From: Chloroflexi bacterium bin125
GTDB taxonomy: Bacteria; Chloroflexota; Dehalococcoidia; Bin125
Direction of reading: 5' to 3'
DNA: 64,000 bases
Assembly: GCA_002239025.1 (NCBI GenBank)
Contig: MPNM01000007.1
Span: forward strand, 62,001 to 126,000
This document shows positions 1 through 64,000 of this stretch, piece after piece. The notes beneath the pieces are model-generated. The model had not been told where the DNA came from. It searched no databases and saw only the letters and a program-made list of their open reading frames with translations. A program made the translations under genes and the position numbers. Numbering within the stretch: position 1 is the first letter of the stretch; each line of letters opens with the position of its first letter.

Positions 1-2
1 AC

Positions 3-275
3 CGCAATCGACCCGACGAGTACGGCGGTGCGGGCGAACGGTCGGAAGGGGAAGCCGCGGCGTACAACGCCTTCCTCGCAGGCGGTATCGATCCGGCCAA
101 CGTGGCAGAGCAAGTGCTGCAAGCGATCATCGAGGAACGCTGCTACGTGCTGCCACATCCCGATTGGGACAACTTCGTGCGAGAGCGAGTCGAGAACATC
201 CTTGCCCGGACGGTCCCGGCGACGCGAGATACTGCTGCATTGCTGCGCCGACAGGCACCAGGTGAGCAGAGGTAG
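3..275 (+). CDS. SDR-family oxidoreductase, C-terminal part (cut by window edge)
   Basis: The frame starting at base 3 is open from the window edge to a TAG at 273-275 and encodes about 90 residues. They match the C-terminal part of the next gene: RNRP near the start, then a GGxDP(A/N)xVA segment, a xYVLPHPDW/YILPHDGW segment and a xRVExxL segment. This is the tail of a short-chain dehydrogenase that extends past the Rossmann core, so the two genes are tandem paralogues 64 bases apart. The Rossmann and catalytic motifs lie outside the window, so cofactor and substrate cannot be judged. The overlapping frame that opens at base 28 is a shadow. Confidence 0.8.
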   Translation, partial: RNRPDEYGGAGERSEGEAAAYNAFLAGGIDPANVAEQVLQAIIEERCYVLPHPDWDNFVRERVENILARTVPATRDTAALLRRQAPGEQR

Positions 276-339
276 GCGACGCTCGTAGACTGCGCGGATA
301 ATCGCCCCACGACTCGGAATCAGTCTGAGAGGTTTGACA

Positions 340-1236
340 ATGCGTGAGTTCAGCGGCAAAACGGCAGTCGTCACCGGCGGAGCGTCAGGGATGGGATATG
401 CGTTCGCGGAGCGCTTCGCGGCCGAGGGCATGAACGTCGTCCTCGCCGACATCGAGGCCGATGCGCTTAAGGCGGCGGTTACGCGGCTCGAGCAGCAGGA
501 ACGCAACGTGATCGGCGTCGAAGTCAACACGATGCAGCGGGAGACGCTCGAGAACTTGCGCGATCAGGCGATCGACCAATACGGCAAGATCCATGTGCTC
601 TGCAACAACGCCGGCGTAACCTCGCGCCGCGACGGAGGACTGGGCGCTGGAACCGGCGCGGTGCCGGTCTGGGAGGTGCCCGACTCGACCTGGGACTGGG
701 TCATGGGCGTGAACTTCTGGGGAGTGCTCTACGGCTTGCAGGTGTTCGTTCCTTCAATGCTGGAGCACGGCGAAGAGGGCCACATCGTCAATACGGCGTC
801 GGTCGCGGGGCTCATTCCGGGCGCCTCGGCCTACAGCGTCTCGAAGCACGGCGTGCTCACGCTCACCGAGGGTCTCTGGCATCATCTCCGAGCCGCGGAC
901 TCCAACATCTCCGCCTCTGTGCTTTGCCCCGGATTCGTCAACACACAGATCAATGAGGCCGAGCGCAATCGCCCCAGCGAATTCGGCGAGTCGATTGAGG
1001 CAAACGAAGCGCAGCGCATGGCGTCTCAAGTCTTCCTCGGAGGCGGGATGGACCCTAACGATGTCGCCAACCTCGTCTGGCAGGCAATGGTCAACGACCA
1101 CCTCTACATCCTCCCTCACGACGGCTGGCGAGATGTAATCCGAGGGCGGGTAGAGGCCGTGCTGGAAAGCACGCAACCAGTCGATGTCGACTTCCAAAAG
1201 ATGATAGAACGGCGGGGCCAGGGCGAAATGGTGTAA
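340..1236 (+). CDS. SDR-family NAD(P)-dependent oxidoreductase
   Basis: A 298-residue cytoplasmic short-chain dehydrogenase. Visible motifs are the glycine-rich cofactor loop TGGASGMG (residues 12-19), NNAG (89-92), the catalytic Ser in NTASVAG (about 154) and YSVSK (165-169, Tyr and Lys of the catalytic triad). It is longer than the usual 250 residues because of an insertion after NNAG (about 95-118) and a C-terminal extension of about 70 residues shared with the partial gene upstream. I chose ATG 340 because GAGAGG at 327-332 sits seven bases upstream; an in-frame TTG at 334 would overlap that spacing. Substrate unknown: a secondary alcohol or ketone is the family expectation. Fold assignment is secure. 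Confidence 0.9.
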   Translation: MREFSGKTAVVTGGASGMGYAFAERFAAEGMNVVLADIEADALKAAVTRLEQQERNVIGVEVNTMQRETLENLRDQAIDQYGKIHVLCNNAGVTSRRDGGLGAGTGAVPVWEVPDSTWDWVMGVNFWGVLYGLQVFVPSMLEHGEEGHIVNTASVAGLIPGASAYSVSKHGVLTLTEGLWHHLRAADSNISASVLCPGFVNTQINEAERNRPSEFGESIEANEAQRMASQVFLGGGMDPNDVANLVWQAMVNDHLYILPHDGWRDVIRGRVEAVLESTQPVDVDFQKMIERRGQGEMV

Positions 1237-1295
1237 CTGGACAACAACTATCGCGACTTCGGTGTGTCTGTCACAATGCGTCCGGACTTGGCATC

Positions 1296-1324
1296 TTGAC
1301 ATCGCATGTGTCGCGCATCATGAT
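1296..1324 (+). promoter_or_regulatory. Candidate sigma-70 promoter of the vapBC pair
   Basis: TTGACA at 1296-1301, a 17-base spacer and CATGAT at 1319-1324. The antitoxin ATG begins at 1331, so a transcript from here would be nearly leaderless. The -35 is perfect and the -10 is moderate. The assignment is by inspection only. Confidence 0.4.
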
Positions 1325-1330
1325 GTCTAT

Positions 1331-1588
1331 ATGAGAACAACGCTAACGCTTGACGACGATGTTGCGGCTGCGCTCAAGCAGCAGGCCAAACTCCTCGACC
1401 AATCATTCAAGCAGGTCGTAAACGACGCGCTGCGTCGTGGCCTCACATCTCCCGAGCCCAGAGATCGTCAGCCGTTCAAGCTCAGGACCTCCGCTGGAGG
1501 ATTTCGGCCAGGAATTGACCCCCTCAAACTCAATCAACTTAACGCTGAGCTTGAGTTGGAAGAGTTGCTTCGGAAGCTCCAACAGTGA
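1331..1588 (+). CDS. vapB: VapB-like ribbon-helix-helix antitoxin
   Basis: An 85-residue protein opening MRTTLTLDDDVAAALK, the N-terminal beta strand and first helix of an RHH/MetJ-type DNA-binding domain. The C-terminal half (PFKLRT onward) is the flexible toxin-binding tail typical of VapB. It should neutralise the PIN ribonuclease encoded next and autorepress the operon. A longer in-frame start at 1262 exists but adds residues with no RHH similarity, so ATG 1331 is preferred. The stop overlaps the toxin GTG by four bases (GTGA), indicating translational coupling. Confidence 0.85.
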   Translation: MRTTLTLDDDVAAALKQQAKLLDQSFKQVVNDALRRGLTSPEPRDRQPFKLRTSAGGFRPGIDPLKLNQLNAELELEELLRKLQQ

Positions 1589-2022
1589 TCGTTCCGGACC
1601 TCAATCTCCTGCTCTACGCGCAGTTCCGTGATGTTCCCCAGCACCAAGTAGCTCTGCATTGGTGGCAGGATGCCATGGACGGACGCGAACCAGTTGGTAT
1701 TCCATGGCTCGTTGTTGTCGGCTTCGTGCGTGTTGCCACTCACGCGAGCGCCATGACCCTCCCACTCTCAACGTCACAGGCGATGGGAGTCGTGACCGAC
1801 TGGCTCTCCGTGCCTCACGTGAATCCACTCAACCCCGGCTCGCGCCATCTGTCAATAATGGAGAACTTGTTGGATGCAGCCGGGGTAGGAGGCAATCTTG
1901 TCAATGACGCGCACATTGCCGCGCTAGCCATTGAGTTCCAGGCCGAGGTGCACTCCAACGACAGCGACTTCGCCCGATTTCCGGGACTCCGTTGGAGGAA
2001 CCCTCTACAGGATCCCCGCTAG
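1585..2022 (+). CDS. vapC: VapC-like PIN-domain ribonuclease toxin
   Basis: A 145-residue PIN-domain protein that starts at a GTG inside the antitoxin stop. The first catalytic Asp is in VPDLN (residue 5). The central GFVRVAT segment, RH in GSRHLS, GNLVNDAHIAAL and SNDSDFARFPGL match the paralogous PIN family known in mycobacteria (TIGR00028 type). These proteins are Mg-dependent endoribonucleases that cleave tRNA or rRNA when released from VapB. The Asp residues of NDAH and DSDF complete the acidic cluster, so the toxin looks intact. Its last four bases overlap the end of the convergent UroD-like gene. Confidence 0.85.
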   Translation: MIVPDLNLLLYAQFRDVPQHQVALHWWQDAMDGREPVGIPWLVVVGFVRVATHASAMTLPLSTSQAMGVVTDWLSVPHVNPLNPGSRHLSIMENLLDAAGVGGNLVNDAHIAALAIEFQAEVHSNDSDFARFPGLRWRNPLQDPR

Positions 2023-3008
2023 TTCGCGCGCACTCCGGCCGCGACCGCTGCGCGATTCTCGGGCGACGTGTGCGGTGGGATTGAGCAGCCCCCGGTGACA
2101 AAGACTCGGGTGTTGCCAACGCTGGCTGCATCGGACGCCTGAGCCTGAACCTCGTCGGCGCTCAGTTCGCCAAGGCCGGTCCGGCTGACGCCGCCCATCA
2201 CACACTTGTCGGTTTCTGCCCATACCTCGTTGAGGCTGGCGTTTGACTCGTGCCGGTCGTCCCAGTTGAAGGCATGTACTGGATAGTCGAGCACATCGGC
2301 GAGCATGTTGTTCGTGTGGCAGACATGCAGGATGTTGAACTCGGCGTCGCGGATCGCGTCGAGCACCTGGAGGTCGTAAGGCCGGCCGAACTCACGGTAG
2401 AAGTCCGAGTTGGAGATATCGTGGCTGGCCCACTGTAGCGGGGCGTAGAAGACGCCCGACGCGCCGGCGTCCATGTTGGCTCGGCTGTAGTTGATGATCG
2501 TCTCGGTAATCCGTGCGATGGCGCCATGTACAGCCGCTGGCGCTTCCGCGACCGCCTGCTTCATCGCCCTCGGATGACCAAACATCAAGCCGACGACAGC
2601 CATCGGTGAGAACACCGTCTGAACGACATCGACTTCGCCCTTAGTCCGCTCGACCACCAGCCGCGTCGACTCGACGTGTTCGCCAAAGACGCCACGTTCG
2701 GCGTGGACCGGCATGACTTCATGAAGTTCATCAAGCTCGTTGAGCGCGGGACTGACAAGGGTCTGGTTCGTCTGTTCCACCGGGGGCGTGTAGACCGCGC
2801 CCCAGGCTTCGGGGAACATCGACCAACGTGGGTTGATCTTGATGAAGTCCCAGTCGTAGGCCTCGTATTGCTCGCAGGTGGCGCCGACGAGTTCGTCGTT
2901 GCTCCACTCGCGCAGGAAATCGTGTCCCCAGAGGGAGGCAGGTGCATGGTCGACTGGCTCTCCAGCCACTGCGGCTCGAACACGTTCACGTTTCGTCATC
3001 TCTGTCAT
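2019..3008 (-). CDS. Uroporphyrinogen decarboxylase (URO-D) family protein
   Basis: A 329-residue protein opening MTEMTKRERVRAAVAGEPVDHAP, which is the typical start of the URO-D superfamily (HemE, MtaA/CmuA corrinoid methyltransferases and many uncharacterised paralogues). The C-terminal part has the family's TGGCSIPPHTSPENRAAV segment, which carries a Cys of the kind that binds zinc in the methyltransferase branch. A CHTNN segment near residue 235 adds a His and another Cys. No heme genes are nearby, so a methyl-transfer or catabolic role is more likely than heme synthesis. The start codon overlaps the stop of the upstream cyclase gene by one base (TGATG), indicating an operon. Confidence 0.8.
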   Translation of the reverse strand: MTEMTKRERVRAAVAGEPVDHAPASLWGHDFLREWSNDELVGATCEQYEAYDWDFIKINPRWSMFPEAWGAVYTPPVEQTNQTLVSPALNELDELHEVMPVHAERGVFGEHVESTRLVVERTKGEVDVVQTVFSPMAVVGLMFGHPRAMKQAVAEAPAAVHGAIARITETIINYSRANMDAGASGVFYAPLQWASHDISNSDFYREFGRPYDLQVLDAIRDAEFNILHVCHTNNMLADVLDYPVHAFNWDDRHESNASLNEVWAETDKCVMGGVSRTGLGELSADEVQAQASDAASVGNTRVFVTGGCSIPPHTSPENRAAVAAGVRAN

Positions 3009-4414
3009 CAGTTGGTCCCTTCCAGGGCAGTCTGCGATGTTTGCGCGTTCTGCCAGTTGACTTTGAATATCTGCACCGAATCCCGGAATCCGCGCAGTTG
3101 ATGCGATCCCTGATCCTCGAATTCGAATGTTCGGCCCTGCAGCAATCCGCGCACCAGATCGGAAACGAGAATCTCGCCGCCTCTTGCCTGCGACATGATC
3201 CTGGCGGCCTGATTGACCGTGGTCCCGTAGAGATCGTCCGACTCGGCAATTGGTTCGCCGGCGCTGATCCCGATTCGGACGTGCACATCGCTGTAGCGAT
3301 CATGGTTGGCCAGTTGGCACTGAATCTGCACAGCGGCTTCGACAGCCGCAGAAGCCGCCCTAAACCATGCCAGGACACCATCGCCCATTGTCTTAACTTG
3401 GACGCCCTGGTTGTCTCGAATCACGGTGTGGGTGAGTTGTTCGATCTCGCGCGTGATCGAGCGCGCCTGGTCATCGCCAAGCCGGTCAACCATCGAGGTC
3501 GATCCTTCAATATCGGTGAACAGGATTGTGCGTGTGGCCTCGCCAGTCGTTCGGCTGGGTGCGTCAATGCCGACAAAGTCAATGAGCGCATCGGCGATCT
3601 GGGTAATGGTCTCCGCTCCGTCGACCAGGACCGGCGTGTCGTCTTGCAAGACGATCAGTCGGGCACCGCGGATAATGCGCGCCCATTCTCGACCCATTGA
3701 GCTGTATCCCCCATCGAAGCCTTCACTCTCGGACGGAATCGAGATCAGTGTTGGTATCTCGACGTTGCGCAGTTGCTCTCGCAGATCGAGGTCACGCATT
3801 TCACGAACCAAACCGAAGAGGCGGTTCATCGACGGATAGTGATGCATCGTCTGCGACATGTTGCGCAGAGAGTCCTCGTTCGCCGTGGGAGCGATCATGG
3901 TTAGCAATGCCCGGCGAGCCGCTTCGTCGTGATGCTGCCAGCCCAGCCGCAGCAGATTCTCAACCGTGCTGTCGATCAGGTCGCTGACTTCGCTGTGCTG
4001 AACCATGCCTGATCTGTCGCCGCCCATCGCGATTGGCAAATGCAACATCAGATGCGTGTATCGTTCGGGCTCGTTCAACATCGCAATCACGGCTGTCGGC
4101 GTTCCGATGTAGTGACCCATCAATGCGACCCGCGGCTCGCCCACCTCCTTGACGACCGCTGCCAGGTCCATCGCCTCGTCATGGAACGAGCCAAAGACCC
4201 CGTCACGTTCCGACAGTCCGCAGCCGCGCGGGTCGAAGCGGATCACACGGAAGGATTGCGCGAGTCGGTCCCAGATGCCGCCAGGATCCCAGCCCATGTT
4301 GAGCGGCAACATTGGTCCGGTCGAGACCACCAACGGCTTGCCTACCCCGCGTTCGACCCAGGCGATGGCGACATCGTCTTCGGTGTGTGTGTATTGAACC
4401 GAGGGCGCGCTCAT
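3008..4414 (-). CDS. Alpha/beta-hydrolase-like domain fused to class III adenylate/guanylate cyclase
   Basis: 468 residues in two parts. Residues 1-280 follow the alpha/beta-hydrolase pattern (FDPRGCGLSE strand-loop), but the nucleophile elbow reads GHYIG (100-104), with Tyr102 where the catalytic Ser should be. Residues from about 290 are a class III nucleotide cyclase: LFTDIEGST (first metal Asp), VKTMGDGVLA (Lys and second Asp), RIGISAGEP, and GTTVNQAARI (transition-state Asn and Arg). The arrangement is known from mycobacterial Rv1900c-type cyclases. The cyclase looks catalytically complete as a homodimer; the hydrolase part probably senses a ligand rather than cleaving ester bonds. It shares an operon with the URO-D-like gene downstream. 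Confidence 0.85.
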   Translation of the reverse strand: MSAPSVQYTHTEDDVAIAWVERGVGKPLVVSTGPMLPLNMGWDPGGIWDRLAQSFRVIRFDPRGCGLSERDGVFGSFHDEAMDLAAVVKEVGEPRVALMGHYIGTPTAVIAMLNEPERYTHLMLHLPIAMGGDRSGMVQHSEVSDLIDSTVENLLRLGWQHHDEAARRALLTMIAPTANEDSLRNMSQTMHHYPSMNRLFGLVREMRDLDLREQLRNVEIPTLISIPSESEGFDGGYSSMGREWARIIRGARLIVLQDDTPVLVDGAETITQIADALIDFVGIDAPSRTTGEATRTILFTDIEGSTSMVDRLGDDQARSITREIEQLTHTVIRDNQGVQVKTMGDGVLAWFRAASAAVEAAVQIQCQLANHDRYSDVHVRIGISAGEPIAESDDLYGTTVNQAARIMSQARGGEILVSDLVRGLLQGRTFEFEDQGSHQLRGFRDSVQIFKVNWQNAQTSQTALEGTN

Positions 4415-4434
4415 GAGGAGGCCGTTTCGTCCGA

Positions 4435-5184
4435 TCAGATGCCCTGGATCATCCCGCCGTCGATGATGAATTCCGTGCCGTTCATGTACTCGGAGTCGTC
4501 AGAGGCAAGGAAGAGCGCCAGTTTGGCCACTTCCTCGGCCTCGGCAAACCGACCGTAGGGAATGCGCTGCATGAGAACGTCGCCGCGACCCTGTTCGATG
4601 ATCGGAAGCTGTTGCAGCATCGGTGTTTCGATCAGGCCAGGGTGAATCGAGTTGACCCGCACGCCCGATGGCGCAAACTCACTCATCGCAACTTTCGTCA
4701 TCCCGCGCACCGCCCACTTCGACGCCGTGTACGAGAGAGACCCTGCTCCGCCGCGCATGCCGGCGATAGATGAGATATTGATGATCGAGCCGGACCCGGC
4801 CTCGCACATCACCGGGCCGACATGCTTCAGACCGAGAAACACGCCGACCTGGTTAATCTCGATCACGAGCTTGTACTCCTCCACCGACGTCTCGGCAATC
4901 GGTCGCGAGCGGTAGATGCCGGCATTGTTGATGAACGCGTCGATTTTGCCGTAGTCCTCGAGTACATCCTGGACGACCGCGGTCCACTCGTCCTCACTGG
5001 TCACGTCGTGGTGCAGATAGCGAATGCTATCGCTGGAAGAGGCAGTCGACTCGCCGTCGGAGTCGAGTACATCGGTGATCACCACTGTCGCGCCTTCGGC
5101 GGCGAACAACATCGCCTCAGCCGCACCCTGCCCGCGAGCGCCACCAGTGATCAGTGCAGTTTTGCCATCAAGTCGTCCGGCCAT
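4435..5184 (-). CDS. Classical SDR (3-oxoacyl-ACP/hydroxysteroid dehydrogenase-like)
   Basis: A 249-residue classical SDR with all expected motifs: TGGARGQG (13-20), NNAG (86-89), catalytic Ser in NISSIAG (138-139) and Tyr152/Lys156 in YTASK, then a PG-(L/I)-xTP loop and a FIIDGGM C-terminus. Asp38 after the second beta strand (ITD) suggests NAD preference. It lies 20 bases upstream of the cyclase gene on the same strand and may head a three-gene operon with cyclase and URO-D-like protein. Substrate not deducible. Confidence 0.88.
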   Translation of the reverse strand: MAGRLDGKTALITGGARGQGAAEAMLFAAEGATVVITDVLDSDGESTASSSDSIRYLHHDVTSEDEWTAVVQDVLEDYGKIDAFINNAGIYRSRPIAETSVEEYKLVIEINQVGVFLGLKHVGPVMCEAGSGSIINISSIAGMRGGAGSLSYTASKWAVRGMTKVAMSEFAPSGVRVNSIHPGLIETPMLQQLPIIEQGRGDVLMQRIPYGRFAEAEEVAKLALFLASDDSEYMNGTEFIIDGGMIQGI

Positions 5185-5235
5185 CTAATGCATGCCTCTC
5201 ATGAATACGTTGGAGGCACAGGCTAGTGCTTCGCA

Positions 5236-5303
5236 CCTCATCTCTCCCGCCTCTGGCCGGAGAGCCGAAAGCCTGCCCCCGGCTCGAACGGGGGGCAGAG
5301 AGG
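5236..5303. repeat. Degenerate copy of the GC-rich palindromic repeat family
   Basis: Contains CTCTCCCGCC, a CCGAAAGCCTGCCCCCGG core and a GGGGGGCAGAGAGGA tail, the signature of the dispersed repeat best seen at 38585-38806. It fills the gap between the SDR and the thioesterase gene. Confidence 0.55.
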
Positions 5304-5304
5304 A

Positions 5305-5733
5305 CTACTCGGGCGGCAGCATCACATAGGTGCCGTTGCCGTGACCGATATGGCGCCCCTGCTCGTCGTACAGATCGACTGAGCAATGGCTCAAGGTCCG
5401 ACCTCGACGGATCACTTCGGCCCGAGCACGGATGACATCACCGTCGAGACCTCTTAACCAACGAAACTCCGACTGAGCCGTGATCACCCGCTCGCCCTCG
5501 GCCTGGATCGTGCCCAGCGCGCCGCCCATGGCCGAGTCGGCGACCAGCAGCCAGACCCCGCCGTGCACGATGCCGTACAGGTTGTGTGTCTTGGCCGAGG
5601 CCGTCAGCGTGATCTCGCACCAGCCCTCGCCGGCGTCCGTGAAGCGATATCCGAGTTCCTGGAAGAGCGCCACCGCCTCCATGTCACGCAATGGCGGGTA
5701 ACGCTCGAAAATCTCTTCTGAAGTCAATCCCAT
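5305..5733 (-). CDS. PaaI-type hotdog-fold acyl-CoA thioesterase
   Basis: A 142-residue single hotdog domain. YGIVHGGVWLLVADSAMG (around residues 53-70) is the PaaI/YbgC-like signature, with the HGG turn and an acidic residue on the long helix that helps activate water. SEFRWLRG and the DVIRARAEVIRRGRT strands complete the sheet. The family hydrolyses aryl or short-chain acyl-CoAs in the cytoplasm, usually as a tetramer. It lies 15 bases downstream of the DinB-like gene at 5749. Substrate specificity cannot be read from the sequence. Confidence 0.85.
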   Translation of the reverse strand: MGLTSEEIFERYPPLRDMEAVALFQELGYRFTDAGEGWCEITLTASAKTHNLYGIVHGGVWLLVADSAMGGALGTIQAEGERVITAQSEFRWLRGLDGDVIRARAEVIRRGRTLSHCSVDLYDEQGRHIGHGNGTYVMLPPE

Positions 5734-5748
5734 CGTTGCGCCGGCTAC

Positions 5749-6225
5749 CTACTCGCGTCGCATTTCTGCCGCGTGCTCATCGAAGTGCTCCTGGAGTCCC
5801 ATGAAGGATCCGCCGACTGTCAAGTGTTCGCCCAGCACGACTCCGCCGTTGTCCCATTCATCGTCGCGGATGCCGTCTACGAGATTCAACGTCCTGCCGT
5901 GCCCCTGATCGAAGAAGGTGAGCACGGACTCGGGACTGGCGCCACGAGAACGGATGCGAACCAACCAGAGGCTGAGGATATTGAGAATGGCCAGTAGCGG
6001 ACCGGGCGGATCCAACCCCTTGTTCTGGCGCAGTCTCATGATTGTTCGTTCGCCTGCTCCCACACCGAACGCAATATGCCAGCAAAGTTGGCCGTTGGTC
6101 CATCCGGCGTTGTTGCTGTGGCGATTCCACTCGTCCTCGGAGAGTCCCAGCACAAGTTCTCGGAAGTCGGCCCGCGTCTGTTCTAACGCAGCTCGCGCTT
6201 GCTCGGCGTTGGTGATCTCGGACAT
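5749..6225 (-). CDS. DinB-like four-helix metal-binding protein, copy 2
   Basis: A 158-residue protein with WTNGQLCWHIAFG (His about 50) and HFDEHAAEMRR at the C-terminus, giving three His placed as in the DinB/YfiT metal site. DinB-like proteins are often thiol transferases (mycothiol- or bacillithiol-dependent) or unknown. Its sequence is closely related to the next gene upstream at 6304 along its full length, including MSEITNA at the start and the VRIRSRGA(S/T)PESVL segment, so the two are tandem duplicates. Function unknown; the fold call is from the His pattern. Confidence 0.75.
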   Translation of the reverse strand: MSEITNAEQARAALEQTRADFRELVLGLSEDEWNRHSNNAGWTNGQLCWHIAFGVGAGERTIMRLRQNKGLDPPGPLLAILNILSLWLVRIRSRGASPESVLTFFDQGHGRTLNLVDGIRDDEWDNGGVVLGEHLTVGGSFMGLQEHFDEHAAEMRRE

Positions 6226-6303
6226 GATGTCCTGTCCTCGTTAGCTATTCGGTCTCAGCTGCTGGATCTCTTGCAAGCAGAGCGCCATCAATCTGCAGGA
6301 GAC

Positions 6304-6780
6304 CTAGTCGCGGCGCAATTCAGCGGCGTGCTCGGCGATGTGACCGCTGAGAAAACCGAACGAGCTGGCGACGGTCATCGGCTCGCCCAGGAAGTTGCCG
6401 CCGTTGCCCCACTCATCGTCGTCGACCGTATCGATCACCCCAACCGTGTCCGCGTAGCCCTCGTCGAAGAAGGCAAGCACTGATTCCGGCGTCGCGCCCC
6501 GTGAGCGGATGCGCACCAACCAGAGGCTGACCAGATTAAGGACAGCCATCAGCGGAGCGGGCGGGTTCATGCCCTTGTTCTGCCGCAGCCGCGAAACACG
6601 GAGTTTTCCGCCCCCTGCTGTTAAGGCGATGTGCCAACAAAGCTGACCGTTTGTCCAGCCGGCGTTGTCGCTTCGACGACTCCATTCCTCTCCAGACAGC
6701 CCCAGGACAAGCTCGCGAAAATCTTCCCGCGCCTGCGCCAACTCTGCGCGAGCTTCGTCTGCGTTTGTGATTTCTGACAT
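6304..6780 (-). CDS. DinB-like four-helix metal-binding protein, copy 1
   Basis: A 158-residue paralogue of the gene at 5749, of identical length. The metal-site candidates are His in CWHIAL and both His of HIAEHAAELRRD. The pair has diverged in the middle (FGVGAGERTIM against LTAGGGKLRV) but is conserved around the His residues, which argues that both are functional. It lies 30 bases downstream of the haloalkane dehalogenase gene, on the same strand; co-transcription is likely but not shown. Confidence 0.75.
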   Translation of the reverse strand: MSEITNADEARAELAQAREDFRELVLGLSGEEWSRRSDNAGWTNGQLCWHIALTAGGGKLRVSRLRQNKGMNPPAPLMAVLNLVSLWLVRIRSRGATPESVLAFFDEGYADTVGVIDTVDDDEWGNGGNFLGEPMTVASSFGFLSGHIAEHAAELRRD

Positions 6781-6809
6781 GACGTCAGATCCTTGCTATC
6801 TGCACGTTG

Positions 6810-7706
6810 TCAGATGGCGGCGTACCAATCCCGGATCGCTTCGCCGATCTCATGCGGCGAGTCTTCCTGGACGAAATGGTTTCCGGCCACCGTGACCTCG
6901 GTTTGGTTCGGCCAGCTTCGGCAGAACTCACGCTGCGCGCCCTGCAGAATCGCGCCGGGCTCGGCGTTGACAAACAGTTTTGCGACATGCGCCGAATCGT
7001 CCGAGGAGAGGTAATCGGCGTAACTCTGCGCGATCTCGGCCACATCGGCCGGTTCGCCGTCGATCGGAATCTCGCGCGGCCAGGTCAGGGTCGGTCGGCG
7101 CGATTCACCCTCTTCGAGGTACGGCTGTCGGTAAACGTCCATCTCCTCCTCGGTCAGGCCGCGTAGGACGCTGCCGGGGAGGATGCGCTCGACGAACACG
7201 TTCTTCTCGATCACCATCGACTCGCCCGCCTCCGAGCGCATGCCCTGGAAGATGCGAGCCGCCGCTTCAGGCCATTCGTCCCATGTCACGGGGCGGACAA
7301 TCGCCTCCATGTAGACGATGCCCTTGACCCGATCGCGATGCCGATTCGCCCAGTGGAAGCCCAGCGCCGAGCCCCAGTCGTGAATCACAAAGGTCAGGTT
7401 GTCGCCCAGGTCCATGCCTTCAATCCACGCGTCGAGCCAACCGGCGTGGTCGACGAAGCGGTACGAGCCGCTGGGCGATGAGCCGGAGACCCCCATCCCG
7501 ATCAGGTCGGGCGCGAGGCAGCGCGCCGACTCGAACAAGTGCGGCATGATGTTGCGCCACAGGTAGGACGATGTCGGATTGCCGTGCAGAAAGAGAATGG
7601 GGTCGCCATCAGGGTTGCCCTCGTCAACGTAAGCCATGGTGGTTTCACCAATGGTCAGACGCTTACGCGGGAAGGTGTCTTCAACAGAGATGTCGGGCAT
7701 GGTCAC
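6810..7706 (-). CDS. dhaA: Haloalkane dehalogenase (HLD-II type)
   Basis: A 298-residue alpha/beta-hydrolase in which the nucleophile is Asp110 in HDWGS rather than Ser, the hallmark of haloalkane dehalogenases. Halide-binding Asn43 (HGNPTSS) and Trp111 next to the nucleophile are present, with Glu134 (YMEAI) and His277 (GNHFVQED) completing the DhaA/LinB-type triad. The enzyme converts halogenated alkanes to alcohol plus halide in the cytoplasm without a cofactor. A cap domain lies at about 140-215. The neighbours (VOC protein, nitroreductase, MaoC-like) fit a small xenobiotic or halocarbon breakdown region, but no dedicated pathway is evident. The gene symbol denotes subfamily similarity. 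Confidence 0.85.
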   Translation of the reverse strand: MTMPDISVEDTFPRKRLTIGETTMAYVDEGNPDGDPILFLHGNPTSSYLWRNIMPHLFESARCLAPDLIGMGVSGSSPSGSYRFVDHAGWLDAWIEGMDLGDNLTFVIHDWGSALGFHWANRHRDRVKGIVYMEAIVRPVTWDEWPEAAARIFQGMRSEAGESMVIEKNVFVERILPGSVLRGLTEEEMDVYRQPYLEEGESRRPTLTWPREIPIDGEPADVAEIAQSYADYLSSDDSAHVAKLFVNAEPGAILQGAQREFCRSWPNQTEVTVAGNHFVQEDSPHEIGEAIRDWYAAI

Positions 7707-7825
7707 TCCAGAGAATTGTTGGATGGTTGAGAATCACTTCACCGGCGAGCCAAGGATAACAGCGGGGGCGGCTACTCTTTGTTCAGTGGAGCAGCCTCCG
7801 AGTTGCACAGTGAAAGGCGGCGAAC

Positions 7826-8248
7826 GTGGCGGTCACAGGCATGGATCACGTGGCAATCCCCGCTGGCGATCCTGAGGCGCTATTGGACTTCTATCGCGCT
7901 CTGGGATTTGACATTGTTCACGAGGCTGAATGGCGCTCGGGCGAATTCCCGATGTTTGCAATTGCCTGCGGCGATCAGAAGATCAACGTGCATGATCCGA
8001 AGCTCTGGCAGAATCCCAAATTCGATCTGCGCGGTCCGACCGCCGAGCCTGGCTGTGGCGATTTCTGCTTCGTCTGGCAGGGAACGCCTGAGACGGCGGC
8101 CGCTGCGATTAAGGCGACGGGAGCCGAAGTCATTGAAGGCCCGGCTGGACGCGTCGGTGGACGCGCCGCTGGGACTGCTGAAGGCGTCAGTGTCTACACG
8201 CGCGATCCCGATGGCAATCTCGTTGAACTGATCGCCTACGGCGACTAG
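7826..8248 (+). CDS. VOC/glyoxalase-fold protein
   Basis: A 140-residue VOC-superfamily protein of two beta-alpha-beta-beta-beta modules: GMDHVAIPAGDPEALLDFY at the start (His near residue 8 is the first metal ligand) and YTRDPDGNLVELI at the end (Glu of VELI is the last ligand). A stretch AGRVGGRAAGTAEGVSVY fits this subgroup. GTG 7826 has AAAGGCGG seven bases upstream; ATG 7841 is the alternative start. Members include glyoxalases, ring-cleaving dioxygenases and resistance proteins, so activity is not assignable. It heads a compact plus-strand set with nitroreductase and MaoC-like genes. Confidence 0.82.
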   Translation: MAVTGMDHVAIPAGDPEALLDFYRALGFDIVHEAEWRSGEFPMFAIACGDQKINVHDPKLWQNPKFDLRGPTAEPGCGDFCFVWQGTPETAAAAIKATGAEVIEGPAGRVGGRAAGTAEGVSVYTRDPDGNLVELIAYGD

Positions 8249-8266
8249 CGAATCTGGAGTAGAGAA

Positions 8267-8926
8267 ATGGAATTCTTCGACGTCATTCAGACCGCCCGCG
8301 CGATGCGGCGCTACAAGCCCGACCCGATTCCCGAGGATGTCCTGGTTCAGCTCATCGAAGCAGCGCACCTTGGGCCGAGCGGATCAAACCGGCAGTCGAG
8401 GCACTGGGTCGTCGTCCGCGATCCTGCGGTCAAGCAGCAACTCGCCGACCTCAACCGGGCCGGCGTCTCGATCTACCTCGAGAACAATCGCGAGGGCGCC
8501 AATCCGCACGTTGACCAGGGGCGTCGAGAGCGCTTCCTGGCCGCCGTCGAGTACCAGATGAATCATCTGCACGAGGTTCCCGCAATCGTGATCGCCTGCG
8601 CCGACATGGTCCGCGCTCCGCAGGGCACGTTTGGCGAAGGCGCAGCGGCTGCGACGGAGGTCTGGGGCTCAGTCCAAAACCTGCTGCTCGCGGCTCGCGC
8701 ACTCGAGGTGGGCAGCGTCCCGACGACGCTCGCCTTCATCGGCGATGGTCGCGAAAAGGCGCAAGAGGTCCTGAACCTGCCCGACCACATCCTCCCGATG
8801 GTCCTGATCCCACTCGGCTGGCCGACCGGCAACTTCGGTCCGATTCGCCGCCGCCCGCTGGATGAAGTTCTGCACTGGGATCGCTATGAGCACAAGACAC
8901 AGTCAACTGACAGGGCAAGGGTATGA
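8267..8926 (+). CDS. Nitroreductase-family flavoprotein
   Basis: A 219-residue protein with the family's FMN-binding N-terminus (TARAMRRYKPDPIPED, Arg-rich loop), GPSGSNRQ for flavin phosphate contact, and AAATEVWGSVQNLLLAARALEVGS forming the dimer helix, followed by an IPLGWP motif. These NAD(P)H:FMN enzymes reduce nitro, enone or quinone substrates, or dehalogenate in the iodotyrosine branch. It is 18 bases after the VOC gene and overlaps the next gene by four bases (ATGA), so it lies in an operon with both. Substrate unknown. Confidence 0.85.
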   Translation: MEFFDVIQTARAMRRYKPDPIPEDVLVQLIEAAHLGPSGSNRQSRHWVVVRDPAVKQQLADLNRAGVSIYLENNREGANPHVDQGRRERFLAAVEYQMNHLHEVPAIVIACADMVRAPQGTFGEGAAAATEVWGSVQNLLLAARALEVGSVPTTLAFIGDGREKAQEVLNLPDHILPMVLIPLGWPTGNFGPIRRRPLDEVLHWDRYEHKTQSTDRARV

Positions 8927-9810
8927 CGACCGCAACAAGCACGAGCGAGCTCCGCATGCCTGCGGACGTGGGCGGATTCACCATCGCCAAGTCCTTTGAG
9001 GTCACGGCGAGGAGCATCACCGCCTTCGCCGGAGGCGTTGATGACTTCAATCCCGTCTACTTCGAGGACGACCGCCCGGAGGGCCTCATCGCTCATCCGG
9101 GAATGGTGTTCACCTGGCAGTGGAATAGCCGCTTTACGCCCGATCGAGATCTCGACCTCCAACTCGTGCGTCGTGGTGTCCAGTCCTGGCTGGATGTGAG
9201 ATTCAATCGTCCCATTCGCGAGGGCGACATCATCACTTGCCAGGGTCAGAGCATCGCTGTGAAGCAGATTCGCCCCGGCGTGCTCAGCACGCAGCACTTC
9301 ACGTTCCGGGACAGCGGCGGCGAAACCGTCGCGGTCATGGACAGCAGTGGCATCACTCGCGGCGCTGAGCTCGACGGCGATGAAGCTGAGCTGGAATCCG
9401 CGCCACCAGTGCCGCAGCGTTCCTCAGACACTGATACCCCTGTCTGGACTACGACTGTGCCGATCGATCCGCAAGCGCCTCACGTCTACACCGAGTGCGC
9501 CGACATCTGGAACCCGATCCATACCGAGCGCAAAGTCGCGCTGGCCGCCGGATTGCCCGACATCATCCTGCACGGCTCGGCCAGCCTCCTGATCGCGCTG
9601 CGCGAAGTGATCAACCGCAATCTCGGAGGAGACCCAACCCGGGTAACCAGGTTCGCCGGTCAATTCCGAGGCATGGTCATCCCCGGCACCGACGTCACGG
9701 TCAACGCCTTAGAGGTCCGAGACGAAGGAGACCGAGAGGTCATCTTCTACGAGATGCTTAACGACCAGGGCGAGCTGGCCATCTCAAACGGCGTCGTGGT
9801 CGCGAGCTAG
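8923..9810 (+). CDS. MaoC-like double hotdog dehydratase
   Basis: A 295-residue protein with two hotdog halves. The N-terminal half has DDFNPVYFEDD, and the C-terminal half has YTECADIWNPIHTERKVA followed by LPDIILHGSAS, the Asp/Asn-x-x-x-x-His arrangement of the R-specific enoyl-CoA hydratase (MaoC) active site. FAGQFRGMVIPGTDVTV is the typical strand pair after the active site. Family function: reversible hydration of trans-2-enoyl-CoA in beta-oxidation-like routes. Start ATG overlaps the nitroreductase stop. The N-terminal half lacks a clear His partner, so probably only the C-terminal half is catalytic. Confidence 0.82.
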   Translation: MTTATSTSELRMPADVGGFTIAKSFEVTARSITAFAGGVDDFNPVYFEDDRPEGLIAHPGMVFTWQWNSRFTPDRDLDLQLVRRGVQSWLDVRFNRPIREGDIITCQGQSIAVKQIRPGVLSTQHFTFRDSGGETVAVMDSSGITRGAELDGDEAELESAPPVPQRSSDTDTPVWTTTVPIDPQAPHVYTECADIWNPIHTERKVALAAGLPDIILHGSASLLIALREVINRNLGGDPTRVTRFAGQFRGMVIPGTDVTVNALEVRDEGDREVIFYEMLNDQGELAISNGVVVAS

Positions 9811-9849
9811 CTCTTGCTTGCGAGAATGGCGCGAGCGCACCCCAGGCGC

Positions 9850-9945
9850 CTCACCTTCTCCACGCTCCCCCTTGCAGAGGGAGCTGCCGAAGAGCCTGTC
9901 CCCGGCTTGAACGGGGACTGAAGGGGTCTCGGTCCCCATTGGAGA
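9850..9945. repeat. Copy of the GC-rich palindromic repeat family
   Basis: CTCCCCCTTGCAGAGGGAGCTGCC followed by a GAAGAGCCTGTCCCCGG core and a GGGGACTGAAGGGG tail. It belongs with the copies at 22161 and 38585. The rest of the 9811-10085 gap contains only the hairpin at 10028 and no gene that I can support. Confidence 0.6.
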
Positions 9946-10027
9946 GCCCAGATGCCCAAGATCCTGTCACTTGCCCCCCCGATGTGGACTGGTTAGCTAG
10001 CTGCCCACGCACGCCACGCTCTGAGAG

Positions 10028-10068
10028 CACTTCGTCATTCCCGCGGCAAGCGCGGGAATGACGAAGTG
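10028..10068. repeat. Perfect 18-bp inverted repeat (hairpin) between convergent genes
   Basis: Two 18-base arms, 10028-10045 and 10051-10068, pair perfectly around the 5-base loop GCAAG. The arms carry CGTCATTCCCGCG, a sequence type common in dispersed bacterial palindromes. There is no long T-run after it (TGTTTAAGG), but it lies exactly between convergent genes and could end transcription in both directions. A related imperfect copy is at 25043-25074. Confidence 0.75.
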
Positions 10069-10085
10069 TTTAAGGAAGCTAGTCC

Positions 10086-11204
10086 TTACTCAGCGACGCT
10101 GTACCGCTCAAGAGCCTCGGGCAGGAACTCAAACCCCAGACCCGGTGTGTCCGGCAGCACCAACCGACCATCCCTGACCTCTGTCTGCCGATCGATGATG
10201 TTGCGGAAGTTGTGCACTTGATCGTCGGGGAAGAACTCGACGTAGGTTGCATTCGGCGACGACGCCACCAGATGCCGATGCAGGTCGTGGAACCAGTGCG
10301 GGCAGATCGAGACACCATATGAGGCGGCCGTGTTCGCAATCCGCCGGAACTCAGTCACGCCGCCCAGCACCGCCGCGTCGGGCTGGAGAATCATCGCCGC
10401 TTCCTGATCCATCAGATCTTTGAATCGCCAGCGACCGACCTCGATCTCGCCCGTCGCAATCGGGACGCCGGTGCGCTGTGCCAGCCTGGCATGCAGATTG
10501 ATGGCATCCGGCGAGAACGGCTCCTCCATCCAGTACGGCTCCGACGGCTCGTAGGCGGCCATGTAGCGCATCGCGTCCTCGAGGTTCGACCAGGCGTTGT
10601 TGGCGTCGAGCATGATGTGGACATCCGGCCCGACCGCCTCACGCGCAGCCTGCATCCGAGACGCTTCCTCGCGCACTGACAGACGTCCGACCTTGATCTT
10701 GACGGCGTCAAAACCCATCTCGACGTAGCCCAGCAACTCCTGCTGCAGACCCTCATGACCCTTGCCATCGAGGTAGTACCCGCCCGACGCATACGCCGGC
10801 ACGGTGTCCTCGTAGTAGCCGCCCAGCAACTTGTACAGCGGCAAACCGGCCGCCTTCGCGTTGTGATCCCAGAGCGCAATGTCCAGCATCGACAGCGCGC
10901 GGATCGTCGATCCAGCGCGTCCATGCAACAACGACTCCTGGTACATCGCCGCCCACAGACCTTCAACCCGGAACGGGTCCTGACCGATCAACAACGGCGC
11001 AAACAGGTTGTCGATCGCCGAGGTCACTAACTGACCGTTGGAGTTGCCCGCGTAGCAAAATCCAATCCCGGCATGCCCGTCGTCGCACTCGACCTCGACC
11101 ACGGGATGGTCCCGGTGATAGACGGTGCGATTGGAAAACGAAGTCGGAGTATCAAGCGGAATGCGCAGCATGCGCGAGCGAACGGCGGTGATCTTGGTCA
11201 TCAA
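10086..11204 (-). CDS. Mandelate racemase/muconate lactonizing enzyme family protein
   Basis: A 372-residue enolase-superfamily enzyme. Visible active-site residues: Lys169-x-Lys171 (VKIKVG), metal ligands Asp200 (LDANNAW), Glu227 (MEEPF) and Glu253 (ATGE), and His303 (CPHWFHD). The KxK plus His pattern is that of mandelate racemase-like members, which abstract a proton alpha to a carboxylate for racemisation or dehydration of an acid sugar. The first about 120 residues are the capping domain. It lies 358 bases downstream of importer 1 on the same strand, suggesting that the imported compound could be its substrate (inference). An internal ATG one codon in is an alternative start. Confidence 0.85.
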   Translation of the reverse strand: MMTKITAVRSRMLRIPLDTPTSFSNRTVYHRDHPVVEVECDDGHAGIGFCYAGNSNGQLVTSAIDNLFAPLLIGQDPFRVEGLWAAMYQESLLHGRAGSTIRALSMLDIALWDHNAKAAGLPLYKLLGGYYEDTVPAYASGGYYLDGKGHEGLQQELLGYVEMGFDAVKIKVGRLSVREEASRMQAAREAVGPDVHIMLDANNAWSNLEDAMRYMAAYEPSEPYWMEEPFSPDAINLHARLAQRTGVPIATGEIEVGRWRFKDLMDQEAAMILQPDAAVLGGVTEFRRIANTAASYGVSICPHWFHDLHRHLVASSPNATYVEFFPDDQVHNFRNIIDRQTEVRDGRLVLPDTPGLGFEFLPEALERYSVAE

Positions 11205-11262
11205 GGCGCTCCTGATGGCTAGGCGTTACCTGAATAGAGTACGAGCACGGATCGAAATGAGA

Positions 11263-11475
11263 CCTCCCCCTCTGAGAGACCGATGCATAGCCTCTCAACC
11301 GCCCCCCGCCTCCGAGCGGGGGCCCGCTCCTTCCCTGGCCCCGGTTCGGGGCCCATTCTTGCGCCTCGTATCTGGTCTTCCGCAACCAGTCGGTGCTGCT
11401 GTGGACCAGCCAGAGCGGGTCCCCGCTCGGCGGCGGGGACGGGAATCTCAGTTACACATCAGTCTCTCCGGGGGG
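11263..11475. repeat. Composite repeat with imperfect inverted ends
   Basis: Left end CCTCCCCCTCTGAGAGACCG with ATGCATAGCC nearby; right end CAGTTACACATCAGTCTCTC followed by GGGGGG. The interior has CCCCGCCTCCGAGCGGGGG and GCGGGTCCCCGCTCGG, which are shared in the same order with the copy at 22161-22438. It fills the 358-base gap between the enolase-family gene and importer 1; no gene is seen in that gap. Confidence 0.6.
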
Positions 11476-11562
11476 TGCACCTCAGTTGGTTCGCGCCAGC
11501 ATCGCCGAGGAGAGAACTCTCAGCAAAGGGCTGTCTGAGATACAGGAGAAGTGGTTGGCGAT

Positions 11563-12462
11563 CTAGCGCAGGTTGCGCAACCGGGGATCGAGCGTGTCCC
11601 GCAACCAGTCGCCCATCAGGTTGCCGGTCAGTGAGACCAACAGGATCGCGATCCCCGGCATCCAGATCGGCCACCAGGCAATCGTCATGAAGTTGCGACC
11701 CTCGGAGATCATTGCGCCCCACGATGGCGTGCCGGGAGCAACGCCGATGCTGAGGAAGCTGAGCGCCGCCTCAATCAGGATCACCGACGGCACATCGAGT
11801 GTCGCCATGATCACGATCGTGTTGAGCAGGTTGGGCAGGACATGTCGGAACAGGATGCGCTTGTCGCTGGCTCCGCTGGCTCGAGCAGCAACCACAAACT
11901 CCTGCTCGCGCAGGGAGAGCACATCCGCCCGGACCAGTCGCGCATAACCCGACCAGCTAAAGATGATGATGATCAGGATCACATTGAGCAGGCTGGCCCC
12001 GAAGACCACCGAGATCAGCAACGCAAACAGAATCGCCGGCAACGCCAACTGCACATCGACGATGCGCATCAGGAATCGATCCCACCAGCCCAGCCGCCAG
12101 CCTGCGAGCAGTCCGCACAGGGTCCCAATCAACGCCGACGCCGGGATACACGTCACCACCACCAGCAACGACACCCGAGCGCCGTACATGACGCGAGACA
12201 GGATGTCGCGGCCCAGGTTGTCGGTGCCCAGCGGATGCGCCCAGCTACCACCCTCCTGGAACGCAGGCGGGATCAAACGTTCGATCAGGACGATGTGCTC
12301 TGGGTCGTATGCGGACAGAAGATCGGCAAAGATCCCTGCGACCAGGAACGCGAGCAGAATGATGATCGCCGGTGCGAGCATGGCAACGCGCTGCCATGAC
12401 CCACCCAGACCAACGCCTCGGAGCAGAGACGCCGGCGCCGCTGCGACCGCCCGCGCCGCCAT
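11563..12462 (-). CDS. dppC: Peptide/nickel-type ABC transporter permease, DppC-like (importer 1)
   Basis: A 299-residue inner-membrane permease with about six transmembrane segments. HPLGTDNLGRDILSR is the DppC periplasmic-loop signature, AARASGASDKRILFRHVLPN is the EAA loop that contacts the ATPase, and LSFLSIG is conserved after it. The C-terminus DTLDPRLRNLR is typical. It is the last gene of importer 1 after dppB and the binding protein, overlapping dppB by one base (TAATG). The dpp symbols mark family membership; the substrate could be a peptide, oligosaccharide or other solute. No ATPase gene follows. Confidence 0.9.
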   Translation of the reverse strand: MAARAVAAAPASLLRGVGLGGSWQRVAMLAPAIIILLAFLVAGIFADLLSAYDPEHIVLIERLIPPAFQEGGSWAHPLGTDNLGRDILSRVMYGARVSLLVVVTCIPASALIGTLCGLLAGWRLGWWDRFLMRIVDVQLALPAILFALLISVVFGASLLNVILIIIIFSWSGYARLVRADVLSLREQEFVVAARASGASDKRILFRHVLPNLLNTIVIMATLDVPSVILIEAALSFLSIGVAPGTPSWGAMISEGRNFMTIAWWPIWMPGIAILLVSLTGNLMGDWLRDTLDPRLRNLR

Positions 12463-13400
12463 TATCGAGTTCCTGCTCGGATGCGCGGATCGATGATCGG
12501 ATACGACAGATCGACCAATATGTTGACGACCACAATACTGGTGGAAATGATGAGGATCCCGGCGATCATGACGGGAAAGTCGCCGACCAGGATCGTGTGA
12601 AGCATCAGCCGTCCGATGCCTGGCCAGGCAAAGACCTGCTCGACGATCACGGTGCCCGCGATCATGTAGCCCACCTGGATGCCGAGGATCGTGGCGACAG
12701 GAAGCAGGGCGTGACGTACCGCGTGACGCCAGATGATTGACGATTCCCTGAGGCCCTTCGCCCGCGCCGTGCGGATGAAATCAGTCCCCATCACGTCGAT
12801 CATGCCCGAGCGCGTCAATCGCATGGAGACGGCTGAGGCCAGCAATCCCAGCGTGATCGTCGGCAAGACGAGGTGCTCGACGCCGCCACTGCCGCCGGTC
12901 GGCATCCAGTCGAGCTGCACGGCGAAAAAGAAAATCAGGATGAGGCCCAACCAGAAATTGGGTATGGCCTGGCCGAGTACGGCCAGAAACCTTGCCATCC
13001 AGTCCGTCGGCGTCGCGCGATTGAGCGCGGCGATGACTCCTAGCGGTATACCGAGGACCAGCGAAAAGATCAGCGCCGCTGCGCCGAGTTGCAGAGTCTT
13101 CGGAGCGCGGCTGGTGACTTCACTCAGCGCCGGCCGCGCGCTGATGAACGAGTTGCCTAGGTCGAGTTGGACCGCATCCACCAGGAAGTTGACGTACTGA
13201 ATGCCGATCGGTCCGCTGAGGCCGAGCTGCTCTTTGAGTAGCTCCTTTTCCTCAGCGGTGGTCTGGTCCGTGGTCAAGTACTCGACCGGATTCCTGGCCA
13301 GTCGGGAGACCAGGAAGACAACCGAGAGGACCACGAACACGACCAGGATCCCCTGAAGGATGCGCGACACCAAGATCGTCGAGATGCTTTGAGCACCCAT
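12462..13400 (-). CDS. dppB: Peptide/nickel-type ABC transporter permease, DppB-like (importer 1)
   Basis: A 312-residue permease with an N-terminal membrane helix (ILVVFVVLSVVFLVSRLA), the conserved EQLGLSGPIGIQYVNF cytoplasm-to-periplasm segment, GIPLGVIAA, and the EAA loop TARAKGLRESSIIWRHAVRH. VIVEQVFAWPGIGRL and the terminal LVDLSYPIIDPRIR are family hallmarks. It pairs with the DppC-like protein encoded immediately downstream and receives solute from the lipoprotein encoded 30 bases upstream. Confidence 0.9.
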   Translation of the reverse strand: MGAQSISTILVSRILQGILVVFVVLSVVFLVSRLARNPVEYLTTDQTTAEEKELLKEQLGLSGPIGIQYVNFLVDAVQLDLGNSFISARPALSEVTSRAPKTLQLGAAALIFSLVLGIPLGVIAALNRATPTDWMARFLAVLGQAIPNFWLGLILIFFFAVQLDWMPTGGSGGVEHLVLPTITLGLLASAVSMRLTRSGMIDVMGTDFIRTARAKGLRESSIIWRHAVRHALLPVATILGIQVGYMIAGTVIVEQVFAWPGIGRLMLHTILVGDFPVMIAGILIISTSIVVVNILVDLSYPIIDPRIRAGTR

Positions 13401-13430
13401 GCACGGACCTCCTGCAGGCAGCGGTCATTG

Positions 13431-15314
13431 CTAGGTGACGAGTGGTCGAATGCCCCAGAAGCCGCTGTAGTCGCGTGAGTTGCCTTTCATGTCCCACTCA
13501 AGGTCGTCGCGCATGATTCCAGTACCGACGGTCTCGAACAGGAACAGCCAGGAGGCGTTGGTGTAGATCCGTTCGGCGAGCTTGTTAAGAGCCACTGCGC
13601 GCTTCGCCGGATCGAACTCTGTCGCCTGCTCGTCCACGAGATCCTGAATGTCCGTTTCGGGGTACTCCGCGACCGAGAGGGTGCCGCCGATCGCAACCTC
13701 GGCAGCGATCACCTGGAACGGGTCCGCCGACTGATTGGTGAAGTAGTAGTGCAGCCCCGGCACATCGCGCTGGGCCATCCGAGCACGGAAGTCGGGCAGC
13801 GGATCGAGCTGCAGGTTCGTGCGGATGCCCACCACATCGAGGTACTGCTGGACAGATAGCGCGATCACGTCGGTGAGCGCGAAGAAGCCGGCGGTGCCGT
13901 AGAAGTCCGACTCGAAGCCCTCGCCGTATCCGGCCGCGTCCATCAACTGCATCGCCTTCTCGACGTTGTATTCCATCGTCAACGGACCCGACTGTTCCGG
14001 CTGCATCCCGCCGAGCTGCCGGGTGCCGATGCCGTACGCCCGCTGTTCACGTCCGGTAGCCAGCGTTGTGTAGATGGTCTCCACGTCAACGGCGTGGTTC
14101 ATCGCCTGACGGACGCGAAGGTCTCGGTATGGGTTGCTGCCGTCCTCGAACATCGGCACGATGGTGTTAGGGAAGATCGTGTGTGGGCAACAGCCCGGAT
14201 CGAACAGCACTTCGTAGCCGGGTTCATCAACGAACTCCTGCACCAGCTCCCATTCCAGCGACGGAGCGACATCTGCCTCACCCGCCTGGATCGCGGCCAG
14301 CCGCGCGACCGGCTCTGGTCGCACCGACTGAATGATCTCCTTGGCCCAGGGGCGGTGCTGGCGATTGAGGTCTTCGTAGCCGATTGGGTATGCGTCATTA
14401 CGGACGCTGCGCACAGCGATGTCGGGCTCGAACGATTCCAGCTTGAAGGGTCCGCTGGCCAGCCCGTCGCGGTTGTATCCCTCGTCACCCAACTCTTCGA
14501 CTCGATGCTTAGGGACAAGCGGCATCGTCGTGCCGATGCTGTTCGGCGCTGTCACCTCAGACCTCACGGGAATCCGCGCGGTCAAGTCGTCAATAACGGT
14601 GACCTCATCATTGACCTGCGCGACGATGTACGCGACGCCCGACTCATAGACGCCGCTCTCGTTGTAAGCGGCATTCCCGGCTGAGCGGTCGATTGAAAAC
14701 TTGACATCTTCTGCCGTCAGAGGCGTGCCATCATGCCAGGCGTGGCCCGGGTTCACGTGCATGAGTACCGCCGAAAAGTCGTCAATCCACTCGTAGTTAC
14801 CCACGAGCGGCACGATGTCGCGCGTCACCAGGTCATATTGCAGCAGACGGTCAAAGTGCAGCGGTCCGTTCCACTTGAGCGTGTAGTTGCCCGGCCCCAT
14901 GACATCGAGGCCGCCGACCGCGTTTGGGACCGCCACAGTGACGGTGCGTTCCCAGTCGGTGTCGCCTTCGCGCGACAGGTCCACAGGCTCCTCTTGCTGC
15001 TGCTGTTGCTGCATGGCCTGTTGCTCTTGTTGCTCGGTCTGATCCGCCTGCGCAACGGCCTGCTGCTGCTGTTGGTCCTGCTGTTCTTGCATCGCCTGCT
15101 GCTGTTGCTGCTGGTCCTGATCAGCCTGAGCCACGGCCTGCTGCTGTTGTTGCTGCTGTTGCGCGACCTGAGTCGCGGAATCGTCGTCGTCATCGCCGCA
15201 ACCGACCAGCGCCAGTCCTGCCGCCCCAACCCCGGCCCGTCCCGAGGCGCGCAAGAGGGCGCGTCGGGTCATACGTGATCGGCGCATTCGCTGCCAGTAG
15301 TTTCGTTCGGTCAT
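13431..15314 (-). CDS. Tat-exported lipoprotein, family 5 solute-binding protein (importer 1)
   Basis: A 627-residue precursor. The N-terminus has TRRALLR (twin Arg) and a short hydrophobic stretch ending in the lipobox LVGC (Cys39), followed by GDDDDD. Residues about 47-115 are a linker of Gln runs broken by AVAQAD and AM units. The mature domain is SBP_bac_5 type: the QAGEADVAP strand, the VRQAMNHAVDV hinge helix and the EYNVEKAMQLMDAAGYG motif. It captures solute outside the membrane for the adjacent permeases. The promoter at 15423-15451 matches those of the other three binding proteins. Substrate unknown. Confidence 0.9.
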   Translation of the reverse strand: MTERNYWQRMRRSRMTRRALLRASGRAGVGAAGLALVGCGDDDDDSATQVAQQQQQQQQAVAQADQDQQQQQQAMQEQQDQQQQQAVAQADQTEQQEQQAMQQQQQQEEPVDLSREGDTDWERTVTVAVPNAVGGLDVMGPGNYTLKWNGPLHFDRLLQYDLVTRDIVPLVGNYEWIDDFSAVLMHVNPGHAWHDGTPLTAEDVKFSIDRSAGNAAYNESGVYESGVAYIVAQVNDEVTVIDDLTARIPVRSEVTAPNSIGTTMPLVPKHRVEELGDEGYNRDGLASGPFKLESFEPDIAVRSVRNDAYPIGYEDLNRQHRPWAKEIIQSVRPEPVARLAAIQAGEADVAPSLEWELVQEFVDEPGYEVLFDPGCCPHTIFPNTIVPMFEDGSNPYRDLRVRQAMNHAVDVETIYTTLATGREQRAYGIGTRQLGGMQPEQSGPLTMEYNVEKAMQLMDAAGYGEGFESDFYGTAGFFALTDVIALSVQQYLDVVGIRTNLQLDPLPDFRARMAQRDVPGLHYYFTNQSADPFQVIAAEVAIGGTLSVAEYPETDIQDLVDEQATEFDPAKRAVALNKLAERIYTNASWLFLFETVGTGIMRDDLEWDMKGNSRDYSGFWGIRPLVT

Positions 15315-15422
15315 CGCTCATACCTTCTCTCGCTGCCGGAACGGTTCCAGCAGATTCTGCAGTTGGGCGGCGCGTTGGTTCGTCGGATCCCAACCGGGAC
15401 ACGCGCAGCATCAGACTGTAGG

Positions 15423-15451
15423 AGTATGCCCAGAAGAAAATGCGTTTGCAA
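15423..15451 (-). promoter_or_regulatory. Shared-type promoter upstream of importer 1
   Basis: Read on the minus strand: TTGCAA (15451-15446), 17 bases, CATACT (15428-15423). The same hexamers and spacing precede the binding-protein genes at 43672 and 47713, and TTGACA-N17-CATACT precedes the one at 26604. Distance to the ATG is about 108 bases, longer than in the other three. The rest of the 15315-15551 gap shows no gene. Confidence 0.65.
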
Positions 15452-15551
15452 CGATCAAGGGGATTATTCGGGATGGGAAGCTATTCCTCTGGCGGAACGC
15501 CAGCGCAACTCTTCAGCGTGAGTCTGCGTCCATCTTGTCGATGGGACCGGC

Positions 15552-17294
15552 TCAGGCGTTGCCTTCGACCTGGACCGTGACGATGTCCACGCCATGGAAT
15601 TTCTGGTGTCGCACCGCGGACGCGTGGTACCACAACAAACGCAGGGAGAGATCATCCGCAGTTGGAATCGGAGCTTCGTCTGTCAGATAGGCGAGCTGAT
15701 CCTCAATGTTCTCGTGGCGCGTCGTCGCCACGAATTCCAACTCAACCATCATCGTCTGAGGCCGGGCAACGATACTCAGTCGCGTCCGTTCAGATTCACC
15801 GGCGTCCTCGTCATCCTGGACCAGCAAGGTCGCCAGCGTTTCCTCACCGGCGGAGCGCAACCTCAGCGTTGATGGCTCATCCCATTTCAGCCTCAACGCT
15901 AAAGCCGAGAGGAATTCATCGATCGTCGGCAGTGAGGCCATGTCCAACGTCACCTCGAGGCGCGAGCTCCGTGAACCCAAGGCTTCCAGCAGCAGCGTCA
16001 TCACGATCGCGACGATGGCCCCGATCGTCACGCCGTTGCCGATGAGCGCTCCCAAACTGTCGCCAAACAGATCGGACATGATCGGGTGACCGTGCAGACC
16101 CAGCCCCAACGCACTCGCCAACGCGACCACCAAGACACGCCGCGGATCGAGACCTTCGCGGAGGATCGTCTGCCAGCCGCTGACGAAGAGCATCCCCATT
16201 GCCAGCATCAAGAAGGCTCCGACGACGGGACCCGGGATCGTAAGCAGCACCGCCGCAAACTTGGAGAAGAACGCCAGGAGCAGGATGACCACCGCCACGC
16301 CGATCCCGACGCGGCGGGCGGCGACGCCAGTGAGGTTGATTAGCAAGAGACTGTACGAGGCATTAGCCATCGTAGGCAACGTGGTTGCGAGGCCGGCAAG
16401 CAACATCCCGATGCCATTGACGCTGACAATGCCCTGAATCTGTCGGAAATCTATGGCCCGAGGCCGCCGCCGCGACCCTTGCTGGATGACGACGCCGTCA
16501 CTGATTGTCTTAAGTCCGAGCACGAGGGTGAGAATCGCAAACGAAGGCAAGAGCGCCCAGAACTCGCCGTTGGGCGACAGCTCAAAGCTCAAGTCCGGCA
16601 GTTCCGGGACGCCGAACCACTTGGCGTTGGCAATTCGATCGCCGTCCAGCACGCCGAACGCGGCCGCGACCGCGCAGCCGACCAGGAGGCTGATGAAGGG
16701 CGCGACCAATCGCCAGCGCCCCTTCGCCCTTAGAGTCACGAATACCGAAGCTAGCAACGTCGCGACGGCGATTACGGGGCCGGCGCTGACTGATGCGTCG
16801 CCCGGCAAGTCCTGGACGCTGTCGAATGCGATCGGCAGCACGCTGACGGCGATCAACATGGTCACCGTTCCCGAGACCACCGGCGTGACGATCCGCCTCA
16901 ACGTGGGCAGCCACCACGCCAGGGCTATCTGAACCAGGCTGCAAATGACTAGCAGGCTGGCGAAGGTCTCTGGACCGCCGGCTGAGACGGCCGACACCAT
17001 GATCGCAATGAACATGGCCGCCGGCCAGGCGAGCACAATGTGCCCAGCGCCAAACCGCCGGAACTGGAACGCTTGCAACCCTGTGATCACCGCACAGATC
17101 ACCATGGCGGCGAAGACGCCCCAGGTGAGATATGTGTCGTCGAGACCGGCGGCGCGAAACGCGATCACGACGTTGAGCACCGTTGGCGCGAGCACAAGCA
17201 CAGCGCCCTGCAGCCCTACCGTCAGGGCAATAGTCGGAGGGCAGACCTCCTCCGGCTCATACTGGATGGGTTGCTCAGCGCTCCTGGCAGTCAA
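15552..17294 (-). CDS. NCS2-type xanthine/uracil permease with C-terminal kinase-ATPase-like extension
   Basis: 580 residues. Residues about 20-440 form 12-14 membrane segments of the NCS2 (SLC23) fold, with NGIGMLLAGLATTLPT in the region where nucleobase permeases carry their signature. The usual TYSEN(I/V)G sequence that follows is replaced by MANASYS, so the classical substrate-contact Glu/Asn is missing. Residues about 445-580 are soluble: LPTIDEFLSALALRL, then SAGEETLATLLV and RLSIVARPQTMMVELEF, resembling the helix-strand start of an anti-sigma or histidine-kinase (GHKL) ATPase domain without a clear N-box Asn. Substrate and role of the extension are uncertain. Confidence 0.75.
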   Translation of the reverse strand: MTARSAEQPIQYEPEEVCPPTIALTVGLQGAVLVLAPTVLNVVIAFRAAGLDDTYLTWGVFAAMVICAVITGLQAFQFRRFGAGHIVLAWPAAMFIAIMVSAVSAGGPETFASLLVICSLVQIALAWWLPTLRRIVTPVVSGTVTMLIAVSVLPIAFDSVQDLPGDASVSAGPVIAVATLLASVFVTLRAKGRWRLVAPFISLLVGCAVAAAFGVLDGDRIANAKWFGVPELPDLSFELSPNGEFWALLPSFAILTLVLGLKTISDGVVIQQGSRRRPRAIDFRQIQGIVSVNGIGMLLAGLATTLPTMANASYSLLLINLTGVAARRVGIGVAVVILLLAFFSKFAAVLLTIPGPVVGAFLMLAMGMLFVSGWQTILREGLDPRRVLVVALASALGLGLHGHPIMSDLFGDSLGALIGNGVTIGAIVAIVMTLLLEALGSRSSRLEVTLDMASLPTIDEFLSALALRLKWDEPSTLRLRSAGEETLATLLVQDDEDAGESERTRLSIVARPQTMMVELEFVATTRHENIEDQLAYLTDEAPIPTADDLSLRLLWYHASAVRHQKFHGVDIVTVQVEGNA

Positions 17295-17378
17295 CTGTTG
17301 CCCAATCGCCCGATTGCCCCAACGAGGGACACCTTCAATAGACGCTGGTTTCTTGTCGGCCGATCTTGCAAGGGTTGG

Positions 17379-17669
17379 TTAGTCGAGTCCTTGAGCGACG
17401 ACAACGTTGGAGTTCGCCGCCTTGTGGCGGATGTCGCTGAGTGCCACGTACTCCTCAGAGCCAACGAATCCCTTTGCAGCTTCGAGATTGTCAACCTCAG
17501 CAATCACCAAGCGCTTGGGCGCCCAATTGACTTCAATGGTCTCAGCGTCACCGCTGCGAACAATGAACTGTCCACCGTTCGTTACAACGGCTGCGGGAGC
17601 TTGTGAGAGAAACTCCGCGTCCGCGTCCGGGTCAATCAGTTCGGTGTCGATAGCAACGTAGCCCCTCAT
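17379..17669 (-). CDS. DUF1330-family protein
   Basis: A 96-residue protein with the DUF1330 layout (ferredoxin-like dimeric alpha/beta barrel): GYVAIDTELIDPDADAEFL, NGGQFIVRSGDAE, APKRLVIAEVDNLEAAKGF and SEEYVALSDIRHKAANSN. No enzymatic activity is established for the family. ATG 17669 is preferred because GTGGAG lies about eight bases upstream; an in-frame GTG at 17687 is the alternative. It sits 85 bases downstream of the permease on the same strand. Confidence 0.8.
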   Translation of the reverse strand: MRGYVAIDTELIDPDADAEFLSQAPAAVVTNGGQFIVRSGDAETIEVNWAPKRLVIAEVDNLEAAKGFVGSEEYVALSDIRHKAANSNVVVAQGLD

Positions 17670-17840
17670 GTCAGCCGCTCCACTCACTCATGCTTGAGCG
17701 CTTCGCAAGCAGCTTAGCTGCTCTTTCTGTGATTCAGGCCAGGACATCTGAGTATGCTCGCCCGCCTGTCCTCAGCAAGCATCGCAAGTGCGGTATCGCC
17801 TCTTGCTGTAGAACAGCAACGGTGAGTGAAGGGCGTTGGC

Positions 17841-18410
17841 GTGGATGCTTCACTACTCCAACTTGAAGGAAAGTCGGCGCTGATCGTCGGTGGTTGAGAG
17901 GGCATCAGTCTGAGCACAGCACGACAGCTCGCTCCGGCAGGCTGCGTCGTTGCCGTCGCCGACATCAACGCCGAGCGGGCCATCTACGTGGCCGCAGAGG
18001 TCGATTTGCTGGGCCAGCCGTCCGTCTCGCTCGTTGCTGACATGCTTGACGACGTGCAGGCAGCAGGCGTCGTTCAATCCGGTCGTCGATATGACACCGG
18101 CACAGTGGGACCGCGATCACCTCAGATTCCGGCATCGCCCGAACGTGTCAAGCGAACCGCGGAGGGCTTGATTCCCTTCAAGCGACTGGGCACGACAGAC
18201 GAGGTCGCCTAGGCGGTGTTGTTCCTGCTCTCCGACATGGCCAGCTATGTCACGGGCCACACCCTGCTGGTCGACGGCGGTTGGATGGCCGCGAACACCA
18301 TTGGTGTGCCTCCGGTCCCAGAGGGAGACGTCCTCGACGCCCGCAAGCGGGCGGACTGGACAGGACTCGCTCAAGCCAGCGAGATGAAGGCTCAGGCCGA
18401 AGACGTCTGA
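17841..18410 (+). pseudogene. Decayed SDR-family gene (in-frame stops, frameshift, internal loss)
   Basis: The frame starting at GTG 17841 gives LEGKSALIVGG, then a TGA where TGxxxGIG should continue, then EGISLSTARQLAPAGCVVAVADINAERA. A neighbouring frame carries NPVVDMTPAQWDRDH, a typical SDR segment, so at least one frameshift exists. The original frame resumes with EGLIPFKRLGTTDEVA, a TAG at 18210-18212, then [22 protein letters not shown] and a tail ending at TGA 18408-18410. The catalytic YxxxK and NNAG regions are gone and the total length is too short. It was once an SDR of about 250 or more residues. Its end overlaps the end of the convergent amidohydrolase gene. Confidence 0.88.
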
Positions 18411-20185
18411 TGAGCGCGCACCAACTTGCCCGGTAGCGCACCGGTCAGTTCATCGTCTTCGAGGATGACTTCACCGGCGCAGATCGTCGCGACATAACCG
18501 GTTGGACGCTGCATAAACCGCTTCGCGCCTTCGGGCAGGTCGTAGACCATGTGCGGCGCGTCGGTGTCGAGGCGATCGAGGTCGATCACGTTGACATCGG
18601 CCCGTTTGCCGCTGACCAGTTCACCGCGGTCGCGAAGGTTGTAGAGGTCGGCGTTGGCGCCCGACTGCTTGTGCACGATCGTCTCCAGTGGCACAAGCTC
18701 GCCTCGTGTCCGGTCGCGGCCCCAATAGGCGAGATTCCAGGAGACCATGTGCGCGTCTGAGACCGCCGCGACATGAGCGCCGGCGTCCGACAGGCCATTG
18801 CGAGTGAGAGGATGCATCATCAGGTCGCGCTGATAGTCGAAGTTGCCCTGCGAGTAACCCTCGAGGTAGACCAGCAACAGGGTCGAACCGTCTCCGTCGG
18901 TCATGAGCTCGTAGAACGCTTCCTCAGCCGTGAGTCCATTGCGTTCGGCATGGGCCGCGACGGAGCGGTCGTACTCTGGTTCGTAGACGGGCGGGTCGCC
19001 GAGGATGTAGACGGTCTCGGAAGAACCCAGCACCATTTCCAGCAGGCCCGGCAATAGGTTTCCCGGTGTCGTGTCGACCAGGAACGGGTGGTCCTCGGCG
19101 TTCTGGACCTTCTTGCGTACGTCGTTGCTTAGGTCCCAGTCGCTGCCCAGGATCTGCGCCTTGACCTCCGGGTCGCGCATCTTTTCGAGGCGTTCGGCGA
19201 GCGGAAGCTGTTCGACCAGGTCGCGGTAGGCGTTATTGAGCACGTAAGGGTGGATTGAGCCTTCAATGTTCATCAGCAGGGTTGTCCCGCGTCCACGCAC
19301 CTGTGGGAAGATGCGGACGCCGCGCTCGGTTGCTTCCTCGACGCTCTCGAGACCTTCCTTCCAACCGGAGCCGTTGGTGACTGAACCCTCTCCTGACAGG
19401 TAGGTGATCGTCAGGTCGTGCTCAAGCGCCATGTTCTCGACCCACTCGCGCTCGAATGGGCCGACCAACTGGAAGACGCCCCCGCCGCCCTGCTCGATAC
19501 CCTCGGCGACCGCTTCGAGCTCGGGGTACTGCGCCAGCGTGCCGGGGATCAACTCACCTTCCTTGGTCCGGTGAGCAAGCAAGCGGTTGGACGAGAAGCC
19601 GACTGCGCCCGCTGCGATGCCCTCTCGGACCAGGCGGCGCATGTGGGCCAACTCTTCATCCGTTGGCTGCACATCGTCTGCGCCGCGAGGCCCCATCACG
19701 TAAGTACGCAACGCGCAGTGGGGGAATTGCGCGGCGATGTCGATCACCCGAGGCTTGTCATCGATCGCATCGAGGTACTCAGGGAACGATTCCCATTCCC
19801 AGGTGATCCCGGCCGACATTGCCGTAGCGGGAATGTCCTCAACGGCATCCATCAAGTCCATCAGCCACTCGCGGTCGGACTCATGAACGGGAGCAAAGCC
19901 AACCCCGCAGTTGCCCATCACCACGGTCGTCACGCCGTTGTAGCAAGACGGCGTCATGAAGGGATCCCAAGAGACCTGGGCGTCCATGTGGGTGTGGATG
20001 TCAATCCAACCCGGAGTCACCAGCTTGCCCGAGGCGTCAATCTCGCGTCGCCCTTCGCCGACGATCCCCTCACCCTCGCGAACAACCGCCGAAATGCGGT
20101 CGCCGTCAATGGCGATATCGCCAACAAACTCGGGAGTTCCCGTCCCGTCAAGAATGCGTCCGTTGCGGATCACGATGTCGTGCAT
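18392..20185 (-). CDS. D-aminoacylase/N-acyl-D-amino-acid deacylase-type amidohydrolase
   Basis: A 597-residue amidohydrolase. The small beta domain starts [19 protein letters not shown]; the metal motif is [11 protein letters not shown] (about residue 60-68), followed by [17 protein letters not shown] with the Cys typical of D-aminoacylases. [14 protein letters not shown] near residue 490 supplies the late catalytic Asp, and [17 protein letters not shown] with [11 protein letters not shown] closes the fold. These zinc enzymes cleave N-acyl-D-amino acids or related amides in the cytoplasm. Length exceeds the classical enzyme (about 480) by insertions in the barrel, as in a widespread marine and actinobacterial subgroup. 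Exact substrate unknown. Confidence 0.85.
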
Positions 20186-20288
20186 GAGAGTCTCCTGTCG
20201 GGGTCGATGACTTTTGACAGGCTAGTGATGATCCGCAGCTGTCGGCAAGGAACGGCAAGCGTGCCGACGTAGAGCTTTCCGTTGTCGG

Positions 20289-20508
20289 TCACTCGAACTC
20301 GCGTCGGGGGATGCCCGTCTCACGCACGATGGCACTAAGAGTGCCAACTGGCAGCAGCCGATTGCCTCGATCCGGCACGGACAAACCGGAGTCCATCGGA
20401 ATGCCGTTCCATGATGATGTGGCTGCCGTTGTGCTGGTCGTACTCGAAGCCGTGGCGTTACAGGATGCTCACAATCTCGAAGGATTGCAGCCGGCGCAGC
20501 TTAGCCAA
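20289..20508 (-). pseudogene. hicA: Broken hicA toxin gene
   Basis: From a TTG at 20508 the minus strand reads AKLRRLQSFEIVSIL, then TAA (codon 17, at 20460-20458), then RHGFEYDQHNGSHIIMERH, which is the HicA double-stranded RNA-binding-like fold including its catalytic His segment (GSHxxM). After SDG a frameshift is required to reach VPDRGNRLLPVGTLSAIVRE and TGIPRREFE, the conserved HicA end, terminating at 20291-20289. One stop plus one frameshift means that no active toxin can be made. It follows the hicB gene with an eight-base overlap, the usual pairing. Confidence 0.85.
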
Positions 20509-20794
20509 CGCTGACCTCTGGGCAAAGGGTGGAGTGGCTGCCTCGGCACCCGCATGGCTCGCTTTGCAGACCGGTGACTGTCACTGGGACAGAGACCGAT
20601 TCGCCGTCGAACAGGTAGTCATACTCATCTATCGGAGTGTGCGCCAGGAATAACTCCAGCGCTTCCTTCAGCATGACTTGTGCCTCTTGGGGAGTATCGC
20701 CGCAGCTGGCGACGCCGAGTTCCGGACAGAGCGAGACGTACTGGCCGTCCTCGCTGCGAATGACGGCAGTGAGATGCAACGTATCCTGCGCCAT
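20501..20794 (-). CDS. hicB: HicB-like antitoxin (partner toxin broken)
   Basis: A 97-residue protein with the HicB partial-RNase-H-like fold: LTAVIRSEDGQYVSLCPELGVASCGDTPQEAQVMLKEALELFL, a strand-strand-helix block found in HicB/UPF0150 proteins. ATG 20794 is preferred because GGTAAGGGA lies just upstream; the frame is open back to 20818. No C-terminal DNA-binding domain is visible; the tail is Cys- and Ser-rich and may be a decayed addition. The cognate hicA downstream is inactivated, so this antitoxin is orphaned. Confidence 0.82.
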   Translation of the reverse strand: MAQDTLHLTAVIRSEDGQYVSLCPELGVASCGDTPQEAQVMLKEALELFLAHTPIDEYDYLFDGESVSVPVTVTGLQSEPCGCRGSHSTLCPEVSVG

Positions 20795-20841
20795 TGGTCG
20801 TCCCTTACCTACCACCAATGCTAGATGAACACACAGTGCGC

Positions 20842-22074
20842 CTAGCGACGATTCGCCGTGAATCCTGGACCTCGTCCCTTCTCCCAGATCATCTTCCGGG
20901 CGACGTCCTCGTCGAAATCGATGCCCCAGCCCGGCTTCGTTGGCAACTCCAGGTGACCATCGACAATCTCCAACGAACCTCCGCCGAGATCGTCCTTCCA
21001 GGGCACATCGTCGATGTCGATCTCCATGATCCGCACGTTCGGCACCGTCGCGCAGAGATGAAGCGCGTGCATCGTGGCGAGGTGCGAGTAGTAATTGTGC
21101 GGCGCACAGTTGAGTTCATAGCTCTCGGCCAGCAGCGCGACATCACGTGACCGCGCAAACCCCTGCCAGGGCACGTCGATCATCACGTTGTCCATCGACC
21201 GATGGTCGAAGAATGGCCGATAGTCGCGAATCGTGTACAGATTCTCGCCCGACGTGATCGGCACCGATGTCTGGCGGCGGACATCGGCCAATGCCTCCGG
21301 CTCATACATGTCGATCTCGACCCACATCATCTCGAGGTCTTCCAGCGCCTGGCAGATCTGTCGCGCGACCAGCGGCGTGCAGTTGAAGTTCAGGTCGAGC
21401 GCGATTTGTACGTCGGGTCCCGCCCCTGCCTTCAGTGCTCCGATGTACTCGGGAATGTGCCGCAACAGCGACGGGACGGCGTTGCGGTCGATGTTGCCGA
21501 CGCCGCCCCAGCCCGGACCGTAGACGCCAGTTGGATCGCCGGGGAAGACGATGTTGGTCTTCAGCGCGTGGAATCCCTTGCCCCGCACCTCTTCACCGAG
21601 CGCCGTGACATCATCCATCGTCCGCAGAGGTGGTGCGCCCACGACCCACTCATCGCCGTTGTCCCAGAGAATCTGGTCGTAGCTGCGAGCCCGCGAGCTG
21701 CCGCAATGCGACCAATAGATCATCTGCCGCTCGCGCGTCGGCCCGCCAAACAGCGAGTAGACCGGCACGCCCAGCGCCTTGCCCTTGATGTCCCAGAGCG
21801 CCAGCTCGACCCCGGCAATCGCCTTGGCCGCAATTCCCCCAGGAGACTGCCGCGCCAGCCGGTACATGTCCCAGTAGCGAGCCTCGACCGCCAGCGGATC
21901 GCTGCCGATCAGGATTGGTTCCATATCGTTGATTGTCCCAACGATCCCGTAGGGATTGCGCCCATCCGACATCTCGCCGTAGCCGGTGATCCCTTCGTCC
22001 GTGCGAACCGCCACAAACTGCCACGGCCGCCAGCCGGCGTCGACAACAAACGTCTCAATCTCGGTGATTTTCAT
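20842..22074 (-). CDS. Enolase-superfamily sugar-acid dehydratase-like protein
   Basis: A 410-residue member of the mandelate racemase group opening MKITEIETFVVDAG. Metal-ligand candidates are Asp227 (LDLNFN), Glu253 (WVEID) and Glu277 (TSGEN), with His326 (CAPHNYYSH). The second-strand position reads Lys172-x-Asn174 rather than KxK, and Asp227 is followed by Asn229, which separates it from the gene at 10086 and points to acid-sugar dehydratase chemistry. The insertion at about 175-200 (GVYGPGWGGVG) is unusual. Substrate not assignable. It is a monocistronic minus-strand gene with a repeat element upstream. Confidence 0.82.
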   Translation of the reverse strand: MKITEIETFVVDAGWRPWQFVAVRTDEGITGYGEMSDGRNPYGIVGTINDMEPILIGSDPLAVEARYWDMYRLARQSPGGIAAKAIAGVELALWDIKGKALGVPVYSLFGGPTRERQMIYWSHCGSSRARSYDQILWDNGDEWVVGAPPLRTMDDVTALGEEVRGKGFHALKTNIVFPGDPTGVYGPGWGGVGNIDRNAVPSLLRHIPEYIGALKAGAGPDVQIALDLNFNCTPLVARQICQALEDLEMMWVEIDMYEPEALADVRRQTSVPITSGENLYTIRDYRPFFDHRSMDNVMIDVPWQGFARSRDVALLAESYELNCAPHNYYSHLATMHALHLCATVPNVRIMEIDIDDVPWKDDLGGGSLEIVDGHLELPTKPGWGIDFDEDVARKMIWEKGRGPGFTANRR

Positions 22075-22160
22075 GGAGCGCTCCAGTGTGCTTTAGGGTC
22101 TGCCGCAGGCTAAGGCCTGTTCATCAGGATGCCGACACCCAATGCAGGGCGATCCCATAC

Positions 22161-22438
22161 TCCCCGCTCCCCCTTGCTGAGGCTGATGCACAACCTATCA
22201 ACCGCCCCCGCCACCGAGCGGGGGTCCGCTCCTTCCCCCGCCCCTGCACGGAGGACATCCTGGCCGCCTGCATCTGGTCACCTGGAGCGAGTCGGTGCTG
22301 CCGTGTGCGGACCAAAGCGGGTCCCCGCTCGGGGGCGGGGACGGGAAACTGAGTTATGCGTCAATCTCTTGCAGGGGGAGCTGCCGCAAGCCTGCCACGC
22401 ACTTGATACGGGGGCTGAGGGGAGATCCCTCTCCCCAT
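22161..22438. repeat. Composite repeat with imperfect inverted ends
   Basis: Left end GCTCCCCCTTGCTGAGGC with GATGCACAACC; right end GAGTTATGCGTCAATCTCTT followed by GCAGGGGG. The interior shares CCGAGCGGGGG, AGTCGGTGCTGC and GCGGGTCCCCGCTCGG with the copy at 11263-11475. A second partial copy follows (GCCGCAAGCCTGCC to CCCTCTCCCC). It occupies most of the 464-base gap 22075-22538, in which I see no gene. Confidence 0.65.
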
Positions 22439-22538
22439 CTAAGTGCCCGTGTCACGAGCCTTCGCTGAGTGGCTTCGTCGCAGGAGTCCTCCCTTGCCCC
22501 AATTGCCGACTTGCTAGATTTGACTTGGAGGCCGTGAC

Positions 22539-24980
22539 GTGAACCATCAACCGGGAATGCTCTCCCCTTACCGAGTCCTCGATCTGACCAACGAGCGCGG
22601 ACACTTTGCCGGCAAGTTGCTCGCCGACCTCGGCGCGGACGTAATCAAGGTTGAGCCTCCGCAAGGCGACGCAGCCCGACACCGCGGACCATTCGTTGAC
22701 GATGTCCCCGGTCCCGAACGCAGCATTCGCTGGTTGGCATGGAACACCAACAAGCGCAGCATCACCCTCGATCTGGTCGACGCCGGAGGACGCGAACAGT
22801 TCCAACAACTGGCGCAATCAGCCGACTTCGTCCTGGAGTCGTTCGCGCCCGGATTCATGGACAGCATTGGCCTCGGCTATGACTCCCTGTCCGCAGTTAA
22901 TCCCCGGCTGATCATCGTCTCAATCTCGCCGTTCGGTCAGAGCGGACCCTATCGCGACTACCAGGTGACCGACATCGTTTCCTGGGCGATGAGCGGCAAC
23001 ATGTCCATCACGGGTGAGTCTTCGGGGCCTCCGGCGCACATCAGCGACAATCACCAGTCCTACGTGCACGCCGGTGGAGATGCCGTGATTGGCTCTCTGA
23101 TCGCGCTTGAGCATCGACGACAGACCGGTCGCGGACAGCATGTTGACCTCTCGATCCAGGAGGCAACGTCCCGAGGGCTCTATCAGATCACGGGTAGCTG
23201 GGACATGACCGGCCGCAATCTCCCTCGGGACGCTCGCCCGAATGTAGGTGAAGGCAACTTGTCGTGGACATGGCGATGTCGCGACGGTTATGTGATCTGG
23301 GTTGTCCCGATTGGACCAGGTTCCGTAAAGAGGTTGAGCGGGTTGTTTGCCTGGCTCAACGAGTTTGGCGAGGGACACGAGCTGCAATCGATCGACTGGG
23401 AGAATCTGCAGGTCGAGGAGATCACTGAAGACGACTGGAAACACCTGAGCCGATTGTTCGAGGATGTGTTCATCGGTCGGACCAAGCGGGAACTACTCGA
23501 AGCCGCGGTGCGGCACGATTTTGCGCTCTTCCCTTCCGCGACTACCGCTGACACGCTCGCCAATGAACAACTCAGGGCCAGAGGATTCTGGCGCGACGTG
23601 GAGCATCCTGAGCTCGGACGCAGCATCCGTATGCCTGGCCCGTTCGCGCAGGGAGATTGTGCGATTCCACCCGAAACGCGTCCTGCGCCTGCTCTTGGAC
23701 AGCACAACGACGAGGTGTTTGCGGAGCTTCGCACTGTTCCTGCGCTGACAGGTGCCTCCAATGGCGTCACGCCGGACTCAAGGCCGCTGGCCGGCATCAA
23801 GATTGCTGACTTCGGCTGGTTCATGGTCGGACCGCAGACGATCAAGGCATTCTCCGACTTCGGCGCCGACGTCGTGCATGTCGAGAGCACGGCCCGCCTC
23901 GATGCGCTGCGCATGGTTGGACCGTTCCAGGACGACGAACCCGATCCCGAGCGCTGCGGAGAGTACGCGCAGGTGCGCACTGGCGGCCGAGCGATCAACA
24001 TTAACCTCAAGACCGAAGCGGGAATGGAGATCGCGCGGCGGCTCGTCAAATGGGCAGACATCGTCTTCGACAACTTCTCAGCCGGCGCGATGGATCGGAT
24101 GGGCCTGGGGCATCAGGCGCTGCACGAGTTGAATCCGGACGTGATCGTGCTCAGCAGCAGCGGACAGGGGCAGTACGGCCCGCACGCGCACGGCAAAGGG
24201 GGCGGAGGACACTACGCCGCTCTCGCCGGATTCAACGAACTCACTGGCTGGCCCGACGGCGAACCGGGATACCTCAGCGCCTACACCGATTTCATCGCTC
24301 CGCGCTTCAACATCCCATTGCTCCTGGCCGCGCTCGATCATCGCCGCCGCACCGGCAAGGGACAGTACTTCGAACTCTCCCAATACGAGGCCGGCGTCCA
24401 CTGGCTCACGCCGTCCATCCTCGAGTACACCGTCAATGGTCGAGTCGCCGACCGACAGGGCAACCGACAGCCCGACGCCGCAACGCATGGAGCCTATCGC
24501 TGTGCTGCCGACCGCTGGTGTGTGATTGCGGTCACCAACGACGATCAGTGGCAATCGCTTTGCAACGCCATGGGAGTTTCTTCGCTGGCCGAGGATCCAC
24601 GGTTCGCCACCCTCCAAGATCGCAAGACCAACGAGGACGATCTCGATCACCTGATCGAACAATGGACAATCCAGCGCGACCCCTTTGAGGTCATGCACAC
24701 GCTCCAAGGCTTGGGAGTCCCGGCCGGCGTGGTCCAGACCGGCGAGGATCTGCTCGAGCACGACCCGCAACTCCGATACCGCAACTTCTACCAGCGTCTG
24801 GATCATCCCGCACTCGGCTCATACCGGGCGCCGCAGGCCTCGTTCCGATTGTCCGCAGCACCATGCGAGCTGCAACGGGTCCGATTGCTCGGCGAGGACA
24901 CATACGAGGTGCTGAGCGAGTCGCTTGCCTTCACCGAGGCAGAGATCGAGCAGTTTGCGCTGGCAGGCGCGCTGCATTAG
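22539..24980 (+). CDS. Double-domain family III (CaiB/BaiF) CoA-transferase
   Basis: 813 residues made of two complete CoA-transferase III domains in one chain, each about 390 residues. Domain 1 (about 10-390): SPYRVLDLTNERGHFAGKLL, LGADVIKVEPP, then GGDAVIGSLIALEHRRQTG with Asp181 as the likely acyl-anhydride-forming residue. Domain 2 (about 410-805): IKIADFGWFMVGPQTIKAFS, FGADVVHVES, then AYTDFIAPRFNIPLLLAALD with a matching Asp. Usual members are about 400-residue intertwined homodimers, so the fusion may be a pseudo-dimer. It moves CoA from an acyl-CoA to a free acid. Start is GTG 22539; domain 1 lacks the usual G(P/A)xxAxxL start and is divergent. Confidence 0.85.
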   Translation: MNHQPGMLSPYRVLDLTNERGHFAGKLLADLGADVIKVEPPQGDAARHRGPFVDDVPGPERSIRWLAWNTNKRSITLDLVDAGGREQFQQLAQSADFVLESFAPGFMDSIGLGYDSLSAVNPRLIIVSISPFGQSGPYRDYQVTDIVSWAMSGNMSITGESSGPPAHISDNHQSYVHAGGDAVIGSLIALEHRRQTGRGQHVDLSIQEATSRGLYQITGSWDMTGRNLPRDARPNVGEGNLSWTWRCRDGYVIWVVPIGPGSVKRLSGLFAWLNEFGEGHELQSIDWENLQVEEITEDDWKHLSRLFEDVFIGRTKRELLEAAVRHDFALFPSATTADTLANEQLRARGFWRDVEHPELGRSIRMPGPFAQGDCAIPPETRPAPALGQHNDEVFAELRTVPALTGASNGVTPDSRPLAGIKIADFGWFMVGPQTIKAFSDFGADVVHVESTARLDALRMVGPFQDDEPDPERCGEYAQVRTGGRAININLKTEAGMEIARRLVKWADIVFDNFSAGAMDRMGLGHQALHELNPDVIVLSSSGQGQYGPHAHGKGGGGHYAALAGFNELTGWPDGEPGYLSAYTDFIAPRFNIPLLLAALDHRRRTGKGQYFELSQYEAGVHWLTPSILEYTVNGRVADRQGNRQPDAATHGAYRCAADRWCVIAVTNDDQWQSLCNAMGVSSLAEDPRFATLQDRKTNEDDLDHLIEQWTIQRDPFEVMHTLQGLGVPAGVVQTGEDLLEHDPQLRYRNFYQRLDHPALGSYRAPQASFRLSAAPCELQRVRLLGEDTYEVLSESLAFTEAEIEQFALAGALH

Positions 24981-25042
24981 GACACGCTCACAAGGATCCT
25001 GACAACCGAAGCGATTTCCCCTCCGCCAACCCCATTTCCCCT

Positions 25043-25074
25043 TTCGTCATTCCTGCGAAGGCAGGAATCACGAA
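25043..25074. repeat. 14-bp inverted repeat related to the hairpin at 10028
   Basis: Arms TTCGTCATTCCTGC and GCAGGAATCACGAA around GAAG, with one mismatch. It shares CGTCATTCC with the perfect palindrome at 10028-10068. It lies in the 252-base gap between the CoA-transferase and the next gene, in which no other feature is seen. Confidence 0.65.
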
Positions 25075-25232
25075 CCACTCAACCCAATCCTCAACGACAC
25101 GCGCCAGCCGTCGCATAGCCGTCGCCACGCGATCTCAAAGGCCGATGCATCACTTCCCAGCCGCGCCCTTGGATGCAGGATCAAGCAAATCGTTAGCCTT
25201 CCCGCCATCGACAACCGCAGAAGGATCGACCT

Positions 25233-26405
25233 GTGAAAATCACCAAGATCAGCGCCATTCCCGCTTCGCCGGGCACCACCGCCCATCCGATGTTCAACTT
25301 CCCGCCCTGGAACTACGTCTTCGTCAAGGTCGAGACTGACGAAGGCATTGTCGGCTGGGGCGATGCCACCTGCGGACCAATGGCCGTCGCCTCGCTGGTC
25401 GAGGAGTACGGCGGCATGATCGTCGGCGAGGACCCGTTCCGCATCGAAGAACTCTGGCAGACTCTGCACCATCGCTACTTCACCCGCGGCGGACCGATCC
25501 AGAACAGCGCCCAGGCCGGCATCGAGATGGCGCTCTACGACATCAAGGGCAAAGCCCTCGGCGTCCCCGTCTATGAGCTGCTGGGCGGCAAGATGCGAGA
25601 CCAGATCTGGACCTACGGTCGCTGGGACGGCCCCTCGCCCGAAGCCGCCGCCGAGTTCGCCTTGAGCCAACTGGAGCTCGGCTTCACCGCGCTCAAGGGC
25701 GACCCCTTCGACCATCGCGGCCTGTTCATCAGCTACGAGGCCGAGAAGAAAGCGATCGACACCTTTGCCGCCGTACGCGACGCCGTCGGATTCGAAGTCG
25801 AGCTGCTGGTCGAGGTCCACGGACGCCTGACGCCGGCCGAGGCCATCCGCATCGGCAACGCGATGGAGCAGTACCGCCCCTTCGTCTACGAGGAGCCGGT
25901 GCCCTTCGAAAACATCGACGCGATGGAACAGGTTGCTCGCGGGACCAACATCCCGATCGCCACGGGCGAGCGCATCTACAGCCCGTTCACCTACTTCGAC
26001 CTGCTCCAGCGTCAGATCGTCGCCATGATCCAGCCCGACATGATCCAGACCGGCGGGATCGGCCAGATGAAGCGCATCGCAGCGTTGGCCGAGGCGCAGT
26101 ACGTGGGTGTCCAGCCGCACGCGATTCACGGACCCATGGAAGTCCTCGCCGCCCTTCACGTCGACGCCTCGATCCCCAACTTCAAGATTCACGAGGGTGG
26201 GATGAAAGGCTGGTTCCAGGACGCCTGTATCGGCGAGCTCCCGGCCCACATAGACGGCTTCTACGCAGTCCCCGAGGCTCCCGGCCTCGGAGCCGCCATC
26301 AACGAAGACTGGCTGGCCGCGCACCCACCGCACCCCGAACCCGGCTGGGCCCCCGCCCTCGGAACCCTGCCCTCAAAACAGTTCAGCAAGGTCGCCTCAC
26401 CTTAG
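25233..26405 (+). CDS. D-galactonate dehydratase-like enolase-superfamily enzyme
   Basis: A 390-residue enzyme with the galactonate-dehydratase residue pattern: Lys155-x-Asp157 (ALKGDPF), first metal-strand Glu194-x-His196 (VEVHGR; known GalD enzymes have Asp-x-His), Glu220 (YEEPVP), Glu246 (TGERIY), Asp269 (QPDM) and His296 (PHAIHGP). His196 and His296/Asp269 correspond to the acid and base in that family. The reaction would be loss of water from an aldonate to a 2-keto-3-deoxy acid. GTG 25233 with AGAAGGA upstream is the start. It sits 200 bases before importer 2 on the same strand, consistent with uptake and breakdown of the same sugar acid (inference). Confidence 0.85.
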   Translation: MKITKISAIPASPGTTAHPMFNFPPWNYVFVKVETDEGIVGWGDATCGPMAVASLVEEYGGMIVGEDPFRIEELWQTLHHRYFTRGGPIQNSAQAGIEMALYDIKGKALGVPVYELLGGKMRDQIWTYGRWDGPSPEAAAEFALSQLELGFTALKGDPFDHRGLFISYEAEKKAIDTFAAVRDAVGFEVELLVEVHGRLTPAEAIRIGNAMEQYRPFVYEEPVPFENIDAMEQVARGTNIPIATGERIYSPFTYFDLLQRQIVAMIQPDMIQTGGIGQMKRIAALAEAQYVGVQPHAIHGPMEVLAALHVDASIPNFKIHEGGMKGWFQDACIGELPAHIDGFYAVPEAPGLGAAINEDWLAAHPPHPEPGWAPALGTLPSKQFSKVASP

Positions 26406-26513
26406 GTGGTGTACGTGGTGTGTGGGCGATCCCAAGCGTCGCCTGGACACTCGCGTCGGAGTGGCGCCGACTGGTCGCCCCGCAGGCCTGCACTGGGATA
26501 GGAATGTTGCAGG

Positions 26514-26542
26514 TTGACATCTCGATCTGGCCTAGGCATACT
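26514..26542 (+). promoter_or_regulatory. Shared-type promoter upstream of importer 2
   Basis: TTGACA at 26514-26519, exactly 17 bases, then CATACT at 26537-26542 preceded by TAGG. The -10 context GGCATACT is also seen upstream of the binding proteins at 43672 and 47713 on the other strand. The start codon is 61 bases downstream of the -10. This is the strongest of the four. Confidence 0.7.
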
Positions 26543-26603
26543 CTTGCCGTTGTTGTCCAAATGGCTCACTACCAGAGAGTCATCTTGTAGAGAAGAGATA
26601 CCC

Positions 26604-28433
26604 ATGACTGAGCGGAACTATTGGTCTCGGATGAAGCATCGCAACCTGTCACGTCGATCCTTGCTGAGAGCGAGCGCCCGCGCCGGAGTCGGAGCGGCCG
26701 GACTAGCACTGGTCGGTTGCGGCGATGACGATGACGACGGCCAGCAGGCAGCCGCGCAGGTCCAGCAGGCTCAGGATCAAGTCGAACAGCAGGCCGATCA
26801 ACAAGCGCAGCAGCAGCAGTCGCAGACCGCAACTGCCGACGAACAGCAGGAGCAGCAAGCCGCTGCCCAGGCGCAGGCCGCAGCCGACGGCGAACCGAAA
26901 CAGGGCGGCATCGTTCGGATGGTGATGTCGGACGGCGGTATCTTCGACCCTGCGATCGCGATTCATGGCGGTACCTTCGCTGGCGTGCATCAGATTTACG
27001 ACTGGCTCAACTACCTCGACGAGGGATTTGTGATCACGTCGGGCATGGCAGAGCTGCCAGAAGTCGTAGACGAGCTCAACTTCATCTACACGATCAAACC
27101 CAACGTCTACTGGCACGACAAGCCGCCCTTGGAGGGTCGGCAGTTCACCGCTGAGGACGCCGTGTTCGGACTCCAGCGATTCGGCTTTGACAATCCTGAG
27201 TTCGTCTTTAAAGACCGCTTCTCGCTGGTCGACAAGTTCGAAGCTGCAGACGAGTTCACGATGACCGTTCAGGCCAGCGAAGTATTCTCGCCGATTCTGA
27301 GCGCAATCGCTGAAGACAACATGCTGATAGTCTCGCGCGACGCGGTGGAGGCGTTCGGCGACGAAGCGATCTCGACTGATTTTGAGGCCCAAATCGGCAC
27401 CGGGGCGATGGTGGGCGCATCACGGGAGGCGGATGTCGAGCTGAATCTGACCCGCAACCCGAAGTACTACAAGGAAGGCTTGCCGTACTTCGACGGTTAC
27501 AAGGGCGTCAATCTGGGCGACGACGCGATTCGCATCGCAACATTTGTGAATGGTCAGACCGACTTCCTCAACTATCAATGGTTCGGTCGACCGGTCGATT
27601 TCGATGCCGCCGTTACAGAGATGGGCGAAGAGGCGGTCACCGGGGTTCCGAATCCTGTGACCTACGGGATGGCAACACACATCCATACCGAGGTCGAACC
27701 GTACACGGATCCGCGTGTGCGAACCGCAGTCCATCTCGCCGCTGATCGCGAGCAACTCATAGCCCTTTCGCTCGGAGAACTGGTGATCGGCGGCCCGATC
27801 GCCGTCGCAATCGCTCCATATGGACGCACGGAAGATGAGTTGCGACAACTCCCCGGCTACCGCTCGGGCGATCTGCGGCAAGAAGACCTGGCGGAAGCTA
27901 GGAGACTGCTGGAGGCCAGCGGCGCTGACCTCGACAACATCCCGCCGATGGAGATTTGGGCGCCGGATGCATCGGACTACGCCCAGGTGTTGCAGCAAAA
28001 CCTCGGCGAGGTGGACTTCAACTTAGACATCCTCGAGTTAACTACTGCCGACGCATTGGCCGCGCGACAAAACCGCGAGTTCTCGATGATCATGCTTGGT
28101 CAGCAGGGCGCGTCCGATCCGGACCTGCTCTACAACGATTTGCACACAACTGGAGGCCAGAACTACGGCAACTTCTCCCACCCGGAGTTTGACGCGCTGG
28201 TCGAAAAGGGGCGTTCGGTCTTTGACGTCGAAGAACGCAAGGCGATCTACGACGAGGCGCAAGACCGGCTGCTGAACGAGTGGAACCCGCGACTCTACTG
28301 GTCTTGGAGCACCGTAGTCATTGCCTTCCGTTCGTATCTGAAGGGCTTCCGCCCTACACCAGGAGTTACGGCGTCGAACGCGATCCTTTGGGGGATGTGG
28401 TTCGATGAGATCCCTGAGGGCGCACAGTCTTAA
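26604..28433 (+). CDS. Tat-exported lipoprotein, family 5 solute-binding protein (importer 2)
   Basis: A 609-residue precursor starting MTERNYWSRMKH, with SRRSLLR as the twin-Arg motif and lipobox LVGC followed by GDDDDDG. A Gln/Ala linker of about 60 residues (QQADQQAQQQQSQ and similar) precedes PKQGGIVRM, where the SBP_bac_5 domain begins. Domain features include AEDAVFGLQRFG, DPRVRTAVHLAADREQLI (hinge helix) and LAEARRLLEASG. ATG 26604 has AGAAGAGA just upstream and aligns with the start of the three paralogues; the frame is open back to 26514 but that region is the promoter. Permease genes follow at 28485. Confidence 0.9.
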   Translation: MTERNYWSRMKHRNLSRRSLLRASARAGVGAAGLALVGCGDDDDDGQQAAAQVQQAQDQVEQQADQQAQQQQSQTATADEQQEQQAAAQAQAAADGEPKQGGIVRMVMSDGGIFDPAIAIHGGTFAGVHQIYDWLNYLDEGFVITSGMAELPEVVDELNFIYTIKPNVYWHDKPPLEGRQFTAEDAVFGLQRFGFDNPEFVFKDRFSLVDKFEAADEFTMTVQASEVFSPILSAIAEDNMLIVSRDAVEAFGDEAISTDFEAQIGTGAMVGASREADVELNLTRNPKYYKEGLPYFDGYKGVNLGDDAIRIATFVNGQTDFLNYQWFGRPVDFDAAVTEMGEEAVTGVPNPVTYGMATHIHTEVEPYTDPRVRTAVHLAADREQLIALSLGELVIGGPIAVAIAPYGRTEDELRQLPGYRSGDLRQEDLAEARRLLEASGADLDNIPPMEIWAPDASDYAQVLQQNLGEVDFNLDILELTTADALAARQNREFSMIMLGQQGASDPDLLYNDLHTTGGQNYGNFSHPEFDALVEKGRSVFDVEERKAIYDEAQDRLLNEWNPRLYWSWSTVVIAFRSYLKGFRPTPGVTASNAILWGMWFDEIPEGAQS

Positions 28434-28484
28434 TCGCCACTGCGTGCGTTTGGTCAACGGACGCTGCGATAAGAATCTACGCTG

Positions 28485-29441
28485 ATGCGCAACTACATCT
28501 TTCGTCGTTTGCTGCTGCTGCCGATCACGTTGCTGTTCCTCTCGATTTTCGTGTTCGCGATGATTCGTCAGGTGCCGGGGTCGGTGATCGATGCGCGACT
28601 TTCGGCCGGGTTTCCGGGTACCGCCAACGCGGACGACCGGGCCAAGCTGGAGGCGCACTTCGGTCTCGATAAACCGATGCATGTCCAGTATGTCAATTGG
28701 ATTGGTCAGGTGTTCACTGGGGATTTCGGTACGTCGTGGCTGACCAAAGAGGACATCCTTGATAACTTCGGCCGTCGCATGCCGGTCACGATGGAGCTGT
28801 TGCTTCTGACGCTGCTTGTCTATGTGCCGCTCGGCATAGGAACGGGGGTGTGGTCGGCTGTTCGTCAGAACCGGGCTGACGACTACATTATTCGTTCGTT
28901 CACGATTCTCTTTCTCGCAGTACCAAACTTTTGGTTGGCGACGCTGGTAATCGTTGTCCCGTTGGTGCTCTGGGGTTATGCCCCGCCGGTGCCGTACTCG
29001 CAGCTGTGGGAGGATCCCGCTACGAACATCGTGCAGATGATTGTGCCAGCGATCATCTCGGCACTGGCCGGGGCTGCTGTGCTCGGTCGGGTGGCGCGCT
29101 CCGAAATGTTGGAAGTGCTTCGCCAGGACTACGTGCGCACGGCCTATGCCAAAGGCTTGACTGGGTACGTGGTGGTGATCCGTCACGCGCTGCGAAACAC
29201 GATGATTCCGCTCATCACATTAATCGGACTCGTGTTTGCCACGGGCATCGCTGGTTCGGTGATCGTCGAGCAGATTTTCGCGATTCCAGGTATGGGTCGC
29301 TACTTCGTGCAGTCGGTGCTGACCAACGATCTACCGGTCGTGCAGGTGTGGACCCTAGTTTTCGGCGCGGCGTTCATCCTCCTCAATCTCCTGGTCGACA
29401 TCAGCTACGGCTTCTTTGACCCGAGGATTCGTGTCCAATGA
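28485..29441 (+). CDS. dppB: DppB-like ABC transporter permease (importer 2)
   Basis: A 318-residue permease: FLSIFVFAMIRQVPGS as first helix and periplasmic turn, AHFGLDKPMHVQYVNW, YVPLGIGTGV, EAA loop TAYAKGLTGYVVVIRHALRN, IVEQIFAIPGMGRY and the C-terminus LVDISYGFFDPRIR. The loop around residues 165-180 (WGYAPPVPYSQLWEDP) is close to that of importer 4. It follows the binding protein after 51 bases and overlaps the DppC gene by four (ATGA). Confidence 0.9.
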   Translation: MRNYIFRRLLLLPITLLFLSIFVFAMIRQVPGSVIDARLSAGFPGTANADDRAKLEAHFGLDKPMHVQYVNWIGQVFTGDFGTSWLTKEDILDNFGRRMPVTMELLLLTLLVYVPLGIGTGVWSAVRQNRADDYIIRSFTILFLAVPNFWLATLVIVVPLVLWGYAPPVPYSQLWEDPATNIVQMIVPAIISALAGAAVLGRVARSEMLEVLRQDYVRTAYAKGLTGYVVVIRHALRNTMIPLITLIGLVFATGIAGSVIVEQIFAIPGMGRYFVQSVLTNDLPVVQVWTLVFGAAFILLNLLVDISYGFFDPRIRVQ

Positions 29442-30355
29442 GTCAAGCGCAGCCCAACACCGCTCAAGCACAGGCACAGCCGAACACAATCGTGTTCGAT
29501 GAGTTCGGTATCGCCGAGAAGCCGCCGCGCAGCGTGCGCGCGCGTCGCTTGTTGCGACAGCATCCGCTGGGCGCCTTTGGTTTGTTGCTCGTGATCGTGG
29601 TGGTGTTTCTGGCTGCCTTCGGTCCGATGTTCGCCGGCGACGCCGACACGATTTCGCCTGACATCCTCCACGGAATCAGCGAAGAATACTGGTTCGGAAC
29701 GGACCGGCTCGGTCGCGACTATCTGGCGCGAGTGATCGCTGGGGCGCGGCTCTCGATGTCGATGGCATTGGGGGCAATGGTGATCGGCGTGGGCACGGCG
29801 CTGGTTTGGGGAATGCTCTCGGCATACGCTCAGAAATCGTTCGACTTGCTCTCGCAGCGGGTGATCGACATGCTGCTCGCGTTTCCGGGTCTTGTCCTGC
29901 TACTCCTGCTGACACAGGTGATCGGTCGGGGTTGGCAGTCTGTGGCACTGGGGATGGGAATCATCTTCGCGGTGAGCATGGTGCGGATCGTGCGGGCGAG
30001 CGCCCTCGCAACGCTCGCCGAGGCATATGTCGATTCTGCGCGCGTGGTCGGGGCGACGCCGTATCGGATTCTCTGGCGGCACGTCTTGCCGAACATGGGA
30101 CCGCCGTTGTTGATCTACGTGACGACACTGCTCGGCGCGGCCATCCTGTTCGAGGGCGCGCTTTCGTTCCTTGGCCTCGGCGTGCCGCCGCCGGAACCGT
30201 CTTGGGGACGCATGCTGACTGAGTCTCGAACGCTGTGGAAGTACCCACACCTGAGTATCTTCCCCGGCGTCGCCATGACCGTCGCCGTGCTCGGATTCAA
30301 CCTGGTCGGAGACTCGATCCGAGATATCTTCGACCCGCGCCTGCGCGGGGCTTAG
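29438..30355 (+). CDS. dppC: DppC-like ABC transporter permease (importer 2)
   Basis: A 305-residue permease with a long cytoplasmic N-terminus (about 45 residues, Gln- and Ala-rich), WFGTDRLGRDYLARV loop, EAA loop SARVVGATPYRILWRHVLPN and LSFLGLGVPPPEPSWG. The C-terminus RDIFDPRLRGA is typical. It ends four bases inside the convergent PaREP1-like gene. No ATPase gene follows, so the transporter needs DppD/F-type subunits from elsewhere. Confidence 0.9.
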   Translation: MSQAQPNTAQAQAQPNTIVFDEFGIAEKPPRSVRARRLLRQHPLGAFGLLLVIVVVFLAAFGPMFAGDADTISPDILHGISEEYWFGTDRLGRDYLARVIAGARLSMSMALGAMVIGVGTALVWGMLSAYAQKSFDLLSQRVIDMLLAFPGLVLLLLLTQVIGRGWQSVALGMGIIFAVSMVRIVRASALATLAEAYVDSARVVGATPYRILWRHVLPNMGPPLLIYVTTLLGAAILFEGALSFLGLGVPPPEPSWGRMLTESRTLWKYPHLSIFPGVAMTVAVLGFNLVGDSIRDIFDPRLRGA

Positions 30356-30711
30356 TCCAGGACCTCTCTCAACCGCCCCGTGATCTCCTCGACATCCTTG
30401 AGTCCGTCGGCGACACCCGCCTCGAACATCCAGCCTTCATAGAAGTTCTGGTGAAGCGCACTTGCCGAGCGAAACAGGATTTGCAGTCTTTTGTCATTCA
30501 ACTCTTCTGCCAGGCGGTCGATGATTCGGAACAGGTCTCCGTGCGTGCTGTGACGCCAGCCACGAGTCTCGGCGACCGCTTTCACCATGCGTGCGGTCGC
30601 GCCCCAGCACTTTTCGGAGGCCTGCAACAGATCCCCGTCGGCCAGGTAGACACGAGCTTTGCTGAGGAACTCGTTCGCGGTGTCGGTGTGGTACTCGGAT
30701 CGGGTCGTCAT
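30352..30711 (-). CDS. PaREP1/HEPN-like small protein
   Basis: A 119-residue, mostly helical protein. ARVYLADGDLLQASEKCWGATARMVKAVAETRG, then STHGDL and ASALHQNFYEGWM, match the PaREP1 family first described in archaea and related to HEPN four-helix proteins. Such proteins are often paired with nucleotidyltransferases; here a fused MNT-HEPN gene is 1.4 kb away but not adjacent. No catalytic role is established. The 3' end overlaps the end of the dppC gene by four bases. Confidence 0.7.
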   Translation of the reverse strand: MTTRSEYHTDTANEFLSKARVYLADGDLLQASEKCWGATARMVKAVAETRGWRHSTHGDLFRIIDRLAEELNDKRLQILFRSASALHQNFYEGWMFEAGVADGLKDVEEITGRLREVLD

Positions 30712-30766
30712 TGGCTCATCGTATCCAGTCGCTGGCAGTCTGGATGAAACATAGTACTGGTCGTTA

Positions 30767-32035
30767 TCACTTCGTCAACTCCTCCGCAGCCGCTCCACTC
30801 TCGATGAGCGCGTCGATCTCCGCGTCGTCGAGGCCGAGTTCGCCTAGCACCTCTCGTAGATGCTCGCCGAATGCCGGTGTGCGCTCGGCGGCCTGATAGC
30901 GGTCTCGACTGAACTTGAGCGGGGCTTGCGGCATCAGCACCGGACCCACGGCCGGATGGTCGAAGCTGTGGACGAAGTCGTTGGCGGTTGCGTGCTCGCT
31001 CAAGAGCGCTTCCTCCAGCGAGGTCAGCAGTGCAGAAGGCACGCCTGCGGCTTGCATCCGCTCGCGTAGCTCTTCGCCGTCCTGCTCGATGACGATGCTA
31101 CGAATCTGCTCCCGCAGCGACATGAAGTGCTCCCGCGGATCGTCGGGCATTTGCCAGTTGGGATCGTGTGCGCTGGGATCTTCGATGCCCAGCGCATCAA
31201 GCAGGCGCTTGAACGCCAGCGCCGACGCGCCCAGGGTGATCCAGTGACCATCGCGGGTTTCATAGAATCCGCCCACCAACAGCGCCGTCTGCTCGCGTCG
31301 CCGCTGGGCCGCGACGCTTGGGTGCGGACGCTCCTGCTCCATCCAGTCGGCGAACTCACGCTTCCAACCGTCGACGGCGTCAAAGATGTTGGCCGTCGCC
31401 GTCTGCAGCGCCATCGCGGCCTGGTACAACGAAGTCTTGACGTGCTGTCCCTGCCCGGTGAACTCTCGTCGAAACAGCGCCCCGGCGATGCCGAACGCGA
31501 GCAGCGTGCCGGCATGGAAGTCGGCCAGGAACGCGTCGAGGACGCGTGGCTCGTCGCCCTCGAAGTTGCCAGTCGAGAGTGCCAGTCCCGATGCGGCGGC
31601 GGCCTGGAAGTCAGCGCCGAGATGCATGCCGAACGGACCTTTCTCGCCCATCGCCGAGATCTCAGCGACGATGATCCGCTCGTTCTCCGCGCTCAGCGAC
31701 TCATAGTCCAGCCCCACGCGTTGCAGCGCGCCGGGTCGCATGTTGGAGATCAACACGTCGCTGCGCAGCGCCAGTTTCCTGGTGATCGCCCGACCCTCGG
31801 GATGCCCCAGATTGAGCGGCACGCCACGCTTGCCTCGAGCCTTGATGATGTAGTGTCGGCCCTCGCCAGGGACGATCGTGCTGTTGAATCGCGTTGCGTC
31901 GCCGGTGACCGGTTCAATCTTGATCACATCGGCGCCGCCATGCGCCAGCAGCTCACCCGCATACGGACCAGCCACAAACAGCCCAAACTCAATCACCCGC
32001 ACGCCCGAAAAGATGCCGTCCGAATCGCCTGCCAT
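30767..32035 (-). CDS. Family III (CaiB/BaiF) CoA-transferase
   Basis: A 422-residue single-domain enzyme: FSGVRVIEFGLFVAGPYAGELLAHGGADVIKIEP, RGKRGVPLNLGHPEGRAI, then VLDAFLADFHAGTLLAFGI with Asp172 as the predicted catalytic carboxylate. FTGQGQHVKTSLYQAAM is conserved after it. ATG 32035 follows GAGGAG and is preferred to the upstream frame extension to 32059. The enzyme activates a carboxylic acid by CoA transfer; its partner acid is unknown. It stands apart from the other CoA-transferase gene and from any obvious acyl-CoA pathway gene. Confidence 0.88.
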   Translation of the reverse strand: MAGDSDGIFSGVRVIEFGLFVAGPYAGELLAHGGADVIKIEPVTGDATRFNSTIVPGEGRHYIIKARGKRGVPLNLGHPEGRAITRKLALRSDVLISNMRPGALQRVGLDYESLSAENERIIVAEISAMGEKGPFGMHLGADFQAAAASGLALSTGNFEGDEPRVLDAFLADFHAGTLLAFGIAGALFRREFTGQGQHVKTSLYQAAMALQTATANIFDAVDGWKREFADWMEQERPHPSVAAQRRREQTALLVGGFYETRDGHWITLGASALAFKRLLDALGIEDPSAHDPNWQMPDDPREHFMSLREQIRSIVIEQDGEELRERMQAAGVPSALLTSLEEALLSEHATANDFVHSFDHPAVGPVLMPQAPLKFSRDRYQAAERTPAFGEHLREVLGELGLDDAEIDALIESGAAAEELTK

Positions 32036-32135
32036 CGCCGTACTCCTCATCCACGACAAATGCTAGCGAGCAGAACAGGCAGGTCTCGTTGCTGATGCCA
32101 GGTCACTGAAGCGGGAACTGGCTACTATCAGTCCC

Positions 32136-32882
32136 ATGACCACGATTCAGGCTCCAACCGACATCGACGCCGCCATTGGCAACGTGCTCGACATCATCGT
32201 GCAGGGTTGGGATCCGCTGCAGATCGTCCTGTTCGGTTCCCGCGCCCGGGGCGACCATCGCGAGGACAGCGACATCGACCTGCTCGTGGTCCTTGAGCAA
32301 TGCGAAGACAGGAAGCAAACGCGATGGGACATCCGAGAGGCCTTGCCGAAACCGTTGGTCCCGACGGATGTGATCGTGACCACGCCCACGCTGTGGCTCA
32401 AACGCGCCGGTCTGGTCGGCGCAGTCGAGCGCAAAGCGCTCATCGAAGGTCGCATACTCTACGTGCGAGGAGGCGGCGATCCGGTGATCGAAACAGCGCT
32501 GCACCTGCTGCAACTGTCGTTGGGTGACCTAAACGGCGCTGTGTTCTTGTTGGGTTCGCCCAGCCAGGATCCGAGGCTTGCGTGTTTCCATGCGCAACAG
32601 GCCGCCGAGAAAGCTCTCAAGGCAGCGTTGGAGCTTGAGCACAACGACTATCCCCGAATCCATGCACTCCACGAGTTGCTTCCTCAGTTGCCACGGACCT
32701 GGCCTGCCCATGAGCTTGATCTGAACCTCAAGCGGCTCAGCGCCCTGGTTGTCGAGGCCAGATACCCCGATGTCGACAAACTCCCCACCAGATCTGAAGC
32801 CGTTGAAGCCGTTGCCGATGCCCGGCTGATCGTCAACGCTATCGTCGAGGAGTTTCAGCGCCGAGGCCACGAACTGCCATAA
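32136..32882 (+). CDS. Single-chain MNT nucleotidyltransferase-HEPN protein
   Basis: 248 residues. Residues 1-110 are a minimal nucleotidyltransferase: LFGSRARGDHREDSDIDLLV (GSRARGD 34-40 and the Asp46-x-Asp48 metal pair). Residues about 115-245 are a HEPN domain: CFHAQQAAEKALKAAL and IHALHELLPQLP. MNT and HEPN normally come as two genes forming an antitoxin-toxin pair in which MNT adenylylates HEPN, or as resistance-type single proteins (KNTase-like). Here they are fused in one frame with no stop between them. Role as toxin-antitoxin or small-molecule modifier is open. Confidence 0.82.
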   Translation: MTTIQAPTDIDAAIGNVLDIIVQGWDPLQIVLFGSRARGDHREDSDIDLLVVLEQCEDRKQTRWDIREALPKPLVPTDVIVTTPTLWLKRAGLVGAVERKALIEGRILYVRGGGDPVIETALHLLQLSLGDLNGAVFLLGSPSQDPRLACFHAQQAAEKALKAALELEHNDYPRIHALHELLPQLPRTWPAHELDLNLKRLSALVVEARYPDVDKLPTRSEAVEAVADARLIVNAIVEEFQRRGHELP

Positions 32883-32951
32883 CTCCGACGCCTCTGCGTC
32901 CGCCGCCTTATCTTGCTCTTGACCGAACAGCAGGCTGAGCAGGAGCTACAG

Positions 32952-35228
32952 ATGACCATGCAAGAAGACTTTGGCGGCGTAATTGGTCGAACCTTCCGCG
33001 AGTCCGAACCGTGGTGGCCGGAACTACCGACCGCTCCCCAGGATCGGCCCAACGTTGTCGTGATCCTCTTCGACGACACCGGATTCTCACATCTGGGCTG
33101 TTACGGCTCGACAATCGCAACACCAAACATCGACAAGCTGGCTTCTAACGGTCTGCGCTTCACTAACTTCCACGTGACGGCGCTCTGTTCGCCGACGCGC
33201 GCTTCGTTGCTTACGGGACGCAACCACCACGCCGTTGGGATGCGCTCGATATCCAGCTATGACCCCGGCTATCCCAATATGCGCGGCGCGGTCAGCCGCA
33301 ATGCCGCGACGATGGCCGAGATGCTGCGCGACGAGAACTACGCCACCTTCGCCGTGGGCAAGTGGCACCTGAATCCGTCCGAGACCTGCTCGCAAGCTGG
33401 ACCATTCAACGATTGGCCGCTGCAGCGCGGCTTCGACCGCTACTACGGCTTCCTCTCCGGCGAGACCGACCAGTATTACCCCGACCTCTGCTACGACAAC
33501 CACCTGATCGACCCGCCGAGGACGCCCGAGGAGGGCTATCACTTCACCGAGGACATCGTTGACCAGGCCACAGGATTCCTGCGCGACCACCAGTCGGTCT
33601 ACCCCGGACAACCCTTCTTCCTTTACTTCGCCCTTGGCGCGACACACTCTCCACACCAGGCGCCGCAGGAGTACATCGAGCGATACCGCGGCCAGTTCGA
33701 CCAGGGCTGGGATGAGGTGCGTGAAGAGTGGTTCTCCCGTCAGCTCGAGCTGGGCGTGATTCCCGAAGGCACTGAGCTCGCGCCGCGCAATCCGGGGGTC
33801 AAGCCCTGGGATGATTTCTCACCCAACATGAAACGTTTCCTGGCTACGTTCCAGGAGGCCTTCGCCGGTTTCTTGACCCACACCGACGAGCAGATCGGGC
33901 GCCTGATCGCCTATCTCGACAACTCAGGCCAGCTCGACAACACCATTCTGTTGCTGATGGCCGACAACGGCGCCAGCCAGGAAGGCGGGCCGCAGGGTGT
34001 CTCCGACACGGCCCGCTACGGTCAGCCGCTGCTCGACGACGTTGATGAGGCGCAGTCGCGGCTGCATGAGATCGGTGGACCTCGCAGCTCGCCCAACTAT
34101 CCTTGGGGCTGGTCGCAGGCAGGCAACACGCCGCTCAAGTGGTACAAGCAGAACACGCACGGCGGCGGCGTTCGCGTCCCGCTGATCGTACACTGGCCCG
34201 ACCGGATCAAGGACGGCGGCAGCTTCCGTCGGCAATTCCATCATGTCAGCGACGTGCTGCCGACCGTGCTGGAATCGGTCAAGGCAACCCCACCCGACGA
34301 ATACGCGGGCCTGACGCAGATGCCGGTCAGCGGCACCAGCTTCGCCTACGCCTTAGAGGATCCCAACGCCGACACCGCCAAAGAGGTGCAGTATTTCGAG
34401 ATGCTCGGTCACCGCGGTATCTGGGTCGATGGCTGGAAAGCAGTCACGCGCCACCAGAAGAACGACCCCTGGTCGGACGACGAATGGGAGCTGTACCACG
34501 TCGCCGAAGATTTCTCCGAGGCCAACAACCTCGCGGCCGAGGAGCCGGAGAAACTGCGAGAGCTGATCGACCGTTGGTGGGTCGAGGCCGGCAAGTACGG
34601 CGTGTTGCCACTAGACGACCGCAGCTTCCAGCTCGGCGGTCCAACGCAACGTCCAGGGGGACCACACAACGGACTGAAGTATCGCTACACCCCGCCAGTG
34701 TCACATCTACCGGGTGAAATCGCGCCAGCAGTTGGCCTGGGATCATGGACGCTCGACGCCGAGATCGAGCGCGACGGGCTGGGTGACGGAGTGATCTTTG
34801 CCCGGGGATCAGTCATGGGGGGGATCAGCTTCTACATCAAGGACAACCGCCTGCGAGTCGACTACAACGCCTTCACCGAGGTGACGCAGATCGTCTCCGA
34901 CATCGAACTGCCCGACGGTCGCTGCACGATCGGCATGAGCATGGACGGCGAAGCACCGTCGGCGCCCGGTCATGTCACCGTCCTCATCAACGGAGAACGC
35001 GCCGGAGAAGGCGAAGTGCCGTTCCTCGTGCGCGGCGGATTCGGCGGACGCGGTGGAGCTGACATCGGCTCGGACCGCAAGTCGCCGGTCACCGACTCCT
35101 ATGAGCCGCCGTTCGAATTCGAGGGGACAATCCACGAGTTGACCCTTGAAGTCACGCCATACCCGAAGTCGGGAGCGGCATACGAAGCGGCGCGGAACGC
35201 ATTCAAGCTGCTGATGGCTCAGCAGTAA
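32952..35228 (+). CDS. Type I sulfatase (arylsulfatase), copy 1
   Basis: A 758-residue alkaline-phosphatase-fold sulfatase. Metal ligands Asp41/Asp42 (LFDDTG), the formylglycine site Cys79 in LCSPTRASLLTGR, KWHL, and LMADNGASQEGG are visible. The C-terminal part from about 590 (GSWTLDAEIE, FYIKDNRLRVDYN) looks like a jelly-roll/LamG-like domain. There is no signal peptide, so it should act in the cytoplasm. ATG 32952 is chosen because AGGAGC precedes it and the N-terminus then aligns with copy 2 (IGRTFRESEPWWP). It is activated by the FGE encoded downstream. Sulfate-ester substrate unknown. Confidence 0.9.
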   Translation: MTMQEDFGGVIGRTFRESEPWWPELPTAPQDRPNVVVILFDDTGFSHLGCYGSTIATPNIDKLASNGLRFTNFHVTALCSPTRASLLTGRNHHAVGMRSISSYDPGYPNMRGAVSRNAATMAEMLRDENYATFAVGKWHLNPSETCSQAGPFNDWPLQRGFDRYYGFLSGETDQYYPDLCYDNHLIDPPRTPEEGYHFTEDIVDQATGFLRDHQSVYPGQPFFLYFALGATHSPHQAPQEYIERYRGQFDQGWDEVREEWFSRQLELGVIPEGTELAPRNPGVKPWDDFSPNMKRFLATFQEAFAGFLTHTDEQIGRLIAYLDNSGQLDNTILLLMADNGASQEGGPQGVSDTARYGQPLLDDVDEAQSRLHEIGGPRSSPNYPWGWSQAGNTPLKWYKQNTHGGGVRVPLIVHWPDRIKDGGSFRRQFHHVSDVLPTVLESVKATPPDEYAGLTQMPVSGTSFAYALEDPNADTAKEVQYFEMLGHRGIWVDGWKAVTRHQKNDPWSDDEWELYHVAEDFSEANNLAAEEPEKLRELIDRWWVEAGKYGVLPLDDRSFQLGGPTQRPGGPHNGLKYRYTPPVSHLPGEIAPAVGLGSWTLDAEIERDGLGDGVIFARGSVMGGISFYIKDNRLRVDYNAFTEVTQIVSDIELPDGRCTIGMSMDGEAPSAPGHVTVLINGERAGEGEVPFLVRGGFGGRGGADIGSDRKSPVTDSYEPPFEFEGTIHELTLEVTPYPKSGAAYEAARNAFKLLMAQQ

Positions 35229-35250
35229 TGCGACTCGCAGTGGTGACTCA

Positions 35251-36255
35251 ATGACTGATTGCTGTGGCGCATCGCGTAGCTCTGTTCTCCCCCCGTTGGC
35301 GGGAGATGCCGAAGGCAGAGGGGGGCGCCAGCGGGACCCCCTCCGCCCCCGTGTCAAGCACGGGGCAGGCTCCTTCGACGCACCTCCCCCTGAAAGTGGA
35401 AGGAACGAAGCGCGCGCGGCGACCGTACCAGCCGGTTCGTTCGTCATGGGATCCGTTGACGATCTCTCCTATCCCGGAGACGGCGAGGGCCCACTGCGCG
35501 AGATTGAACTCACCGCGTTCGAGATCGACACCTGCGCCGTCTCAAACGATGACTTCGCGGCGTTCGTCGAGGACACCGGCTATCGCACCGAATCAGAGCT
35601 GATCGGCTGGTCATTCGTGTTCGCTGGGCTGCTGCCCGACGACTTCCCGCCGACCCGTGGCGCGGCTGACGCGCCATGGTGGAGACAGGTAGAGGGCGCC
35701 TCCTGGCAACATCCAGAAGGCCCCGAGACCGATATCGTCGACCGTATCGATCATCCGGTCGTACACGTCAGTTGGAACGACGCACTCATGTATGCGCGCT
35801 GGGCTGGCAAACTGCTTCCGACCGAAGCGCAGTGGGAGCGCGGCGCTCGCGGCGGCCTCGAATCACAGCCCTATCCCTGGGGTGACGAACTGACGCCCGG
35901 CGGCGAGCACCGGATGAACGTCTGGCAAGGCGTCTTCCCGACCGAAAACGGCCTGGAGGACGGCTGGTACGCGACCTGCCCGGTCGACGCTTACAAACCG
36001 AACGGGCTGGGATTATTCAACACGACCGGCAATGTCTGGGAGTGGTGCGCTGACTGGTTCGATGTCTTCCACGATCCAGAACCGCCGATCAATCCGTCTG
36101 GTCCGCCGGATGGCGATCTGAAAGTGCTGAAGGGCGGCAGCTTCCTCTGCCACGAGAGCTACTGCCTGCGCTACCGGACGGCAGCGCGCATGGCGCTCAC
36201 ACCGGACAGCGCAACCAGCAACACCGGCTTCCGCTGCGTTCGGCCATTGGACTAA
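35251..36255 (+). CDS. Formylglycine-generating enzyme (sulfatase-activating)
   Basis: A 334-residue frame. From about residue 59 (VPAGSFVMGS) to the end it is an FGE-sulfatase domain: VSWNDALMYARWAGKLLPTEAQWERGARGG, LFNTTGNVWEWCADW, and the catalytic pair Cys300 and Cys305 in GGSFLCHESYCLRYR, spaced as in copper-dependent bacterial FGE. It oxidises the sulfatase Cys in CxPxR to formylglycine. It lies 22 bases after sulfatase 1 and 12 before sulfatase 2. Residues about 10-52 are encoded by a copy of the GC-rich repeat (35286-35405), so the native start is unclear: ATG 35251, or TTG 35296 inside the repeat. Confidence 0.88.
   Translation: MTDCCGASRSSVLPPLAGDAEGRGGRQRDPLRPRVKHGAGSFDAPPPESGRNEARAATVPAGSFVMGSVDDLSYPGDGEGPLREIELTAFEIDTCAVSNDDFAAFVEDTGYRTESELIGWSFVFAGLLPDDFPPTRGAADAPWWRQVEGASWQHPEGPETDIVDRIDHPVVHVSWNDALMYARWAGKLLPTEAQWERGARGGLESQPYPWGDELTPGGEHRMNVWQGVFPTENGLEDGWYATCPVDAYKPNGLGLFNTTGNVWEWCADWFDVFHDPEPPINPSGPPDGDLKVLKGGSFLCHESYCLRYRTAARMALTPDSATSNTGFRCVRPLD
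35286..35405. repeat. Copy of the GC-rich repeat inside the 5' end of the FGE gene
   Basis: TTCTCCCCCCGTTGGCGGGA, a GATGCCGAAGGCAGAGGGGGG block, then CCCGTGTCAAGCACGGGGCA and CACCTCCCCC. These blocks match the interior of the element at 38585-38806 in reverse order. The reading frame is open across the whole copy and joins the enzyme domain. Confidence 0.65.
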
Positions 36256-36267
36256 AGGAGTTGGGCT

Positions 36268-38541
36268 ATGACGACGAATGAAGAGTTCGAAGGACGGATC
36301 GGGCGCACATTCCGTGAGTCCGAGCCCTGGTGGCCCGCCCTGCCGACCGCACCTCAGGACAGGCCCAATGTCCTCATCATCCTCTTCGACGATCTTGGCT
36401 TCGCCCACCTCAATTGCTACGGCTCGACGATCGAGACACCCAACATCAATCGTCTTGCGTCGAATGGTCTGCGGTTCACCAACTTTCATGTCACACCACT
36501 CTGCTCGCCGACCCGTGCATCACTACTGACCGGACGCAATCACCACACGGTCGGCATGCGATCGGTCACCCAGTTCGACTCGGGCTTTCCCCACATGCGC
36601 GGCGCGATCCCACGCAACGCGGCAACGATGGCGGAGCTCCTTTCCGACGAGAGCTACGCAACCTTCGCCGTAGGCAAGTGGCACCTCTGCCCGGTCGACT
36701 CGAAGGGTCAAGCCGGACCGTTCCACGACTGGCCGCTACAGCGAGGATTCGATCGCTACTATGGCTTCCTCTCGGGCGAGACTGATCAGTTCTATCCCGA
36801 ACTCGTCTACGACAACCACCTGATCGACCCACCAGGCCGGCCGGAGGAGGGCTATCACCTGACCGAGGATCTGGTCGATCACGCCGTCGGATTCCTGCGC
36901 GATCATCAGTCGGTCTATCCCGGCCAGCCATTCTTCCTCTACTGCGCGCTCGGCGCGACGCATGCGCCGCATCAGGCGCCGCAGGAGTTCATCGATCGCT
37001 ATCGAGGCAAGTTCGATGTCGGCTGGGACGCGATCCGCGACGAGTGGTTTGCTCGGCAACAGGAAATGGGTGTCGTCCCGGACGGTACCCAACTGTCGCC
37101 ACGTAACCGAGGCGTTGAGGCCTGGGACGACATGTCCGACAACGCCCGAAACTTTGCGGTGGCGCTGCAGGAGGCGTTCGCCGGATTCCTCGAGCACACC
37201 GACGCCCAACTCGGCCGCCTGTTCTCGTACCTGGAGTCGTCGCAACAGTTGGACAACACCATTGTCTTGCTGCTGGCCGACAATGGCGCGTCGCAGGAAG
37301 GCGGAGCGCAGGGCGTGTCGGACGAGCCACGGCTATTCGGCCCCGCCGACGACCTCGATGAAGTCCAGTCGCGCCTGCATGAAATCGGCGGGCCGCGCTC
37401 GGCCTCGAACTATCCCTGGGGCTGGGCGCAAGCTGGCAACACGCCACTCCGCTGGTACAAGCAGAACACCCACGGCGGCGGTGTTCGTGTGCCCTTGATT
37501 GCGCACTGGCCCGACGGTATCTCCGACCGTGGCGCGTTGCGACGCCAGTTCCACCATGTCTCCGATGTCCTGCCGACCGTGCTGGAGACGCTCGGCGTTG
37601 AACCACCGTCGAAGCGCGCCGGCCAGGAGCAGATACCCATCGCCGGTACCAGCTTCGCCTACGCCTTCGACGATCCAGACGCCGATACGACAAAGGAAGC
37701 CCAGTACTTCGAGATGTTCGGACACCGCGGCATCTGGGTCGATGGCTGGAAGGCGGTGACCTGGCATCGGTTCCGGACCGAGTGGTCAGACGACGAATGG
37801 GAGCTCTTCCACGTCGATGAGGACTTCTCTGAGACCAACAACCTCGCCGAGCAGGAGCCGGAGAAGCTGCGTGAGTTGATCGACCGCTGGTGGGTCGAGG
37901 CCGGCAAACATGGAGTACTCCCGCTAGACGACCGCACGATCGAAATCAACCAGCCGGCGCAGCGCCCCGGCGCGCCGCACTATGGCTTGCGCTACCACTA
38001 CACCCCGCCGATCGCCCACATGCCGGTCGAGACATCGCCGGCAATCGATCTGGGCAGTTGGACGCTTGAGGCCGCAGTATCAAGATCGTCCGAGGAGCAG
38101 CAGGGCGTGATCTTCAATCGTGGCTCAATCCACACCGGAGTCACGCTCTACATCAAGGACAACCACCTGCACTTCGATTACCACGCCTACGATGACTGGT
38201 CTCGGATCCGGATCGACCGACCCTTACCTGCTGGTGACATAGTGATTGGCGTCTCGTTGGAGAGCGAAGCGCACAATGGCCCGGCGCAGGTCACGTTCTC
38301 AATCGACGGCGAGGAAGCCGGCTCCGGTCAGGTGGACGTGCTCCAGCGACGAATCCTCTTCGCCCACGGTGAGTTCGACATCGGCGCCGACCGCCGCTCG
38401 CCGGTCGGCGACAACTACGATCCGCCCTTCGAGTTCGAAGGAGAGATCCACACCGTCGACATCGAAGTCACACCTTTCGAAGGCGAAGCTGCATTCCATG
38501 CACAAGCCGAACGGCAGCGCCAGACGATGTCGAGGCAATAG
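36268..38541 (+). CDS. Type I sulfatase (arylsulfatase), copy 2
   Basis: A 757-residue paralogue of the gene at 32952 with the same layout: Asp41/Asp42 (LFDDLG), Cys79 in LCSPTRASLLTGR, and LLADNGASQEGG, then a C-terminal beta-sandwich (LGSWTLEAAVS, LYIKDNHLHFDYH). Sequence similarity runs the full length, and differences concentrate in the C-terminal domain, which may set substrate range. No signal peptide. GGAG lies just before ATG 36268. It ends the three-gene sulfatase cassette. Confidence 0.9.
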   Translation: MTTNEEFEGRIGRTFRESEPWWPALPTAPQDRPNVLIILFDDLGFAHLNCYGSTIETPNINRLASNGLRFTNFHVTPLCSPTRASLLTGRNHHTVGMRSVTQFDSGFPHMRGAIPRNAATMAELLSDESYATFAVGKWHLCPVDSKGQAGPFHDWPLQRGFDRYYGFLSGETDQFYPELVYDNHLIDPPGRPEEGYHLTEDLVDHAVGFLRDHQSVYPGQPFFLYCALGATHAPHQAPQEFIDRYRGKFDVGWDAIRDEWFARQQEMGVVPDGTQLSPRNRGVEAWDDMSDNARNFAVALQEAFAGFLEHTDAQLGRLFSYLESSQQLDNTIVLLLADNGASQEGGAQGVSDEPRLFGPADDLDEVQSRLHEIGGPRSASNYPWGWAQAGNTPLRWYKQNTHGGGVRVPLIAHWPDGISDRGALRRQFHHVSDVLPTVLETLGVEPPSKRAGQEQIPIAGTSFAYAFDDPDADTTKEAQYFEMFGHRGIWVDGWKAVTWHRFRTEWSDDEWELFHVDEDFSETNNLAEQEPEKLRELIDRWWVEAGKHGVLPLDDRTIEINQPAQRPGAPHYGLRYHYTPPIAHMPVETSPAIDLGSWTLEAAVSRSSEEQQGVIFNRGSIHTGVTLYIKDNHLHFDYHAYDDWSRIRIDRPLPAGDIVIGVSLESEAHNGPAQVTFSIDGEEAGSGQVDVLQRRILFAHGEFDIGADRRSPVGDNYDPPFEFEGEIHTVDIEVTPFEGEAAFHAQAERQRQTMSRQ

Positions 38542-38584
38542 ACGGACCTGTTGTTCCAAGCCCGTCATTGCCGCGCTCCCTGCT

Positions 38585-38806
38585 CCCCCTTGCAAAGTCC
38601 GATGCATATCCTCCGATTCCCCTCTCCCCCCCTTGCGGGGGGAGATGTCACGGAGTGACAGAGGGGGGGGTCGGCTGGCGACGACCAGATAGGGCCAATA
38701 GGCAGGGAACCCCCCTCTGCCCCCGGGTCAAGCCCGGGGCAGGCTTTCGGCATCTCCCCCGCAAAGGGGGGAGAAGGGGAGTTATGCATCAATCTCTTGC
38801 AGGGGG
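38585..38806. repeat. Best-preserved composite palindromic repeat with terminal inverted repeats
   Basis: Left end 38585-38613 begins CCCCCTTGCA and includes GATGCATATCCTC; right end 38779-38806 reads GAGTTATGCATC and ends CTCTTGCAGGGGG. The ends are imperfect inverted repeats of about 28 bases. Between them lies a second inverted repeat (CCTCTCCCCCCTTGCGGGG against GCAAAGGGGGGAGAAGGGG) and a perfect CCCCGGGTCAAGCCCGGGG hairpin. No open reading frame is inside, as in a MITE-like element. It fills most of the 397-base gap 38542-38938. Confidence 0.7.
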
Positions 38807-38938
38807 TCCCGCTCCCCATCGGCAATGCCTTGAACCACACAAACTGCCGTTCGGTTTCCCACGTGAACACACCCTAGTCTGATCACTAGCAAATCTCGGA
38901 GGCTGTCCCATCGCCTCCGCACAACGAAGGAGTACCCC

Positions 38939-39883
38939 ATGCGCGGTGTAGGCGTGATTGAGTTCGGTGGACCGGAAGCCCTGCAAGTCGTCGATCTGCC
39001 CGAGGTCCATGCCGGACCGGGCGAAGTCCGGCTGCGAGTCCATGCGGCCACGGTCAACCCCACCGACACCTTCATCCGCGGCGGCGCTCGAGCTGACGCG
39101 CTGCTCAAGTCCGGTCCGCCGCCCTACATCCCCGGCATGGACGCGGCCGGCGTGATCGACGAGGTCGGCCCCGACACCGATACCGACCTCCAGGTCGGCG
39201 ACGCGGCCATGGCGATGGTCATCCCCCGAGGCAGCCATGGAGCCTACCGCGAGAGCATCGTGCTCAAGGCCGATGCCGTCACCCGTGCGCCCGCAGGCTC
39301 GAACCACGCCGAAGCCTCGACCCTGCCGATGAATGCGCTCACCGCCCGACAGTCGCTGGACCAGATGAATCTCCAGCCCGGCCAGACCCTCGCCGTCACC
39401 GGCGCGGCCGGCTGCTACGGCGGGTACATGGTCGAACTGGGCAAGGCCGACGGACTGACCATCATCGCCGACTCCTCCGAGAAGGACATGCAGCTCGTCA
39501 AGGACCTCGGCGCAGACATCATTGTCCCACGCGGCGACGACATCTCCGAGCAGATCCGCAAGGTCATGCACGACGGCGTCGACGGTCTTGCCGACGGCGC
39601 GGTCCAGAACGAGCTCGCAGTCGGAGCGATCAAGGACGGCGGCCAGTACGCCAGCGTCCGCGGCTGGAAAGGTGAACCCGAGCGAGACATCACCTTCCAC
39701 GTCACGATGGTCTTCACCTACGACCGTCGAGCCGACCTCCTGGACGAAATCCGCCAGCAGGTCGAGGACGGCCAGGTCACCATGAGAGTCAACTCAACCT
39801 ACCCCGCCGAAAGCGCCGCCGAAACCCACCGCCGCTTCAAACAAGGAGGCCACCGAGGCCGGTTCGTCATCACATTCGACTAG
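38939..39883 (+). CDS. Zinc-independent MDR (quinone oxidoreductase-like) alcohol dehydrogenase
   Basis: A 314-residue medium-chain dehydrogenase/reductase. The GroES-like N-terminal domain shows [17 protein letters not shown] and [12 protein letters not shown]; the nucleotide-binding domain shows [20 protein letters not shown], a variant of AxxGxxG. The structural and catalytic zinc Cys residues are absent, so it belongs to the quinone oxidoreductase (zeta-crystallin) branch that uses NADPH on quinones or enones. GAAGGAG precedes ATG 38939. It is a single gene between repeat DNA and the convergent importer 3. Confidence 0.85.
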
Positions 39884-39889
39884 AGCGTC

Positions 39890-40810
39890 CTACTTGTTCC
39901 GCACATAAGGACTGGTCGCCTCGAGGATCGCATCGGCCAGGAAGTTCAGCGCGATCAACATCAACGCCAGGGCCGCGATCGGCGTCAATATGAACCACCA
40001 GGCGCCGAGTGTGAGGAACGGCCTGGCCGCGTTCAGGATCAGTCCGATCGTTGCCGTCGGACGCGATGCGCCCAAGCCGAGGAAGCTCAGTGATGCCTCT
40101 GCGATGACGGCGAACGCCATGTAGAGCGCCGCCTGGATCATCAGCGGTGGCAAGGTGTTGATCGAGACGTGTCGCATGATGATGCGCACGGGACCCGCAC
40201 CCAGGGTACGGGCAGCCATCACATAGTCGCGCTCTTTTTCCTGCAGCATCTGTCCACGCGCGAGTCGCGCGAACACGGGTACGGCTCCAATCCCGAGCGT
40301 GATCGCAACCTCTCTCGTTCCTGTTCCAAGAACAGCCAGCACCACCAATGCCGTGAGAATCCCGGGGAATGCCAGCATCGTGTCGATCAGCCGCATCGCG
40401 ACCGCGTCGGTCCAGTTGCCGAAATAGCCTGCCGTGTAGCCGATGGCAACGCCGATCGGCATCCCGATCGCGATCGATCCGGCGCCGACGAAGAGCGAGA
40501 CCCGGATGCCGAAGATGATGCGGCTGAGCAGGTCTCGGCTGATTTCGTCGGTGCCGAAGGGGTGAGACCATGAGGGCGACAAGAGCTTGGCGCCCCGTAG
40601 CTGCTCGTCATAGCCATATGGAGCGATCTGTCCCGCAAACAAGGCGCAGACCAGGAACACGCCAAGGATCACCAGCGCGATTTGGCCTCGCCGCTCACGG
40701 GCCACGCGATAAGCGACGTCGAACCATTGGGACTGCTGGCGCAATTCGAGGACGCGCGCACGCAGGCTCGCGCTTCTGAAGACGCCCACCTGCCCTGGTG
40801 TGTTCGCCAT
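39890..40810 (-). CDS. dppC: DppC-like ABC transporter permease (importer 3)
   Basis: A 306-residue permease with a 45-residue cytoplasmic N-terminus, HPFGTDEISRDLLSRI loop, EAA loop AARTLGAGPVRIIMRHV and LSFLGLGASRP. The C-terminus LADAILEATSPYVRNK departs from the usual DPRLR ending of the other three copies here, which suggests that importer 3 is the most diverged set. It overlaps dppB by one base (TAATG). Confidence 0.9.
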   Translation of the reverse strand: MANTPGQVGVFRSASLRARVLELRQQSQWFDVAYRVARERRGQIALVILGVFLVCALFAGQIAPYGYDEQLRGAKLLSPSWSHPFGTDEISRDLLSRIIFGIRVSLFVGAGSIAIGMPIGVAIGYTAGYFGNWTDAVAMRLIDTMLAFPGILTALVVLAVLGTGTREVAITLGIGAVPVFARLARGQMLQEKERDYVMAARTLGAGPVRIIMRHVSINTLPPLMIQAALYMAFAVIAEASLSFLGLGASRPTATIGLILNAARPFLTLGAWWFILTPIAALALMLIALNFLADAILEATSPYVRNK

Positions 40811-41760
40811 TAGCCCACCCGGATTCTTGGATCAGCGAGCCCATACGCGACGTCGGCGAGCGTATTGACCACCACAAACACTGTGACCAGCACCACGAGC
40901 ATGCCCTGGATCAGCTGATAGTCCCTTCCGACGACGCCGCCGATGAGCAGCGAGCCAAAGCCTGGGCGGGCGAACACTACTTCAACGATCACAGCGCCAG
41001 ATATCAGAAAACCGATTTGCAGCGCCGCAACGGTGATCACGGGAATCAGTGCATTGCGCATCCCATGTCGCATCACCACGGATCGCTCTCGCAATCCCTT
41101 TGCGCGAGCCGTCCGCACGTAGTCCTGGTTCAACGTTTCCATGATCGAAGCGCGCACAAAGCGGGCGAGCACGGCCGCTGTTCCGGCGCCCACGGCAATC
41201 ATTGGCATGACCAGGAATTTGAGCGCTTCGACGGGATCCTCGTCGATTCCAACTCGTCCGGTGATTGGTAGCCATCCGAGCAGGACCGCGAGTACCCAGA
41301 TCAGGATGATTCCGAGCACAAAGTTGGGGATTCCGAGCGTAAACATCGTAAAACCGGTGGCGGCATAGTCACCAGGTCCGCCTGGTTTCAGGCCTGCCAC
41401 GATTCCAAGCGGGATACCAAAGGCCAGCGCAAACAGATATCCGGCCACCGCTAGTTCTGCGCTGGGCACAAGGGCGACCCTCATCAGGTTGCTCACCTCG
41501 GTGCCCTTCGTGAACGAGGGCCCAAAGTCGCCACGCACCGCACCGGCCAACCAGTTGAAGTACTGCTGGACCAGTGGCTCGTTCAAGCCGAGCCGCTCTC
41601 GCACCTGCTCGATGTCTTCGGCGCTCGCGTCAGTTCCGACCAACAGCAACGCCGGGTCGCCCGGAATCAAGCGCATGACGAAAAAGACCAGAATGCTGGC
41701 CAGGACCACCGTCACAATGCCTTGAGCGAGGCGGCGAATCAGGAACGAACCCATGCACAA
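40810..41760 (-). CDS. dppB: DppB-like ABC transporter permease (importer 3)
   Basis: A 316-residue permease: FFVMRLIPGDPALLLVG first helix and loop, RLGLNEPLVQQYFNW, EAA loop TARAKGLRERSVVMRHGMRN, IVEVVFARPGFGSLL and the end LADVAYGLADPRIRVG. The PGFGSLL variant and the GRDYQL that follows are typical of DppB. It lies 151 bases after the binding-protein gene. Substrate is set mainly by the binding protein and is unknown. Confidence 0.9.
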   Translation of the reverse strand: MCMGSFLIRRLAQGIVTVVLASILVFFVMRLIPGDPALLLVGTDASAEDIEQVRERLGLNEPLVQQYFNWLAGAVRGDFGPSFTKGTEVSNLMRVALVPSAELAVAGYLFALAFGIPLGIVAGLKPGGPGDYAATGFTMFTLGIPNFVLGIILIWVLAVLLGWLPITGRVGIDEDPVEALKFLVMPMIAVGAGTAAVLARFVRASIMETLNQDYVRTARAKGLRERSVVMRHGMRNALIPVITVAALQIGFLISGAVIVEVVFARPGFGSLLIGGVVGRDYQLIQGMLVVLVTVFVVVNTLADVAYGLADPRIRVG

Positions 41761-41911
41761 CGCTCCCTTGACAGCCGACCATACGGAATCTTAGGCAGGC
41801 GGGCAGCGAGCGCACATCAGGTGGCCCCGAAGACTGCTTAGCCGGCGCTAATGGATGCGTGCTGATCGGCCATAACTGATCCCGGAGATCCGGGCAGCCC
41901 AGGTCGAACGG

Positions 41912-43672
41912 CTACGCCTTGAGCCAGAGGTCTTCCTTGTAGACCTTGCCGGACACAATCTGAGAGTAGAAGCCTCCCACACGGTCGTGATTGTAGGCGC
42001 CAACGTTGGCAGCGCCGGCGTAGGGAAGCAGCCACGGCGATTCGGCGTAGAGCTCGTTCCAGTCGGTGAACAACTGTTGCCGCTCGGCGGGCGTCGGTCG
42101 TGAAGCAAAGCCTTCCAGAATTGCTGTGTACCTATCCGAGATCTCAGCTACTGCGTTGACGGGTTGCCGGAACTGGTAGTTCATGTTCGGCAGCGTCTCT
42201 GGTTCCATCCAGAAGAAGCCCGTACTTGCCATGTACAGGCCAGGCATCTGTCCTGCCAGGAACAGCTCGATCCATTCCGCGCGGTCGATCACCTTGATCG
42301 TGACCTTCAGTCCGATGGCGTTGAAGTTCGCCTGAATGATCTCCGGGGCGCCGGTTGGAATCCAGCCCTCGAAGATATGCATGTCCAGTTCCGTTCCCAC
42401 CAGTCCAGCCTCTTCCAGCAGCGCCCTGGCACCCTCGGGGTCGTAGGCAAGGTCGTCGTACTGCGAGTCATACGCACTCGAGTGTGGCGGCCACATCTGG
42501 TTCACGATCGGCATCACGCCATAGAACACGTCCTCGTGGATCCGCTCGCGGTCGATTGCCTTTTGCAGCGCACGCCGGAAGCGCGGATCGTCGTTGGCCG
42601 GGTGACCGCCGCCAAGAGCTGTCTGGGTCGGTCCTACGACCCAGTACCCGCCAACCGCGCCGACGAAGGTGGTGAGGTGCTCTAACTCGCTCATGCGGTT
42701 GTATTGCGGTAGAGGAATGGTGGCCATGTCGAGCTCTCCGCTCTCCAAAGCAAGCACGATCGTGTCCTCGTCGGCAATCTTGCGGTACTCAATCGAGTCG
42801 AGGTGCGGCTGCACGTAGTGATTCTCGTGCGGGACCGACACCCACTTCGCTCCTGGCTCCCATTGGTCAAAGTCGAACTTGAAGGCACCGCTGCCGTTGA
42901 CTTCCTCCATCGCGGCGAGAGCTGTGATGCTGTCGGCGTCAGCGATCGGCGCGAAGGTGATCAGGTCGTAAATGACCGGCCCCGGCCAGTTCGGGTGGTT
43001 GAACTGCACCGTCACGTCATCGATCACTTCGATCGAGTCGAGGTACACGCCTGCGAGCCCACGCACCTGGCTGTTCGGCGTGTCCTCCCAGTTCATGGCC
43101 TCATAACTGAGTTTCACAGCTTCTGCGTTGATCGGCTTGCCGTTGTGGAACTCGAGCCCCGGACGCAGCTTGAAGATCGTGCTTGTCGCATCAGCGTTCT
43201 GCTCCCAAGACTCCGCGAGCCGTGGCTCTGGCTCCAACGTGTCTCCACGCTGCGCCAGCCAGTCCCAGATGGAGGCATCCGGCGGCTGAGTGAATCGGCC
43301 CTCGGCGATCGCGTATGGCAGGGTGACGTCATCCTCGAAGTTCGTCGTGTCGCCAGCGATCAGCCTGCCGCCCCGCTTCGGTCCATCGTCCGCCTGCTGA
43401 GCCTGGGCGACGGCGGCCTGCTGCTGCTCTTGCTGCTGCATCGCCTGTTGCTGATCCTGCTGATCAGCTTGCTGTTGCATCGCCTGCTGTTGTTGTTGCT
43501 GTTGCGCCTGTTGTTGCGCGACCGTCTGCTGATCTCCATCGTCGTCATCGTCTCCACAGCCAATCAACATGATCCCGGCCGCGCCGATGCCAGCACGGGC
43601 AGAGGCTTGCAGCATCGACCGTCGGCTGTACTGCCGTTTCTTCATCCGTTGCCAATAGTTGCGCTCGCTCAT
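41912..43672 (-). CDS. Tat-exported lipoprotein, family 5 solute-binding protein (importer 3)
   Basis: A 586-residue precursor starting MSERNYWQRMKK, with SRRSMLQ as twin-Arg motif and lipobox LIGC followed by GDDDDDGD. A Gln-rich linker of about 55 residues (QQQAQQQQQQQAM, QQADQQDQQQAM) precedes PKRGGRLIAG. The binding domain shows LRPGLEFHNGKPINAEAVK, RFRRALQKAIDRERI and DPEGARALLEEAG, all SBP_bac_5 hallmarks. ATG 43672 aligns with the paralogues; the frame extends to 43753 across the promoter. The mature protein is anchored to the outer face of the membrane. Confidence 0.9.
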   Translation of the reverse strand: MSERNYWQRMKKRQYSRRSMLQASARAGIGAAGIMLIGCGDDDDDGDQQTVAQQQAQQQQQQQAMQQQADQQDQQQAMQQQEQQQAAVAQAQQADDGPKRGGRLIAGDTTNFEDDVTLPYAIAEGRFTQPPDASIWDWLAQRGDTLEPEPRLAESWEQNADATSTIFKLRPGLEFHNGKPINAEAVKLSYEAMNWEDTPNSQVRGLAGVYLDSIEVIDDVTVQFNHPNWPGPVIYDLITFAPIADADSITALAAMEEVNGSGAFKFDFDQWEPGAKWVSVPHENHYVQPHLDSIEYRKIADEDTIVLALESGELDMATIPLPQYNRMSELEHLTTFVGAVGGYWVVGPTQTALGGGHPANDDPRFRRALQKAIDRERIHEDVFYGVMPIVNQMWPPHSSAYDSQYDDLAYDPEGARALLEEAGLVGTELDMHIFEGWIPTGAPEIIQANFNAIGLKVTIKVIDRAEWIELFLAGQMPGLYMASTGFFWMEPETLPNMNYQFRQPVNAVAEISDRYTAILEGFASRPTPAERQQLFTDWNELYAESPWLLPYAGAANVGAYNHDRVGGFYSQIVSGKVYKEDLWLKA

Positions 43673-43724
43673 CGGTGTTCCACTCTCTACGCCGACCTGA
43701 ACAATTCGGCAATTCGTAAGAGAG

Positions 43725-43753
43725 AGTATGCCTAGCGAGAAATGCGTTTGCAA
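43725..43753 (-). promoter_or_regulatory. Shared-type promoter upstream of importer 3
   Basis: Minus strand: TTGCAA (43753-43748), 17 bases, CATACT (43730-43725), with TAGG before the -10. The ATG is 52 bases further on. The leader ends GTAGAGAGTGGAACACCG, close to the leader of importer 4. Confidence 0.7.
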
Positions 43754-43759
43754 CTCAGG

Positions 43760-44686
43760 TCAGCGGACATTGCGGAGTCTGGGATCGAAGGCGTCTCGGA
43801 TGCCGTCTCCGACGAAGTTGAACGCGATCACCATCAGGATGATTGCTCCCGCTGGGCCGATCATTGGCCAGCCATTGCGACGAATCAGGGTGTTGTAGGC
43901 GTCCGAGACCATCCCGCCCCAGGCAGGCGTCGGCGGCTGCACACCTGCGCCGATGAAACTGAGCCCGGCCTCGACGAGAATGATCCCGGCCGCCGAGAGC
44001 GAGGCCAGTACCAGGATCGGCGCAATCGCATTCGGCAGTAGATGCCGCCACATGATCCGAGCCGGAGATGCGCCCAGCGCACGCGCCGCCTCAACGTACA
44101 CATCGCCCTTGATCGAGACCACAATCCCGCGCGTCAATCGCGCGTAGCCGGGAGACCAGACAATCCCAATCACGATCATCGTGTTGGTGATTGACGGCCC
44201 GACCGCGCCGGTCACGGCGAGAATCAGAATCAGCCCCGGCAACGCCATCACCGCGTCGACGACTCGCATGATCACCAGTTCGTCCAGCTTGCCGCCGATG
44301 TAGCCGGAGAGCAGCCCCAGCGGGACGCCCAGCGCGATCGCCACGCCGATCGCGGCCAGGACGATCTGCCAGGCGATGCGCGCTCCATACAGTGTCCGGC
44401 TGAGCACGTCGCGTCCTTGAGCGTCGGTCCCGAAGACGTGGCCCCAGCTCGGCGCCTGGAAAACGGTCTCGCGGCTGAGGTTGGTGTCGAGCGGGTCGAA
44501 GGGGGCGATCAGCGGCGCGAAGGCCGCGACAATCCCAAATCCAAACAACAACGCCGCGCCGACCACGGCCGGTCGGTTGCGCACGTACACGCGCAAGATC
44601 GGCTGCGCCTCCTGGACCAGGCGAGAGTCGCGGATTCGTTGCTTCACACCTGGTTGGACATCTGATTCAGCAACAATCGAGCTCAT
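43760..44686 (-). CDS. dppC: DppC-like ABC transporter permease (importer 4)
   Basis: A 308-residue permease: HVFGTDAQGRDVLSRTLYG loop, VPLGLLSGYIGG, EAA loop AARALGASPARIMWRHLLPN, LSFIGAGVQPPTPAWG and the end RDAFDPRLRNVR. The start ATG overlaps the dppB stop by four bases. Its own stop lies seven bases before the -35 of importer 3, so importers 4 and 3 are packed head to tail on the minus strand. Confidence 0.9.
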   Translation of the reverse strand: MSSIVAESDVQPGVKQRIRDSRLVQEAQPILRVYVRNRPAVVGAALLFGFGIVAAFAPLIAPFDPLDTNLSRETVFQAPSWGHVFGTDAQGRDVLSRTLYGARIAWQIVLAAIGVAIALGVPLGLLSGYIGGKLDELVIMRVVDAVMALPGLILILAVTGAVGPSITNTMIVIGIVWSPGYARLTRGIVVSIKGDVYVEAARALGASPARIMWRHLLPNAIAPILVLASLSAAGIILVEAGLSFIGAGVQPPTPAWGGMVSDAYNTLIRRNGWPMIGPAGAIILMVIAFNFVGDGIRDAFDPRLRNVR

Positions 44687-45648
44687 TCGCCACCACCTTC
44701 CGCCCCCATGCGGATGCGCGGGTCGAGCAGCGGATAGGTCAGATCAACGACCAGGTTGACCAACACAACGGCGATGGCGAAGAACATGGTCACGCTCTGA
44801 ACGACCAGGAAATCCTGTTGATTGACGACGGCATCGACAAACAGACGACCCATCCCAGGCACGGCAAACACCGTCTCGGTAATCACGGCGCCGCTAAAGA
44901 TCAGACCAGCCTGAAAGCCAAAGACGGTGATGATTGGGATCAGCGCGTTGCGCAGTCCATGACGGACCACGACCACCCGCTCGCGCAGGCCCTTCGCCCG
45001 CGCCGTGCGGATGTAATCGTCGTTGAGCACGTTGATCATCGCCGAGCGCGTCTGGCGCATCAGCAAAGTCGTCGCAGTGAGCGACACCGCAATCACGGGC
45101 AGCGCCATATGACGCATGTTCTCGGCCGGGTCTTCCCAGAAGGGCACATAGCCAAAGATCGGAAACCAGCCCAACTCAAGCCCAAGCACAACAATCAGCG
45201 CGATCCCGGTCAGGAACTCTGGAATCGAGTTGCCGATAATCATCAGCGAGCTGGCGCCCACTTCGGTCTTTGAACCGGGACGCAAGGCAGCCACGACACC
45301 GACCGGAATCGCCACCGAGATCACGACAATCAGGCTGAGAATGCCCAACTGCATTGTCGCGGGCACACGCCGTGAGAAGAGCTCGTTGATCGAAACCTCA
45401 TTGACCAGTGAGGTCCCCAGATCGCCCTGCAGCGCCGACCAGATCCAGTTGCCGTAGCGCTCGACGAGCGGCTTGTCCAGGCCAAGCCGGCGCTTGGTCG
45501 CCTCGATCAGTTCCGGAGTGGCCTCGACGCCGACGATCCCAGCCGCGGGGTCGCCGGGCAGAGCATTCATCAGCGCAAAGACCAGCACGCTAATCACCCA
45601 GAGGATGAACAGCGATGAGAGCAGCCGCGTCGTGATGTAGCTCAGCAT
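44683..45648 (-). CDS. dppB: DppB-like ABC transporter permease (importer 4)
   Basis: A 321-residue permease: VFALMNALPGDPAAGIVG, RLGLDKPLVERYGNW, EAA loop TARAKGLRERVVVVRHGLRN, ITETVFAVPGMGRLF and LVDLTYPLLDPRIRMG. The central loop FGYVPFWEDPAENMRH resembles that of importer 2. It is separated from the binding-protein gene by a 175-base gap holding a repeat element. Confidence 0.9.
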   Translation of the reverse strand: MLSYITTRLLSSLFILWVISVLVFALMNALPGDPAAGIVGVEATPELIEATKRRLGLDKPLVERYGNWIWSALQGDLGTSLVNEVSINELFSRRVPATMQLGILSLIVVISVAIPVGVVAALRPGSKTEVGASSLMIIGNSIPEFLTGIALIVVLGLELGWFPIFGYVPFWEDPAENMRHMALPVIAVSLTATTLLMRQTRSAMINVLNDDYIRTARAKGLRERVVVVRHGLRNALIPIITVFGFQAGLIFSGAVITETVFAVPGMGRLFVDAVVNQQDFLVVQSVTMFFAIAVVLVNLVVDLTYPLLDPRIRMGAEGGGE

Positions 45649-45670
45649 CCTTGATCAGCCCCTCAACTCA

Positions 45671-45797
45671 AACCTCCCCCTCTGGGGGAGGTGCCCCGAA
45701 GGGGCGGAGGGGGCCGCCTGCCGCGCCGCAGACACGCCGCTCTGCGGGGAGAGGCCCCCTCTGTCGCTCCGCGACATCTCCCCCAAGGGGGGAGATC
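45671..45797. repeat. GC-rich inverted repeat inside the importer 4 operon
   Basis: Left arm AACCTCCCCCTCTGGGGGAG plus GTGCCCCGAAGGGGCGG; right arm GGCCCCCTCTGTCGCTCCGC plus GACATCTCCCCCAAGGGGGG. Both arms are palindromic themselves. It is a member of the dispersed family and lies between the binding-protein and dppB genes, where it could lower expression of the permeases relative to the binding protein (inference). Confidence 0.6.
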
Positions 45798-45823
45798 TTG
45801 ATCGGACCTTCTCTAGCCTCCGC

Positions 45824-47713
45824 TCAGATGTTGTTGAACCAGAGGTACTTGTAACCCAACCCCTTGGGGAACCCGAAGAAGGGGATCAGTTCGAAGCCCT
45901 CCACATGCTCCTGCGCTGTCCAGCCTGCCGGCCATTGCGCAATGTATGCCGACCACATGTGCTCTGCCTCCGCCTCGAAGACCTTCTCATACAAGGGGAT
46001 GCGGTCGTCCTGGCTGGCCGGGATTGCGGCATCCCAGACCAACTGCTCGGTCGACTGAAGATTGGCCAGCACCTGGTCGTTGGGATACTGACTGAGGTCC
46101 GCCCGACCTGTACGCGGCCCGCCCTCCGGCGATCCGTACATCCAGTTCTGCAGACCCTCGAACTTCGGTCGTAGGACCGGGTCGGGATCAAACGGCGACT
46201 CCCAGGACAGCGTCGAAATCGTCCAGTCGGTCGACGCCAGGAGGCGGTCGATGATCACGGCCTCTGTGCCCTTGATGAACTCCATCTCGATCCCGACGTC
46301 ACGCAACTGCGCATTGACCGGTTCGGTGACGACCGTCTGGAACTCGGCGGTGAAGCTGAGCTGGACACCCTTCACCCCGTCGCCGAAGCCGGCGGCGTCC
46401 ATTAGCTCGTGCGCCATCTGCTGGTCTTGTTCGCCGTAGTAGTTCTTGTCCTTCGGCAGCGCCCAGCTTTCCACCGATACGTTTGCTCGCGCCGGCTGCC
46501 CGAGTCCCTCCCATGCGACGTCGTTGATCGCATTGCGGTCGAGCGCCTTGTTGTACGCATGCCGCAGGCGCGGATCGCGGAAGATGTTCATCCCCTCGTT
46601 GGCGTTCGGGTTGAGGTTGAACCAGGACATCGTCCAGGTCTGCGCCGTGCCCTGGATCACCTGGCGGCCGTCCGCTTCCAGGTCCGCGCGGAAGTCGGAG
46701 TTGATTCCACCGGTGGGGAAGAAGATGTCGATGTCGCCATTGAGGTACGCGTTGAGCGCGGTGTTCTGGTCGGGAATGATGTTCTGTACGAACCCGTCCA
46801 GGTGGACGTTCTCGTTGTCCCAGTAACCGTCCCAGCGTTCGCCTACCCAGCGCTCGCCGGGCTCGTGCACGACGTGCTTCAGGTGACCGGCGCCGACCGG
46901 ATTGGTGATCGCCGTGTCGAAGTGTTCCGGCGAGATCAACAGGCCGGTTCCCGGGAACTGCTGGAAGAAGACCAGCGTCGGACCGAATGGCTCGGTGTTG
47001 ACCATCTTCCAGGTCGAAGCGTCGGTGGCCTCGAAGTTTGCCGCCTTGGCGATTCCGCCGCGGTTGCGAGTCCCGCCGGCAAGGTCCTCGGTGTCGCGAA
47101 TCCGCTCCATGTTGAGTTGTACCGCATTCGCGTCGACCGGGGCGCCGTCGTGGAAGATCGCGCCGTCACGCATCGTGAAGATGTAGGTCACGTCGTCGGG
47201 AATCTCGATGTTGGAGGCCAACATCGGCGTGACTCTCGCCTGGCTGTCGAAGCCGATCAGACGGTCGTAGATGTGCTGCCAGTAGCCCAGCGCATCGCCG
47301 CCGCTGACGCCGATATGCGGGTCAAATCCACCGGAGGGATCCTCGAACCAGCTGTGTTGCAGGATGCCACCGCGCTTCGGCCCGCCGGTCGCTTGAGCGG
47401 TCTGTTGCGCTTGCTCCTGCTGCTGCGCCTGCGCAACCGCAGCCTGCTGTTCCTGATCTTCCTGCTGCATGGCCTGTTGTTCGGCTTGCTGCTCGGCCTG
47501 GTCCTGCTGCATTGCCTGCTGTTGTTGATCGGCCTGCTGCTGAGTCTGCGCCGCCGCCGGCTGATCGTCGTCATCGTCGTCGTCGTCGTCGCCGCCGCAA
47601 CCGACCAGCGCCAGCCCAGCCGCGCCAACCCCAGCCCGCGCCGAGGCCCGCAACAGCGACCGCCTGCTCAACTGGCGATGCTTCATCCGCTGCCAATAGT
47701 TGCGCTCGCTCAT
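45824..47713 (-). CDS. Tat-exported lipoprotein, family 5 solute-binding protein (importer 4)
   Basis: A 629-residue precursor starting MSERNYWQRMKHRQ, with SRRSLLR and lipobox LVGC followed by GG and nine Asp, the longest acidic run of the four copies. The Gln-rich linker spans about 70 residues (QQQADQQQQAM, QAEQQAEQQAM). PKRGGILQHSW starts the SBP_bac_5 domain; DGAPVDANAVQLNMERIRD, DPRLRHAYNKALDRNAI and AHELMDAAGFG are conserved. Upstream in-frame GTG 47725 is possible, but ATG 47713 matches the paralogues. It serves the permeases at 44683 and 43760. Confidence 0.9.
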   Translation of the reverse strand: MSERNYWQRMKHRQLSRRSLLRASARAGVGAAGLALVGCGGDDDDDDDDDQPAAAQTQQQADQQQQAMQQDQAEQQAEQQAMQQEDQEQQAAVAQAQQQEQAQQTAQATGGPKRGGILQHSWFEDPSGGFDPHIGVSGGDALGYWQHIYDRLIGFDSQARVTPMLASNIEIPDDVTYIFTMRDGAIFHDGAPVDANAVQLNMERIRDTEDLAGGTRNRGGIAKAANFEATDASTWKMVNTEPFGPTLVFFQQFPGTGLLISPEHFDTAITNPVGAGHLKHVVHEPGERWVGERWDGYWDNENVHLDGFVQNIIPDQNTALNAYLNGDIDIFFPTGGINSDFRADLEADGRQVIQGTAQTWTMSWFNLNPNANEGMNIFRDPRLRHAYNKALDRNAINDVAWEGLGQPARANVSVESWALPKDKNYYGEQDQQMAHELMDAAGFGDGVKGVQLSFTAEFQTVVTEPVNAQLRDVGIEMEFIKGTEAVIIDRLLASTDWTISTLSWESPFDPDPVLRPKFEGLQNWMYGSPEGGPRTGRADLSQYPNDQVLANLQSTEQLVWDAAIPASQDDRIPLYEKVFEAEAEHMWSAYIAQWPAGWTAQEHVEGFELIPFFGFPKGLGYKYLWFNNI

Positions 47714-47765
47714 TTGGACAATCACTCTCTACGCCGACCAAAACTGTTCGGCAACTCGTAGAGAA

Positions 47766-47794
47766 AGTATGCCTAGCCAGAATTGCCTTTGCAA
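47766..47794 (-). promoter_or_regulatory. Shared-type promoter upstream of importer 4
   Basis: Minus strand: TTGCAA (47794-47789), 17 bases, CATACT (47771-47766), again with TAGG before the -10 and the ATG 52 bases on. The leader has GTAGAGAGTG as in importer 3. The rest of the gap to 47912 holds a degenerate GC-rich repeat (about 47846-47905) and no gene. Confidence 0.7.
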
Positions 47795-47912
47795 CCCAGG
47801 TCAGCGAACGGAGAGCAGGCCGCAACCCCGTCCTCGCCTCCAAGGCTCCCCCAGGCTTGAACAGGGGCGGGGACGTGCCCTTCCCCTCGGCGGGGATCCG
47901 CAAATGCGCTGT

Positions 47913-48325
47913 TTACGACGGTGCTCGAATCAAATCCAACTCTGGGATTCCTTCGAAGTCCCCGTCAGTTGTGGCAAGTGGGCACTGCAACAACAGCGCT
48001 GAAGCTGCGATCCAGGCATCAGCAGTCTTGAGTTGGTGCCCGGCTGATTCCCGTTCGCTGCGCAGGTGAGCGCAGATTTCTATCAACTCTGGACTGACCC
48101 CGATTAGCTCGTACTGATCTAGATGACGCCGCAGTTGGTTCATCCTTCTGGCGCCCCAACCGCCCTTGATTGCGCCGAACAAAGCCTCTTCCTGGGTCTG
48201 AAAGGAAATGATGGCGCGCCACCCGGCGATTGCATTCTGGTAGTAGTCGGCTGGGGCGAATTCGCAAAGAAGAGCGAGACGACCGATGTGTCGAGCACGA
48301 CCAGGTCCGTGCTCGGAGTGGTCAT
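47913..48325 (-). pseudogene. VapC-like PIN toxin gene with a frameshift
   Basis: From ATG 48325 the frame reads MTTPSTDLVVLDTSVVSLFF (PIN start, catalytic Asp in LDTS), then loses frame after ANSPQP near 48247. In the next frame the protein continues YYQNAIAGWRAIISFQTQEE, LFGAIKGGWGARRMNQLR, LKTADAWIAASALLLQCPLA and TTDGDFEGIPELDL, i.e. the rest of an ordinary PIN toxin of about 137 residues with its later Asp residues. A single-base loss at CCGACTACTACC explains it. It overlaps its antitoxin gene by four bases. Sequencing error or a true disabling mutation cannot be told apart here. Confidence 0.82.
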
Positions 48326-48606
48326 GCCTCGCGTCCCTCGCGAATGGCGCGGTTGAATGCGTCCCATTCCTCGTCCGTCAGGTCAATTCGAACGAGTTCG
48401 TCGGGATTGAAGATTTTCGGTTCGGGATTGTTCAGAAAGGCGTCCAGGTCGAACGGTTTCAGCAACGCAGCGAGCTGCGCTTCGGTTGACTCCGTGTCCG
48501 TGACGCCCTCGACGGTCACCACGACCTCACAGCCGTCCTGGAGTTCGAGTGACTCCAGCGGCGTTAACACACCCTCAGCAAATCTGGCTCTCACACGGAT
48601 GGTCAC
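48322..48606 (-). CDS. DUF104/AF2212-type antitoxin
   Basis: A 94-residue protein opening (GTG)-TIRVRARFAEGVLTPLESLEL then DGCEVVVTVEG, the beta-rich DUF104 antitoxin start that commonly accompanies PIN toxins. The tail DEEWDAFNRAIREGREA is amphipathic and probably binds the toxin. AGGGAGG precedes the GTG. It is the intact first gene of a pair whose toxin is frameshifted. Confidence 0.78.
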   Translation of the reverse strand: MTIRVRARFAEGVLTPLESLELQDGCEVVVTVEGVTDTESTEAQLAALLKPFDLDAFLNNPEPKIFNPDELVRIDLTDEEWDAFNRAIREGREA

Positions 48607-48636
48607 GGCAGGCCTCCCTGAGGCTCCAGTCTACCG

Positions 48637-48702
48637 AGCCGTCGCTCGATCACCGCCGACAGCGCCCTGCGAATCGCAAAAGCCCTCGGAACCACCCCCG
48701 AG
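48637..48702 (+). repeat. 66-bp truncated duplicate of part of higA
   Basis: Bases 48637-48702 match 49180-49245, inside higA, with only three differences over 66 bases. The original encodes SRRSITADSALRIAKALGTT (end of the HTH and start of the next helix). The copy has no start or stop context and lies just upstream of higB on the same strand. Confidence 0.88.
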
Positions 48703-48761
48703 CGGAGCCCCGCCCCATTCCACGCCGCCACTACTAACGCAATGCGTTACCATCGTTCCCA

Positions 48762-49040
48762 GTGAAGCGATTCCGCAACCGCGACACCGAACGACTCTTC
48801 CAGGGGAGGCATGTACGACGACTGCCGCCAGACATCCATCGACGAGCACGCATGCGACTCCAGCGTGTAATCGCCGCTGCCGCGCTCAGCGATCTGCGCG
48901 TGCCGCCCTCACATCGTCTCGAGGCGCTCAGCGGCGACAGAGCAGGCCAGCACAGCATCCGCATCAACGACCAGTGGCGCGTCTGCTTCATCTGGACCGA
49001 GCATGGCGCGATGGAGATTGAAGTTGTCGACTACCACTGA
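48762..49040 (+). CDS. higB: HigB-like toxin (RelE superfamily)
   Basis: A 92-residue protein: KRFRNRDTERLFQGRHVRR, LQRVIAAAALSDLRVPPSHRLEAL, and GQHSIRINDQWRVCFIWTEHGAMEIEVVDYH, the HigB/RelE-type ribosome-dependent mRNA endonuclease pattern with the conserved Arg in SIRINDQWRV and the terminal His in VDYH. Toxin-first order with an HTH antitoxin downstream is the higBA arrangement. GTG 48762 is the start. A 10-base gap separates it from higA. Confidence 0.88.
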   Translation: MKRFRNRDTERLFQGRHVRRLPPDIHRRARMRLQRVIAAAALSDLRVPPSHRLEALSGDRAGQHSIRINDQWRVCFIWTEHGAMEIEVVDYH

Positions 49041-49050
49041 GGACCAAATC

Positions 49051-49341
49051 ATGACCACCGCAGCCCCCATTCATCCCGGAGAGCACCTCGCCGAGTTCCT
49101 CGAAGAGCTGGGCATCACCCAGTACCGACTCGCCAAGACCATCGGCGTCCCCCAGGTCCGCATCAGCGACATCGTCCACAGCCGCCGCTCAATCACCGCC
49201 GACAGCGCCCTGAGAATCGCAAAAGCCCTCGGAACCACCCCCGAGTTCTGGCTCAACCTCCAGCGCATCTACGACCTCGACACCGCCCGCGCCACAACCA
49301 ACTTCGACGACATCGTGCCGCTCGTCGATACATCAATCTGA
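49051..49341 (+). CDS. higA: HigA-like HTH antitoxin
   Basis: A 96-residue protein with a Cro/C1-type HTH of the HigA/VapI group: HPGEHLAEFLEELGITQYRLA, VPQVRISDIVHSRRSIT and GTTPEFWLNLQRIYDL. It binds HigB and the operon promoter. ATG 49051 has GAGGA eight bases upstream; the frame is open to 49003 but that overlaps higB. Part of its coding sequence is duplicated at 48637-48702. Confidence 0.9.
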   Translation: MTTAAPIHPGEHLAEFLEELGITQYRLAKTIGVPQVRISDIVHSRRSITADSALRIAKALGTTPEFWLNLQRIYDLDTARATTNFDDIVPLVDTSI

Positions 49342-49354
49342 ATCCAACCATCAA

Positions 49355-49560
49355 AGGCCTCCCCCTCGGGGAGAGGTGCCCTTCACGTGAGGAGGGGGGC
49401 TCCCCGCCTTCTCCCTCACTCAAACCTACCCCGCGTCTGTCATTCCAGCCCCGATCGCGAATCCCGTTCCCACTCCTCGCTCCCCCCGCAAGGAGAGCTG
49501 CCTAAGGCTGAGAGGACACGTGCGCCCGCATCCGATGAGCGAGGACCCGTTCCTTTGTTG
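49355..49560. repeat. Degenerate GC-rich repeats in the gap after higA
   Basis: AGGCCTCCCCCTCGGGGAGA and a GTGCCCTTCACGTGAGGAGGGG block, then a GTCTGTCATTCCAGCCCCGA segment related to the 10028 hairpin, then GCTCCCCCCGCAAGGAGAGC and TGCCTAAGGCTGAGAGGA. These are at least three decayed repeat pieces in the 397-base gap 49342-49738, which otherwise shows nothing I can name. Confidence 0.5.
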
Positions 49561-49738
49561 CGCTGCGCGGATTATTGACATCCCCCAAGGACCACCCTTG
49601 CGGCTTCGGCGAGTTGACGTAACAGGATCGGCTGCGGCCCAAGAGCCCGTGTTGAGAAGCTAGTCGACCTGCCCGAGTAACCACAGCGCGTCTATCCTCG
49701 ATGTACGATGTGTTGATTGCAGTGAGCAGGAGACTAGG

Positions 49739-50389
49739 GTGCCTCTCAGCAGCTTTACGACCTACAATCTGACGCTCATCGCGCCGCCACCCACGCAGAC
49801 TGGCAGTTCGTCGGATGAACTTGTGAACATTACGGCCATGATGCCGCAGCCGTTTCGAATTTACGAGGTCCCCGGCGGGAATGAGATTGCAAATCTGCAG
49901 CAGGGACTCACGATCGCCTTGACTCCTCCGAGGATCGTGATTGCCGATCACTCAGGACAGTCCCCGCCGCAAGCGCAGATGATCACAGCCGCCAAGGTGC
50001 TCATTGATGCGCTGACGCTCGCTGAGACCCAAGTTGAGTCTTACGGCTGGAACGCCGATGTCCTCATGGACTGTTCGGGTGCAGATCGCTTGCTGGGGGA
50101 GCTGTTGAGCCCAAACCGGATTGAGGAATTGCTCGGCAAAAGCCGCACTGGCCGGTGGGCAGCAGAGCGAATCGAGATTTCTGCTCCTGCTGAGTTCTCC
50201 GATCAGATCAAGATCGTCCTCAACCCGGAACAGCAATCAGACTCTCACGGCATCCGTCTGCTACTCAATGCCCACTTCGACTCCACCCCAGATTCGTCAG
50301 ATATCGAACGCCAAGCGCAAGAATTCTCCAAGCTGTCACAGGAGGTCTTGGAAACGCTCTTGCAATACTGGGATGAGGCCCGATCATGA
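49739..50389 (+). CDS. Unrecognised protein, first gene of a three-gene overlapping set
   Basis: A 216-residue soluble protein with no signal peptide, membrane segment or motif that I recognise. The N-terminal half is strand-rich (FTTYNLTLIAPPP, FRIYEVPG, ALTPPRIVIAD) and the rest mixes helices and strands (RWAAERIEISAPAEF, HGIRLLLNAHFDS), ending in a helix (SQEVLETLLQYWDEARS). It starts at GTG 49739 with AGGAG upstream and overlaps the next gene by four bases (ATGA). Base composition is visibly less GC-rich than the metabolic genes, suggesting transfer. Being the first gene, it may set expression of the two following ones. Function unknown. Confidence 0.75.
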   Translation: MPLSSFTTYNLTLIAPPPTQTGSSSDELVNITAMMPQPFRIYEVPGGNEIANLQQGLTIALTPPRIVIADHSGQSPPQAQMITAAKVLIDALTLAETQVESYGWNADVLMDCSGADRLLGELLSPNRIEELLGKSRTGRWAAERIEISAPAEFSDQIKIVLNPEQQSDSHGIRLLLNAHFDSTPDSSDIERQAQEFSKLSQEVLETLLQYWDEARS

Positions 50390-51114
50390 CCACAGCACCA
50401 CCCCAACCTGAGGGCGCAATCTGGCAGTACGGTTTTGGAGTGCCTGCTGATATGTTGCACGGCGCTCACGGCACCGCTTCCAATCCAAGCAGAACTATGA
50501 ACGTGCTATCTGATCCCATGCATGGGTCGATGGCCGACATCTATGGGGAATCAGCGTACGAAATGCTGGCTCGCCAGAATATGGGACACGTCGCCTTCCA
50601 GGCCTATTGGCAAGAGCCCGAGAATCTGGAACGAGATTCGCACAAGACGATCAACATGGTAAATGCGGCCAAGCTGGGAGTGGTCGGATATCCCATGATG
50701 ACAATCGGTTTGCCAGAAGCTTCTCCTAGGTCATTTCCTGACAAGTCTGACTTCGTCATCTCCCGAGCTCTCCAGTACGACGCACTGCGCTTCGTCTCGT
50801 GGCTTGAAGGTTGGGACGGGGAGGACGGGGAGCGCATTCACTGCGATGTGGCCTTCCGCGCTCTCGAGATAGTCAGCCGGCTAAGGTCCGAGTTCGACGA
50901 ACCGTTTTTTGCGCCTGCTCCAAGCGGCGCCATCCTGCTCCAGTGGAAAATCTCCGACGGAACTGTTGTCGATGTCTTTGTGGAGAGCGCAGAGACATTT
51001 CCCGAATGCGCCGTGCTGACCAAGGATGACTCCGTGGACGATGTCGAACTCTCGAGTCTTTCCGACTTGCGCTCACTGCTCCGCAATCTCGAATCGGCGT
51101 CGGCGTCACACTGA
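50386..51114 (+). CDS. Unrecognised protein, second gene of the three-gene set
   Basis: A 242-residue soluble protein. The first about 125 residues (YGESAYEMLARQNMGHVAFQ and following) are not recognised. The second part, WLEGWDGEDGERIHCDVAFR, then EPFFAPAPSGAILLQWKISD and TVVDVFVESAE, resembles from memory a widespread uncharacterised family with a PxPxGGIxLEW-like strand that travels with a partner encoded directly downstream, as here. It overlaps the first gene by four bases and the third by one (TGATG). No enzymatic motif is visible. A role beside restriction or toxin genes is inferred from location only. Confidence 0.72.
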   Translation: MTTAPPQPEGAIWQYGFGVPADMLHGAHGTASNPSRTMNVLSDPMHGSMADIYGESAYEMLARQNMGHVAFQAYWQEPENLERDSHKTINMVNAAKLGVVGYPMMTIGLPEASPRSFPDKSDFVISRALQYDALRFVSWLEGWDGEDGERIHCDVAFRALEIVSRLRSEFDEPFFAPAPSGAILLQWKISDGTVVDVFVESAETFPECAVLTKDDSVDDVELSSLSDLRSLLRNLESASASH

Positions 51115-51599
51115 TGCCTGCGACCAACAATTTGACACCTGCTGTTGATCACGAGCAGGCGCTCAGGCTGCTGCTGCCCGTGTGGGTCCGCGAGAAAGAG
51201 GTCACCGCCGCCGCGTTTCACAATCGTCCTCCGGGCAATCCGAAGCGGGTGGAAATCTCAGTGTTCGTCCAGGATCGACTACCGTCGCAAGATGGCAATG
51301 TGCTGCACGTCGGGAAATTCGCCGATCGTGGGCGTGCTCGATTGTTGGTCGAAACAATCAGGTCGGTGTCATACCTGAAGAGCGGTACATTGATCCCAGC
51401 GGAGTTCGATATCTCAATCACCGGAGAAGCTGAACATCCGTTAGCCGCCTATGGCAATGCTCATGGACACGTATCTGGACCGACACATAGGGAGAAGGCA
51501 GCTAGTGCCCTTGCAAACGCCTTCAACGTCCATGGTTACCTCGATAGAATCCCCATCAAGCCGATTGGCCCTCCGCCTGATACATCGCAGTTTCAATAG
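51114..51599 (+). CDS. Unrecognised protein, third gene of the three-gene set
   Basis: A 161-residue soluble protein. LLPVWVREKEVTAAAFHNRP, PKRVEISVFVQDRL and GKFADRGRARLLVETIRSV fit the downstream partner of the uncharacterised pair mentioned for the preceding gene, in which a xxVxxxxIxxxAFxP segment precedes a short strand block and a 'position in gene list' helix. C-terminal HREKAASALANAFNVHGYLD is helical. No catalytic residues can be proposed. It ends 59 bases before the methyltransferase start at 51659. Confidence 0.72.
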   Translation: MPATNNLTPAVDHEQALRLLLPVWVREKEVTAAAFHNRPPGNPKRVEISVFVQDRLPSQDGNVLHVGKFADRGRARLLVETIRSVSYLKSGTLIPAEFDISITGEAEHPLAAYGNAHGHVSGPTHREKAASALANAFNVHGYLDRIPIKPIGPPPDTSQFQ

Positions 51600-51658
51600 A
51601 TGACTCAGGCAACTCCTTGGTCGATTCACACCTTTGTGACACTGAGAGACCCCACCAA

Positions 51659-53302
51659 GTGACCACCTGGACCAACCAGCTCTACTTTGGCGACAACCTC
51701 AGCGTCCTCCGCGAGCACATTGCCGACGAATCCGTCGACCTGATCTACCTCGACCCGCCCTTCAACTCCAATGCGACCTACAACGTGCTGTTCAAGGAGC
51801 GCTCCGGCGAGGATTCGGCGGCTCAGATCACTGCGTTTGACGACACCTGGCACTGGACCATCGACTCTGAGCGCGCCTACCAGGAGGTGGTCACCGACGG
51901 ACCCGACAAGCTGGGCAAGCTGCTTCAGGCGATGCGCGACTTCCTCGGCCAGAACGACATGATGGCCTATCTCACGATGATGGCCCAGCGCCTCGCCGAA
52001 CTCCACCGAGTCCTCAAACCAACCGGAAGCATCTACCTCCATTGCGATCCAACGGCGAGCCACTATCTGAAGTTGCTGATGGACTCCGTGTTCGGCGGGA
52101 CCAATTTTAGGAATGAGATCGCGTGGAAAAGAACGACAAGCCACAACGATGCAAGAAGGAACTACAGTTCTGTGGCAGACAGCCTACTCTTCTATTCGAA
52201 GAGTGAGCAGTACTTCTTTCAAGCCCAACACGTTCCCTACACACAAGATTACATCGATCGTAACTTCAAATATACCGATGAGAAGGGGCGAAGATATAGC
52301 GCTGAAAACCTTCGTAGTCCGGGCCCGCGCCCAAATCTGACTTACGACTACAAGGGTTACAAACCTCACGCCAATGGTTGGACAGTTTCTCTCCAACGCA
52401 TGCAGCGACTGGATGCAGAGGGGCGTCTGCACTTTCCTAAGAGTAAGAACGGGCGGATCCGCCTCAAGCGATTTCTCGAGGAAATGCCTGGAGTGCCTTC
52501 AGGAAACGTCTGGGACGACATTAGGCCGATCGGTTCCCAGGCCCAGGAACGCCTCGGCTACCCGACACAAAAGCCCGAAGCCCTGCTCGAACGCATCGTC
52601 AAAGCCAGCAGCAACGAGGGCGATATCGTCCTAGACCCTTTCTGTGGTTGTGGTACCGCCATTGCTGTTGCCGAGCGGCTCAAGAGGCGGTGGATCGGCA
52701 TTGATGTCACGCATGTCGCTATTTCGCTGATGAAGCACCGACTCCACGACACCTTCGGAGCCGAACTCTCCGATTACAACGTCATCGGCCTGCCCGAGGA
52801 TGTCGCCAGCGCCCGCGCCCTCGCCGAGGACAGTGACAACGACGGCCGCTACCAGTTCGAGTACTGGGCGCTCGGCCTCGTCGACGCGCGGCCCGCGACC
52901 GGCAAGAAGGGCGCCGACTCCGGCATTGACGGCTACATCAACTTCTTCGACGACAACTCGGGCAAGGCCAAGCGGATCATCGTCCAGGTCAAAAGCGGAC
53001 ACGTCAACCGAGGCATAATTGCAACGCTCAAGGGCGACATGGATCGCGAGGACGCTGCAATCGGCATCTTCATCACCCTGGAAGAGCCGACCGAGCCGAT
53101 GCGCCAGGAAGCCATCGCCGCCGGTTTCTACGAGCCCGAGAGCCTGCCCGGCAACCAGTTCCCCAGGGTCCAGATCCTCACGATCGAGCAACTGCTCAAC
53201 GGAGACCAGCCCGAGTACCCGCGCTTTGCCGCCCCCCAAACCTTCCGCAAGGCCCCTCGCCGCAAACGGCAGCAAGGCGTCCAACAAACCCTCGACGCCT
53301 GA
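51659..53302 (+). CDS. DNA adenine/cytosine-N4 methyltransferase fused to an Mrr-like nuclease domain
   Basis: 547 residues. Residues 1-375 are a beta-class amino-methyltransferase: catalytic DPPFN (32-36), then a target-recognition stretch, then the AdoMet site DPFCGCGTA (326-334). Residues about 395-520 resemble an Mrr-type PD-(D/E)xK nuclease: FEYWALGLVDA (Glu401), DSGIDGYINF (Asp424) and IIVQVKSG (Gln443-x-Lys445). Both activities in one chain suggest a self-contained restriction-modification protein. GTG 51659 is preferred since homologues begin near TTWTNQLYFGDN; TTG 51617 is the alternative. Bases about 52100-52450 are AT-richer than the flanks. No separate restriction or specificity gene follows. 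Confidence 0.82.
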   Translation: MTTWTNQLYFGDNLSVLREHIADESVDLIYLDPPFNSNATYNVLFKERSGEDSAAQITAFDDTWHWTIDSERAYQEVVTDGPDKLGKLLQAMRDFLGQNDMMAYLTMMAQRLAELHRVLKPTGSIYLHCDPTASHYLKLLMDSVFGGTNFRNEIAWKRTTSHNDARRNYSSVADSLLFYSKSEQYFFQAQHVPYTQDYIDRNFKYTDEKGRRYSAENLRSPGPRPNLTYDYKGYKPHANGWTVSLQRMQRLDAEGRLHFPKSKNGRIRLKRFLEEMPGVPSGNVWDDIRPIGSQAQERLGYPTQKPEALLERIVKASSNEGDIVLDPFCGCGTAIAVAERLKRRWIGIDVTHVAISLMKHRLHDTFGAELSDYNVIGLPEDVASARALAEDSDNDGRYQFEYWALGLVDARPATGKKGADSGIDGYINFFDDNSGKAKRIIVQVKSGHVNRGIIATLKGDMDREDAAIGIFITLEEPTEPMRQEAIAAGFYEPESLPGNQFPRVQILTIEQLLNGDQPEYPRFAAPQTFRKAPRRKRQQGVQQTLDA

Positions 53303-53538
53303 ACCCGCTTCCCGATACAATCAAGACAGAACAGAAGAGCTAAGAGGCTGGAGGATGGGAAGCCCCGTATTTTTTCTGGCGGCGGCCCAGAAAATAAGTT
53401 CACCCTGAAACCTGAAAGCCGTCGCGAAGCCCTGCGAAACACAGGGAATCTGCAATCGAGGAGGACATAACACCCCGAAACAACCTGAAAAAACCTGAAA
53501 CCCCAGCAAGACACACGTACACGATGCCGGAGGTCGGA
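53303..53538. other. Gap with CCTGAAA repeats and no gene
   Basis: A 236-base gap between convergent genes. It contains the hairpin described separately and four short CCTGAAA units (about 53404-53500) in two pairs, ACCCTGAAACCTGAAAGCC and AACCTGAAAAAACCTGAAAC. I see no gene or known RNA in it. Confidence 0.45.
53372..53394. terminator. Probable bidirectional terminator hairpin
   Basis: Stem TTTTCTGG (53372-53379) pairs with CCAGAAAA (53387-53394) around CGGCGGC, flanked by T-rich sequence on the left and A-rich sequence on the right. It lies between the convergent methyltransferase and halogenase genes and could act on both strands. Confidence 0.5.
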
Positions 53539-55035
53539 TTAGCCCCGATACGCACGATTCAGGGCTTGCCTCATCTGCAGGGTCTGCGAGGCGGCGACGG
53601 CGTTTGACTTTCGGTATTGGTCCCAGCGCTCTCGCTCTCGGCGCGTCAGCTCCGGCTTGGCCGAGGTCGGTACTCTGAGGCCCAGCAGCATTGAGGCGTA
53701 GCCGCTGTAGCCGAAGATGGTCGCGTTCGAGGTCAGCCGCGCCAGCAGCCGCGAGGGACCGATCTCGGCGTAGCAGTCGACCATCTCCTGTATCTGACCC
53801 AGCGGCGACTCCGCTCGACAGTGCCGCCAGAACGGCGTGTCCTGGTGCTCGTTGAACTTGTAGTGCAGCGCGAGGAAGTCGCGCACGTCGTCCCAGGTCG
53901 AGGCGAAGCGCTCGTTGAGCAGATAGCGCAGCGAGTCGGTGAGGATGCGGTCGGAGTCGGTCAACGCCCAGGTCAGGTTGTAAATCTGCTCGATGATCAG
54001 GTGCAGCGAGGTCGCCTCCAGCGGCTCGACAAAGCCCGATGCGTTGCCAACCGCGACGACGTTCTCGACGACGTAGCGCTCGCGCCGGCCCGAGGGAAAC
54101 TTGAGCAGTCGCAGCTCCGCGCCGGCAAGCTGCGGCTGCAGAGCCCGCAGCTCCAACTCCGCCTCCTCCTCCGAGCAGAACTGCGACGAATAGACATAGC
54201 CGCGCGTGACCTGATCCTCAAAGTCAATCCGCCAGCACCAGCCGTGCTTCATCGTCGTCATCGTCGTGTAGGGCCGGATCGTGTCGTCCTCGGGAAAGTC
54301 GGCCCGCGACCACGAGCCGACCACCGCACGGTCGCAATAGAGCACGTCGCGATAGGAGATGTAGGGCTCCTCCAGCGTCTGACCCAGCAGCAGCGAGCCG
54401 AAGCCCGAGCAGTCAACGAACAAATCCGCCTCCAACTCGCGACCGCCGGCCAGCTTGAGCGATCTGACCCCGCCCAATTCGTTGCGCTCGACGCTCACCA
54501 CCTGGTCGGCGATCAGCTCCGCTCCCGAGGCCACCGACTTGCGCTCGAGGTAGTCGATGAACGAGGCGTTGGGCATGTGGTACGTCGCGCGCGGGTCAAG
54601 CTTGAGCCGGCCATTGCCAATCGTCGCTGGGGAGCGGTCGCGGTCCATGATCGCGTTGAACGCACTGGCGTCGCGCATGTCGTGGAGGCAGTAGAAGGCG
54701 TTCCACTTCGAGAGGCCCTCGACGCGCCGGTCGAGGTACTTGTCGAACGTGTAGTTGAAGTGCGGCACGTCCTTCGCGCCCCACTCAAAGCGCAGCCCCA
54801 GCTTCCAGCTCGGCCGAACCTCCCTGTGGAACTCGTTGCGGTCGATGCCCAGGTGCTCGTGCAAGTGGACCGGCACAGCGGGAGTCGTCGACTCGCCAAC
54901 GCCGATGATCGGAATGTCGGGAGAGTGGACAACCGTCAGCTTGATCTGAGGCAGCATCCGCCGAAACGTCAGCGCCGCGAGAAACCCAGCACTCCCGCCA
55001 CCCACGACCACTGCACTGCGAATCGGCTGAGGCAT
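53539..55035 (-). CDS. Flavin-dependent tryptophan halogenase-family protein
   Basis: A 498-residue flavoprotein: FAD-binding VVGGGSAGFLAALTF (GGGSAG 12-17), GVGESTTPAVP, Lys78 in SWKLGLRFEWG at the position of the hypohalite-binding Lys, and GNASGFVEPLEATSLHL. The WxWxIP signature is present as Trp266-x-Trp268-x-Ile270 with Asp271 instead of Pro. Members halogenate tryptophan or other aromatics using FADH2 and halide. A flavin reductase gene is not adjacent, nor any biosynthetic cluster, so an isolated tailoring or detoxifying role is possible. The altered signature leaves halogenating activity uncertain. Confidence 0.85.
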   Translation of the reverse strand: MPQPIRSAVVVGGGSAGFLAALTFRRMLPQIKLTVVHSPDIPIIGVGESTTPAVPVHLHEHLGIDRNEFHREVRPSWKLGLRFEWGAKDVPHFNYTFDKYLDRRVEGLSKWNAFYCLHDMRDASAFNAIMDRDRSPATIGNGRLKLDPRATYHMPNASFIDYLERKSVASGAELIADQVVSVERNELGGVRSLKLAGGRELEADLFVDCSGFGSLLLGQTLEEPYISYRDVLYCDRAVVGSWSRADFPEDDTIRPYTTMTTMKHGWCWRIDFEDQVTRGYVYSSQFCSEEEAELELRALQPQLAGAELRLLKFPSGRRERYVVENVVAVGNASGFVEPLEATSLHLIIEQIYNLTWALTDSDRILTDSLRYLLNERFASTWDDVRDFLALHYKFNEHQDTPFWRHCRAESPLGQIQEMVDCYAEIGPSRLLARLTSNATIFGYSGYASMLLGLRVPTSAKPELTRRERERWDQYRKSNAVAASQTLQMRQALNRAYRG

Positions 55036-55081
55036 CTCAAGCCTTAAGTGTTAGCCGCCTCCACGACGGCCGCGGCGAAGG

Positions 55082-55315
55082 TTACTGACCGCCAGAAACA
55101 CTTGGCTCGGAGCCGCTCAGCAACTCGTGCACGGCGGGAACGAGAGCACGGGGGATCAGCATGACGGAGTAGTCGCTATCCAAGAACGCTGCTTCATCTT
55201 CGGCGGTGGCCTCGTCGTCTGACTGCGACTCGTAGTGCTCGATCACACGATGCACTTTGGCCGCATCCCAGCCTGGTGGCAAGTCTGCCGGAGGTCCGCT
55301 GTTGCTCTGCGTCAT
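55082..55315 (-). CDS. Small antitoxin-like protein paired with BrnT-like toxin
   Basis: A 77-residue acidic protein: GWDAAKVHRVIEHYESQSDD, EATAEDEAAFL, then VMLIPRALVPAVHELL. Short acidic proteins of this form commonly follow RelE/BrnT-like genes. It overlaps the upstream gene by four bases (ATGA), so the order is toxin then antitoxin. No DNA-binding motif is evident. The call rests mainly on pairing. Confidence 0.6.
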   Translation of the reverse strand: MTQSNSGPPADLPPGWDAAKVHRVIEHYESQSDDEATAEDEAAFLDSDYSVMLIPRALVPAVHELLSGSEPSVSGGQ

Positions 55316-55596
55316 CGCCCTTTCCTTCTGCTGCGTCGCCGAAACGCGCGGAGCTGTTTGCCGGACAAGTCGTACGCGGTAATCACGAATACGCTGCCCG
55401 GCTCGGTGTGGCGTGTGTAGATCACACGCAGAAATCGCCCGCCGTCAGTTTGCCCAATTGCGATCCGTGAATCCTCCCGACCAGGCCGATCCTCTCGGGT
55501 CGAGAGTAACACTTCCTCCACCTCGTGCTCGGCCACCCCGTGCTTGTGAATGTGAGGAGTGCCGGTCTCCGGGTCAACGTAGAACCGCAGCTTCAT
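55312..55596 (-). CDS. BrnT/DUF4258-like putative toxin
   Basis: A 94-residue basic protein: KLRFYVDPETGTPHIHKHGV, EHEVEEVLLSTREDRPG, and DGGRFLRVIYTRHTEPGSVF then VITAYDLSGKQLRAFRRRSR. HGVxxxEVEEVL plus the IYTRH and ITAYDL strands fit the BrnT and DUF4258 groups of RelE-like ribonucleases. The His and Arg residues needed for RNA cleavage are plausible but not proven. It is the first gene of a pair with 55082. Confidence 0.65.
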   Translation of the reverse strand: MKLRFYVDPETGTPHIHKHGVAEHEVEEVLLSTREDRPGREDSRIAIGQTDGGRFLRVIYTRHTEPGSVFVITAYDLSGKQLRAFRRRSRRKGR

Positions 55597-55657
55597 AGCT
55601 CAGATGGACACCATGCTGCTGGAAACCTGGCCGGGACAACCCATGAGCATGCAAGCC

Positions 55658-56479
55658 TTACTCGTCCGCGGCGGCTGCCATCGCTTTCGCCAGGGTCTGT
55701 GCATTGACCACGCCGTGCTCGAGGAAGTCGGTCATGACTCGGGCGTAGGCCGACGGCACCTCACGCGGTACTCCGTGACCGACGCGGCTGAAGACGTGCA
55801 GCGTCGCGTTGCCGAGGCGGGCGAAGTCCTTCAGATTGGGCGTCAACAGCGAGTCGGCAGCGCCTGCCAGGAGCAGCGTCGGAGTCTGGATCTCACCCAG
55901 CCGGTCACCCTTGTGATAGCCAACCATCGCATCCCAGCAACCGTCGTAGTGACCCTCCGAGACGGAGAGTTGACGGTCCACCTGCGCCGGAACATCTGCA
56001 TGTGCGGACTCGCGTGGCACACCGGCCAGCGAAGTGCGGATCAACAGGTCTCGTTCCTTGTTCGCCCAGCGTTCGCGCATCGTGTCGCGAGCCGACTGCG
56101 GCATTGCGATTCCATCGGCCGGCGCCGGCGCGGACAGCGACAGACTCAGCAGCCGATCGGGATAGGACAGCCCCAGCTCGAAGCCGATCAGTCCACCCAT
56201 GCTCTGGCCGGCGTAGTGAAACTTGTCGAAGCCGTGGTAGTCGGCCATGCCGACCACGTCGGTAGCAAGCTGCTCGATCGTGTAGCCATCCTCAGGATGC
56301 GCAGAATCGCCCGCGCCGCGACAATCCATCGCGATGCAGCGGTATTGCGCGCTCATCCGCTCGATCACGCCCGACCATCCCTCGTGCGAGGCCGTGTAGC
56401 CGTGTTGGAAGATGATCGGGTCGCCGATGCCGGTGTCCTCGTAGTAGAGGTCGACGCCGTTCACGTGTGCGATTGCCAT
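55658..56479 (-). CDS. Alpha/beta-hydrolase (epoxide hydrolase/esterase-like)
   Basis: A 273-residue hydrolase: QHGYTASHEGW oxyanion loop, DCRGAGDSAHP, nucleophile elbow GQSMGG (Ser catalytic, about residue 93), a late Asp in LAGAADSLLTP and His in VGHGVPREVP. All triad members are present, unlike the hydrolase part of the gene at 3008. Substrate not predictable. It lies 17 bases downstream of an SDR gene on the same strand. Confidence 0.85.
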   Translation of the reverse strand: MAIAHVNGVDLYYEDTGIGDPIIFQHGYTASHEGWSGVIERMSAQYRCIAMDCRGAGDSAHPEDGYTIEQLATDVVGMADYHGFDKFHYAGQSMGGLIGFELGLSYPDRLLSLSLSAPAPADGIAMPQSARDTMRERWANKERDLLIRTSLAGVPRESAHADVPAQVDRQLSVSEGHYDGCWDAMVGYHKGDRLGEIQTPTLLLAGAADSLLTPNLKDFARLGNATLHVFSRVGHGVPREVPSAYARVMTDFLEHGVVNAQTLAKAMAAAADE

Positions 56480-56496
56480 AGAAGTCCCCTATCGAT

Positions 56497-57276
56497 CTAT
56501 CGGGCGTCATAGCCGCCGTCGACCGGCAGCGCCACGCCGTTAACGAAGCTGGCGTCGTCGGAGGCGAGGAACGCCGCCGCCGCCGCAATCTCCTCCGGCT
56601 GTCCCAATCGTCCAATCGGATGCAAGGAAGCGAGGAATTCCTCGGCGCCCTCCATCTCGCGGATTGGTGCGGTCATCGGTGTGTGGATGTAGCCCGGGCA
56701 GACGGCGTTCACGCGGACGCCGCGCGGACCGTAGGTCACGGCGAACTGTCGGGTGATTCCGACCACGCCGTGCTTGGCAGCGACGTACGCGCCTGCGCCT
56801 TCTTCCACTTCCAGGTCGATGTTCTGGGTCGAAGCGCCGCTTAGCAGTCCGTTGAGACCGGCGATCGACGCGGTGTTGATGATCGACCCGCCGCCACGCT
56901 CGGCCAGGGCGGCTGCGCCGTGGAAGGTGCCATAGTAGACACCACTCAGATTGACCGAGATCGTGCGGTCCCAGCCATACTGACTGCCGCCGACGCCAGC
57001 GTTGTTGAACAGCACATCCAGCCCACCCAGGACAGCGATAGTCTGCGCAAGTGCGTCCTTGACGGCGTCCTCCGATGTGACATCCAGCTCCATCGTCGCC
57101 GAGCGTCCGCCATGCTCGGCAATCTGTGCGGCGGTCGTCTGCGCGCCCTCGACGTTGATGTCGGCGCACATCACGGCGGCCCCCTCGGACGCCATCCGCA
57201 ACGCTGAAGCCTGGCCAATCCCCGATCCTGCTCCAGTGATCAGCGCCACGCGTCCATCGAGTCGATCCATTGCCAT
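56497..57276 (-). CDS. Classical SDR-family oxidoreductase
   Basis: A 259-residue classical SDR: TGAGSGIG (14-21), Asp39 in CADIN (NAD preference), NNAG (91-94), Ser137 in NTASIAG and Tyr164/Lys168 in YVAAK. PGYIHTPM and LPVDGGYDAR are typical of the C-terminus. It contains a small insertion at 146-160 (GASTQNIDLEVEEG). It pairs with the hydrolase at 55658 as a likely two-gene operon. Substrate unknown. Confidence 0.88.
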   Translation of the reverse strand: MAMDRLDGRVALITGAGSGIGQASALRMASEGAAVMCADINVEGAQTTAAQIAEHGGRSATMELDVTSEDAVKDALAQTIAVLGGLDVLFNNAGVGGSQYGWDRTISVNLSGVYYGTFHGAAALAERGGGSIINTASIAGLNGLLSGASTQNIDLEVEEGAGAYVAAKHGVVGITRQFAVTYGPRGVRVNAVCPGYIHTPMTAPIREMEGAEEFLASLHPIGRLGQPEEIAAAAAFLASDDASFVNGVALPVDGGYDAR

Positions 57277-57401
57277 TGCTATCGCCCCTCACTGTCATCA
57301 TGCTGTGTTCGCGTAGTCTAGGTCTGCAGCCAAAGTCGCGTCCTGACCTGCCATTAGGCTGCGTATTGTGACCTTCAAGAGATAGCCCTGAGGAGTTCGA
57401 A

Positions 57402-57884
57402 ATGCCGATTGCCGTAGGAGATGCCCTGCCCGACGCCAAGGGGACCGTGATGTCCGGTGGACGCCCCGGACCGGTCAGTGTCAATGAGCTCGTTGGCGAC
57501 AAGAAGACCGTGATCTTTGGCGTGCCCGGCGCGTTCACGCCGACCTGCACCAACGATCACCTGCCGACGTTCGCCACTTCCGCCGACCAGCTCAACGCTG
57601 CCGGCATTGAGCAGACGATCTGCATGTCGACCAACGACATCTTCGTCCTGCAGGCCTGGAACGCTGCGCATGGCGCCGACCACATCACGATGCTCGCCGA
57701 CGGCTCGGGCGACATCACCCGCGCGATGGACATCGGGCTCGACCTCGGTGGTCTGGGACTCGGCTTCCGCTGCACCCGTTTTGCCATGCTGGTTGACGGC
57801 GGCGTGGTCAAGGCCTTCCAGACCGAGGAGAATCCCGGCACCTGCGCGATGACTTCGGCTGCGGCCATCCTCGAGCACGCCTAA
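57402..57884 (+). CDS. Peroxiredoxin, Prx5 type
   Basis: A 160-residue peroxiredoxin: GDALPDAKGTV, NELVGDKKTVIFGVPGAFTPTCTNDHLP with peroxidatic Cys49, and FQTEENPGTCAMTSAAAIL, where a second Cys could resolve the sulfenate. Prx5/AhpE-like enzymes reduce H2O2 and organic peroxides in the cytoplasm with thiol donors. The variable middle (GLDLGGLGLGFRC) contains an extra Cys. It is divergent from the SDR gene and followed after 29 bases by a small membrane protein. Confidence 0.88.
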   Translation: MPIAVGDALPDAKGTVMSGGRPGPVSVNELVGDKKTVIFGVPGAFTPTCTNDHLPTFATSADQLNAAGIEQTICMSTNDIFVLQAWNAAHGADHITMLADGSGDITRAMDIGLDLGGLGLGFRCTRFAMLVDGGVVKAFQTEENPGTCAMTSAAAILEHA

Positions 57885-57913
57885 GCCCTTCCAGGTGCGA
57901 CTCGTGGTGAGCC

Positions 57914-58420
57914 ATGTCGGAGGCCAACGCTATACCCACAGGCGCTGACGAGCTGCGTCGCAAGGACGCGGAGGCGTTGCTGCGCTTTCGCAGTGTCCGT
58001 AGTGCGCACACGTATCAGGCCTCCTGGTACAACAACGCGACGTTCGTGTTTCCGTTGCTCGCGGTGATCGTCTCGGCCATCATCTGGCTCGTGACGGGCA
58101 GCGCCGAGGCCGGCGGCGCCGCAATCTTCTTTCTCGTTGTGACCGCCGCGATGTTGCCAGTCGTCTTTATCACCTGGCAGCGACAGACCACTGCGGTACT
58201 CGTCCATGAGGAAGGTGTGACCGCGCTGCATTCAGGACTTGAGCAACAGACGATCGAGTGGGACGAGCTGCGCAGCGTCAGGCGCGTCGAGACGATGGGC
58301 AACGTCCGCTGGTACCTCGACGGCGCGGGCGAAGAACACATTGTGATCGAGGGTGAGATCGCCGAACGCGAGCGACTATTGGATGAAGCTCGGTCGGAGT
58401 TCGAGCGTCGCGGAGGCTAG
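57914..58420 (+). CDS. Two-helix membrane protein with C-terminal PH-like domain
   Basis: 168 residues: a basic N-terminus, two membrane segments (FVFPLLAVIVSAIIWLV and AAIFFLVVTAAMLPVVFI), then a soluble strand-rich part (TTAVLVHEEGVTALHSGLEQ, IEWDELRSVRRVE, VRWYLDGAGEEHIVIEG) resembling bacterial PH-like domains such as YcxB or DUF6585. It ends in a helix. Function unknown. It overlaps the convergent gene at 58417 by four bases. Confidence 0.72.
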   Translation: MSEANAIPTGADELRRKDAEALLRFRSVRSAHTYQASWYNNATFVFPLLAVIVSAIIWLVTGSAEAGGAAIFFLVVTAAMLPVVFITWQRQTTAVLVHEEGVTALHSGLEQQTIEWDELRSVRRVETMGNVRWYLDGAGEEHIVIEGEIAERERLLDEARSEFERRGG

Positions 58421-58938
58421 CCGCCGCCGGCACCGAAAGCTGGGCCATCTGGTGTGTTCAGGGTTGGTCGGGAGTCGGCGGGCAGGGCGATCGCAGTGAT
58501 TGCTGTCTCGCCGTCGTCGTCCAGGATGATCGTGACGGCGGCACCGGCGCCGATGGTCAGCGGGTCGACACGCTGGAGGCGCAAGAGGAATGTCGTTTCA
58601 TCGGTGAGCTGAATCGTCGTCCGGCCTGTCGGTGAGTCGATGATCAGTTTGCCGTCGGAGATGGACAGCACGCGACCCGTGAGCACCTGGCGTCCCTGAA
58701 GGCCCTCGGCGTTGCCGAATGGACTGAGGCCGCTGCCACCCAGGACGAGCCCGGCGTTGGGATCGGCCGTTTCGTCGATGTCGATTTGCAGCCGTCCGGC
58801 GACGACGGATTCGGCGGTCACGAGGTCTTCGGCCGTCGGCTGGGTCGCGACCACGTCAGAGCCGACATACCAACCGCCGACACCGGCAGCAGCCAGCGCG
58901 CCCGCGATAATCAGCCAGCCAAGCAGTCTGCGCGTCAT
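58417..58938 (-). CDS. Membrane-anchored DUF5666-like beta protein
   Basis: 173 residues with one N-terminal membrane anchor (LLGWLIIAGALAAAGVGGWY) followed by a periplasmic or outer-face region. GRVLSISDGKLIIDSPTGRT and TETTFLLRLQRVDPLTIGAG, then AVTIILDDDGETAITAIAL, fit the small OB-like DUF5666 barrel. Function unknown. It overlaps the upstream gene by four bases (ATGA), and the two products have the same overall design. Confidence 0.7.
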   Translation of the reverse strand: MTRRLLGWLIIAGALAAAGVGGWYVGSDVVATQPTAEDLVTAESVVAGRLQIDIDETADPNAGLVLGGSGLSPFGNAEGLQGRQVLTGRVLSISDGKLIIDSPTGRTTIQLTDETTFLLRLQRVDPLTIGAGAAVTIILDDDGETAITAIALPADSRPTLNTPDGPAFGAGGG

Positions 58939-59390
58939 TGGTTCGCGTCCGCCAGAATGGCTTCGACCGCAGCGTCTCCGGTGAGTGCAGTGGAGGCGGG
59001 GATGATCACGATGCCGGTAGTGATGAAGGTGTTCACGTTGTCGTCTGTCGCCCCGACCACGACGTAGTCGCCAGGCTCCACCCCATCAGTCCAGATTGGC
59101 AGCATCGCTTCAATGACGGAGTCATCCTGGAATCGAATGGTGTGCAGCGTGTCGCCGACGCGGACGATCCATGTGTCGCCCGATCGTTCAGTGACGAATC
59201 CGCTCAGGTCACCGACCGGCCCGCCGTCGCTGCCGACTCTGCCTTGCTGGGAGCTTTCGTAGACACGCACCACTTCCTGCTCCTCGGGAGCGCCCCACTG
59301 AAAGCCTGCGCCCAGCGCAGCGCCGAAGACGATCCCGGCCAAGGGAATGATCAGCAAACGCGAAGCGAAGCCACTGAGTCGGTTGCGCAC
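58935..59390 (-). CDS. Membrane-anchored beta protein, partner of 58417
   Basis: 151 residues from GTG 59390: one membrane anchor (LLIIPLAGIVFGAALGAGF) then a strand-rich domain (SGFVTERSGDTWIVRVGD, IRFQDDSVIEAMLPIWTDG, GDYVVVGATDDNV). The frame is open back to 59504, but those 38 residues (SPPSGGGDAEGRGG) are encoded by a copy of the GC-rich repeat at 59423-59570, so the longer form is doubtful. It forms a coupled pair with the next gene. Function unknown. Confidence 0.7.
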   Translation of the reverse strand: MRNRLSGFASRLLIIPLAGIVFGAALGAGFQWGAPEEQEVVRVYESSQQGRVGSDGGPVGDLSGFVTERSGDTWIVRVGDTLHTIRFQDDSVIEAMLPIWTDGVEPGDYVVVGATDDNVNTFITTGIVIIPASTALTGDAAVEAILADANQ

Positions 59391-59422
59391 GGTGTTGAGG
59401 TTATTCCTGTTCGTGTTCGTTC

Positions 59423-59570
59423 GGGGATCCCCCCCTCTGCCTTCGGCATCTCCCCCCCCAGAGGGGGGAGAAAAGGGGTGGTCAATTGGCATCTCTCCCT
59501 GCAAGGGGGGGAGAGGGGAATTGGAGGATATGCAACAGTCTCCAGAGGGGGGAGAACGGGGGTGGTTTAG
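59423..59570. repeat. GC-rich palindromic repeat between AOR and membrane-protein genes
   Basis: GGGGATCCCCCCCTCTGCCT, TCGGCATCTCCCCCCCAGAG, then TCTCCCTGCAAGGGGGGGAG and GATATGCAACAGTCTCCAGA followed by GGGGGGAG. The same blocks occur at 38585-38806. Part of it is readable as the extended N-terminus of the gene at 58935. Confidence 0.65.
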
Positions 59571-59583
59571 TTGTCAGTCACAA

Positions 59584-59609
59584 AGAGGGCGGACCGAAGT
59601 CCGCCCTCT
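59584..59609 (-). terminator. Rho-independent-type terminator of the AOR gene
   Basis: A perfect 11-base stem, AGAGGGCGGAC (59584-59594) with GTCCGCCCTCT (59599-59609), loop of four bases. On the minus strand it is 27 bases after the AOR stop and is followed by TTTGTGAC, a short T-rich tail. Confidence 0.7.
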
Positions 59610-59636
59610 CTGCTGTTTGCGTTGCGAACTACGTCG

Positions 59637-61727
59637 TTAGACGGAGAGCGCGTCGGCGACGTCGGCGAGGCCAATCGACTCGAGCTTTTCACGGCTCGGG
59701 AGGCAGGTCTCGGTGTCCCAGTCGCAGGCCTTGAGGAAGTCGGTCTCGAGGGTCTCGATGTCGAGGATGACATCGGCCAACGGGCCGGTCTTCTGCACGG
59801 TGCCTTCGCCACCCCAGAGACGCGGCGGGGCGAAGCGCTGGCGGGGGTTGTCACCTTCGCGGACGGTGAAGGCCATGCGCAGGTTGGAGATGCGCTCTCC
59901 AGCTTGCTGCAGGTCTTCGCCGGTCAGGTCCCAACCGGTGACCGCGTTGATCCACTGCGGGAATCGGTCGGTCGGAGCGGCCATCATGATGAACTGACAC
60001 ATGCCGGTCGAGTTCGAGATGTGCATGTACTCCGAGGCACCCTTGTGGTGCTCGCCGCGGTTCTCGTAGTCCTTGAAGTCGCGCGGCGCGGCCGGGTACT
60101 CGGGGCCGCCGTAGCGGGAGTTGCCCTCGTACTGGGTGTGCCGGGCCGGGGTCGGGTCGAGCTTGTAGGTCGTCCAGTACTCCGGCTGCAGCTTCGAGTC
60201 GTGCATCGGCAGTTCCTGGCCACCGACGTCGGTGCGGAACTCCTGCGCGCGGCTGTCGCCGTTCTTGGCGTCGATTTGCTCGGCAGCAACCTTCATACCA
60301 TCGGCGAGCAGGTCGCCGAAGCCTTCGCGCTTGCCGATCAGGTGCAGCATCTGCATGATGCCGTCGTCGTTGCTCCAGGTGAGCTCGACGCCGCCGGTGT
60401 CCTCGAGGTCGATCAGGCCGTTCTCGAAGCACTCGATCGCGAACGAGATCGTGGTGCCGGCGCCGATCGTGTCGAGGCCGTACTCGTTGCACCAGTGGTT
60501 GGCAGCCTGCAGCATGTCGAGGTTGGCCGACAGGTTCATCGTGCCGAACGAGGCCATCGTCTCGTACTCGGCGCGGTGGGTGTTGATCGGGTACTTGAAG
60601 ACGCCGCTCTCGTGCTCAGTCTCGGCGAGGCCGGGCTCGGGGGTGCCGAAGGGTGACTCGATCGACTCTGCGCCACAGGCCATCGGGCAACGCCAGCAGC
60701 CGTAGCTCTTGGCCGACTTCGGGCGCAGCTCGCCGCTGCTGGTCTTGCGCATGGCGACCGGGCCCTGGTCGGTCATCTGGATCTCGTCGTAGTTGTGCGT
60801 CATCCGCGTCGCGTTGACGACTGGTCCTTGGACCGGGTCGACGTTCGGGAAGACATCCACGCCAACGCCGCCCCAGTTGCGCACCGGGGAGTCTCCGTTG
60901 TGGGCGGAACCGGCGGTGATTCCAGTGGTGCCGAAGGTGGCGAAGAAGTCGCGCAGCGGCGCGATGAACTCGTCACGCGACTGGCGGGCCAGCGCACGGA
61001 TGTCGGTGTCTTGCGAGAGCATGTTCTCGCGCGGCGCGCCCTTGACCACGACGGCCTTGACCTTCTTCGAGCCCATCACCGCGCCGACGCCCGAGCGGGC
61101 GGCCAGACGGCCATGCTCGTTGCAGATCCCGGCGAGGTAGGAGAGCTGCTCACCGGACGGACCGATGCAGGCCACAGAGGCCTTCTTACCGTACTTCTCC
61201 TTGAAGGCGTTCTCAACCTCGATCGCGCCCATGCCCCAGTACTCCGAGGCGTCCTCGATCGAGACGTCGTCGCCGTCGATCAGGACGTAGACGGGGCTGT
61301 CGGCCTGGCCGTAGAAGAGGATGCCGTCCCAGCCGGCGAACTTCAGATAGGGACCGAAGTCGCCGCCACAGTTGGCGTCGCCCCAGCCACCGGTCGAGGG
61401 TGACTTGCAAACCGCCTGGAAGCGGTTGCCGAAAATCGGCGTGCCGGTCAGCAGACCGGGAAGCAGGCCGAGGACGTTGTCCGGGCCCATCGGGTCGGCA
61501 CCGGCGGGGATGCGGTCAAACAGCAGGCGAGCGCCGATGCCGTAACCACCGAGGTAATCCTTGTACATCTGCTCGGGAATGTCTTCGCGCTCGACGTTGC
61601 CATCGCCCAGGTGGACGTTGACGATCTTGCCGTTATAGGCGACTTCGCTGGGGCTCCATTCCTTATCGGCAAACGGGTCAGCCGCTTCGGCTGCTTCGGC
61701 GTTTTCCGCGCCCGGAACATTGGCCAT
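59637..61727 (-). CDS. Aldehyde:ferredoxin oxidoreductase-family tungsten/molybdenum enzyme
   Basis: A 696-residue AOR-family protein. The N-terminal pterin-binding domain shows YLGGYGIGARLLFDRIP, FQAVCKSPSTGGWGDANCGG and ARSGVGAVMGSKKVKAVVV. The 4Fe-4S ligands are Cys344, Cys347, Cys351 (GCWRCPMACG) and probably Cys668 (KACDW). The family oxidises aldehydes to acids with ferredoxin at a bis-pterin W or Mo site in the cytoplasm. It is longer than archaeal AOR (about 605), with an added acidic N-terminus and loops around 500-560. No ferredoxin or cofactor gene is adjacent. It is single-gene by its own terminator and divergent upstream region. Confidence 0.88.
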   Translation of the reverse strand: MANVPGAENAEAAEAADPFADKEWSPSEVAYNGKIVNVHLGDGNVEREDIPEQMYKDYLGGYGIGARLLFDRIPAGADPMGPDNVLGLLPGLLTGTPIFGNRFQAVCKSPSTGGWGDANCGGDFGPYLKFAGWDGILFYGQADSPVYVLIDGDDVSIEDASEYWGMGAIEVENAFKEKYGKKASVACIGPSGEQLSYLAGICNEHGRLAARSGVGAVMGSKKVKAVVVKGAPRENMLSQDTDIRALARQSRDEFIAPLRDFFATFGTTGITAGSAHNGDSPVRNWGGVGVDVFPNVDPVQGPVVNATRMTHNYDEIQMTDQGPVAMRKTSSGELRPKSAKSYGCWRCPMACGAESIESPFGTPEPGLAETEHESGVFKYPINTHRAEYETMASFGTMNLSANLDMLQAANHWCNEYGLDTIGAGTTISFAIECFENGLIDLEDTGGVELTWSNDDGIMQMLHLIGKREGFGDLLADGMKVAAEQIDAKNGDSRAQEFRTDVGGQELPMHDSKLQPEYWTTYKLDPTPARHTQYEGNSRYGGPEYPAAPRDFKDYENRGEHHKGASEYMHISNSTGMCQFIMMAAPTDRFPQWINAVTGWDLTGEDLQQAGERISNLRMAFTVREGDNPRQRFAPPRLWGGEGTVQKTGPLADVILDIETLETDFLKACDWDTETCLPSREKLESIGLADVADALSV

Positions 61728-62037
61728 GGGTCACTTCCTTCTTCAGAACTGCTCTGCACTCACACGTTTGGCGTCTCCCTGAGGAGACGAAGCCTCCCAC
61801 CACGGGCAGTCGCCGACAGCACACGCCGCGACGACTAGATGAAAAGCCTTACCCAGAGTAGCGACTCCACACTCTGAGCGCTACGTAACAGAGACAGGCC
61901 TCCAACGCTGATGGGAACACACCGTCCAGTTATTTCGCGTAGCACGAACTGTTTTTCCGACTTAGCCTGTGCCCTGGTTGGAGCGGGAGCGCGGGTGCGA
62001 CTGCAGCGCGACACAAGCGCCAGACGAATATTGGGGC
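61728..62037. promoter_or_regulatory. Divergent intergenic region between AOR and MFS genes
   Basis: 310 bases with no gene. A 7-base hairpin (CGTCTCC 61772-61778, GGAGACG 61783-61789) lies about 45 bases before the AOR start codon, in its untranslated leader. The region must hold promoters for both directions; I cannot assign hexamers with confidence. It does not show the layout of a molybdenum-cofactor riboswitch. Confidence 0.4.
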
Positions 62038-63432
62038 ATGAGACAGTTCAGACAAACGTTCGCGGCGTTCGTCGTGCGCGACTTCCGTTACATGTGGGGT
62101 GGCTCGCTGCTGTCTGTGACGGCGTTCATGACGTCGTTCTCGCTGATTCCTTCTGTCGCATATGAGCTGACCGGCAGCTACACCGCGGCCGGGATCGCGA
62201 TGCTGGGCTCGGGGATCTCCCAGACCCTGCTGGGACCGATCGGCGGCGTGATCGCCGATCGCTATCGCAAGAAACCGCTCGTCGTGGTCGGGCAAGCGAT
62301 GCCCGGCGTCCTGCTCGGTGCGCTGGGCACCTTGATCGTCACTGACCTGATTTCCATTCCGCTGCTCGTCCTGGCGACGTTGGTGATGGGCGCGGGATTC
62401 TCACTGATGGGTCCAGCCCGCCAGGCGTGGACTGGCTTCATCGTGCCGCGACGGCTGCTAGCCAACGCCGTGGCGCTGCAGCAGATGTCGATGAACACCG
62501 GCCAGGTACTGGGACCGACGCTGATCGCCCTGTTCGGGCTGTTCATGACGCTCGAGGGCGCGAACACCGGCATTCTTTTCCTGCTCGTCGCCTCGTTCTT
62601 CGCGATCGTCGTGCCGATGACGGCGTCGATCCGCACCGAAGGGCCAGCCACGCCGGTAGACCAACGCCGTGCCATGCGAGTTGAACTGGCCGAGGGCTTC
62701 CGTTACTTGCGCAGCAATCCGCGTCTGCGCATCCTCTGGTTCTATTTCCTCCTGATTGTGGCCTGTGGCTGGGGATTTCAGACGCTACTGCCCGGCGTCC
62801 TGGCCCAGGAGTTTGGTCGCGCGCCGACCGATGTCGGTCCGACATTCTTGATCTTTGGTGTGTCGTCGCTGGTGATCAACATCATGCTGGCCGGCGCTGT
62901 TTCAGGCCGCTGGGCCTGGCCGTTGCTGTTGATCATGGGTGTGGTGATGGCGGTTGGGTTCTGGCTCGTGGCGCTCGCGCCGAGCTACGGCATGTTCCTG
63001 ATCCTGGGTGCATTCATTGGCGCCGGTCGATCGGGCACGATGCTGGTCAACCAATCGTTGATGATGGGCAACACCAAACCCGCCTATTTTGGCCGGGTGA
63101 TGTCGTTCGCGATGATGGCGTTCGGTTTCCAGGCGTTGTTCGGTCCTGTCTGGGGTGGAATCGCCGACGCGATCGGTGGTCCGCAAACAATGGCGCTGAT
63201 CGGCGTGATCGCGGCCGGCGCCACTGTTGTGATGTTGATTGGCTGGCTGCGAACTCGGAATCTGCCACTGGAAGCGGGCACGGCTGCGGCCAGTATGGGT
63301 CGCCGAATGGGAGTATCAGTGCAACGACCGGCGACATCCGGTTCAGCGAATGGCGTCGAATCAGAGCAACCGGCGTTTGCCGCACAGCTCGCGCCCGTTG
63401 CGCTCATGGACCCTCAGAAGGCGCGGTCATGA
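62038..63432 (+). CDS. MFS transporter, copy 1
   Basis: A 464-residue membrane protein with about 12 hydrophobic segments. GGVIADRYRKKPLVVVGQ after the second helix is the MFS loop motif, and MGPARQAWTGFIVPRRLLANAVAL is characteristic of the enterobactin exporter/MFS_3 group. A Pro/Ala-rich cytoplasmic tail of about 60 residues ends the protein. ATG 62038 is preferred to the frame start at 61969, which adds a Cys-rich, unlikely leader. It overlaps the next gene by four bases (ATGA). Likely an exporter of small molecules; substrate unknown. Confidence 0.87.
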   Translation: MRQFRQTFAAFVVRDFRYMWGGSLLSVTAFMTSFSLIPSVAYELTGSYTAAGIAMLGSGISQTLLGPIGGVIADRYRKKPLVVVGQAMPGVLLGALGTLIVTDLISIPLLVLATLVMGAGFSLMGPARQAWTGFIVPRRLLANAVALQQMSMNTGQVLGPTLIALFGLFMTLEGANTGILFLLVASFFAIVVPMTASIRTEGPATPVDQRRAMRVELAEGFRYLRSNPRLRILWFYFLLIVACGWGFQTLLPGVLAQEFGRAPTDVGPTFLIFGVSSLVINIMLAGAVSGRWAWPLLLIMGVVMAVGFWLVALAPSYGMFLILGAFIGAGRSGTMLVNQSLMMGNTKPAYFGRVMSFAMMAFGFQALFGPVWGGIADAIGGPQTMALIGVIAAGATVVMLIGWLRTRNLPLEAGTAAASMGRRMGVSVQRPATSGSANGVESEQPAFAAQLAPVALMDPQKARS

Positions 63433-64000
63433 GTCGGCAGGCTGGTCGCGTGGGCCGGACGTTCGAGTCGTTCGGGCACCGCAACTATCGATTGCTCTGG
63501 ACCGGGTCTCTGCTCTCGACCACGGCGTTCATGACGACGTTTCTGTTGGTGCCGGTCGTGGCATACGAGATCACCGGGTCGTACACAGCTTCCGGGATCG
63601 CGCTGACGGGTTCCGGGATCTCGATGTTCTTTCTTGGTCCGTTTGGTGGTGTGATCGCCGATCGCTATGCGAAGAAGCCGTTGGTGCTGATCGGGCAGAT
63701 TTTCCCGACGTTGCTGATCGTGATCACCGGATTCCTGATCGTCACCGGTGTGATCACAGTCTGGATGCTGTTCCTCTCGACACTGCTAATGGGGTTCGGA
63801 TTCGCGCTGATGGGACCGGCGCGCCAGGCCTGGCTGGGCGAGCTAGTGCCTCGGCGACTGCTCGCCAACGGCGTCGCCTTGCAACAGATGTCGCAGAACA
63901 TGGCCCGCGTCTTCGGGCCGATGCTGGTCGCAGTGCTGCTGGCCGCGTTCGCCTTCAGCACCGGCTACCTCTACTTGATCGTCGCCAGCTTCTTCCTGAT
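63429..64000 (+). CDS. MFS transporter, copy 2 (cut by window edge)
   Basis: At least 190 residues, open to the end of the window. It starts at ATG 63429 inside the stop of copy 1 and follows the same sequence pattern: SLLSTTAFMTTFLLVPVVAY, GGVIADRYAKKPLVLIGQ and MGPARQAWLGELVPRRLLAN. It is a tandem paralogue of the preceding gene, possibly forming a heteromeric or specialised pair. The C-terminal half lies outside the window. Confidence 0.87.
   Translation, partial: MSRQAGRVGRTFESFGHRNYRLLWTGSLLSTTAFMTTFLLVPVVAYEITGSYTASGIALTGSGISMFFLGPFGGVIADRYAKKPLVLIGQIFPTLLIVITGFLIVTGVITVWMLFLSTLLMGFGFALMGPARQAWLGELVPRRLLANGVALQQMSQNMARVFGPMLVAVLLAAFAFSTGYLYLIVASFFL

Follow-up and report, generated by a model that had tools for sequence, protein, structure and literature searches.

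What is the function of the long glutamine-rich segments found just after the lipobox cysteine and an acidic run in four substrate-binding proteins encoded at this locus? The window, that is the whole stretch of 64,000 nucleotides analysed, belongs to contig C20, in a draft genome of 3.68 Mb. Among named relatives, those closest to the first of the four genes (gene A) come from metagenome bins of Dehalococcoidia and Chloroflexota, and several of the bin names, as we read them, suggest an association with marine sponges. The positions of the genes and of the segments within them are collected in Table 1.

Table 1. Binding-protein genes, permease genes and linker features in the window (positions in the window; strand as + or -).
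Feature	Position	Strand	Details
Gene A, SBP_bac_5 lipoprotein, 627 aa	13431..15314	-	Pfam PF00496, E 2.1e-47
Gene A permeases	12462-13400 and 11563-12462		BPD_transp_1 pair adjoining gene A
Gene A Tat-type leader, start codon to residue before lipobox Cys	15201..15314	-	MTERNYWQRM..TRRALLRASGRAGVGAAGLALVG, followed by C
Gene A lipobox Cys and GDDDDD	15180..15200	-	Cys 15198-15200, GDDDDD 15180-15197
Gene A Gln-rich linker	14994..15179	-	62 aa, 60% Gln
Gene B, SBP_bac_5 lipoprotein	26604..28433	+	PF00496, E 1.2e-34; likely start 26604
Gene B permeases	28485-29441 and 29438-30355		BPD_transp_1 pair adjoining gene B
Gene B lipobox Cys and GDDDDD	26718..26738	+	Cys 26718-26720, GDDDDD 26721-26738
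Gene B Gln-rich linker	26739..26888	+	50 aa, 44% Gln
Gene C, SBP_bac_5 lipoprotein	41912..43672	-	PF00496, E 2.7e-61; likely start 43672
Gene C permeases	40810-41760 and 39890-40810		BPD_transp_1 pair adjoining gene C
Gene C lipobox Cys and GDDDDD	43538..43558	-	Cys 43556-43558, GDDDDD 43538-43555
Gene C Gln-rich linker	43388..43537	-	50 aa, 58% Gln
Gene D, SBP_bac_5 lipoprotein	45824..47713	-	PF00496, E 2.7e-49; likely start 47713
Gene D permeases	44683-45648 and 43760-44686		BPD_transp_1 pair adjoining gene D
Gene D lipobox Cys, GG and nine Asp	47564..47599	-	Cys 47597-47599, GGDDDDDDDDD 47564-47596
Gene D Gln-rich linker	47387..47563	-	59 aa, 49% Gln

All four genes match PF00496 above the cut-off and adjoin permease genes, and are therefore identified as SBP_bac_5 binding proteins of ABC importers. 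A lipobox (LVGC or LIGC) follows a hydrophobic stretch in each of them, as in bacterial lipoproteins, and the leader has a twin-arginine motif (S/T-R-R-x-L/M-L) before its hydrophobic region, as in Tat substrates. Every linker is placed between the lipobox Cys and the PF00496 domain. Its Gln content, 44–60%, compares with 4–5% in the mature domains of the same proteins. Solved structures of binding proteins match protein P0004 from residue 111 onward only, past the linker; since no match starts before that residue, the linker lies outside the structure-aligned parts. The genome encodes peptidoglycan transpeptidases and has one lgt gene (PF01790 at G000:C20:25670-26455, E 4.7e-45), and thus a route to lipid anchoring exists and a cell wall is probably present.

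The original prediction for these genes was of Gln-dominated linkers after the lipobox Cys and an Asp run, and this arrangement is seen in all four proteins. Some of the details have to be adjusted. The Asp runs are of 5–9 residues as described, but in gene D they are preceded by two Gly and not one. The AVAQA, AM and ADQ units said to occur in each linker are not all present in gene B, which lacks AM and has AAAQA in place of AVAQA. The length, given as 50–70 residues, is 50–62 in the four genes. The idea of a spacer, first acidic and then neutral, that separates the lipid anchor from the binding domain and differs in length by paralogue is supported. The observation is thus real but was drawn too narrowly, because such linkers are not peculiar to the four genes.

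Other genes in the window have unusual features of their own. The gene at 32136-32882 (+) encodes an N-terminal nucleotidyltransferase and a C-terminal HEPN domain in one chain, in other words a fused MNT-HEPN toxin-antitoxin-like pair. Two large sulfatases (32913-35228 and 36268-38541, +) are encoded near each other, on the downstream side of the permeases of gene B. At 51617-53302 (+) a DNA methylase (N6_N4_Mtase) and an Mrr-type restriction endonuclease-like domain are joined in one protein, and at 53539-55035 (-) there is a tryptophan-halogenase family protein.

Across the genome there are 33 SBP_bac_5 matches. A query with the leader peptide gave 30 strong matches, all of them SBP_bac_5 genes, and the linkers analysed below are those of the 29 where one cutting rule worked. 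These 29 Tat-type linkers are 44–81 residues long (mean 64) and contain on average 51% Gln. The genome contains 69 occurrences of (CAR)6, meaning six Gln codons running, and none of the reversed control pattern, so that the linkers are far beyond what chance would produce. On this reading of the genes, almost all nutrient-binding proteins of this Dehalococcoidia bacterium would be anchored to the membrane via a spacer of 44–81 residues that is about half Gln.

The habit extends beyond the Tat-type set. Among Sec-type binding proteins, L002 has a Gln-rich linker and L001 and L014 are without it. A Gln-rich stretch after the lipobox, usually less extreme, is present in the Sec-type proteins L087 (PstS-like) and L103 (SBP_bac_3-like), and a milder one in L104 (alpha/beta-hydrolase-like), L105 (M23-peptidase-like) and L106 (of unknown kind), these five being named by reading of their sequences. 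In the sample of about 300 kb of the genome that was used as a lipoprotein census, and which includes the window, the few other lipoproteins have linkers with 8–12% Gln or no linker. Extreme Gln content therefore characterises the SBP_bac_5 set, and milder enrichment is found widely. The reading frame of L087 (G000:C16, ~9879) also repeats a 59-letter stretch, and its binding domain is apparently tandem-duplicated.

On the basis of these observations, we hypothesise, with a probability of roughly 0.72, that the Gln-rich segments act as membrane stalks in ABC-importer binding lipoproteins that are sent out through the Tat pathway. Once the protein is across the membrane, signal peptidase II would cleave it just ahead of the lipobox Cys; the lipid, whose attachment is suggested by the lipobox and the lgt gene, would hold this Cys in the membrane. 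The acidic patch of D4–D9 next to the Cys would then lie at the membrane surface. The spacer of about 44–81 residues, rich in Gln, Ala and Glu and with a core poor in Pro and Gly, would carry the binding domain off the membrane, where it could reach solutes and dock on its own permease. Distance to the permease had been proposed as the reason for the linkers, and permease reach may be part of the role in binding proteins. It cannot be the general reason, since the hydrolase-like, M23-peptidase-like and unknown lipoproteins carry similar, less extreme linkers.

The standard deviation of linker length is 3.3 residues when pooled over five orthologue sets (n=33), as against 10.4 residues in the 29 paralogues (Levene P 5e-5); a further set, ‘B2’, was left out because it had collected neighbouring paralogues. 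Much of this contrast is explained by the greater divergence of the paralogues, and at a mature identity of 50–70%, orthologue pairs and paralogue pairs both differ in length by a median of 4 residues. There has nevertheless been ample time for the linkers to change, because the identity of Gln codons in the linkers of orthologues is 0.59–0.68, compared with 0.61 by chance. Orthologous linkers show indels of a few residues. Their similarity is 0.75–0.83, higher than the 0.57–0.61 of paralogous linkers, and so the sequence of the linker is not free. The comparison of orthologues that had been proposed for these linkers therefore has a mixed outcome: linker length and some of the linker sequence have been kept, and close relatives have the linker too. 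Gene conversion of a leader-linker cassette was considered and is not supported. For genes A, C and D the leader DNA is about as similar to orthologues as to the best paralogue, or more so, and for gene B the two are about equal; synonymous sites are near saturation in this comparison. Among paralogues, leader DNA similarity and linker similarity are related with a rho of 0.34, and neither tracks mature identity, which is mostly near 30%.

The order of the Gln codons within linkers is not random. Repetitive CAG and CAA codons had been proposed to favour length changes by slippage, and this is not supported by the sequences: CAA codons break up the CAG runs, and linkers of orthologues differ little in length. 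The longest pure CAG run in the 29 linkers is four codons, too short for a slippage-prone (contingency) repeat. Runs of five or more CAG codons number zero, against 11.3 in within-linker shuffles, which hold the composition of the linker fixed, and about 25 would be given by the codon usage of the mature domains. The result is the same in 32 orthologue linkers from other genomes (zero against 9.7 shuffled), these linkers being related to each other and so not fully independent. In the whole of this genome there is no (CAG)5. It occurs in 8 of 15 genomes of the genus, with one to seven matches each, and the limit on CAG runs is therefore not absolute. CAA makes up 28% of the Gln codons in linkers compared with 12% in mature domains, a shift at the third position that is partly regional, as the codons of Ala, Asp, Val and Thr are shifted as well. 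We also considered, and rejected, a general tendency for identical codons not to stand side by side: the Asp runs and the Ala codons of the same genes show no effect, and mature Gln and Glu codons show a weak tendency. Avoidance of CAG runs may act at the DNA or RNA level and not via the protein.

It had also been proposed that the linkers are flexible. The composition-based Uversky charge-hydropathy rule does classify all 29 as disordered (margin mean −0.149, max −0.091), but it is the only indicator to do so. Besides Gln, the linkers contain 21% Ala, 7% Glu and 3% Met, and these four helix formers make up 82% of the residues, while Gly and Pro together make up 3.9%. The mean helix cost per residue is 0.42 kcal/mol in linkers and 0.65 kcal/mol in mature domains. 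Pro and Gly are concentrated towards the linker ends, leaving a Pro/Gly-free stretch that averages 45 residues compared with 38.8 in shuffles. Acidic residues recur with a period of 3.5–3.6 (z of 5, or 4 without tandem paralogues, both values being inflated by words common through descent). AlphaFold2, run on the segment of gene A with five orthologues, predicts one helix over residues 4–70 with a mean pLDDT of 83. Run on the whole of P0004 with 11 relatives, it again draws the linker as a helix, in a model with a mean pLDDT of 31 and an unfolded binding domain. AlphaFold2 tends to draw repeats of Gln, Ala and Glu as helices, and its helix is therefore a lean and not a proof. A coiled coil was rejected, as hydrophobic residues have a period of 4.5 and not 3.5 and no heptad was found. 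Taken together, the Pro/Gly-poor core, the acidic period and the AlphaFold2 helix suggest that a semi-rigid helical stalk is no less likely than a floppy tether.

In relatives, the spacer is found more widely than its composition. Four other genomes of the genus have 10, 18, 48 and 60 occurrences of (CAR)6, and those of other families of the class mostly have none and at most 11. Within the genus, all orthologues of genes A–D have a Gln-rich linker where the leader is present. In other genera the spacer is kept and filled by Ala/Glu, Ala/Pro/Glu, Ala/Ser/Asn or Gly/Thr/Pro. The relative of gene D in G018 (53% mature identity) has AAPAAPAAAAAQAEEQAEEQAMEEDEQAQAAEQAMDDDEEEEQAAAAA, and the filling is Ala/Pro/Glu in G016, Ala/Pro/Ser/Asn in G042, Ala/Pro/Gly/Thr in G060 and Gln in G017. 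In a set of 66 linkers drawn from 8 genomes, 67% of the compositional variance is accounted for by the genome that a linker comes from (permutation P 0.0005), and 56% when the present genome is excluded (permutation P 0.0005); both P values overstate the significance because paralogues within a genome are non-independent. Since the Pro-rich or Gly/Thr-rich linkers of sister genera cannot form the same helix, what the class shares is the spacer and not its fold.

Comparison by eye indicates the same swap of composition in an apparent Sec-type family of binding proteins (L002, L130, L136, L148 and L132). In this family, recognised by LRIARGEPITLDPALVTD / LRLPGDDPLTLDPALVTD, these five members have a lipobox, and L135, L144 and L137, from genomes of other families, appear by eye to have a transmembrane helix instead. 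In G042, a genome of another family of the class, the binding lipoproteins L122, L146, L163 and L164 have Asn where the Asp run would follow the Cys (CGSSNNNK, CGGGNNN), which suggests that the residue after the lipobox also follows lineage. Matches of P0002 and P0003 in relatives (L196, L198, L210, L216 and L217) have one TAG inside the matched stretch, which may lie ahead of the true start. A wider proposal can be made, that linker composition is a lineage dialect across unrelated lipoproteins, and that in this genus the outcome has been Gln/Ala helical stalks whose length is specific to each gene and in which slippage is blocked by selected interleaving of CAG and CAA. We offer it tentatively and consider it doubtful in this full form. 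If true, it would mean that synonymous codon order is selected to keep the length of a protein ruler constant.

Of the other explanations, the strongest has the spacer as a flexible, disordered tether, an extended hydrophilic random coil in which only length matters. The Uversky result fits this well, as do the linkers of sister genera, whose Pro-rich or Gly/Ser/Thr-rich sequences cannot be long helices, and E. coli lipoproteins are spaced by disordered linkers (PMC12826056). The abundance of helix formers and scarcity of Gly and Pro, together with the acidic period, the long Pro/Gly-free core and the AlphaFold2 helix, all point the other way, and we would put such a tether at somewhat under even odds. 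Free drift of the repeats has much less in its favour. If CAG/CAA repeats expanded and contracted by slippage, nearly neutrally, length would reflect drift or phase variation; the low-complexity composition, the 44–81 range of paralogue lengths and the small indels between orthologues could be read in this way. However, long CAG runs are missing where 11–25 are expected, are equally missing from the orthologues and are absent genome-wide, and orthologue length has stayed nearly constant while Gln codons turned over to chance identity. We regard this explanation as very improbable.

Two further explanations give the segment a role in export or sorting. A long unfolded spacer could allow the lipobox Cys to meet Lgt and signal peptidase II in the middle of translocation, any tether function after export being secondary. 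Of the 33 SBP_bac_5 genes, 29 were classed as Tat-type and as having such a linker, and Tat systems tolerate unfolded linkers of 75–110 residues between signal and folded domain (PMC13186574). The same study, however, finds that linkers reduce the efficiency of directional Tat transport (PMC13186574); moreover, the Sec-type lipoproteins L002, L087 and L103 of this genome are also Gln-rich in the linker, and there are Tat-type binding proteins in relatives with a short linker or no clear one (L151). An export aid is accordingly judged unlikely. Least probable of all, to our minds, is that the acidic run sorts the proteins to the outer surface, as in Bacteroidetes lipoprotein export, for which the resemblance of C-G-D-D-D-D to the SDDDD proposed for Bacteroides fragilis can be cited (PMC5080379). 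A binding protein that serves an inner-membrane permease would be expected to remain close to that membrane, and other genera of the class replace the Asp run (CGSSNNN in G042). In addition, Chloroflexota are usually held to be monoderm. The membrane stalk is thus the reading that we retain.

Literature searches returned no description of these Gln-rich linkers. The stalk is nonetheless an unusual form of a known thing, the lipoprotein linker, and the most interesting part of it is the ordered mixing of CAG and CAA together with a slowly changing length. The linkers of lipoproteins are commonly regarded as featureless. In this genome, a single protein family carries one kind of linker in 29 natural length variants, through which it can be tested whether the stalk acts as a ruler, whether it is required to be stiff or floppy, and also whether bacteria order synonymous codons to guard low-complexity coding repeats from slippage.

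One close comparison is with the disordered N-terminal linkers of the E. coli outer-membrane lipoproteins Pal, RcsF and LpoB, which are likewise spacers right after the lipidated Cys and whose length can matter; in Pal, length acts as a spacer (PMC12826056). Those linkers belong to the outer membrane and are tied to Lol sorting (PMC12826056), whereas the stalks described here are about 50% Gln, occur in nearly all binding proteins of one genome, are helix-prone and are on proteins that are mostly predicted to be Tat-exported. OppA, DppA, AppA and NikA (SBP_bac_5, cluster C) belong to the same fold family, according to Pfam and to sequence matches in the PDB, and also have paired BPD_transp_1 permeases; the difference is that here a Gln-rich stalk precedes the parts that align to the solved structures. 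In the Bacteroidetes lipoprotein export signal (SDDDD, K-(D/E)2; PMC5080379), acidic residues likewise come directly after the +1 Cys. That signal serves export to the outer surface in diderms, and the likeness here is one of sequence. It consists of a polar or basic residue and then at least two acidic ones, within +2 to +6; in C-G-D5 the acidic run is at the place of the export signal, but is preceded by Gly and not by Ser, Lys or Gln. Finally, Gln-rich regions have been reported as the most conserved kind of compositionally biased region in bacteria (PMC8004648). The present linkers resemble these in being biased towards Gln, and differ from them in occupying one architectural place, common to paralogues and unrelated lipoproteins, and in being written in mixed codons.
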